The notes beneath the pieces are model-generated. The model saw nothing but the letters and a program-made list of their open reading frames with translations, ran no database searches and had not been told where the DNA came from. A DNA stretch of 22,458 bases from a virus. Both the position numbers and the translations under genes were made by a program. The DNA lies in IMG/VR virus record IMGVR_UViG_3300042691_019019, positions 1 through 22,458 of that record; one strand, given 5' to 3'. This document shows, one piece after another, positions 1 to 22,458 of this stretch. Within the stretch, counting starts at the first letter, position 1. Each line of letters opens with the position of its first letter.

Positions 1-304
1 CTGAGTCGACAAATTCACAGGTCGCAACCCTTGAGATTATGTTCCATTCGATGTCGTTGACTACGATGTTCGCGTTATACGAAACCCCATCAAAACCAGT
101 CAGCACAACTGGCACAACGGTGTTTCCGCCTGCCATGAAAAGGTCGCGGAGGTTGTTGTATCCGTCTCCCGTGAATCTGACTGATCCCACAAATTCCTCG
201 ATATATCCAACAAGGTCAACAGACCAATATAGCTTGTGAACTATCTGATCGAGTCCGTCAGGTGTGGGCGGCAGACTTACCGTAGGCGAATAAACACTAC
301 GCAT
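1..304 (-). CDS. Distal tail/baseplate-region protein, N-terminal part (runs off the window)
   Basis: An open frame starts with ATG at 304 and runs without a stop to the window edge, giving at least 101 residues. The start overlaps the tape-measure stop by 8 bp, typical of translational coupling in tail operons. The visible protein is mixed hydrophobic and polar with no signal peptide or membrane segment, and begins MRSVYSPTVSLPP. Its place directly after the tape measure, where tailed phages put distal tail and hub proteins, is the only functional clue. A GGAGGG run lies right before the ATG but too close to be a normal Shine-Dalgarno sequence. Frame is confident; product name is inference from position. 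Confidence 0.65.
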   Translation of the reverse strand, partial: MRSVYSPTVSLPPTPDGLDQIVHKLYWSVDLVGYIEEFVGSVRFTGDGYNNLRDLFMAGGNTVVPVVLTGFDGVSYNANIVVNDIEWNIISRVATCEFVDS

Positions 305-2816
305 ACCCTCCGCGTTTTGGTCTGTGGTGCCTATTAAGGGCCTGTATCATTTCGCGCATCAATGCCTTGTCAGACTCACGGTGGCGGTCAATCGCGCCTA
401 AAAGATTCACGTCATTGAACCCGCTACCCCCTAATCCGTTCAGCTCAATAGATTTGGACAGGTCAGCCCACCCGCGCACCTGTTCGGCATCGAATCGGTC
501 GCGGTTAATCGCCTCAAGGATGTCAGCGTATTTGTTCGCTTGGCGCGCATTAACGATGAACTCACCGCCCTCGGCCTCAAGTTTCACTCCGCCCGTTGAG
601 TGCTTGCGTCCTTTGATCCATCCTTCGGGAGTAACCCAGCCGCCCTCTGCGAATTGCGGCACAGGCTCAGAAGCTATTACCGCCACCTCTGCGGCCACAA
701 GCGCGGCTGTTAAGGCTGCCTGAATCGGGCCACCGTCTCTAAACGCATTAACAACAGCAACTATGCCATTAACCACGGCCTGAAACAGAGCAAGGGTTTT
801 AGCCTCTGTTGCTTGTTTCTCAAGTAGTTCAGATCTTTTTTTATCGTATTCCTCGCGCGTAATCTGACCTGCCTCAAGCGATTCTTGCAGAATCTGAAGC
901 TCGTACTCAGTTGCGTTCTGCTGTGCCCTTGAAACAAGTGATATTGCCGAAAGTGCGTATTCAGTTGTAAAATCAAACGCCTCCCGCTCGGCCTGCGCGT
1001 ACTTATCACGCTCGGCCTGTTCTGCCTCCATTGCGGCAACAGCCTCTTGGAGTCGCTGTTCCCTCAACGCCCGCATGTGCGCCTCGTTCTCATCGGCCAG
1101 CGTTTGGGCATATTCGTAGAAGTCTTCGAGCGCGTTCGTCTCCTCTTTAACGTTCACGAACTGGACATCGATCGGCTTTTCGATCTCATCTTTCAGGTTC
1201 TCAACAAGGTTGGCCGCTGCCTTGATCCGCATGTTCACGGCATCCAATTCTTTGAACTTCGCAATCCATGCTTCGGTAAACACGGGCAGTTTCTCTAATA
1301 CGTCCTTAAGTTCTTTGGACTTGATGCCCATGTTCTCAAGGTTATCTATCCATACTTGCGCTATTGGCGTTTGCTCAAGTTCCTTCTCTGTTTCAATGAC
1401 CCCTTTTAACGCCTTTTCGTACACCTCAACCTGTGCCCGCAACGATTCTACTTGTATGCGGTAATCCTCCCACGGTGTTGTTTTGCGCTTGGAGTATTCC
1501 TCCGTCAATCCGTATTTAATGCGGGCCGCCTCAAGCTCTTCAATTTTCTTTTTTGTCGCCTCAATCTTCGCGGCAAGGTCGTCCTGTGCTGTCTCGCTCC
1601 CGCTAAGTGATTTGGCGTATTCCTTTGCCTGCTCTGATGCCCGCGCAATGTTATCCGCAAGGTCGAACGCCTCAAAGAACTCCTGGGCAGACATATACGT
1701 CTTGTTCATAGCATCGAGCAGGTAGGTCAATGCACCCGCTGCTTTGCGAAGTCCATCCGTATTACTGAGCGTAAGTATAAGCCCCTCCCATGCCGACTCA
1801 AGTTTCTTAATGTCTCCAGTAAGGTTGTCAGACATGATGTCGGCCATAGCTTTTGCCGACCCAGCCGCGTTGTCGAGTTCTGTTTTAAGGGTCTTAACGC
1901 TATCAATCCCGTCAATAAAAGTGATAAACGCGGCCTTTGATCTTTCGTCAGTTAATTCGGTGGCTGCCGTTAGGTCGATGTTCGCGGTCTGTAATTGCTT
2001 GAACGCCTTAAAGAGGTCGTCCGTATTTTTGACGGAAAATCCCAGTTCCTTTGACAGGTCGCTGTTTGCGTCTGCAAGTTTGGTCAGCAGGTTCTTTAGT
2101 GATGTCCCTGCAATAGACCCGCGAAGCCCAGCGTCAGCCAACTTACCTAAAAGTGCGGTCGTTGTTTCAACATCAATATTAGCCACCTTCGCAATAGGCG
2201 CAACGTACTTCATTGATTCCGCGAAGTCTGACAACGATAGGGCTGACTTGTTGAACGATAGGGCCATAACATCAGTCACGCGGGCCGTTTCCTCCGCGTC
2301 AAGGCCAAAGCCCCTAATTGTTGACCCCGCAACACTCGCGGCATCCGCAAGTGTTGATCCTGTTGCAGCTGCCAACGCAAGTGTTGCATCGGTGGCGGCA
2401 AGTATCTCATCAGTGGTGAAACCCAACTTGGCATATTCCTCTTGAAGTTGCCCGACCTCTGTTGCTGTAAATTTGGTAGCCGCCCCAAGTGCCTTTGCGT
2501 TGGCCTCAAGTTTTTTGAATTGTTCAGCGGTTGCGCCAGAAACAGCGCGAACGGTTGACATTTGAGCCTCGAAACTTGCCATCGTTCCGACTGCCGACTT
2601 AACGAGTGCCGCAAAGCCCGCGATTGTCGCTCCTACCCCAAACGCTGCCGCAAGCTCCTTTCCTAAATTGCCCGCCTGCCTGCCAAGGTTATTCAGGTCT
2701 TGCCCCGCCTTGTTCGCGGTTGACCCTACTTTTTCATTGATGCCAACGAGTGCCTTTAGTTTGTTAATAGCATCCTCAACGTCTGTGCGATACCTTGCTA
2801 CTATGTCTTCGGCCAT
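297..2816 (-). CDS. Phage tail tape-measure protein
   Basis: 839 residues. An extended alpha-helical/coiled-coil protein that sets tail length and is thought to help deliver DNA through the tail tube. The N-terminal half (about 1-400) is rich in Ala/Lys/Leu helices and resembles TP901-type tape-measure domains. Residues about 400-690 are long charged coiled coil. A hydrophobic stretch at about 700-745 is followed by a Gly-rich tail ending with the common phage pattern FAEGG...HSTGG...GEFIVNARQA. Start taken at ATG 2816 (MAEDIVARY), preceded by CGGGAGCAGC, rather than the in-frame ATG 17 codons upstream. By the usual ~0.15 nm per residue the tail would be roughly 125 nm (inference). It overlaps the GT chaperone frame by 41 bp. 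Confidence 0.93.
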   Translation of the reverse strand: MAEDIVARYRTDVEDAINKLKALVGINEKVGSTANKAGQDLNNLGRQAGNLGKELAAAFGVGATIAGFAALVKSAVGTMASFEAQMSTVRAVSGATAEQFKKLEANAKALGAATKFTATEVGQLQEEYAKLGFTTDEILAATDATLALAAATGSTLADAASVAGSTIRGFGLDAEETARVTDVMALSFNKSALSLSDFAESMKYVAPIAKVANIDVETTTALLGKLADAGLRGSIAGTSLKNLLTKLADANSDLSKELGFSVKNTDDLFKAFKQLQTANIDLTAATELTDERSKAAFITFIDGIDSVKTLKTELDNAAGSAKAMADIMSDNLTGDIKKLESAWEGLILTLSNTDGLRKAAGALTYLLDAMNKTYMSAQEFFEAFDLADNIARASEQAKEYAKSLSGSETAQDDLAAKIEATKKKIEELEAARIKYGLTEEYSKRKTTPWEDYRIQVESLRAQVEVYEKALKGVIETEKELEQTPIAQVWIDNLENMGIKSKELKDVLEKLPVFTEAWIAKFKELDAVNMRIKAAANLVENLKDEIEKPIDVQFVNVKEETNALEDFYEYAQTLADENEAHMRALREQRLQEAVAAMEAEQAERDKYAQAEREAFDFTTEYALSAISLVSRAQQNATEYELQILQESLEAGQITREEYDKKRSELLEKQATEAKTLALFQAVVNGIVAVVNAFRDGGPIQAALTAALVAAEVAVIASEPVPQFAEGGWVTPEGWIKGRKHSTGGVKLEAEGGEFIVNARQANKYADILEAINRDRFDAEQVRGWADLSKSIELNGLGGSGFNDVNLLGAIDRHRESDKALMREMIQALNRHHRPKRGGYA

Positions 2817-3641
2817 GCTGCTCCCGTTGTTTGGCGGCCTTGCGTTCGGCAAGCTCGCGGGCCACAAATTTAGCCACCAAATACAGGAACTCCGACCGCC
2901 CCATTTTCATCACATCGGCAAGGTGCATATCAGACTTATCTGCTATCAGGTCACAGAACTCCGTGAACTTGAAACGCGCTTGTGTTATATCTGCGTAGGC
3001 CGTTCGGAAGTCAATGTAGACCACACGCTCAGAAGGTTTCGTGTCTCCTTTTCGTAACTTGTCCAGAGATTCCTTGATTCTTCCGTTGAAAGAGTCACAA
3101 CGCTTAACAATCGCAGACACATCGGCAAGCGAAAAAAAAAGCGACCCTGTTCTGTTTCGTGCTTCAGGTAGTTGCACTTCTCGGCATGAATGACCGCGTT
3201 GATGGTGGTAGGGTCTTCGTCCTCTCGCACATAGTTTACGGCTAAGACGTTGACCATTGCATCTAAGTTGACTATTCGCTTTTCGAGGTCAGTAAGCCCG
3301 TGCAATACCACGCCTGCCCCGATCATATCGGACTTCGCAAAGCACACGTTAATGGTGTCCAACGCCTTGCGCCACGTCTCAGCGTTCAACCCAGCCGCCA
3401 TGAATTGAAGGTGCGTGTGCTGTTCGGCTATTCGGCTGATGGGTAGTATGGCATCGTCACGGAACGAGTACCATAGCCGCCCCTTGTCATCGTGAAAAGC
3501 TGCCTCCAGATTGTCCTTTGACCGTTTGGCAAGTGACAACCGATACACCTCTGACAGGCGTTCGGGGCTGACGGTTGCGAGTATATCGGCCTCGGTAGGC
3601 GGAGGCGGTGGGGTTGGTTTTCTCCAGTTCAGGAAACCCAT
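2776..3641 (-). CDS. Tail assembly chaperone, long form (GT-like, by -1 frameshift)
   Basis: Reading 3641-3132, slipping back one base and continuing 3132-2776 gives a product of about 288 residues. The -1 extension of 118 residues (SLADVSAIVKRCDSFNG..., ending in a Lys/Arg/His-rich tail) has the composition of a real protein: balanced charged helices and aromatic residues, unlike the zero-frame end. In lambda the equivalent T domain of GT recruits the tape-measure protein. The extension ends 41 bp inside the tape-measure gene, the expected geometry. The main alternative is an artefactual or real indel in the homopolymer, which would make this a single uninterrupted gene. Confidence 0.7.
2985..3641 (-). 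CDS. Tail assembly chaperone, short form (G-like, zero frame)
   Basis: 218 residues when read straight through. It begins MGFLNWRKP with a poly-Pro stretch near residue 10. The body up to residue 170 looks genuinely coding (mixed charged and hydrophobic helices). After the T9 run at 3132-3140 the zero-frame tail of about 48 residues is Ser/Thr/Leu-rich and looks less like selected coding sequence. Position immediately upstream of the tape measure and the slippery run match the G/GT tail chaperones of lambda-like siphoviruses, which coat the tape measure during tail assembly and are absent from the virion. ATG 3641 is preferred over an upstream TTG at 3692; it overlaps the preceding stop by 13 bp. 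Confidence 0.75.
   Translation of the reverse strand: MGFLNWRKPTPPPPPTEADILATVSPERLSEVYRLSLAKRSKDNLEAAFHDDKGRLWYSFRDDAILPISRIAEQHTHLQFMAAGLNAETWRKALDTINVCFAKSDMIGAGVVLHGLTDLEKRIVNLDAMVNVLAVNYVREDEDPTTINAVIHAEKCNYLKHETEQGRFFFRLPMCLRLLSVVTLSTEESRNLWTSYEKETRNLLSVWSTLTSERPTQI
3132..3140 (-). promoter_or_regulatory. Candidate -1 ribosomal frameshift site (T9)
   Basis: On the coding strand nine T residues give zero-frame codons TTT-TTT-TTT, so a canonical X-XXY-YYZ heptamer (T TTT TTT) is present in the correct register. Slippage of both Phe tRNAs by -1 keeps perfect pairing and joins the 0 frame to the long open -1 frame. I did not find an obvious strong stem-loop just downstream by eye. Confidence 0.65.
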
Positions 3642-3904
3642 CGATTGAATAGGGTATTGAGAAACGCACACGAAAGCACGGTAACGGGCCAAAAAGCGAA
3701 GTCACCGCCTAAGTAGAAGTGGCCGACCGTGCCCCAAAACGAGGCCATGCAGGTCGCGCAAGTGATGAGCGGTTTCGCGATGGTTGAATGCCTGAAATAG
3801 TCGTCCGACCCTTTGCCAGTGAATGAGAACAGCAGCTCATCGACCGCAACGTGTAGGCCGACCGTGGCCGCTGAGATTAAGAGAATGGATGGTATCAGTT
3901 GCAT
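3629..3904 (-). CDS. Small integral membrane protein
   Basis: 91 residues from ATG 3904 (MQLIPSILLIS). About three hydrophobic segments are visible, near residues 3-22, 50-66 and 70-88, with the motif KPLITCATCMASFWG in the middle. A Cys-x-x-Cys followed by an aromatic/Gly turn is reminiscent of small membrane proteins found in other Bacteroidota phages, but I cannot name a family. It overlaps the upstream gene by 10 bp and the downstream chaperone by 13 bp, so it is translated with the packaging/tail operon. Function unknown; too far from the lysis genes to call a holin. Confidence 0.75.
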   Translation of the reverse strand: MQLIPSILLISAATVGLHVAVDELLFSFTGKGSDDYFRHSTIAKPLITCATCMASFWGTVGHFYLGGDFAFWPVTVLSCAFLNTLFNRWVS

Positions 3905-4236
3905 TCGGAAATGGTATTGGTTGCACCCGTGATTATTCCGCTTGACCCCGTGAAGTATTGAAACGTCACGGTCGCACATTCGCCCATTGTCCACGTTGCT
4001 GATGGTGTCAGCTTGTACGTAACGCCCGCGATGAAGTCGGGTAACGATGCGGCTGCAATGGTCAGTACCCCGCTGCCGTTCGTTGTGCCCGATGCGATCA
4101 ATGTCGCGCCATCGGCCAGGCTCTCAAACGTCAGCGTTACTGCCGTGTTATTCGGTAGCCCGCTCGTTGACAGCGATGCCATGCAAAGGTTCATCGGGAT
4201 GGTCTTGGCGCAGCCCGAACAATTGACGCAGCTCAT
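3895..4236 (-). CDS. Small Cys-rich, beta-rich hypothetical (possible virion) protein
   Basis: 113 residues. The N-terminus MSCVNCSGCAKTIPMNLC has four Cys in 18 residues. The rest is Thr/Ser/Ala/Gly-rich with the feel of an Ig- or transthyretin-like beta sandwich (GTTNGSGVLTIAAASLPDF, then a Thr-rich stretch). A similar Cys-containing N-terminus and Thr-rich body occur in the putative tail protein at 8304-8864. The start overlaps the large-terminase stop by 4 nt (ATGA). It may be a minor structural or decoration protein, on the basis of composition and position only. Confidence 0.65.
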   Translation of the reverse strand: MSCVNCSGCAKTIPMNLCMASLSTSGLPNNTAVTLTFESLADGATLIASGTTNGSGVLTIAAASLPDFIAGVTYKLTPSATWTMGECATVTFQYFTGSSGIITGATNTISECN

Positions 4237-5561
4237 ACTTGTAACGCTTTTATGATTGATTGCATTTCTCGACCGTTCACAAGGTATCGCAGTGCGTCTA
4301 AGTGGTCGGCCAGTTGTGTGGTATCCTTGCGATTAGCCTTAATGATTGACCCCTCTGCATCGACCTCGACCGTTCGAAGGTCACGGGCCAAATGTACGCA
4401 CTTCGGATCGATTCGGAAGTCAATGATGTTTCTGATGGCGAAGTTCACGTCATGGCGGCTGTTGATGTGGCGCGGGTTGGGCCGCAGGTCAAGCTGTGAG
4501 GTGGTCAGGTTCAGTCGCTTTTGGATGAGTGAATAGATTGAACGACCGTCTGCCGCAATGAGGTTGCGCGTGTTTCCGTTGTAGTCACCCGTGAGCGTAA
4601 CGAGTGCGAGGTTAGCCATGCCGAACCGTTCAATGATACGTGTGCAGGCTTCATCGATGGAGGCGTTTGGCACCGTCTCTTCATCGAATATGTGAACGTG
4701 CGGCCCGCTGTGGTCAGTCCATACATGAGCGTAGATGAACGCCATCGGATCAAGGTTGAAGTCCATTGATATATGCAGCATCCGCCCGCGTTCGTACTCA
4801 CAAGGCTGAATGTTGCGGTCGGTGAATGAGTGGGCGAATGGTCGCTCAATGTTTGCCCGTGCCGTCCAGTCTCCATATAACAGGCGGGCGCGATCGTAGT
4901 CGTCAAGGAAATTGAGCGTTCGGGTGTAGTTATTTCTGAATGTCTCATCGGGGTTGTCGGCTACCGTGAACAGAACCCGTGCGCGGTGTTCGGGCAGGTC
5001 TATCAGGTTGCCCATCGCGTCCATGACATAGCGCGACTTAATCCAATGGTCGCCTGGGTTGCCCGTTAGCAGTAGTTCGGGTGTGATGCCGTGTTTCGTG
5101 TGGCCGAGGCGGAGGCGCGATAGCAGAATCTCAGCGGCCCTTTGATGCACTTCTGGAGCCTCATCGATGAAAGCATCGGTGTATTCAGTTGACCCGAATC
5201 GGTTGTAGTCGGGGTCGCTGGGCTGATACGCCATGTGCCTGAAGTGTTGCTCAGACCCATTAGCGAAATAGACGATGTGCTCCTGTGCGTTGTAGGTGTA
5301 GTGCTGCCCCGACTGATACCCCATCGACCTAAGTAGGTCAAAGTAGGTCTTCATCGTGGAGTCTCGGAGTGCCGTGTAATCGCGCCTGCCTATGAATCCG
5401 CGTGTCTCTGCGAATGTGGTGCGCCTGTATATCTGCCTAAGACAGCCCAGCCATGACTTTCCGCCACCCGCTGACCCGCCCGCGAAGACCTCAACTATTT
5501 CAGGGCGGTCAAGTAGCCGCCACGCCTTCGCCTGCTTCGGGCTTAGAATCGTTCGGCTCAT
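4233..5561 (-). CDS. terL: Terminase large subunit (packaging ATPase/nuclease)
   Basis: 442 residues. The motor that drives DNA into the prohead and cuts it. The ATPase domain has Walker A GGSAGGGKS at 28-36, Walker B FIDEAPE at 131-137 and a coupling motif TGNPG at 166-170. The RNase H-like nuclease domain has acidic residues in ISMDFNLDP (D267), TGDYNG near 325 and DHLDALRYLV near 420, the expected three-Asp pattern. Length is normal for the family. It overlaps the small subunit by 53 bp and the next gene by 4 nt. Oddly, no portal or capsid gene follows; the next recognisable genes are tail genes. Confidence 0.95.
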   Translation of the reverse strand: MSRTILSPKQAKAWRLLDRPEIVEVFAGGSAGGGKSWLGCLRQIYRRTTFAETRGFIGRRDYTALRDSTMKTYFDLLRSMGYQSGQHYTYNAQEHIVYFANGSEQHFRHMAYQPSDPDYNRFGSTEYTDAFIDEAPEVHQRAAEILLSRLRLGHTKHGITPELLLTGNPGDHWIKSRYVMDAMGNLIDLPEHRARVLFTVADNPDETFRNNYTRTLNFLDDYDRARLLYGDWTARANIERPFAHSFTDRNIQPCEYERGRMLHISMDFNLDPMAFIYAHVWTDHSGPHVHIFDEETVPNASIDEACTRIIERFGMANLALVTLTGDYNGNTRNLIAADGRSIYSLIQKRLNLTTSQLDLRPNPRHINSRHDVNFAIRNIIDFRIDPKCVHLARDLRTVEVDAEGSIIKANRKDTTQLADHLDALRYLVNGREMQSIIKALQV

Positions 5562-5832
5562 TGGGTAATTCGATTATTGGGGATGGGAACTCGCGTATAA
5601 CAGCGGAAAGGTCAACCCCCTGCCGTGCGCGACCGTATGCCCTGTCCAAAAGTAACTCAGCCGCCCTCAGATCGCCTTTCGCGGCTTTGGCCCGCAGCAC
5701 CTTTAATATGGTTTCAATCGCGGTTGTGCCGTCCTTTTCTTCGCCCAATACCACAGCGCATAGCTTGTCCAGTTCGGGCAGCTTTCGGGGCCGTCCGTTG
5801 GGGTTACCCGACTCGCCTTTATCATAGCGCAT
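5509..5832 (-). CDS. terS: Probable terminase small subunit
   Basis: 107 residues from ATG 5832 (MRYDKGESGNPNGRPRK). The Lys-Gly-x-Ser-Gly-Asn-Pro-x-Gly-Arg-Pro N-terminus is the hallmark of a phage/prophage DNA-binding family (DUF5681-like) often found directly before terL. The middle is helical and charged and the C-terminus acidic and Pro-rich. A GGGGG run 8 nt upstream supports this ATG; a GTG at 5871 in the same frame is an alternative. It overlaps terL by 53 bp, unusually long for this window. Assignment rests on the N-terminal motif plus the neighbour. Confidence 0.75.
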   Translation of the reverse strand: MRYDKGESGNPNGRPRKLPELDKLCAVVLGEEKDGTTAIETILKVLRAKAAKGDLRAAELLLDRAYGRARQGVDLSAVIREFPSPIIELPNEPNDSKPEAGEGVAAT

Positions 5833-5878
5833 CAGTCTGCCCCCGTTGCGCCCTTCCACTTGTTTTGCCACGGTGTTT

Positions 5879-6916
5879 TTACGGTGTTTTGGAAAGCCAC
5901 TGCAAATATACCTGATGAGCAATCTGAGCGGTCATAACAGGCGGAACACTCATGCCGATTAGGTACTGGTGACTGATTTTTTGAAAGTCATAGTCTATTG
6001 GATAGCTTCCTATTTGTAATAGTTCGTTTTTCGTTAGTCTTTCGGGCTTTTCATAATGGCAGTAGTTTGTTGACTCATTCGCTAAAATAGTCGCGCACAC
6101 GTCTTGTTTTCCTGTTTTGAATAAATACCCAAACGTGCTTCCTTTTGTTGTTTTTGCGCGCCCATGTTTTGCGCTATTCCAGTATTCCATATATGACGGG
6201 GTAATGCTTTCTCTTCTTGTGTTTAACCCCTCGTCAATCTCCCCAAACGGTATTGCCCTTTCATTGAAGTTAAGAGTTAACCAAGGCCACCCCATGTCCC
6301 TACGTTGGCACACAAAGAACACCCGCTCCCGTTTCTGAGGTACGCCCATACTTGCCGCGTTCAATAGGAACAACTGCACCACATACCCCGCTGCCTCAAA
6401 TTCTGCTTTGATCCGTTTTACGTATGCTTTTGCGTTGCCTTGCAGCATACCTTTCACGTTTTCTGCAATTACCACTTTCGGCTGCAATCGCTTTGCAAGT
6501 GCTATGTAGTCAAAAAACAAGTCGTCTAATCTTTGCTTTGCCTGACCTTCTCTGAATACCTTTTCCTTGCCCCAATCCTTTTCCCTATTCCCTGCCATGC
6601 TGAAAGATGAACACGGGGGCGACCCATCCAAAAGGTCAAGGTTGAATAGGTCTGATGGTAATTCAGTGCGCTTTACAAAGTAGCGAATATCCTCAACAAA
6701 AAGGTGTTTCGGGTTGTGATTCGCCTTATAAACATCGGCAACTTGCGGGTCAATTTCAACGCCTCCGAGGTGGTCAAACCCCGCCAGCTTATACCCCATC
6801 GTGGAACCGCCACCACATATAAATGTGCCGAACACTTTTAGCCCATGTCGGGCTATTCCTTTAGCTGGGTATCCATCGGCTAAGTTCCAGCGATATGGAA
6901 ATTTGTGACTGCTCAC
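5879..6916 (-). CDS. DNA (cytosine-5) methyltransferase
   Basis: 345 residues from a GTG at 6916 that overlaps the ParB-like stop (GTGA). It transfers a methyl group from S-adenosylmethionine to C5 of cytosine. Motif I is TFICGGGS at 31-38, the catalytic loop is GSPPCSSFS with Cys102, motif VI is ENV at 152-154, motif VIII is QKRER at 194-198, and motif X is GMSVPP near the C-terminus (Asn of the usual GNSVPP replaced by Met). The next in-frame ATG lies inside motif I, so the GTG start is well supported. No restriction enzyme is adjacent, so an orphan enzyme protecting phage DNA is likely. Confidence 0.92.
   Translation of the reverse strand: MSSHKFPYRWNLADGYPAKGIARHGLKVFGTFICGGGSTMGYKLAGFDHLGGVEIDPQVADVYKANHNPKHLFVEDIRYFVKRTELPSDLFNLDLLDGSPPCSSFSMAGNREKDWGKEKVFREGQAKQRLDDLFFDYIALAKRLQPKVVIAENVKGMLQGNAKAYVKRIKAEFEAAGYVVQLFLLNAASMGVPQKRERVFFVCQRRDMGWPWLTLNFNERAIPFGEIDEGLNTRRESITPSYMEYWNSAKHGRAKTTKGSTFGYLFKTGKQDVCATILANESTNYCHYEKPERLTKNELLQIGSYPIDYDFQKISHQYLIGMSVPPVMTAQIAHQVYLQWLSKTP
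5903..5910 (-). promoter_or_regulatory. Weak candidate promoter for terminase genes
   Basis: TATATTTG matches the TAnnTTTG -7 box and lies 70 nt before ATG 5832, but inside the end of the C5 methyltransferase gene and without a -33 box. A match to six fixed bases is expected several times per strand by chance in this window. Confidence 0.25.
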
Positions 6917-7428
6917 AATTTCAGTAGTTGATAAACAGCTGCTTCGGGGGTCGCGGCAATTTTTGACAGGGCCTCTTTCACCTTCCAATAGTCATCTTCT
7001 GAGTAGTTCAGCTTGATGCACATTTCGGAATCAAGGCCGTCAACATCTATTTCTTCATTTGCATCTGCGAACGTCTGAGGCACATCCACTCCCCACTCGT
7101 CCAACTGCCCCGCGTCCCATTCATTAGCGAGAACATCCCAATCCCATTCACCGCCCGACACGTTGTCTTTAATGACAAACTCCCGCTGTTTATCTTCGGG
7201 CCAGTCCACCCGTTCAATTGGTATTTTCTTCCAGCCAGCCTCAATCATTGCGCGGTATCGCATATTCCCGCCAAGGATCACTCCGTCCATGTTCACCACA
7301 ACGGGGCGGACGTTCGCCATCTCTGGGAAGTCCTTTAGTGACTTGACGAGCTTTGCGAATTTGTCGTCCCGAATTATGCGCGGGTTCGATGGGTTCGGCT
7401 TGATGTCCGATGGCTTAACCTCTTCCAT
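6913..7428 (-). CDS. ParB/Srx-fold nuclease-like protein
   Basis: 171 residues. The N-terminal ParB-like domain has NPSNPR near 12-17, a Pro-Val-Val-Val strand near 42-46, and GGNMRYRAMIEAG near 53-65, the usual G-x-x-R-x-x-A signature. The C-terminal half is acidic and ends YQLLKL. Phage proteins of this fold are often next to or fused with DNA methyltransferases, and here the stop codon overlaps the GTG of a C5 methyltransferase. No helix-turn-helix of chromosomal ParB is obvious, so plasmid-type partition is unlikely; DNA binding or nicking in support of modification is a reasonable guess. Confidence 0.85.
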   Translation of the reverse strand: MEEVKPSDIKPNPSNPRIIRDDKFAKLVKSLKDFPEMANVRPVVVNMDGVILGGNMRYRAMIEAGWKKIPIERVDWPEDKQREFVIKDNVSGGEWDWDVLANEWDAGQLDEWGVDVPQTFADANEEIDVDGLDSEMCIKLNYSEDDYWKVKEALSKIAATPEAAVYQLLKL

Positions 7429-8302
7429 TTGCGTGTTTGTCGCTCATTACTTGTGCAGCAGGATGCCAGACGCGACCCGTCAAAGATAGCGTCTGGTCGT
7501 ACATCTTTAGCCATTGCGGTTGAGTCAGCCCGCGCCCTTTGCCGTTTCCGCCACCGTAGATTGATACGATATGGTATTGATCGCGTACCTGTGCTGGTGT
7601 CTCTTTGCGCTTGGCGTGGCCGAAAAAGATTGGGCGTTTCGGTGTGCCTGGTGGTAGTGACGGGATCATTCCCATTCGAGCGAAACATCCCGCGTAGATG
7701 AACTCGTCTGGTATCGCATCGCCCCAATTCATTTTGAACCCGCCCAACGGCATACCGTCGTTGATGTAGTGGTCGAGTTGCGTTTGCAGCCCGTCATTTA
7801 TCGGGTGTTTCTCAAAGTACATCCAACTCGATTGCACACCGCAAAGAGTGGCATCGGGCGCAAGGTCAAAGTGCCGCCACATCTGCGCATTACTGGCCCA
7901 AATGGAGTAGTTGATTGTGTCCGATCGCTTACCAGTTCCCGTGACCTCAGTCGCAACGATTGACCCCTTGAGATGGTCGAGTAGCGGTTCAATGTCATTG
8001 ATCGCGGCACCATCCACGTCAAGGAACAGAAACTCGGTCAGGCCCGCAGCGATGCCGAGACGGTACGCCTGACATTTGGCCTTTGCGGGTTCGATTCGGC
8101 CTGTTATCTTATGCCTGAACTCCGACTCAGGTAGCGTGTGGATCGAGTGGAACAATCGTGCGTCTACCGTTTGAATCAGCGACTCCGAGGCGTACAACAC
8201 AATCGGCACATCGGGCGAGACGTATTTCAATGATGAAGCGAGATTATGAGCCATCAGCCCATAACCCCGCTTCCCGAATGCTAACAGAAGGATACCCCGC
8301 AA
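7415..8302 (-). CDS. GT-A fold glycosyltransferase-like protein
   Basis: 295 residues from TTG at 8302. The start lies 1 nt after the upstream stop and an in-frame stop sits five codons further up, so TTG is the only start that keeps the N-terminal strand GILLLAFG. A DxD-type motif FLFLDVDGAA (Asp95, Asp97) would bind metal and nucleotide-sugar, followed by a typical acceptor-loop region around QSSWMYFEK. This resembles family-8-like nucleotide-diphospho-sugar transferases of phages. It directly follows the putative major tail protein, suggesting virion glycosylation; DNA-base glycosylation is less likely since no hydroxymethylase is seen. Confidence 0.75.
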   Translation of the reverse strand: MRGILLLAFGKRGYGLMAHNLASSLKYVSPDVPIVLYASESLIQTVDARLFHSIHTLPESEFRHKITGRIEPAKAKCQAYRLGIAAGLTEFLFLDVDGAAINDIEPLLDHLKGSIVATEVTGTGKRSDTINYSIWASNAQMWRHFDLAPDATLCGVQSSWMYFEKHPINDGLQTQLDHYINDGMPLGGFKMNWGDAIPDEFIYAGCFARMGMIPSLPPGTPKRPIFFGHAKRKETPAQVRDQYHIVSIYGGGNGKGRGLTQPQWLKMYDQTLSLTGRVWHPAAQVMSDKHANGRG

Positions 8303-8303
8303 A

Positions 8304-8864
8304 TTACAGCCCCGCTATGTTCAGAGTCGGGTTGATGCCCGTGGACTTGCGATAGTTGAATGTAAAGTTGTAGTGAACATAGTCACCGTCATTGTCGGGC
8401 ACTACGTTCGTCCCGATAAATTTGATGCCATTGTCACCGAGGCACAGCACCCAATTATCAGACCCCACGAGGTTGATGAGCAGGGCACGCACAACGAGGC
8501 CACTTGTCACGTTCAGCGCGGCATAGGCCGTGTCGTTGTCGCTGTTCACGTTCGCATCGAGGTAAGTACCCGCGAAGTCATACGTGGCAACATCGGGGGT
8601 CTGCCCCGCAACGTAGGCCGATGAGGTGTTGACGGGCGACCCCTGCGGAACCCCGATTTGCAGGTTTTGAAACAGCGCGGCACGGCCAGCGGCTACATCG
8701 GTGGCGATGTCGGTCGGTATGGTGGCGGTATCATCGAACTCGGTTGTGCTGTCACAAGCGAAGATGTACGCCTTAACGCCACCACCCTGCACCTTGTCGC
8801 CACAGGTAACGAGCGTGTGCTCTGGAAGATCACCGCATGAGTAGGTATTGCATTCGCCCGCCAT
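8304..8864 (-). CDS. Putative major tail protein or other abundant virion protein
   Basis: 186 residues, Thr/Ala/Asn/Asp-rich, few Lys, mostly predicted beta strands, with a Cys-containing N-terminus (MAGECNTYSCGDLPEH). Composition, size and near-absence of charged coiled coil fit a tail-tube or decoration subunit. It is the first gene of the structural/packaging block and has its own TAnnTTTG promoter about 30 nt upstream, as expected for an abundant product. No capsid or tail gene was otherwise found for this role. Alternatives are a head decoration protein or fibre. I cannot match it to a named family by sight. Confidence 0.55.
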   Translation of the reverse strand: MAGECNTYSCGDLPEHTLVTCGDKVQGGGVKAYIFACDSTTEFDDTATIPTDIATDVAAGRAALFQNLQIGVPQGSPVNTSSAYVAGQTPDVATYDFAGTYLDANVNSDNDTAYAALNVTSGLVVRALLINLVGSDNWVLCLGDNGIKFIGTNVVPDNDGDYVHYNFTFNYRKSTGINPTLNIAGL

Positions 8865-8892
8865 TGGAGTAGGTGTTTAGGTTGTTCGGGCG

Positions 8893-8925
8893 CAAAGATA
8901 TACACTAACGAATGAATATCGCAAG
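8893..8925 (-). promoter_or_regulatory. Bacteroidota-type promoter for the structural operon
   Basis: On the minus strand TATCTTTG (8900-8893) is a perfect TAnnTTTG -7 element. A CTTG at 8925-8922, 21 nt upstream, fits the -33 TTTG element with one mismatch. The predicted start of transcription is near 8888, leaving a leader of about 24 nt before ATG 8864. It lies largely in the only gap in this stretch. Confidence 0.7.
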
Positions 8926-8997
8926 TGCCACCAATGCGAACGCAAACGCGATAAGTGCCGCTTTCATGATTCGGTCTTGCGGGTCGTGGTGGGTCAT
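8905..8997 (-). CDS. Tiny membrane protein, 30 aa
   Basis: ATG at 8997 overlaps the previous stop by 4 nt (ATGA). The protein has a short polar N-terminus (MTHHDPQDR) and a single hydrophobic helix AALIAFAFALVALAIF near residues 13-28, ending in Arg before TAG at 8905. The precise coupling and one-helix architecture support a real gene despite its size. Function unknown; it is paired with another one-helix protein just upstream. Confidence 0.6.
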   Translation of the reverse strand: MTHHDPQDRIMKAALIAFAFALVALAIFIR

Positions 8998-9080
8998 GGG
9001 CATACGAATGCTATGATGGCCGCGCATACAAGGCACGCGCACACTATCTCAACGATGTTGTCGTCAATGTTGTCGCTCAT
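8994..9080 (-). CDS. Tiny Cys-containing membrane protein, 28 aa
   Basis: ATG at 9080 overlaps the stop of the 78-aa gene by 4 nt, and its own TGA overlaps the next ATG by 4 nt. An acidic N-terminus (MSDNIDDN) is followed by one hydrophobic helix with four Cys (IVCACLVCAAIIAFVC). The double ATGA coupling is the main evidence. Membrane insertion is inferred from composition; role unknown. Confidence 0.6.
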   Translation of the reverse strand: MSDNIDDNIVEIVCACLVCAAIIAFVCP

Positions 9081-9313
9081 TCTCCCTTGCTCATTAGGTT
9101 CGGCCAGCCAGCGGGCTTGCGTTTGATCGTTATGCCTCTGCTTGTCACGATCTCGATGTCTTTACCATTCAGGTGCGCCTGCACGTAGTCAGCGGAGTAA
9201 CATTGCGAAGGTAGCCTGTTTGAACGGTAGAAGCCATCGTTGCGAAGGGTGAACACGTCACCCGCTTTGATGAGTCCTTGTGGGTCGATGTCTCGGTTGA
9301 TTACGATTGTCAT
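9077..9313 (-). CDS. Hypothetical small protein, 78 aa
   Basis: A soluble basic protein starting MTIVINRDIDPQG. A beta-rich stretch around GDVFTLRNDGFYR and the C-terminal ITIKRKPAGWPNLM suggest a small barrel-like fold. No family recognised. The start follows the upstream stop by 3 nt and the stop overlaps the next gene by 4 nt, so it belongs to the small-gene operon that runs from the DnaA-like gene to the structural promoter. Confidence 0.7.
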   Translation of the reverse strand: MTIVINRDIDPQGLIKAGDVFTLRNDGFYRSNRLPSQCYSADYVQAHLNGKDIEIVTSRGITIKRKPAGWPNLMSKGE

Positions 9314-9316
9314 TGG

Positions 9317-9472
9317 TCAGTCGGTTTCTTCGTTGGTTGCGTATGTGAAGTTGAATTTTCCGTTGCTCTTGTAGCCGCGCATGAGTTGTTTCGCGACACG
9401 TCTCATCGGTATTGAGTCGGCTAACATCTTAGCCCTTTCGTATGTGGCCGCTGTTCGGTATGGTCGTGTCAT
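9317..9472 (-). CDS. Hypothetical basic protein, 51 aa
   Basis: ATG at 9472 overlaps the stop of the DnaA-like gene by 4 nt and TGA is at 9317-9319, 3 nt before the next start. The protein is rich in Arg/Lys/Met (MTRPYRTAATYERAKM...; PMRRVAKQLMRGYK) and probably a short helical nucleic-acid-binding or adaptor peptide. The tight fit between two coupled genes is the strongest evidence. Its coupling to the DnaA-like protein suggests they act together, an inference only. Confidence 0.65.
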   Translation of the reverse strand: MTRPYRTAATYERAKMLADSIPMRRVAKQLMRGYKSNGKFNFTYATNEETD

Positions 9473-9843
9473 TGCTCAATGATTGAGGTGTAAATGTCGA
9501 ACATCAGATTGACGAACCCGTCCTCGGTGTCGAGGTGGTCGGTGACGGCCTTTCGCGCATAGATGACGGTTGTGTGATCGCGGTCGAATCTACGCCCAAT
9601 TTCTGTGAGGTTAAGCGGTGTCAGGCTGAACATTAGGGCCTGAGCTATCTGCCTGGCCGTTACGTCACACGACCTGCGGGACTCCGACTTCATGTCTTTC
9701 TCGGTTATCATGGTGTGATGCGACACGGCCCACAATATCCTCTCTTCCATCGTGACGGGGATCGATCCATAGACTTGTTCGGGTCGGTAAATCACTGGCC
9801 CTTCGTATCGATAGGTTCTTGCGGTGTTCGGTGTAGGTGGCAT
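9469..9843 (-). CDS. Stand-alone DnaA domain IV-like DNA-binding protein
   Basis: 124 residues. Residues about 58-102 read like the C-terminal DNA-binding domain of DnaA: CDVTARQIAQAL (basic-loop helix), LTEIGRRFDRD, then HTTVIYARKAV, a near-complete match to the DnaA signature IGxxFxxRDHTTVxxA. No AAA+ domain or Walker motifs are present. Residues 1-30 are Pro/Tyr-rich and unassigned. In DnaA this helix-turn-helix reads the 9-mer TTATCCACA. Possible roles are recognising the phage origin or competing with host DnaA. ATG 9843 is used; ATG at codon 32 would also retain the whole domain. Confidence 0.85.
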   Translation of the reverse strand: MPPTPNTARTYRYEGPVIYRPEQVYGSIPVTMEERILWAVSHHTMITEKDMKSESRRSCDVTARQIAQALMFSLTPLNLTEIGRRFDRDHTTVIYARKAVTDHLDTEDGFVNLMFDIYTSIIEQ

Positions 9844-9870
9844 GTAGATAGTCTCGTTGGTGGGTGTCCA

Positions 9871-10362
9871 TTACATACCCTTGTAAAATTCCAGTATCAG
9901 TTCGCGGTGGTCTGAAAGGAAGGCTTCGGCCCGTTCTTTAGTTGGGAATGATAGTGGGTGCGGTGTTAATTCTGCATGGCCAGTGACTATGCTGCCATCG
10001 TATTTATAAATGCACCACTTAACTTGACGCGCGTTACCCCAATCAGGCACCCAATCCTCTCGGTAACGGGCCATGAGTTGAGTGAGCATCGGGTAAGTGA
10101 TCCCGAATGATTGGGCCTGCTGTTCGGTAGAGAATGTTGCCCTTGACGAAACGCAAGGTTCAGGCTTAACAACAGGCACAATGTTCGCCATATTTCCAAC
10201 GCAACACCCCATTATCGGTCCGAGGGCTTCAAACCGTTTCACCCGCCACGGTTTGCCCCTCAACTCATCTTCTGTCCACGTTTCGCGGATCAGATTGTCG
10301 AGGTCGTCTGATTGGCCGCTGAGTGCGCGGGCCTGTTCGAGTGTAAGTTGAAGGTGTTTCAT
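9871..10362 (-). CDS. Hypothetical protein, 163 aa
   Basis: Starts at ATG 10362 (MKHLQLTLEQARALSGQ), inside the ATGA overlap with the 39-aa gene upstream; a longer frame upstream is discarded because of that coupling. It contains several Trp and Tyr, a Cys pair (MGCCVGN) near the middle and a C-terminal segment SFPTKERAEAFLSDHRE that looks like a small helical domain. The opening resembles an 'MKxLxLTLEQA' start seen in many Bacteroidota phage proteins of unknown function. No catalytic motif seen. Confidence 0.75.
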   Translation of the reverse strand: MKHLQLTLEQARALSGQSDDLDNLIRETWTEDELRGKPWRVKRFEALGPIMGCCVGNMANIVPVVKPEPCVSSRATFSTEQQAQSFGITYPMLTQLMARYREDWVPDWGNARQVKWCIYKYDGSIVTGHAELTPHPLSFPTKERAEAFLSDHRELILEFYKGM

Positions 10363-10478
10363 TGTACAAAGTATTTGGCGTGTGTCATTGAAAGTGTGTA
10401 GATGGCTGCGATGATTATTACCGCGTGTCCGACCACTTGGCATAGTCGCAAGTATGCGCGTTCGATCATTTCACCCAT
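10359..10478 (-). CDS. Small single-helix membrane protein, 39 aa
   Basis: ATG at 10478 overlaps the previous stop by 8 nt; TGA overlaps the next ATG by 4 nt. An amphipathic N-terminus (MGEMIERAYLRLCQ) precedes a hydrophobic helix VVGHAVIIIAAIYTL at about 15-29. Coupling on both sides supports it. Membrane location inferred; function unknown. Confidence 0.6.
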   Translation of the reverse strand: MGEMIERAYLRLCQVVGHAVIIIAAIYTLSMTHAKYFVQ

Positions 10479-10839
10479 TGCGTTTTGGGTTTGAAGTTGC
10501 GGACGGCTTTCGCGGCTTCGGCTTCTTGTCACCATTTACAGCCCAGTCCTGATACGCCTGCCATATGCCGTACTTGTTTCTGACGTATGCCCGCGAAAGG
10601 ATGTCCGACAGGTGGGCGTTGGTTTCGGTTAGGGTCTTGTTCGCAGCCTTTGAGTCATCGAGCAGCGCGGTCAGGTCGCTGACCTTGTAATCAAGCTGAT
10701 CGGCAAGGTCGCTGTTTCGCTCGTTCTCATTGTGGGCCGTTCGCCACAGAATAAAATTGAGGCCGCAAGCTAATGATGCGAATATCGCATATCCAAGTAG
10801 CCCGTAAACGGTGGCTGGGTCGGTTATGAATTGTGGCAT
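10471..10839 (-). CDS. Membrane-anchored coiled-coil protein
   Basis: 122 residues. One N-terminal membrane helix at about 11-33 (YGLLGYAIFASLACGLNFIL) is followed by a coiled coil at about 38-85 and a basic, Lys/Pro-rich tail (GDKKPKPRKPS). The topology recalls an inner-membrane spanin, but the basic tail and location amid middle genes, far from the holin and endolysin, argue against it. It might instead tether the replication machinery to the membrane. ATG 10839 is preceded by an A/C-rich leader without Shine-Dalgarno sequence. Confidence 0.7.
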   Translation of the reverse strand: MPQFITDPATVYGLLGYAIFASLACGLNFILWRTAHNENERNSDLADQLDYKVSDLTALLDDSKAANKTLTETNAHLSDILSRAYVRNKYGIWQAYQDWAVNGDKKPKPRKPSATSNPKRNG

Positions 10840-10861
10840 TGTGTTGTGGTGTTGTTCGGTC

Positions 10862-10898
10862 GGTCGGGGTCGGCATTACCCGTTACCCCTACCCGACC
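10862..10898 (-). repeat. 7-bp inverted repeat in the 68-bp intergenic gap
   Basis: GGTCGGG at 10862-10868 pairs with CCCGACC at 10892-10898 across 23 nt that contain further GGGGT/ACCCC complementarity. There is no T-run after it on the minus strand, so it is not a standard terminator. It may be an operator or leader structure before the gene starting at 10839. Confidence 0.35.
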
Positions 10899-10907
10899 AA
10901 GGGTTTC

Positions 10908-11168
10908 TCAGTTATTTAGGTCGGGTTTGTTTCTTTTCTTGTGGCAATCATGGCAATGAAGTCCAATGTGTCCGAATGTCTTGCTATTGCTTATTCGCCA
11001 CCCGTTTTCGTGAAGTTCCCGTGCAAATTCATCAAATTCAGCTTCCTCATCACCGTGAGAAAAGTTGCCGCGCGACAATGATGTTTCGCCACAAATACAG
11101 CACTCAACCGAGTATATCGGGGTTGCATAGCCCGTAAGCTGCTCAATGAATTTGGTCGGGTTGCTCAT
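10908..11168 (-). CDS. Small zinc-ribbon-like protein
   Basis: 86 residues from ATG 11168 (MSNPTKFIEQLTG), 1 nt after the upstream stop. Two Cys-x-x-Cys knuckles, CCIC (Cys23/Cys26) and CHDC (Cys72/Cys75), bracket an acidic helix DEEAEFDEFARELHENGW. This is the layout of a single zinc ribbon with an inserted helix. Proteins of this kind bind nucleic acid or other proteins; no more exact role can be read. The Ser/Gly-rich loop after the first knuckle is typical of such ribbons. Confidence 0.75.
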   Translation of the reverse strand: MSNPTKFIEQLTGYATPIYSVECCICGETSLSRGNFSHGDEEAEFDEFARELHENGWRISNSKTFGHIGLHCHDCHKKRNKPDLNN

Positions 11169-11169
11169 T

Positions 11170-11382
11170 TCAGATTGTCGCGTTCGGGTATGCAATTATC
11201 AGTAGGCTACCGTGGGTGTCGTATCCGTTTACGGTCTGTCCGTAAAAACTAACATCACCATCCAAGAAAGCCCTTGCAGCTTTCTGACGGGCCTTCATTC
11301 CTTTCCTGATAAGAAAACCATCCTTATCAAATGCAGCATTCACAAGGGCTACCACTTCTTGATTTTTTGTCTCGTTTTTCAT
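11170..11382 (-). CDS. Hypothetical protein, 70 aa
   Basis: ATG at 11382 (MKNETKNQEVVALVNAAF) is chosen because a promoter's -7 box lies at 11416-11409, after an in-frame upstream ATG at 11439. The predicted leader is then about 22 nt. The protein is helical at first, then GDVSFYGQTVNGYDTHGSLLIIAYPNAT suggests a short beta hairpin. No family recognised. It is the first gene of a transcription unit also containing the zinc-ribbon protein. Confidence 0.75.
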   Translation of the reverse strand: MKNETKNQEVVALVNAAFDKDGFLIRKGMKARQKAARAFLDGDVSFYGQTVNGYDTHGSLLIIAYPNATI

Positions 11383-11408
11383 TGCCTTGGTCGTTTTGGT
11401 TAGTGGGT

Positions 11409-11466
11409 CAAAGGTGCGGCAAGGGATTTCAGGCCACATTAAAAACGGATTAAAATGTTATTAAAG
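11409..11466 (-). promoter_or_regulatory. NTTTAAY-repeat promoter, site A
   Basis: On the minus strand three 7-mers, CTTTAAT, TTTTAAT and TTTTAAT, start at 11466, 11455 and 11444, exactly 11 bp apart. After 21 nt comes CACCTTTG (11416-11409). The same layout occurs at sites B-E. The predicted start A is near 11404, giving a 22-nt leader to ATG 11382. Confidence 0.7.
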
Positions 11467-11808
11467 TTGGCTAACGTGTTGATTGTCAGCGGTTGAATTT
11501 TCAATGACCTCACGAACGGCCTGCATAATGTCGGTGTAGCTATGGCGAACGTGGGCGAAACGCAACACCCGCCACCCTAACGCGGTCGCTGCATTATACT
11601 TTTCCATGTCATTCAAGTAGCCGACCCCGCGCGTGTGACGGCCATGTGTGAATACGGCCCCTTCTAATTCAATCGCAATCTTCTCATTCGGTATGGCAAT
11701 ATCAAACCGCCACCTGCGCGGTGGTGCGAATCGGTATTCCGTTACCGCCTGCCGTCTCAGCTCCTGTTGAATCAAGCTCACGAGTATCAATGTGCTGATA
11801 TGTTTCAT
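11461..11808 (-). CDS. PD-(D/E)XK-like endonuclease (DUF559/Vsr-like)
   Basis: 115 residues. The core RRWRFDIAIPNEKIAIELEG gives a catalytic-type Asp36 and a Glu47-x-Glu49 pair. It is followed by a His-rich loop (FTHGRHTRG), a basic helix, and GWRVLRFAHVRH, the strand order of small DUF559/very-short-patch-like nucleases. The usual final Lys of PD-ExK is Glu here. A role in Holliday-junction or branch cleavage, or DNA repair, is plausible next to replication genes. ATG 11808 overlaps the upstream stop by 4 nt. Confidence 0.75.
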   Translation of the reverse strand: MKHISTLILVSLIQQELRRQAVTEYRFAPPRRWRFDIAIPNEKIAIELEGAVFTHGRHTRGVGYLNDMEKYNAATALGWRVLRFAHVRHSYTDIMQAVREVIENSTADNQHVSQL

Positions 11809-12101
11809 CGTGTCACGTATAATGTGCCATGCCGCGCCTGATTCATTCTTAGCGCGTCTGCCATCGATTTAGGTCGGTTGGTAACGTATGCCTCGATCGC
11901 GGAAACATCGCGGCCCGACACGAGCTTTTCAATGTCCTTGTGCGGCACAAGTTCGGGTCCACCACATAGACCCGTGACTCGTTCGCCATTAACGCGAAGG
12001 TGATAGTGGTATCCGCCAATTATGAGGTAGGCCGCTGTGATCTCGTACCTGTTGCGGAGCGAGTCTGTCCACTTGTGGCCGATGGGGTAGTGCTTACTCA
12101 T
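11805..12101 (-). CDS. Hypothetical protein, 98 aa
   Basis: ATG at 12101 (MSKHYPIGHKWTDSLRNRY) overlaps the upstream stop by 4 nt; an in-frame ATG further up lies inside the previous gene and is rejected. The first half is beta-rich with YLIIGGYHYHLRVNGERV, possibly a small barrel; the second half has a helix with the pattern IEAYVTNRPKSMADALRMN. No known family recognised. Coupled by 4-nt overlaps to both neighbours, so likely co-translated with the nuclease. Confidence 0.75.
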   Translation of the reverse strand: MSKHYPIGHKWTDSLRNRYEITAAYLIIGGYHYHLRVNGERVTGLCGGPELVPHKDIEKLVSGRDVSAIEAYVTNRPKSMADALRMNQARHGTLYVTR

Positions 12102-12358
12102 GGCATCTGATCTATCAATCGTTGTAGCTTGCGTTCGGCCACGACCGCGCGGCCCTGTTGTGTGCTGGCCTCCAGTTCGGCTTTCGCCCACTTTCTGCGA
12201 AGGTCTGCCGTCTGGTGTCTCAGTTGCTCTATTCGCAGCGCGGCAGTTAGCATGACGTAGGCCATGTCATGCGCCCGCTCATCCTTGCCCGACTCACTCA
12301 GGAATCGGCTGAATTGCCTCAACAGGCTCAACGTCTCAAAGTCTTGGATTTCGTCCAT
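12098..12358 (-). CDS. Helical coiled-coil protein, 86 aa
   Basis: Almost entirely helical: MDEIQDFETLSLLRQFSRF, then a long Arg/Glu/Ala/Gln-rich helix from about residue 35 (RIEQLRHQTADLRRKWAKAE) to the end. ATG shares one nucleotide with the helicase stop (TGATG), so the two are tightly coupled. A helicase accessory or replisome-bridging role is possible but only inferred from this coupling. Confidence 0.75.
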   Translation of the reverse strand: MDEIQDFETLSLLRQFSRFLSESGKDERAHDMAYVMLTAALRIEQLRHQTADLRRKWAKAELEASTQQGRAVVAERKLQRLIDQMP

Positions 12359-13434
12359 CAGAAAGGCGGATTATCGTTTTGTTCCTGTGAGTGCGGCAAA
12401 TTCCGACCGCTTGCATAGCCGTACATCTCGCGGGCCTGATCGGTCACAACCTCTTTAAGTGCCGCTAAGTGCGCCCGTCCTTCGCCCGCAAAGAACAGCT
12501 TACCATCGAGGTTTTCGTAATACCTGAATCGCGACCATTCCCAAAACATTGACTTCTTGCCGAGACACGCAACGCCTTTTGGCTTGGCCTTATGCACGGC
12601 AATAATAACCTCGTTGTTCGCGTATGGTATGCCAGTATCGGGGTTGAGCATGTCAGCGGGCGGCCTCCAAAGTGTGAGCATCAGAAACCCCCTGCGGTAC
12701 CAGTTCTGACCCATTGCCCATTCCGTAGGCTCAGGCATCGGAATGAACCGCCTGCCGCTTTCTTTGTCCTTTTCGGCAGGTATCTGCGCAATGTGATTCA
12801 CAAGGAACCCCGCGCGATTATGCGACTTGCACTCCCTTCGCCAATTCTTAAGCTCATCTTCAAGCCATAGCTCTACCCTGTTCCCGTACGGCTTTAGGTC
12901 TTTCACGAAGTCATTGAACGGGTCGAAGGCCATCGTGTCAAACGAAAAGCCAAGCTCTTTTTCCCACGCTGTCACCTCCTTGCAGAATTGCGCGGGCGTG
13001 TAGTCTGTTTCGTCCGATAGCACGTAAAAATGTTGACTGACCCAATACCTACCCTGTTCGGCCTCTGATTCGCTCATCGCGTAGCCGTTCAACACGCCTC
13101 GTTGCTTATACCTTCGATAGGGCTTGCCGATGTACTTTTCTACCAGTTGAATGTAGATTTCTGCTGCATTGCCCTCTTCGCCTGAATAGATACAATGCCG
13201 CCACTTGCTGAACGTGGACAGGTTGATGAGCATCTCGAACAACCATTCCGATTTGCCCGCGTGAGGCATGGCCGCGATGTACACGGGAAACCCCTTGCGG
13301 ATTGATATGAACGGCTTACCCAATGTGCCGCCATGTTCGTCCAAACTCTCAAACCCGATGTACTCACCGCGCTGAACGTCCGAGTCGCGAATCTGCTGTA
13401 ATTCGCTCACGCATTGGTCAAGTGTGCGCCTCAT
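12358..13434 (-). CDS. DnaB-like replicative helicase (RecA-fold C-terminal domain)
   Basis: 358 residues. Walker A is AMPHAGKS at 55-62, followed by SGEE near 84-87 (motif H1a-like), MAFDPFNDF (Walker B region) near 168, VNHIAQIP near 213 and a later basic segment around WYRRGFLMLTLWRP. This is the RecA-like motor of DnaB/Twinkle-family helicases without the usual N-terminal primase-binding domain. It unwinds DNA at the phage fork. Its ATG overlaps the stop of the putative initiator by 4 nt, the order seen for initiator-helicase pairs in phages such as P22. RepA-type RecA-fold ATPases are the alternative. Confidence 0.85.
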   Translation of the reverse strand: MRRTLDQCVSELQQIRDSDVQRGEYIGFESLDEHGGTLGKPFISIRKGFPVYIAAMPHAGKSEWLFEMLINLSTFSKWRHCIYSGEEGNAAEIYIQLVEKYIGKPYRRYKQRGVLNGYAMSESEAEQGRYWVSQHFYVLSDETDYTPAQFCKEVTAWEKELGFSFDTMAFDPFNDFVKDLKPYGNRVELWLEDELKNWRRECKSHNRAGFLVNHIAQIPAEKDKESGRRFIPMPEPTEWAMGQNWYRRGFLMLTLWRPPADMLNPDTGIPYANNEVIIAVHKAKPKGVACLGKKSMFWEWSRFRYYENLDGKLFFAGEGRAHLAALKEVVTDQAREMYGYASGRNLPHSQEQNDNPPF

Positions 13435-14153
13435 GCTGTCGGGTTGTTAGGCTCATCAGTCGGTGCGCCTGGCAGGTGCATGAACTGAGGCATGTTCTTA
13501 GGCGTGACCTCTGCGAACCGTTCGGGTGTAAGCCATTCAAGTCTGCCCGATACCATCCAATTTTTGAACACCTCTTTGATGTGCGGCACAAGGTATTTGC
13601 GGGTGCGGAATTTGATTCCAAGCTCCTTTGCCTGTTCCTCGCATAGTTTCGATGTGGGCGTGTTCTCAGATAGCGACTCAAAGAACTGATCGGCTGTGAC
13701 GCTTGAGAATGAGTAATAGAGGATGTTCTTTCTGCGAGGTGTGCCCGTGTTAGGTTCGAGGTTGATGGTAAGGGGTCGGGGTTCTTGATAATGTGAATGT
13801 TCATTTACATTACCATTCACATTATCATTTACATTAGGGGTTTTGATGGGGTTTTGATGGGGTTTGCTTGGGGTTACGGTGGGGTTTTCTTGGGGTTTTC
13901 TTGGGGTTTTGGGTCGGCCTCCAAGATGGCCGAAACTACCACCCTTCGCGCCTTGTGCCCGTTTCTTTTTGTTCGCATCGAACTGAGGCCGCATGAACTG
14001 CCACAGGGTAGAATGTATGCCCGTCAATTCAGGCTCCTTGTCGTCAAGGCAGTAGTCGGCTATCGCGTCAATGAGCTTAAGCCGATCCGCGTCTGGTAGG
14101 TCTTTGAGTCCGCTCAAAAAAGAGCGGTACATCACAAAGCTATCTTGTGCCAT
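13431..14153 (-). CDS. Putative replication initiator/helicase loader (DUF6291-like)
   Basis: 240 residues. The N-terminal domain (about 1-75: SFVMYRSFLSGLKDLPDADR..., WQFMRPQFDANKKK, GGRPK) matches the N-terminal pattern common to phage replication proteins next to DnaB-like helicases. Residues about 80-125 are a low-complexity linker of Pro/Lys/Asn/Thr (KTPRKPQENPTVTPSKP) that then becomes Asn/Val-rich. The C-terminal part (about 145-220) is a separate helical domain with Trp residues. The linker is encoded by the candidate origin repeats, as in lambda gene O. Function is inferred from operon position and this layout. Confidence 0.7.
   Translation of the reverse strand: MAQDSFVMYRSFLSGLKDLPDADRLKLIDAIADYCLDDKEPELTGIHSTLWQFMRPQFDANKKKRAQGAKGGSFGHLGGRPKTPRKPQENPTVTPSKPHQNPIKTPNVNDNVNGNVNEHSHYQEPRPLTINLEPNTGTPRRKNILYYSFSSVTADQFFESLSENTPTSKLCEEQAKELGIKFRTRKYLVPHIKEVFKNWMVSGRLEWLTPERFAEVTPKNMPQFMHLPGAPTDEPNNPTA
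13790..13914. other. Candidate phage replication origin inside the initiator gene
   Basis: Three blocks abut. A perfect 10-bp inverted repeat, AATGTGAATG (13790-13799) and CATTCACATT (13814-13823). Three AT-rich 12-mers of type CATTTACATTAC at 13802, 13814 and 13826. Seven 11-mers beginning GGGG at 13837, 13848, 13859, 13870, 13881, 13892 and 13903, all exactly 11 bp apart (types GGGGTTTTGAT, GGGGTTTTCTT). Iterons beside an AT-rich repeat block in a putative initiator gene resemble lambda ori, and three AT-rich 12-mers resemble the oriC unwinding element. The G-runs could also form G-quadruplexes on the plus strand. Confidence 0.6.
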
Positions 14154-14164
14154 GTGAAAAAATG

Positions 14165-14234
14165 CAGGGGCGCGGTGACGAGTCGCGTAAGCGGTGGTCT
14201 GCTCAATGACCGACCTCCGCTGTTTTTACCCCTG
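14165..14234 (-). promoter_or_regulatory. Structured leader: three-way junction followed by a U-run
   Basis: On the transcript (minus strand) P1 pairs CAGGGG (14234-14229) with CCCCTG (14170-14165). Inside it, P2 pairs AGCGGAGGTC (14221-14212) with GACCACCGCT (14199-14190) with one mismatch and a 12-nt loop. P3 pairs CGCG with CGCG (14187-14184/14174-14171). After P1, ATTTTTT follows within two nucleotides, then the initiator ATG at 14153. The arrangement resembles an attenuator or folded cis-regulatory RNA. No known riboswitch class recognised. Confidence 0.5.
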
Positions 14235-14258
14235 TAAGTTGTTGCTGTTGTTGTTCAT
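14226..14258 (-). CDS. Candidate leader peptide, 10 aa, Asn-rich
   Basis: ATG at 14258 opens a 10-codon frame, MNNNSNNLQG, ending in TAA. Five of ten codons are Asn (AAC). Its last codons form the 5' strand of P1 in the downstream structure, so a ribosome translating it would prevent P1 from forming. It lies between the TATATTTG promoter and the initiator gene. Low complexity means chance is possible. Confidence 0.35.
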   Translation of the reverse strand: MNNNSNNLQG

Positions 14259-14295
14259 TGAGTCTTAGGATGGTCAGATCGTCACTCCGACCTTG

Positions 14296-14303
14296 CAAAT
14301 ATA
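14296..14303 (-). promoter_or_regulatory. Bacteroidota-type -7 promoter element for the replication operon
   Basis: TATATTTG is a perfect TAnnTTTG -7 box just downstream of the stop of the 92-aa gene and inside the 158-bp gap. No good -33 TTTG is visible. Transcription would start near 14290, giving a leader of about 135 nt that contains the candidate leader peptide and the three-way junction before ATG 14153. Confidence 0.6.
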
Positions 14304-14311
14304 CTACATTC

Positions 14312-14590
14312 TCAGTTGCCGCGCATCGTCCTCATCCTGAAATGACACGTCTCACCGTGCAGGGTCGCGTAGTATCCACGCGGTTTGGTGTCAATAGGTT
14401 TGATGGTGCGCTTTCCCTTGTGCTGCCCACGGTACGCGCGGATCAGTTCCCTTGTCGCGCGTTCGCTTGTGAACGTCTCAGGATGTTCATTGAACAGGTG
14501 CCGCGCGAGGGTGCATGTCGGCCATGTGTTGAAGTCGGGGTCTGCAAGGTAGCGGCAGACGGTGTGGCCTTTGGGGGTGCGGTGTGCCAT
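14312..14590 (-). CDS. Small DNA-binding-like protein (free-standing N-terminal domain)
   Basis: 92 residues. The stretch TWPTCTLARHLFNEHPETF, continuing to REL and IRAYRGQHKGKR, resembles the helical domain found at the N-terminus of larger Bacteroidota phage proteins (before phosphoesterase or nuclease domains), where a Leu-Ala-Arg helix and an Ile-Arg-x-Tyr-Arg-Gly motif recur. Here it stands alone. A C-terminal basic segment ends with MRTMRGN. Likely nucleic-acid binding, by composition. Its start shares one base with the stop of the methyltransferase upstream. Confidence 0.65.
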   Translation of the reverse strand: MAHRTPKGHTVCRYLADPDFNTWPTCTLARHLFNEHPETFTSERATRELIRAYRGQHKGKRTIKPIDTKPRGYYATLHGETCHFRMRTMRGN

Positions 14591-15387
14591 TAGAATAACG
14601 TTGGGTGTATTTTCTCAATCTTCGACTTCGCATACCCAAGTTCAGATAGTTCCTTAATCATTCGGGCATTATCCTCGATCCACTTTGAAGCAGCAGCATG
14701 AAAGTCCTTTTTGATTTCAAACCCATAAGCCTTTCTCTTTAGGTTCTGCGCGGCTATTAGTGTTGACCCGCTGCCAGCGCATGGATCAATCACAACGTCA
14801 CCCTCGTCTGTAAATATGCGGATCAGATTCTCAAGCAGTTCAACTGGTTTTTGTGTCGGGTGCAATTTCTCGTTTACGGTGTCGCGCGGCCAGTCCATGC
14901 AGTTGAATATCATTTTGCCGTTATTATTGAATTTCGGGAGTTTGTCGCGATAAAAAAGCACGGCATATTCGCAGTTGCCTACCACTTTCATATTTGCCTT
15001 AAGCACCTGTGCGCTGAAATTCTTTCTAAAAACGAGGTTGATATATCCAGTCAGGCCGTATTTTTTCGCAAGCTCTATCAAATAAAACTGCTGCTCAAAT
15101 TCACAGAATACAATCATGCACGGGGACTGACCTTTTTCCTTCGGTTCCTTTTTAAGCATTGTTGAGCAAAAGTGCATGAACTCTGCTGGTCGAAAGTCCT
15201 TGTCGGTGTCGAAAAACTCCTTGCCAGCAAGTTCGCTTTCACCATTCTTATTGTCGCCATCTTTATACCATGATGGGTTCGATGCGTATGCGTTGTTGCC
15301 TAAATTATATGGTATGTCTGCAATGATGAGTTGCGCCTTTGGTATCTGATACCCTTTGAAGTTTTGGAAGTGATCTCTGTATAGCAT
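14590..15387 (-). CDS. DNA amino-methyltransferase with DIPY motif
   Basis: 265 residues. The catalytic motif IIADIPYNLG (Asp24-Tyr27) is a DIPY variant of DPPY, and the SAM-binding region VVIDPCAGSGSTLIAA is at the C-terminal side, so this is a beta-class N6-adenine/N4-cytosine methyltransferase (HPTQKPVELLENLI between them is typical). The methyl acceptor sequence cannot be read. ATG overlaps the previous stop by one base (TAATG), so it is translated with the other methyltransferase. No restriction endonuclease is nearby; an anti-restriction role is likely. Confidence 0.88.
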   Translation of the reverse strand: MLYRDHFQNFKGYQIPKAQLIIADIPYNLGNNAYASNPSWYKDGDNKNGESELAGKEFFDTDKDFRPAEFMHFCSTMLKKEPKEKGQSPCMIVFCEFEQQFYLIELAKKYGLTGYINLVFRKNFSAQVLKANMKVVGNCEYAVLFYRDKLPKFNNNGKMIFNCMDWPRDTVNEKLHPTQKPVELLENLIRIFTDEGDVVIDPCAGSGSTLIAAQNLKRKAYGFEIKKDFHAAASKWIEDNARMIKELSELGYAKSKIEKIHPTLF

Positions 15388-16040
15388 TAGAACAGCTTGA
15401 GTTGTGATTTGTATTCTGCGTACCGTTTCTCCTGTGCCGCGTAGTAGTCGGGGTCGAGTTCGTATCCGTAGAAGTCAATGTTACCCGCCCTGTCTGCTGC
15501 TATCCGATTTGACCCGCTACCAAGATGCGAGTCGATGACCCTTCCGCCATCTGGCAGGTAGTTCTTGTATATCCAGTCGTACAAAGCAATTGGTTTTTGC
15601 GTTGGATGAATATTGATTCCAGACCGTTCAGCGCCTTTAAGTTTCGGAGCAAACCCGCTTTCGTTACCTCTAGCATAACGAAAAACTCTAGCACTTGAAC
15701 TAAAAGAACACCAAGCCAATTCACAATCCGCTTGGTCAATTCTTTGAACTTTATCCCATATCAAAAAACAACGGCTTGGAGGAAGTTCAAAATAATTTCC
15801 ACCCCAAATGATTTGATTTTTTGATACTCTGAATAGTTCAATAAAGTATTCAATATTTGGAATTGCATTATCCCATTGGCTTGCGTTTCTTTCTTTCCAT
15901 CCATCAGATTTCTTCTTTTTACCTACAAGTTCTGAATATCCAATCCCATAAGGCGGATCGACAACGGCCAAATCAAAGTACTTATCGGGAAATTCCCGCA
16001 TCGCAGCCATGCAGTCACGGTTGTAAACAATCGATGTCAT
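15387..16040 (-). CDS. DNA amino-methyltransferase with DPPY motif
   Basis: 217 residues. The catalytic motif AVVDPPYGIGY has Asp28-Pro-Pro-Tyr31; HPTQKPIALYDWI near 145 precedes the SAM-binding motif VIDSHLGSGSNRIAA (Asp-Ser-His where most have Asp-Pro-Phe). Beta-class N6A/N4C methyltransferase, compact but complete. It sits between a 54-aa coupled gene and the second methyltransferase. The two share order and motifs but little sequence, so they probably have different target sites rather than being a recent duplication. Confidence 0.9.
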   Translation of the reverse strand: MTSIVYNRDCMAAMREFPDKYFDLAVVDPPYGIGYSELVGKKKKSDGWKERNASQWDNAIPNIEYFIELFRVSKNQIIWGGNYFELPPSRCFLIWDKVQRIDQADCELAWCSFSSSARVFRYARGNESGFAPKLKGAERSGINIHPTQKPIALYDWIYKNYLPDGGRVIDSHLGSGSNRIAADRAGNIDFYGYELDPDYYAAQEKRYAEYKSQLKLF

Positions 16041-16201
16041 TTCACCCTCAGTTCCTTGTGATCTCCCTCGACCTTATCCTCATCGATGAGCGCAAGTATT
16101 GACTTCCATTGCAGCCGTGGTACATGGCGTTTCAATTTCAGGTAAGGCATCGGGCCTAACCTTTGCAGCGTTTCGAGGGCCTTTTTCTGTAGCGGGGTCA
16201 T
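16037..16201 (-). CDS. Small winged-helix-like protein, 54 aa
   Basis: ATG at 16201 overlaps the upstream stop by 4 nt and TGA overlaps the DPPY methyltransferase ATG by 4 nt. The protein (MTPLQKKALETLQRLGPMPY...) reads like three short helices and a strand, with LQKKALETLQRLG as helix 1, a central basic segment LKLKRHVPRLQW and a final ILALIDEDKVEG, the pattern of a compact winged helix. It may bind DNA or regulate the adjacent methyltransferase. Too short for most gene callers. Confidence 0.65.
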   Translation of the reverse strand: MTPLQKKALETLQRLGPMPYLKLKRHVPRLQWKSILALIDEDKVEGDHKELRVK

Positions 16202-16416
16202 TGTATCTCCAGTTCGCTTGTGATGTTGTCAAGCCCGAACAGCACATCAAACTCGCGTGTAACGTCTCTGTTGCCTATCTTGACGGTTGTAATTGATGCT
16301 GTTGAAGGATCATCGCCACCCGCGTCAGTTGTGCCACGGTAGCGACTGATTACAGCGTGAACCTCTTTAGTGGTAGTCAGGCCGTCAGGTGATGCGATTT
16401 CGATTGTTAGTGTCAT
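16198..16416 (-). CDS. Hypothetical protein, 72 aa, with probable leaderless start
   Basis: Thr/Ile/Asp-rich, mostly beta (MTLTIEIASPDGLTTTKEV..., IGNRDVTREFDVLFGLDN). It begins at ATG 16416, only 4 nt after the -7 box of promoter site D, so the message would have little or no 5' leader. It heads an operon of the 54-aa protein, the two methyltransferases and the 92-aa protein. No family recognised. Confidence 0.75.
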   Translation of the reverse strand: MTLTIEIASPDGLTTTKEVHAVISRYRGTTDAGGDDPSTASITTVKIGNRDVTREFDVLFGLDNITSELEIQ

Positions 16417-16420
16417 GCTG

Positions 16421-16467
16421 CAAGTTTCGGGTGTTTCTTGTTGGTCGAAATGAAAATGGGGTTAAAT
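16421..16467 (-). promoter_or_regulatory. NTTTAAY-repeat promoter, site D
   Basis: On the minus strand ATTTAAC starts at 16467, TTTTCAT 11 bp later at 16456, and after 21 nt comes GAAACTTG (16428-16421). ATG follows after exactly 4 nt. A 27-bp block here (16447-16473) matches site E (17991-18017) at 24 of 27 positions. Confidence 0.65.
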
Positions 16468-16474
16468 GTTTGAA

Positions 16475-16807
16475 TCACCAAACGTCTTCACTATAAAGGA
16501 ATCCCTTATCCTCTGTGGTCTGCCCTGCTGAAAAAGCTATTTTGGCGGCCTCAGTCCTGCCGACAAATCTGTTGTGGCTTGTGAGAAACCCCTGCTCAAT
16601 CTCTCCAAGTTCGTCCGATGGCTTATTGAACATTGCGACAGCTTGATATATGCAGTTTGCGTGCCTCCATCCGCATAGGACTATTCCCCTATCAATGTTA
16701 TATGGGCTGAATCCTCTTATTCTTATCACCTCTTCTCGTGGCAACGGTATGCCGTCATACCACACGGCACTACAAAGTATGTATTCTTGTTTTTCCATCT
16801 CACCCAT
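16475..16807 (-). CDS. Conserved phage hypothetical protein, 110 aa
   Basis: The sequence has patterns that recur in phages of Gram-negative bacteria: EKQEYILCSAVWYDG, then RGIVLCGWRHANCIYQ, then EQGFLTSHNRFVGRTEAAKIAF and FLYSEDVW at the end. The family is known to me only as a phage protein of unknown function, probably a small alpha/beta cytoplasmic protein. Start may be ATG 16807 or ATG 16798, which is 1 nt after the stop of the 27-aa gene. It is the last gene before promoter D. Confidence 0.75.
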   Translation of the reverse strand: MGEMEKQEYILCSAVWYDGIPLPREEVIRIRGFSPYNIDRGIVLCGWRHANCIYQAVAMFNKPSDELGEIEQGFLTSHNRFVGRTEAAKIAFSAGQTTEDKGFLYSEDVW

Positions 16808-16883
16808 TGCTCAACATCATTGCGTGTTCGTTGCTCACATTGTAATGCTTGCGGATAGTCTCCATTGACGTGCCCGCTTTCAC
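16800..16883 (-). CDS. Micro-protein with helix-turn-helix-like sequence, 27 aa
   Basis: GTG at 16883 overlaps the stop of the 135-aa gene (GTGA). The peptide VKAGTSMETIRKHYNVSNEH looks like a helix-turn-helix of a small regulator, or the C-terminal piece of a tyrosine recombinase (GTSxExIxKHY). The same frame is closed by TAA two codons upstream, so if it is a recombinase remnant almost all has been lost. The stop falls within the start of the next gene. It bridges two coupled genes; confidence is moderate because of size. Confidence 0.45.
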   Translation of the reverse strand: MKAGTSMETIRKHYNVSNEHAMMLSNG

Positions 16884-17287
16884 CTTTTAGAAATTACAAC
16901 CAGCGTTGGGTCTGTGTACTTGACCGATGCCGCCTCAATTACCTCTCCATTTTCATCAACCATATCGGTTTTGAACTTAGCCCAATTGTCAGCAGCCACC
17001 TTTGCCTTCTCCTCTATCGCCTTGACTGATGCTGTTGCGTCAGCCCACGATTGTAGGTGTTTGAAGTCATAGATACGCCTACCCTGCCTAAGTTCAAATT
17101 TGATACCATGAAGCTCAAAGCTCTTTCCATATTTCTCCGCCTCTGATACTGCCGCTGGCTTAACTTGTGATGCCGCATCAGCAAACCAATCAGCAATTTG
17201 CTTCAATTCAGCATACGCCATTATCGGGTTCTCTTCGCCATTTAGAACGGCCTCAACTAATGCTGAGTAGTCTCTGTTTGATTGCAT
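16880..17287 (-). CDS. Hypothetical protein next to the annealing recombinase, 135 aa
   Basis: A soluble helical protein. The middle KYGKSFELHGIKFELRQGRRIYDFKHL followed by a helix with KAIEEKAK resembles a family of Bacteroidota phage proteins encoded beside single-strand annealing proteins. The C-terminus is KYTDPTLVVISKR. It could be an accessory factor (host-nuclease inhibitor or recombination mediator), suggested by position 11 nt downstream of the ERF gene. No catalytic residues stand out. Confidence 0.75.
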   Translation of the reverse strand: MQSNRDYSALVEAVLNGEENPIMAYAELKQIADWFADAASQVKPAAVSEAEKYGKSFELHGIKFELRQGRRIYDFKHLQSWADATASVKAIEEKAKVAADNWAKFKTDMVDENGEVIEAASVKYTDPTLVVISKR

Positions 17288-17298
17288 GGTTATTGGTA

Positions 17299-17919
17299 TT
17301 AGGAAAGTAGTTGGTTTACGAAGTCTTCAAGTTGCGCCAGGGTGTCCTTGTTGATTTTGTAGGCCACCTTTAGCTTTTCGATGGTCGTTTTGCCTGTGCG
17401 GATGTACTCAAGGGTTTTTTCCCACTCAGGCGTTGGGTTTCCGTTTTTGTCCGTCATGTTCAGCCATTTCCTATCATCGGCCTGTTGTGGCTGTTGTTGC
17501 TGCTGCCTCGTGGCTTGCTTATTGGACTGTCCAGACGCTGAGTTTGCATCATCGTCCTCATCGATATTGAGAGACAGAAAAGCACCGATGGCATACCTCC
17601 TCGCATACGTTATAGCAGACCCGAGCGCTTGCGGGTCGTTTTGCTTTTGGACGGGCATCTGATACGTGCTACTGATATACTCCCCGCTTACGTGGAGTAA
17701 TATGGTCGTTATTTCATTTGAGCCGCACGGCATTTGAATAATTGAAAGACCGCACCCGTGAAGTATGGGCGTGACGGCTTCAATTATTGTTGACAGCGAT
17801 GCGTATTTGTTCCTGAAATGCGGGTTAACGCTGTCTTTCGCTACCTTGCCCATCTGTCCGTGAAAGTCAACAAGTGACTTTGATAGGCTTGTGATTGATT
17901 CTGATTTCGTGTAGTTCAT
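17299..17919 (-). CDS. erf: ERF-family single-strand annealing protein
   Basis: 206 residues. The ERF core is clear: VNPHFRNKYASLSTI at 32-46, then DPQALGSAITYARRYAIGAF at about 95-114, followed by DEDDDAN. A Gln-rich linker at about 138-150 leads to a helical C-terminal domain (WEKTLEYIRTGKTTIEKLK) likely involved in partner binding. ERF proteins anneal complementary strands in phage recombination, genome circularisation and repair. ATG 17919 overlaps the end of a 14-codon leader frame by 4 nt. No exonuclease partner was seen in the window. Confidence 0.9.
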   Translation of the reverse strand: MNYTKSESITSLSKSLVDFHGQMGKVAKDSVNPHFRNKYASLSTIIEAVTPILHGCGLSIIQMPCGSNEITTILLHVSGEYISSTYQMPVQKQNDPQALGSAITYARRYAIGAFLSLNIDEDDDANSASGQSNKQATRQQQQQPQQADDRKWLNMTDKNGNPTPEWEKTLEYIRTGKTTIEKLKVAYKINKDTLAQLEDFVNQLLS

Positions 17920-17960
17920 TTGTCGAACGTCTTAGGTGTGATTGCTACTGATGTGGTCAT
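17916..17960 (-). CDS. Candidate leader peptide before erf, 14 aa
   Basis: ATG at 17960 lies 4 nt after the -7 box of promoter site E and opens MTTSVAITPKTFDK. Its TGA overlaps the ATG of erf (ATGA). Thus the first translatable codon on the predicted leaderless message belongs to this mini-frame, which would feed ribosomes into erf by re-initiation. Its first bases are part of a 15-bp direct repeat. Confidence 0.45.
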   Translation of the reverse strand: MTTSVAITPKTFDK

Positions 17961-18064
17961 TGTGTAAAGGTCTTGCCTGTGGCGTGTTGAGAAATGAAAT
18001 TGGGGTTAAACCTTTGAGGTAAGTATATCTTTTTTAGTGCCGTCCAAGAACTGATGTGGTCATT
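17947..18064. repeat. 15-bp direct repeat flanking the site E promoter block
   Basis: ACTGATGTGGTCATT occurs at 17947-17961 and again at 18050-18064, 103 bp apart. The outer copy carries the stop of the DGQHR gene (and an ATGA-coupled 9-codon frame, 18034-18063); the inner copy carries the ATG of the leader peptide. The 88 bp between them contain the whole promoter. This could be a duplication scar. Confidence 0.6.
17965..18011 (-). promoter_or_regulatory. NTTTAAY-repeat promoter, site E
   Basis: On the minus strand GTTTAAC starts at 18011, ATTTCAT 11 bp later at 18000, and after 21 nt comes GACCTTTA (17972-17965), then CACA and ATG. The weakest -7 match (A instead of final G) but the strongest block similarity to site D. 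Drives erf and downstream genes. Confidence 0.65.
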
Positions 18065-18857
18065 TGGCGATTGCTCTTATGAAAAGCTGTTTCACATCTT
18101 GATCGGACTTTAGTACGGACACATCGCGCCCCTCCTTGAAGTACACGTAAGCCTTCAATATCAACTCCTCAACGCTTGATTTTGGAAGTGGCGCAACTGC
18201 GCTCAAATTGCGTATCAGCCGATCGCGCAACAGGTGTATCACATTCATTTCAATGTTCCTTCCAGTACATACCTGATTAAAAAACTCTTCTATTGAACTT
18301 TGGTCAAACATTGCAAGAAAGCTACCGATGATGCTGGCCTGTATTTTGACCTGTGACTTGCGGGCCAAGTGGTCAGCAATTTTGTAGCATCTATCAATCA
18401 GATCTCGGTTAGCCTCGTAAAATTCAATCTGTTCTGAGGCGGTCGGTCGTGCCAAAGGGAATTTGCATGAGTGCGTTTTAAGCTTCAACAGATTCCGTAC
18501 AAGGGCCGCTTTTTTATTCGCGTCAATCTCCCCATCCATGTGCATGATGTTGCCGACAGTCCTTGCCGCTCCTGTATCTATTGTCTTAATAGAAATGTGG
18601 TCAATGTCGGTCACGACCCACATCGCAATCGATACTCCCGACCTCAAAACGGCTGACAATCGATGTTGCCCGTCAATCAGGAAGCCGTTAGTGTCAAACT
18701 TTATGGTTTCCCCGTTGTCGCTTTGCCACCTTCCGCCACTCATGTCGTTGGCGTACATCATTACTATGTCCTTTTTGATGGGGCGGTTTCTTTCTACGTT
18801 CTTACTCAAGAACTCAGCGGCCAATGTTGGCGTTACGGTTACTCTGCAAATGTTCAT
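18060..18857 (-). CDS. ParB-like DGQHR-domain protein
   Basis: 265 residues. Residues about 30-75 hold the signature MSGGRWQSDNGETIKFDT then LIDGQHRLSAV (Asp62-Gly-Gln-His-Arg66), typical of phage ParB/sulfiredoxin-fold proteins. The rest is a helical domain with several basic stretches and no helix-turn-helix I can assign. Such proteins are widespread in phages and probably bind or modify nucleic acid or its nucleotides, but precise activity is unknown. The gene starts at ATG 18857 with an A/C-rich, SD-less leader, 22 nt after the upstream stop. Second ParB-fold protein in the window. Confidence 0.8.
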   Translation of the reverse strand: MNICRVTVTPTLAAEFLSKNVERNRPIKKDIVMMYANDMSGGRWQSDNGETIKFDTNGFLIDGQHRLSAVLRSGVSIAMWVVTDIDHISIKTIDTGAARTVGNIMHMDGEIDANKKAALVRNLLKLKTHSCKFPLARPTASEQIEFYEANRDLIDRCYKIADHLARKSQVKIQASIIGSFLAMFDQSSIEEFFNQVCTGRNIEMNVIHLLRDRLIRNLSAVAPLPKSSVEELILKAYVYFKEGRDVSVLKSDQDVKQLFIRAIAK

Positions 18858-18879
18858 GGCTTTGGTTGATGTTTGATTG

Positions 18880-19179
18880 TTACGCCTTCGATTCTGACCA
18901 CCTTACCTCCATCGCCCGTGTCGGCCCTTCGATGGTGACGAGATGGTTATCCGCTATGCGAACGGTCAGGCGATAAGCGGGTGTAATCTCATCAGGTCCG
19001 AACGCGGTCATATTCAACGCTCGGCAGATTTCGCCAAGTGCGGTGTCGGTCGTTGTTATGGTTCGCAGGCACCTTTCGCCATTCGGCACTTTGTATCCAG
19101 CGTAATGAATGATGCGCTCGGCAACGTCACGCCCTTCGGCTGTGGCGTAAATGCCTGATCTGAGTTTGTCGGTGGTCAT
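18880..19179 (-). CDS. Hypothetical protein, 99 aa
   Basis: Begins MTTDKLRSGIYATAEGRD, with a helical first half (VAERIIHYAGYKVPNGE) and a beta-rich second half (YRLTVRIADNHLVTIEGPTR). Arg/Thr-rich, mildly acidic. No family recognised. Separated by 3 nt from the upstream gene; belongs to the unit driven by site B. Confidence 0.7.
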   Translation of the reverse strand: MTTDKLRSGIYATAEGRDVAERIIHYAGYKVPNGERCLRTITTTDTALGEICRALNMTAFGPDEITPAYRLTVRIADNHLVTIEGPTRAMEVRWSESKA

Positions 19180-19182
19180 GGG

Positions 19183-19542
19183 TTAGAAATTAATAGTGTA
19201 GATCAAATGAGGATCGCAAGCGAAGTCAACGCATCCATCTGATGTCATTGCTCCAGCAGGGTGTCGGTGTGATGAAAAGCGATACTTTATACCGTTATAA
19301 TAGTAGTACCTGCTCTCGCTAACATTGCTCTGAATGCGCTGAGTGCCTATGTTTTGCAGGTGCTTTTCAAATAATGAGATTCTTTCCCACATGCCGAACA
19401 TTTCCATTATTTTGGAAACATATACGGGGTAAGCTGCCTCAAAAGAAACATCACCATACTGAGCGATAAAACGCGCGTCTCTGTCACCTGCCCCATTGGT
19501 GAAGGTCTTTTTGAACTGATCGAATGTTGGAGGCGTTTTCAT
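19183..19542 (-). CDS. Hypothetical protein, 119 aa
   Basis: Start taken at ATG 19542 (MKTPPTFDQFKKTFTNG) because the -7 box of promoter site B (19570-19563) lies upstream of it and after an in-frame ATG at 19593; the leader is then about 16 nt. Aromatic-rich: FIAQYGDVSFEAAYPVYV, then ESRYYYYNGIKYRFSSHRHPAG with four Tyr in a row. The Cys pair near the C-terminus (DGCVDFACDPH) might bind metal. No family recognised. Confidence 0.75.
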   Translation of the reverse strand: MKTPPTFDQFKKTFTNGAGDRDARFIAQYGDVSFEAAYPVYVSKIMEMFGMWERISLFEKHLQNIGTQRIQSNVSESRYYYYNGIKYRFSSHRHPAGAMTSDGCVDFACDPHLIYTINF

Positions 19543-19562
19543 GTCGCTGTTGTTTGATGGGT

Positions 19563-19620
19563 CAAATATCCCCCGCCAAACATTGGGCGACATTAAAACG
19601 GAATTAAAAAGCGATTAAAA
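19563..19620 (-). promoter_or_regulatory. NTTTAAY-repeat promoter, site B
   Basis: The cleanest copy: three identical TTTTAAT 7-mers start at 19620, 19609 and 19598 on the minus strand, exactly 11 bp apart, then 21 nt, then GATATTTG (19570-19563). The bases after both A and B boxes are ACCCA. Predicted transcription start near 19558. Confidence 0.72.
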
Positions 19621-19628
19621 TGCAGCGG

Positions 19629-19862
19629 CTACTTGCCCTCTAATATGGTCAGGCGGCTCTCCAATACCTCAATCTGTTTCGCCTGGGTGAGGCACACGCC
19701 CTCCAATACTTTCACCCGTGCGCGAAGTGTTGACCTGTTCTGAATGGCCTCAGTAATCAATCGCAGCACCAATTCGGCACCGTTGAATATCAGTTGAAAC
19801 GGTATCGGGTTACCGCTCGATAGGTTTTCAGCGGCCTGCTTCTGAAGCGCGGTGTTGCTCAT
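19629..19862 (-). CDS. Coiled-coil protein, 77 aa
   Basis: MSNTALQKQAAENLSSG followed by an amphipathic segment (LIFNGAELVLRLITEAIQN) and a clear C-terminal leucine-heptad coiled coil (LRARVKVLEGVCLTQAKQIE to the end). Probably oligomeric. ATG overlaps the upstream stop by 4 nt. Function unknown; last gene of the unit that begins with the M15 peptidase. Confidence 0.7.
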   Translation of the reverse strand: MSNTALQKQAAENLSSGNPIPFQLIFNGAELVLRLITEAIQNRSTLRARVKVLEGVCLTQAKQIEVLESRLTILEGK

Positions 19863-20152
19863 TTCTTCATCTTGTATTCGCGAACCTCTCCAGTATTCGG
19901 GTCGGACACAATCGTGGCAAGGTGGTCGTGTTTCCCATCGTCAACCCAGATCATGTGGCCAGGGGCAACATGATAGTTGGGCAGATTTTTCAATTCAGGG
20001 GTCATTTCCTTGAGCTTTTCAACTACGGCAATGTGGTACTTCAGCCAAATGCACAGATCAACAGCAAGCCGATCGACATTCTCAGGTGTTGCGACATTGA
20101 TTAGCCGCTCAAACGAATCGATGCGGTATTCTTTTGGTTTCTTTTTGCTCAT
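19859..20152 (-). CDS. Hypothetical protein, 97 aa
   Basis: Lys-rich ends (MSKKKPKEYRIDSF; EVREYKMKK) enclose a helical core RLAVDLCIWLKYHIAVVEKL and a beta-rich half HMIWVDDGKHDHLATIV. A soluble adaptor is likely; no family recognised. Linked to both neighbours by 4-nt overlaps. Confidence 0.7.
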   Translation of the reverse strand: MSKKKPKEYRIDSFERLINVATPENVDRLAVDLCIWLKYHIAVVEKLKEMTPELKNLPNYHVAPGHMIWVDDGKHDHLATIVSDPNTGEVREYKMKK

Positions 20153-20598
20153 GGCTTAACGATCACAATCTTGTTTACGTTGTTCGGGCCTGTGTCCTTT
20201 GAGTCGATATGGCACCATCCAAAGTAGGGGCCTGTGCTGCGCGATGTGTAGGCAATATCCTCAACCCTTCGGATACCCATTGCGTATGCCTCAACGGGGT
20301 GCGATATAATCCACTCAAACACCTTGCGAGGCGTTACCCCATCGGTCAGGAATTTAAGATCAAATGCGGCCCCCGTTTTATGCTGCGAGTACTTCGCGCC
20401 CGTTGCCGTGTCAGACCGCCTCAACCCGCTCTCGGTATATCCCCGCCCGTTGATCAGTATCGGGCCGAACCGTTCGCGCAGGGCATCGATGGCACGTAGC
20501 GCGTTCGGGTCGAGCATGGCCCATATTTCGGCCTCGGTGTGATTTGCGAGAAACCACGGGTCAACGAGTTCGGGAAGGGTGAAGTGTTTTGGTTTCAT
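20149..20598 (-). CDS. M15-family peptidase, probable endolysin
   Basis: 149 residues, no signal peptide. Zinc ligands are visible: SQHKTGAAFDL gives His73 and Asp80, and WCHID gives His130, the H-x6-D...H pattern of M15 (D-Ala-D-Ala carboxypeptidase/L-Ala-D-Glu endopeptidase type) enzymes. It begins MKPKHFTLPELV, a usual opening for phage M15_3 proteins, so ATG 20598 is secure. It would cut peptidoglycan peptides at lysis and needs a holin for export. ATG lies only 4 nt after the -7 box of promoter site C, separating it transcriptionally from the holin upstream. Confidence 0.9.
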   Translation of the reverse strand: MKPKHFTLPELVDPWFLANHTEAEIWAMLDPNALRAIDALRERFGPILINGRGYTESGLRRSDTATGAKYSQHKTGAAFDLKFLTDGVTPRKVFEWIISHPVEAYAMGIRRVEDIAYTSRSTGPYFGWCHIDSKDTGPNNVNKIVIVKP

Positions 20599-20602
20599 GC
20601 CC

Positions 20603-20649
20603 CAAATTTCACCCCTAAAACGGCACGAACAATTAACACGAGATTAAAC
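20603..20649 (-). promoter_or_regulatory. NTTTAAY-repeat promoter, site C
   Basis: On the minus strand GTTTAAT starts at 20649, TGTTAAT 11 bp later at 20638, and after 21 nt comes GAAATTTG (20610-20603), then GGGC and ATG. The same stretch can be read as an 18-codon frame ending ATGA at the peptidase start; the match to four other sites favours a promoter, though both could be true. Confidence 0.6.
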
Positions 20650-20710
20650 ATTGCCCTGCCCTCTATATTTCTTTTCGGGCGGGTTGTTCTTTGAGTGAAC
20701 GCCTTTGTTC

Positions 20711-20950
20711 TTACGCTTCGGGCGCGGCTTGTGCTGTGTTGCGTTGGTCTTTGTCACGGCTTGATTTCGATGAGCCAAAGTAGTAATTAAGGACGGTGCC
20801 GAAAGCGGTCAGCAATGCGCCTAATGCGATGTTCACAAGGTCGTGCGAGCTTTCTGGTATGGGCGTGTAGAACAACAGGAACACGAGCGCAAACGTGCCT
20901 GAAAGCACCACCATCGCTAACACCCCCATGAACACGTTGCGGCCCTGCAT
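20711..20950 (-). CDS. Holin-like membrane protein
   Basis: 79 residues from ATG 20950, 1 nt after the upstream stop. Two membrane helices are evident: VFMGVLAMVVLSGTFALVFL (about 6-27) and VNIALGALLTAFGTVLNYYF (about 38-58), separated by a short loop, and the C-terminus is charged (SSKSSRDKDQRN). The Gly-Ala-Leu-Leu-x-Ala-Phe...Asn-Tyr-Tyr-Phe-Gly-Ser pattern is common in class-II-like holins of Bacteroidota and related phages. It would form pores that release the M15 endolysin. Two starts further upstream lie in the preceding gene and are rejected. Confidence 0.8.
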   Translation of the reverse strand: MQGRNVFMGVLAMVVLSGTFALVFLLFYTPIPESSHDLVNIALGALLTAFGTVLNYYFGSSKSSRDKDQRNTAQAAPEA

Positions 20951-20951
20951 A

Positions 20952-21335
20952 TTACAACAGATCGAGATTAATCTTCGCGTCAACCCCCTGCTGCTTGAAC
21001 ATCTGCTGCATAGCCTCGGCCATTCTCAGTTGACGATCGGTCAGCTTTTTCATTTCGGCCTCGTTATGTTTTTTATGGGTAGTAAACTCGTCCAATAGCT
21101 GTTGCCGTGCTTTTTCGCACTCATCGCCCTGTTTTGTTATGACAACGAGTCTATCCTCCAGCCCTTCGGCAAGTTCGCGCCATACCTTGATGGCCTTGTC
21201 CACATTATCCAATTCCGACCCCTTAGCCTGTGACTGCCCCTTGCGCCATGCCATGATTGTAGTTGCCACACCTGCTGCTGCGGTAGCAATGGTCGGGGCA
21301 TAGGTGGTCAGGTCGATTTCCATTGGCCTATTCAT
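20952..21335 (-). CDS. Membrane-anchored coiled coil, spanin-like
   Basis: 127 residues. Residues about 12-31 form a hydrophobic anchor (APTIATAAAGVATTIMAW), followed by SELDNVDKAIKVWRELAEGL, a segment typical of Bacteroidota phage lysis-region proteins, and a long coiled coil to the end with an internal Cys. Anchor plus periplasmic coiled coil is the architecture of an inner-membrane spanin (Rz). No separate Rz1 lipoprotein was found in other frames. ATG 21335 overlaps the upstream stop by 4 nt. Spanin role inferred from topology and position before the holin. Confidence 0.65.
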   Translation of the reverse strand: MNRPMEIDLTTYAPTIATAAAGVATTIMAWRKGQSQAKGSELDNVDKAIKVWRELAEGLEDRLVVITKQGDECEKARQQLLDEFTTHKKHNEAEMKKLTDRQLRMAEAMQQMFKQQGVDAKINLDLL

Positions 21336-21535
21336 GGTATCGGTGTTGGTTCAGGCACGTAGTCAACGAGCGGCAATTTGCAGACCCACTCAAGCCCCTT
21401 CGTCTCGCACCCGTTCACCTCCTGTTCAGAAATGGCCCACCCGTTTTGAGTCTTGAACGGTGCGAAAAAGCTGTCTGGCTGCCACTCTTTGCCCGTCAAT
21501 TCTTTGGCCTGGTCGTCTGTGAGTTGTGCGATCAT
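21332..21535 (-). CDS. Small hypothetical protein after the fibre gene, 67 aa
   Basis: Starts MIAQLTDDQAKELTGKEWQPDSFFAPF with WAISEQEVN and a Pro-rich end (VPEPTPIP). The pattern MIxQLTxxQAxxLxGxxYxPDSYF recurs in small proteins placed between tail fibres and lysis genes of Bacteroidota phages; function unknown. ATG shares one base with the fibre stop (TAATG). Possibly a fibre chaperone, by position only. Confidence 0.75.
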   Translation of the reverse strand: MIAQLTDDQAKELTGKEWQPDSFFAPFKTQNGWAISEQEVNGCETKGLEWVCKLPLVDYVPEPTPIP

Positions 21536-22458
21536 TATACCTGCCTGCTGAGTGTTGTCTGAAAGGTCTGCATGACTGATCGAAAGTGTGTCTCCTCCTC
21601 CGCGTTCAGGCCGTCAGTAAGCCACGCTGCCGCATAGTTGCGCGATGTGGTGAACCCGCCTCCGCTGAACTGGCCTAAGATAAAATTGGTAGCTGCGGGT
21701 GCGCTACTTGTTGCCGCTGTTGTCCTTTGCCCCTGTCCGTTCAAATTAAGCTCTGTTGCGGTCGAAACAACACGCGATGCCATGAGTGTACCCCGAACGT
21801 CAGCGGGTGCCGTTGTGGTGGCCGTAGATGCCCCGTTGTTCAGGTCGAAGTATGCGGTGCCTGAGATGTTGCCCGCAAGCCATGTGCGAGGCGTTACCGA
21901 CCCCGACCACTCCATACCTCCAAGCCCTGATGTTCGATTATACACGCCCAACGTCAACGAGTTCTGCCCAAGTACGTTGTTCGCTAACTTGCTATCTGCC
22001 GAAGTGTTGACCCCGTTACCCGTGACTCCATTTGCATCGTGAGTCCACCCGCCCGCGAATACTAAGCGATAGGCCGCGTCCAAATCGCGCGGGTCTTTCA
22101 AATTGTATTTGTGTGTGGTCGCTGTGCCGCCCACGAACGGATACAAGGCCCTGACCTTTGACCAAATGCCATAATCGTCTAATCGAAGGGCCAACGTTCT
22201 GACTGCCCCTGTTATGGTCGCGTCAACGATGCCCGTGTTCGTCAGGAAGTCAGTGACCTCAGTCATCTGCGCAACCGTCACCTGAATGGTCGCGCCAACG
22301 GTGGTCACGCCATCGGTGGCAGTCACCATGATGGTCTGAGTCGAATACCCCCGCGCGGTGATGGCTAATGCGTTTCCCGCCTGAGTGGTGCGGGCATATC
22401 CGCCTATGCTGTCCGATGGGTAGCTGAAAGTGTAGGATGTTGGCGTGAAACCTATTGC
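21535..22458 (-). CDS. Tail fibre/adhesin-like virion protein, C-terminal part
   Basis: The frame is open to the window edge, so 307 C-terminal residues are visible. Residues from the edge onward look like an Ig-like/cadherin repeat (TARGYSTQT, VTATDGVTTVGATIQVTV). The C-terminal ~200 residues are a LamG/concanavalin-like beta domain: YPFVGGTATTHKYNLKDPRD, LVFAGGWTHDANG, SLTLGVYNRTS and a Thr/Ala-rich carbohydrate-binding-like region. The KDPRD...DAAYRLVF...GWTHxANG pattern is typical of Bacteroidota phage fibre tips. It probably helps bind host surface glycans. The internal ATG at 22329 is not the start. Confidence 0.8.
   Translation of the reverse strand, partial: AIGFTPTSYTFSYPSDSIGGYARTTQAGNALAITARGYSTQTIMVTATDGVTTVGATIQVTVAQMTEVTDFLTNTGIVDATITGAVRTLALRLDDYGIWSKVRALYPFVGGTATTHKYNLKDPRDLDAAYRLVFAGGWTHDANGVTGNGVNTSADSKLANNVLGQNSLTLGVYNRTSGLGGMEWSGSVTPRTWLAGNISGTAYFDLNNGASTATTTAPADVRGTLMASRVVSTATELNLNGQGQRTTAATSSAPAATNFILGQFSGGGFTTSRNYAAAWLTDGLNAEEETHFRSVMQTFQTTLSRQV

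Follow-up and report, generated by a model that had tools for sequence, protein, structure and literature searches.

Direct-repeat promoters of a phage resemble putative response-regulator operators of Bacteroidota

Five sites of one anatomy stand ahead of gene starts in a 22,458-nucleotide stretch of DNA from a Bacteroidota-type virus (IMG/VR record IMGVR_UViG_3300042691_019019, here called the window). The same anatomy recurs in related phages, and it resembles putative bacterial operators that lie beside regulator genes. From this likeness in sequence we infer binding, activation and the identity of the regulator and of its signal: we lean towards regarding sites A to E as promoters activated by an OmpR/PhoB-family response regulator of a Bacteroidota host. 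In this way, the virus may recruit a stress sensor of the host to aid in turning on viral genes.

Results

Anatomy of the five sites

All five sites lie on the minus strand, which is the coding strand, where a sequence-only reading of the window had placed them. That reading had described repeats 11 bp apart, a gap of 21 nt and a box, and this layout was borne out: the spacing of the 7-mers is exactly 11 bp and the distance from the last 7-mer to the box is exactly 21 nt in 5/5 sites. Sites A and B have three 7-mers; C, D and E have two.

Site A, 11409..11466, minus strand: 7-mers CTTTAAT (11466-11460), TTTTAAT (11455-11449) and TTTTAAT (11444-11438); box CACCTTTG (11416-11409); 26 nt on, ATG of a 70-aa ORF
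Site B, 19563..19620, minus strand: 7-mers TTTTAAT three times (19620-19614, 19609-19603, 19598-19592); box GATATTTG (19570-19563); 20 nt on, ATG of a 119-aa ORF
Site C, 20603..20649, minus strand: 7-mers GTTTAAT (20649-20643) and TGTTAAT (20638-20632); box GAAATTTG (20610-20603); 4 nt on, ATG of the endolysin-like gene 20149-20598
Site D, 16421..16467, minus strand: 7-mers ATTTAAC (16467-16461) and TTTTCAT (16456-16450); box GAAACTTG (16428-16421); 4 nt on, ATG of a 72-aa gene
Site E, 17965..18011, minus strand: 7-mers GTTTAAC (18011-18005) and ATTTCAT (18000-17994); box GACCTTTA (17972-17965); 4 nt on, ATG of a 14-codon ORF

The consensus of the Bacteroidota -7 element is TAnnTTTG. The boxes of A to E have an A at position 2 in 5/5 sites, an exact TTTG in 3/5 and a first T in 0/5. 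The TTTG-type box of the sequence-only reading stands, but its strict form, GAnnTTTG, gives way to an nAnnTTTG-like one. Several of the spacers also hold an inverted TCGC...GCG stretch, a possible second operator. A degenerate third half-site in the spacer, CCnAAT, was considered and rejected, because its distance is 10 bp instead of 11 and it is not conserved.

Sites B to E lie wholly within gaps between the chosen ORFs, as had been claimed for all five, but the uppermost 7-mer of A overlaps the last bases of ORF 11461-11808. The genes said to be driven by the sites were replication/recombination, methylation and endolysin genes, and this assignment was partly right. Site E leads through its 14-codon ORF to Erf (17299-17919), site D leads to the 72-aa gene, a 54-aa gene and two methyltransferases, in that order, and site C precedes the endolysin-like gene; small genes without a known function, not replication genes, stand behind A and B. 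The same phage also has plain TAnnTTTG boxes without repeats, one of them before a replication-type operon, as had been noted.

Plain box, 14296..14303, minus strand: TATATTTG, without repeats, precedes the replication-type operon
Plain box, 8893..8900, minus strand: TATCTTTG, without repeats, precedes gene 8304-8864

Specificity and recurrence in related phages

The gapped motif search that the sequence-only reading had proposed was run on both strands with the pattern TTTAAY-N5-TTTHAY-N21-GANNTTTG, mismatches being allowed. In the window it matched once with no mismatch and four times with one, and these matches together are A to E; there were none at two mismatches, two at three and one at four. 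Twenty dinucleotide shuffles of the window gave no match at two or fewer mismatches and means of 0.4 at three and 1.55 at four, while 54 other phage loci (669,371 bases) gave none at one or fewer and one at two or fewer. All sites with at most one mismatch (5/5) precede gene starts on the coding strand.

Such promoters are kept in related phages while the first gene behind them differs. In three relatives, promoter and gene lie together in a segment that is absent from another relative. The half-site itself varies little among these phages (3/72 columns). Among the 21 loci of a wider viral scan, L005 and L096/L099/L104 were taken as true relatives, and most others span long ORFs; further viral scans gave no accepted family member among L227-L230, L231-L233 and L235-L237. 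One of these loci, L232, has three in-register half-sites and no box. We rejected the idea that the promoters are special recombination joints: 10/79 homology edges lie near the sites, against 2.5% expected by length, and nine other gaps hold 16/79 edges over 4.9% of the length.

Protein matches that bear on the host are all distant. The helicase matched 95 records, 79 of them Flavobacterium phages and 14 Riemerella phages. The best match of TerL is a Bacteroides phage (29.8%), yet 31/56 of its records are Arthrobacter phages. Erf and a 265-aa protein have matches in phages of many phyla.

Putative bacterial operators beside regulator genes

With the phage-derived pattern, a search of one genome per species in 84,980 species matched 42 places, and 9/42 adjoin an OmpR-type response-regulator/histidine-kinase pair; a tenth, weak match in Neobacillus was left out of this count. 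These bacterial sites lie directly behind OmpR/PhoB-family pairs, and in 5/6 host regions of 20 kb the order is regulator, kinase, repeats, operon. The operators consist of TTTAAT repeats at 11 bp in Sphingobacteriales- and Cytophagales-type genomes, and they look sharper than they are because they were sought with exact TTTAAT. All 41 kinase-linked loci have a TAnnTTTG-like box whose start lies exactly 10 nt past the last in-register repeat, compared with 0-5 of 41 at other offsets; the first position of the box is T in 35/38.

The neighbours are heavy-metal-type regulators, which stand before a CusA/CzcA efflux operon or before a SulP-type transporter with a carbonic-anhydrase-like gene. As they are not phosphate genes, we rejected the PHO box of PhoB as the specific reading. 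The bacterial regulators found here also fit CtrA models. Of the 29 loci in the order of G009, only eight are kinase-linked, and the reversed control is also frequent (12/194 genomes). The phage layout was found five times in 61 Bacteroidota genomes, versus none for the reversed control; one match is the regulator-linked site of G009, three overlap genes, and the fifth (L240) is intergenic, about 4 kb from a weak regulator/kinase match.

These results define a candidate operator for CusR/CopR-like regulators in two Bacteroidota orders, namely three to four TTTAAT at 11 bp, 10 nt and TAnnTTTG. It can be used on its own for regulon mapping.

Phage sites compared with bacterial operators

Operators of the OmpR/PhoB family are described as head-to-tail direct repeats in which about 7 conserved nt recur every 11 bp (PMC4415409, PMC3798270), and A to E have such direct repeats at exactly this spacing (5/5). 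We scored the window with a matrix built solely from these bacterial sites, box included. Sites A to E rank top of the window. The highest score among 100 shuffles is 12.9, which B (31.1), A (25.2) and C (19.0) exceed; E (8.4) and D (7.0) fall short of it. When the repeats are scored alone, without the box, a place at 5701+ that is unrelated to the coding strand reaches 14.2, above C, D and E.

The phage gap of 21 nt equals 10 + 11 and is in the same register as the bacterial operators. None of the five phage sites has the half-site that stands 10 nt from the box in the bacterial operators; their nearest half-site lies 21 nt from the box, one turn further upstream. Linkers such as TTCG are common to both, and an ATG follows 4 nt past the box in C, D and E and in 14/41 bacterial loci.

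Regulator genes sought in the phage

Neither the frames of the window, whose contig is incomplete, nor those of G001-G008 nor 52 Pfam-scanned ORFs showed an OmpR-type DNA-binding domain. The phage sequences scanned gave no sigma factor, and no MotA family was named by PHROGs and Pfam scans that covered 30 and 10 ORFs of the window and 52 ORFs of relatives. Two phage proteins are candidate regulators.

54-aa protein, 16037..16201, minus strand: predicted winged helix
Protein with Bac_DnaA_C (DnaA domain IV helix-turn-helix), 9469..9843, minus strand

The 54-aa protein is modelled as a winged helix (pLDDT 92.3) and is present in the window, G001, G002, G003 and G007. Its fold has generic winged-helix matches only, none with E <= 0.001; the MotA activation domain (1bja) is among them at E 0.09. 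Proteins with Bac_DnaA_C are present in the window, in G001 and in G007, with relatives in G003, G006 and G008.

Discussion

Based on these results, we propose a model in which each winged-helix monomer would occupy an 11-bp half-site made up of a 7-mer and its 4-nt linker. Bound head to tail along the same side of the helix, two or three such monomers would assist host RNA polymerase in starting at the weak nAnnTTTG -7 box. Expression of recombination genes, small genes with methylases, the endolysin and accessory genes would then follow a two-component signal of the host. The sequence-only reading had suggested a MotA-like phage factor or a sigma-like factor. We retain its idea of an activator-type operator that is helically phased with a box resembling the Bacteroidota -7 element, but we consider a host factor more likely because scans of the phage sequences revealed neither a sigma factor nor an OmpR-type DNA-binding domain.

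More tentatively, we hypothesize that in a clade of Bacteroidota phages the promoters for recombination, methylation, lysis and accessory genes could have come under a stress-responsive OmpR/PhoB-family two-component system of the host, and that these promoters are portable, staying in place while the genes behind them are swapped. If this is true, infection would advance with a metal, envelope or redox signal of the host, a Bacteroidota counterpart of the lytic deferment described for CtrA, and phage gene expression could be tested by altering one host two-component system.

It is also conceivable, though unlikely, that the activator, or a repressor, is encoded by the phage as the 54-aa winged-helix protein, a factor of the kind that the sequence-only reading had in view, or as the DnaA domain IV protein, and that the sites have come to resemble host operators by convergence or borrowing. 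The first of these proteins recurs in four relatives, the second or its relatives in related phages too, and the box-proximal half-site of the host operators is absent from the phage. However, the fold matches of the 54-aa protein are generic, and half-site, linkers, period and register all match a bacterial operator that adjoins its own regulator genes.

We think it improbable that the repeats are an intrinsic promoter element for host or phage-modified RNA polymerase, that is, a variant -33 element with AT-rich, phased, UP-like DNA and no activator. Bacteroidota promoters have a -33 element, and with a transcription start 5 nt past the box the proximal 7-mer would fall near it, at about -34 to -40; curved upstream DNA, moreover, typically has AT tracts spaced by a helical turn. 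However, the half-site has a defined sequence and fixed linkers that are common to bacterial operators beside regulator genes, it is nearly constant across related phages, and it is absent from the phage's own plain TAnnTTTG promoters.

Very unlikely is a repressor operator or a decoy, at which a bound host or phage protein would shut the promoters or the sites would titrate a host regulator; the inverted stretches in the spacers would suit it. Two observations argue against it: all five sites precede gene starts on the coding strand and are spaced exactly to a -7 box, and the bacterial counterparts stand directly before efflux/transport operons beside their regulator pair. Replication iterons are not favoured, as the sites stand at five separate gene starts, each at a fixed distance from a -7 box.

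Our preferred reading, activation by a host response regulator, has parallels in known systems. T4 MotA is a phage-encoded activator. Like the T4 middle promoters, A to E would be those promoters of their phage that need an activator, which would bind close to the upstream promoter element; unlike T4, this phage gave no MotA family in our scans.

Phage promoters under host-signal control are known from other phyla, for CtrA (PMC9437464) and for PhoB (PMC10976474), and are the closest kind known; we found none described for Bacteroidota phages in the open-licence papers searched. In the account of Alphaproteobacteria phages given in PMC9437464, host response-regulator sites likewise lie in phage promoter regions. 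These phages differ in phylum and half-site, and CtrA binding and regulation were shown there by experiment, whereas A to E are sites predicted from sequence. Cyanophage genes, as described in PMC10976474, are also preceded by host PhoB boxes, which are OmpR/PhoB-family direct repeats. There the signal is phosphate and the hosts are cyanobacteria, whereas here the look-alikes adjoin heavy-metal-type regulators.

Compared by its core motif alone, given as TTTAACA (PMC9603813), the Bacteroidota OmpR-family regulator PhoP of Riemerella anatipestifer resembles the TTTAAC half-sites of D and E. The CusR/CopR-like operators of Sphingobacteriales- and Cytophagales-type genomes share with the phage sites the TTTAAT half-site, the 11-bp period, similar linkers and the register to a TAnnTTTG-type box. 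They differ in the distance of the nearest half-site from the box (10 nt versus 21 nt in the phage) and in the first base of the -7 box, which is T in 35/38 bacterial boxes and mostly G or C in the phage.

Results

Five promoter sites had been described on the minus strand (A, 11409-11466; B, 19563-19620; C, 20603-20649; D, 16421-16467; E, 17965-18011), each with two or three half-sites 11 bp apart, 21 nt and a TTTG-type box. This layout was borne out. The gapped pattern TTTAAY-N5-TTTHAY-N21-GANNTTTG matched the window perfectly once (B) and with one mismatch four times (A, C, D and E); there was no match with two mismatches, and beyond that two matches with three and one with four. Dinucleotide shuffles of the window (n = 20) gave none at two mismatches or fewer, and averaged 0.4 matches with three mismatches and 1.55 with four. 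The pattern was absent at up to one mismatch from 54 other phage loci (L006-L065 minus six relatives; 669,371 bases) and occurred there once at up to two.

Selected genes in this 22,458-base virus record all lie on the minus strand. Sites B-E fall entirely between the selected ORFs, and the topmost repeat of A runs into the end of ORF 11461-11808. The consensus of the Bacteroidota -7 element is TAnnTTTG. The sequence-only reading gave the box as GAnnTTTG; it is best written as nAnnTTTG, a loosened version of that element. Plain TAnnTTTG boxes without repeats precede the replication-type operon and gene 8304-8864, largely in line with the sequence-only reading. An ATG lies 4 nt downstream of the box in C, D and E, 20 nt in B and 26 nt in A. 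If transcription starts about 5 nt past the box, the messages of C, D and E would be leaderless.

The spacer of site B (19571-19591) holds an inverted TCGC...GCG stretch, which recurs in spacers of several G001, G002 and G007 sites, is absent in D and E, and is possibly a second operator. Direct repeats of the GGGGTTTT type, equal in period (11 bp) to those of A-E but different in sequence, occur on the plus strand at 13837-13911, inside ORF 13431-14153.

Protein searches yielded close relatives with mosaic gene content (G001-G008). Run over these genomes as the sequence-only reading had proposed, the gapped search found the same layout in G001, G002, G003, G007 and G008, partly at positions homologous to A-E and partly at new ones; the short fragments G004, G005 and G006 had no site at up to four mismatches. 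Across six sets of orthologous sites, with few sequences per comparison, variable columns numbered 3/72 in half-sites, 1/30 in linkers, 1/24 in TTTG, 0/24 in the first four box bases, 12/126 in the spacer and 13/66 in the upstream 11 nt.

The genes behind these promoters differ. The first ORF downstream is different in each genome for site A (window, G003, G007 and G008), site B (window, G001, G002 and G007) and a sixth site type (G002, G003 and G007), with no pairwise blastp match within each set (E 1e-3). A gene for a YqaJ-family exonuclease lies behind the sixth type in G007. Behind site E, G001 carries recT, and the window a 14-codon ORF followed by Erf, as if recT had been swapped for erf behind a retained promoter. 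That 14-codon ORF (17916-17960; MTTSVAITPKTFDK) resembles the RecT start of G001 (MTTSVAITPKTFEAL). Homology edges were no commoner at the sites than at other gaps, and we rejected the idea that the promoters are hotspots for them. In three phage loci (L096, L099 and L104), some 475 bp containing a promoter of the same type and an 81-aa ORF are present where G007 has about 22 bp; this segment (L099:4868-5341), inside the structural region, looks like a moron. The phage contig L232 has three in-register half-sites at 4528-4548 (TTTAAT, TTTAAT, TTTAAA), without a TTTG box.

A pattern derived from the phage sites, searched in 84,980 species (one genome each), gave 42 stretches. By tblastn, 10 of the 42 matched an OmpR-type regulator or kinase; the tenth match (Neobacillus) was weak and left out of the count of nine in which such a gene adjoins the site (four Pontibacter, three Pedobacter and two Bacteroidetes MAG contigs). 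Many of the remaining stretches run across long ORFs. In five of six regions of about 20 kb, all except L166, a regulator gene is followed by a kinase gene with the repeats at its 3' end, and then by an operon; the operon genes tested encode CusA/CzcA-type and SulP-type transporters. For the five regulators of these regions the top model was the heavy-metal TIGR01387, with scores under its cut-off, and they also match PhoB, OmpR, RprY and CtrA models.

Genomes with three exact TTTAAT at 11 bp numbered 44/201 in the order to which the Pedobacter G011 belongs (reversed control 4/201) and 27/194 in that of the Pontibacter G009 (reversed control 12/194); a phylum-wide draw gave repeats with in-register TTTG in 2/395. 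Among the matches listed, 48 of 73 short loci had a regulator or kinase match: 15/16 from earlier searches (partly overlapping places), 25/28 in the G011 order (among them L181, whose match is incomplete and distant from the site) and 8/29 in the G009 order. With overlapping duplicates removed, 41 kinase-linked loci remained. Accepting near matches and trying four registers, we found a TAnnTTTG-like box starting exactly 10 nt past the in-register repeat in 41/41; at other offsets (4 to 17) it occurred in 0-5 of the 41, and at 10 nt in 5/23 unlinked loci. An ATG of an ORF of at least 100 aa lies 4 nt past the box in 14 of the 41 (e.g. L153, L178, L183, L191 and L196), which suggests leaderless messages at these promoters.

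A host matrix built from 38 distinct bacterial sites (the two phage-shared registers plus box) put A-E at the top of the window; secondary, out-of-register matches lay inside A (7.0) and B (2.8).

Scores of the host matrix in the window
Site: with box; repeats only
B: 31.1; 28.8
A: 25.2; 20.3
C: 19.0; 13.9
E: 8.4; 5.4
D: 7.0; 6.6
Next place after A-E: -0.3 (with box)
Plus-strand place at 5701, unrelated: 14.2 (repeats only)

With the box, the top score per shuffle had a mean of 0.1 over 100 shuffles (maximum 12.9), so that A, B and C stand above shuffles and D and E do not. For repeats only, the shuffle maximum of 18.7 is exceeded by A and B and not by C, D or E. The half-sites of D and E include TTTAAC and TTTCAT, outside the reach of the exact-TTTAAT host search.

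Discussion

The sequence-only reading proposed an activator or sigma-like factor acting on a promoter family. The family stands; a phage sigma-like factor is less likely than a host factor, since Pfam found neither a sigma factor nor an OmpR-type domain in 52 ORFs from motif-bearing parts of G001 and G007 (103 listed). Bac_DnaA_C occurred in two of the 52, one from each genome. PHROGs scans of 30 window ORFs and Pfam scans of 10 named no MotA family. Three short proteins (window 9469-9843; G001 26764-27123; G007 20785-21159) carry the helix-turn-helix of DnaA domain IV, and Pfam reported no DnaA ATPase domain in them.

The chief rival is that a small phage-encoded protein binds the repeats:

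16037-16201, 54-aa protein, also in G001, G002, G003 and G007

It is a predicted winged helix (pLDDT 92.3, four sequences); a fold search returned generic matches only, none at E <= 0.001.

We favour, as the simplest explanation, a regulator of the OmpR/PhoB family supplied by the host and acting at the phage sites, because these agree with the host operators in half-site, linkers and period, and in register relative to the box. The DNA-binding domain of the five host regulators had no match in the window frames or in those of G001-G008 (lowest E 6.7). The box-proximal half-site of the host operators is missing from the phage sites, which would place the protein one turn farther upstream, around -34 to -51 for a transcription start 5 nt past the box.

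Related binding sites are described in the parts of the literature consulted. ArcA sites consist of two to five direct repeats, mostly 11 bp apart (PMC3798270), and the DAP-seq motif of Riemerella anatipestifer PhoP resembles that of ArcA, with TTTAACA most conserved (PMC9603813). For Bacteroides fragilis, a Pho box is named and its sequence not given in the text consulted (PMC3547664). Among open-licence papers, we found no Bacteroidota phage promoter under a host response regulator. A-E look wired to such a regulator, a type of control that is known and that would, from our literature search, be new to this phylum. Control of phage promoters by host response regulators, as proposed here for A-E, is known for CtrA in Alphaproteobacteria phages (PMC9437464) and for PhoB in a cyanophage (PMC10976474).

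Follow-up and report, generated by a model that had tools for sequence, protein, structure and literature searches.

The window analysed here, a whole viral record of 22,458 bp, very probably carries a tailed-phage replication origin of the iteron type placed inside its own initiator gene, where, judged from sequence comparison, the initiator would bind and replication would start. We favour this reading because the 11-bp phase of the repeats is kept at the DNA level, the same plan is shared with distant relatives, helicase, loader or primase genes adjoin, and a Gly-spaced tail of the protein co-varies with the iterons; an origin of this kind had been proposed in the first-pass annotation, and these four lines of evidence support it. 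In the proposed mechanism DUF6291 domains would bind next to one another along the array, one 11-bp iteron for each turn of the DNA, the bound array would strain and open the adjoining AT-rich stretch, and the C-terminal part, joined through a linker that the array itself would encode, would recruit or load the DnaB-like helicase made from the next gene. Elements of this mechanism are supported computationally by selection on the array and on AT content, the conserved order of parts, the helicase neighbourhood and the exchange of C-terminal parts. The features are as follows:

12358..13434, minus strand: DnaB-like (RecA-fold) helicase gene (PHROG DNA primase/helicase, E = 4e-6)
13431..14153, minus strand: initiator gene, a 240-aa open reading frame for a DUF6291 protein, containing the candidate origin
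13434..13736, minus strand: C-terminal part (residues about 140-240), proposed to recruit the helicase; differs from the C-termini of other DUF6291 initiators
13772..13781, minus strand: two further CCCC runs (GGGG at 13772 and 13778), possible extra half-sites across the AT-rich stretch
13786..13827: inverted repeat with arms at 13786-13804 and 13809-13827 (19 nt each, 17/19 complementary, 14-bp perfect core)
13800..13836, minus strand: AT-rich 12-mers encoding NVNDNVNGNVNE with AT-biased codon choice, the proposed unwinding element
13837..13913, minus strand: seven 11-bp iterons, coding-strand consensus AAAACCCCAAG (plus strand GGGGTTTTcTT)
13908..14141, minus strand: DUF6291 domain, proposed to bind the iterons (Pfam match; AF2 core of three helices)
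13911..13952, minus strand: Gly-ladder tail GAKGGSFGHLGGRP, residues 68-81; G68-G71-G75-G78 make 3 steps, which predicts C4

Initiator gene, iteron array and AT-rich stretch

The recognisable genes of the window all lie on the minus strand, and the stop of the initiator gene overlaps the start of the helicase gene by 4 nt. The only Pfam family matched by the initiator protein is DUF6291 (PF19808; E = 7.7e-16 over residues 5-82; 58.5 bits against a curated cut-off of 27.2), a family of unknown function, and the PHROG families that it matches are likewise without known function. The earlier placement of this gene before a DnaB-like helicase gene is in keeping with the PHROG match listed above and with a profile built from six helicase relatives, as that profile matched DnaB 4nmn (E = 0.001); the window helicase protein searched alone gave no Pfam DnaB_C match. 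The C-terminal part of the initiator had no trustworthy Pfam match, nor did it match the Phg_2220_C profile, which is found in the Riemerella and Flavobacterium phage relatives.

AF2 models, which contain no DNA and were computed from alignments that left out rows from annotated records, gave a confident three-helix core (residues 1-60, pLDDT about 80-92), with helix 3 running into the Gly tail as far as residue 77 in the window protein and residue 86 in relative L281 (pLDDT there about 50-60). The linker encoded by the array (residues 83-155) was modelled as disordered, with pLDDT under 50, in agreement with the suggestion that the repeats encode a linker as in lambda O/ori. Profile and fold searches of the PDB returned no match for DUF6291; among viral structure models the good matches were mostly DUF6291 proteins, and a small number carry the names replisome organizer or DnaD.

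The GGGG runs of the array start at 13837, 13848, 13859, 13870, 13881, 13892 and 13903, exactly 11 bp apart and within the 240-aa frame, just as first described; TRF reports a period of 11 with 6.8 copies and 81% matches. For a null model, codons were swapped for synonyms at genome codon usage with the protein held constant. Lag-11 identity in the array was 52, this null giving 32.9 +/- 3.8, and there were 7 phased CCCC runs where the null averaged 1.6 (p about 1e-5). The 11-bp period exceeds the synonymous expectation and is therefore a property of the DNA: the phase of the array is under selection at the DNA level, as had been argued from its length not being a multiple of three. A repeat kept at the peptide level was rejected on this null together with the equal use of the three frames.

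Three 12-mers occupy 13801-13836 and abut the array, confirming the original description. They are in frame (12 bp being four codons). Their periodicity lies within the expectation from the peptide (p = 0.16), but their composition goes beyond it: AT content is 28/36 against 21.9 expected under the synonymous null (p = 0.0005), and all six Asn codons are AAT although the genome prefers AAC. The AT-richness of the 12-mers is thus under DNA-level selection. The inverted repeat over the 12-mers is present as reported; its size had been given as a 10-bp perfect repeat, and the 19-nt arms and 14-bp perfect core listed above replace that figure.

Loss of the repeats from close relatives with an intact protein had been named as grounds for rejecting the origin; three relatives of 98% identity (L001-L003) all retain the array, and the two extra CCCC runs are conserved in them as well. 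Across the four close relatives compared, the 52 nt of the AT-rich and inverted-repeat stretch, the inverted repeat included, are without change, the array has only four changes, located in spacers or at the array edge, and third codon positions vary less in the array and AT stretch (3/43) than outside (46/197; p = 0.02). Relative to the window array, two iteron spacers of L003 (3076-3795) have changed alike (AAGAAA to AAGCAA), which suggests homogenisation within the array.

Elsewhere in the window, Rfam and tRNA scans found nothing. The cumulative GC skew check that had been proposed was run on the 22-kb fragment; the profile changes sign several times and is uninformative, at this length, on a switch at the origin site. 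DnaA boxes were considered and rejected: a single TTWTNCACA match was found, below chance expectation, and boxes are not enriched in the window. A small phage protein encoded at 9469-9843 (minus strand) is made up largely of the C-terminal domain by which DnaA binds its boxes (PF08299, E = 1.2e-17). Two adjacent N6/N4-type DNA methylase genes lie upstream of the initiator (14590-16040, minus strand), and a C5 cytosine methylase gene (5879-6988) is overlapped by a gene for a ParB N-terminal domain protein (6913-7428, minus strand).

Plan and gene neighbourhood across the DUF6291 family

We surveyed about 200 dereplicated DUF6291 genes from viral contigs, bacterial genomes and a small number of records from phages and plasmids. 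Most share one plan, consisting of the DUF6291 domain, an array of about 11 bp, an AT-rich stretch coding for NVND and a variable C-terminal part, with the array in mid-gene, well downstream of the gene start. In a training set of 67 dereplicated genes, arrays exceeding the synonymous null were found in most that possess an NVND-type linker, with a best lag usually of 11 or 22. Iteron cores vary by lineage (ACCCC, AACC[AT], AGCAA, ACAACC, ACCCA) within a constant layout. In the 99 genes that combine an array with a Gly tail, the three codon positions serve as C-run starts 173, 179 and 165 times, and 72 of the 99 use all three frames; the distance from one run to the next is mostly 11 bp for C2 and C4, and 12 or 24 bp for C6. 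Asn is encoded by AAT in 95% of cases in the AT-rich stretch versus 59% in surrounding genes, the value being higher in 120 of 123 relatives.

The gene that follows was compared at 120 array-bearing loci. It matched DnaB_C at 31, the DnaB N-domain at 21, IstB/DnaC-like proteins at 7, an SPP1 G39P-type loader at 5, Toprim at 5 and a divergent DnaB at 4 (these counts overlap), and many of the proteins had no helicase-type Pfam match. In some phage and plasmid records dnaB and primase/helicase genes are annotated beside DUF6291 genes.

In Riemerella phage GRNRAP2 the DUF6291 gene is about 35% identical and carries 11-bp repeats of the AACC type, with AATGTAAATGAT 12-mers after them; it precedes the related helicase gene, and its C-terminus is Phg_2220_C. 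The annotated start of this gene (L007 5001-5723) falls at locus position 5094, inside the DUF6291 domain, and homology puts the start at 5001. In phages PT33 and FCL-2 this C-terminal family and helicase accompany N-termini and repeats of other kinds, so that the N-domain looks like a module exchanged together with its own repeats; by sequence comparison, C-terminal parts are also exchanged between DUF6291 relatives.

A subgroup with a YEQEVE-type C-terminus has no in-gene array, and no convincing array was found in the sequence flanking these genes out to about 3 kb each way. Array-less YEQEVE-like genes are L019, L020, L023, L033, L049, L065, L068, L078, L088-L090, L094 and L096, several of which still have a long Gly tail. 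In Clostridia genomes some proteins (L124-L127, L429, L432 and others) have two DUF6291-like matches in one frame. One Bacteroidales genome (G1641; L445, L453-L463) has twelve DUF6291 matches, and the dereplicated genes examined from it (L455, L459, L461) have no array. A literature search found no paper naming DUF6291, and the papers containing KGGRP or GGRPK, judged by title, do not concern phage initiators.

Gly-spaced tail, iteron C-runs and alternative readings

In many DUF6291 proteins the tail after the core ends in GGRP. When Gly residues are counted leftward from GG at intervals of 3 or 4 positions, the length of the iteron C-run equals the number of Gly steps plus one, from 1 step and C2 through C3 and C4 (2 and 3 steps) to C5 for 4 and C6 for 5. 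The window conforms, with 3 steps and C4 iterons. Among the 99 genes, 3 steps go with C4 in 24/24, a standard single step with C2 in 53/54, 2 steps with C3 in 1/1, 4 steps with C5 in 2/3 and 5 steps with C6 in 2/2. The deviants are L144 and L326, the latter being the 4-step exception, with CCCnC-like units. Gly steps correlate with C-run length at r = 0.94 (partial correlation 0.95); GC content was rejected as the cause of the link, its correlation with C-run length being 0.01. The rule does not cover every gene. One recognisable class departs from it, that of helix-extended tails (R-x-N-G type), in which a longer helix (ERN/KQR-x-NG) precedes NG: with a single step, 7 such genes have C3 and 7 have C2, and L407, L422, L427 and L437 have C3.

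An earlier, cruder class, in which a long tail means CCCC, came out of inspection of the training set and was then checked against two further sets. The long tail accompanied every CCCC array of set 2 (7/7), and all 13 of set 3 had a seven-residue insert, of which the original tail pattern missed four variants. The step rule was formulated after set 3 and tested afterwards on sets 4 and 5, in which the standard GGR tails fit in 8/8 cases (L400, L413, L418, L423, L424, L426, L440, L444); L386, with GGAP, also fits a rule that was widened to include it. On a tree of the core with the tail excluded, built from few columns and with many unresolved forks, the C4/3-step state changes at least 7 times on well-supported branches. 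Between sister genes, tail and iteron change jointly (L027/L330, L067/L076, L025/L271), and L312 (C4) neighbours L281 and L306 (C6). In palindromic sites (CC..GG, CCC..GGG, CCCC..GGGG and CCCCC..GGGGG) the arms are mostly equal and of the predicted length, and the different versions encode quite different peptides.

The Gly-spaced tail thus predicts iteron C-run length across the family, as a correlation. The simplest reading would make the tail a specificity element, an extension of helix 3 in which each Gly-spaced turn corresponds to about one C:G pair. Whether the helix is modular in the strict sense, with a Gly every 3-4 residues for one C:G pair and a seven-residue unit such as GAEHGKK adding two C's, we rate as an even question. 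A lesser but real possibility is that tail and iteron co-vary through cassette exchange or shared ancestry, or that the tail sets spacing or oligomerisation, with no direct reading of the C-run. The tail adjoins the array, so one exchange would move both; Gly every 3-4 residues would also suit helix packing, and the AF2 models are of the protein alone. Against this, cassette exchange by itself fails to account for a numeric series from 1-5 steps to C2-C6, or for its recurrence on many branches, and the iterons stay near 11 bp apart while the C-run changes.

The in-gene origin itself has to be weighed against three other uses of the repeats. In-gene repeats can be regulatory, and the array might be an operator through which the protein controls its own operon or copy number while replication starts elsewhere; we consider this unlikely, given the AT-rich stretch and its AT-biased codons beyond the array, the adjoining helicase, loader or primase gene, and the position of the array in mid-gene, well downstream of the gene start. 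The repeats do code for a linker, one that AF2 models as disordered, yet the idea that the repeats exist for the protein, as a flexible linker rich in Pro, Lys and Asn, is very improbable in view of the synonymous null, the equal use of three frames and the differing peptides of the palindromic versions. Equally improbable is a telomere-like role in initiation for stacked G-quadruplexes formed by the G-rich strand. The first-pass annotation had likened the units to telomere repeats on the strength of seven GGGG runs on one strand in the window, but runs of at least three G are not conserved across the family: many relatives with the same layout have C/G runs of 1-2, too short for standard quadruplexes. 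An iteron origin within the initiator gene remains the preferred reading.

Relation to known replication systems

If correct, this reading would assign a function to DUF6291, a phage family of unknown function, would make the origins of many uncultured phages and prophages locatable from sequence, and offers a numeric prediction, the iteron C-run length from the protein tail. Should the tail really read the C-run, it would be a new kind of modular DNA recognition, a countable protein-DNA code, in a domain for which no solved fold is known.

The locus has the components of an in-gene iteron origin, namely DNA-level repeats between domains, an AT-rich element and an adjacent gene for a replication partner. 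Pfam, PDB profile and PDB fold searches found no homology of the proposed DNA-binding domain to RepA_N or lambda O; by analogy, the two are the closest mechanisms, in the sense that the window initiator may work like lambda O or pSK41 Rep without belonging to either group.

Phage initiators with their own helicase or loader are familiar from SPP1 (gp38-gp39-gp40) and P22 (gp18-gp12). G39P-type loaders adjoin some DUF6291 genes, as in the SPP1 module; no sequence family common to the SPP1 or P22 initiators and the DUF6291 initiators was shown. In lambda the gene after O encodes the loader P, whereas in the window the next gene is a helicase, and the searches run found the window initiator unrelated to lambda O. 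In lambda and its Stx-phage relatives the iterons lie in the middle of the initiator gene and are followed by an AT-rich tract, and recoding them without a change of protein has served as a test (PMC7466680). Lambda has 4 iterons and the Stx phages 6; the window has 7 of 11 bp.

In pSK41 Rep, a RepA_N protein of staphylococcal plasmids, the N-terminal domain binds Rep boxes in the centre of the rep gene, the origin DNA encodes the linker and the C-terminal domain contacts DnaG; in pPR9 the N-domain and origin have jointly been exchanged for phage-like sequence (PMC5703833). The window resembles pSK41 Rep in having repeats within the gene that encode the linker between a proposed DNA-binding domain and a C-terminal part. 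It differs in that RepA_N is a winged-helix domain, whereas DUF6291 is modelled as three helices with no PDB match, and in its phage context, its helicase gene next door and an 11-bp array whose C-run follows the Gly tail.
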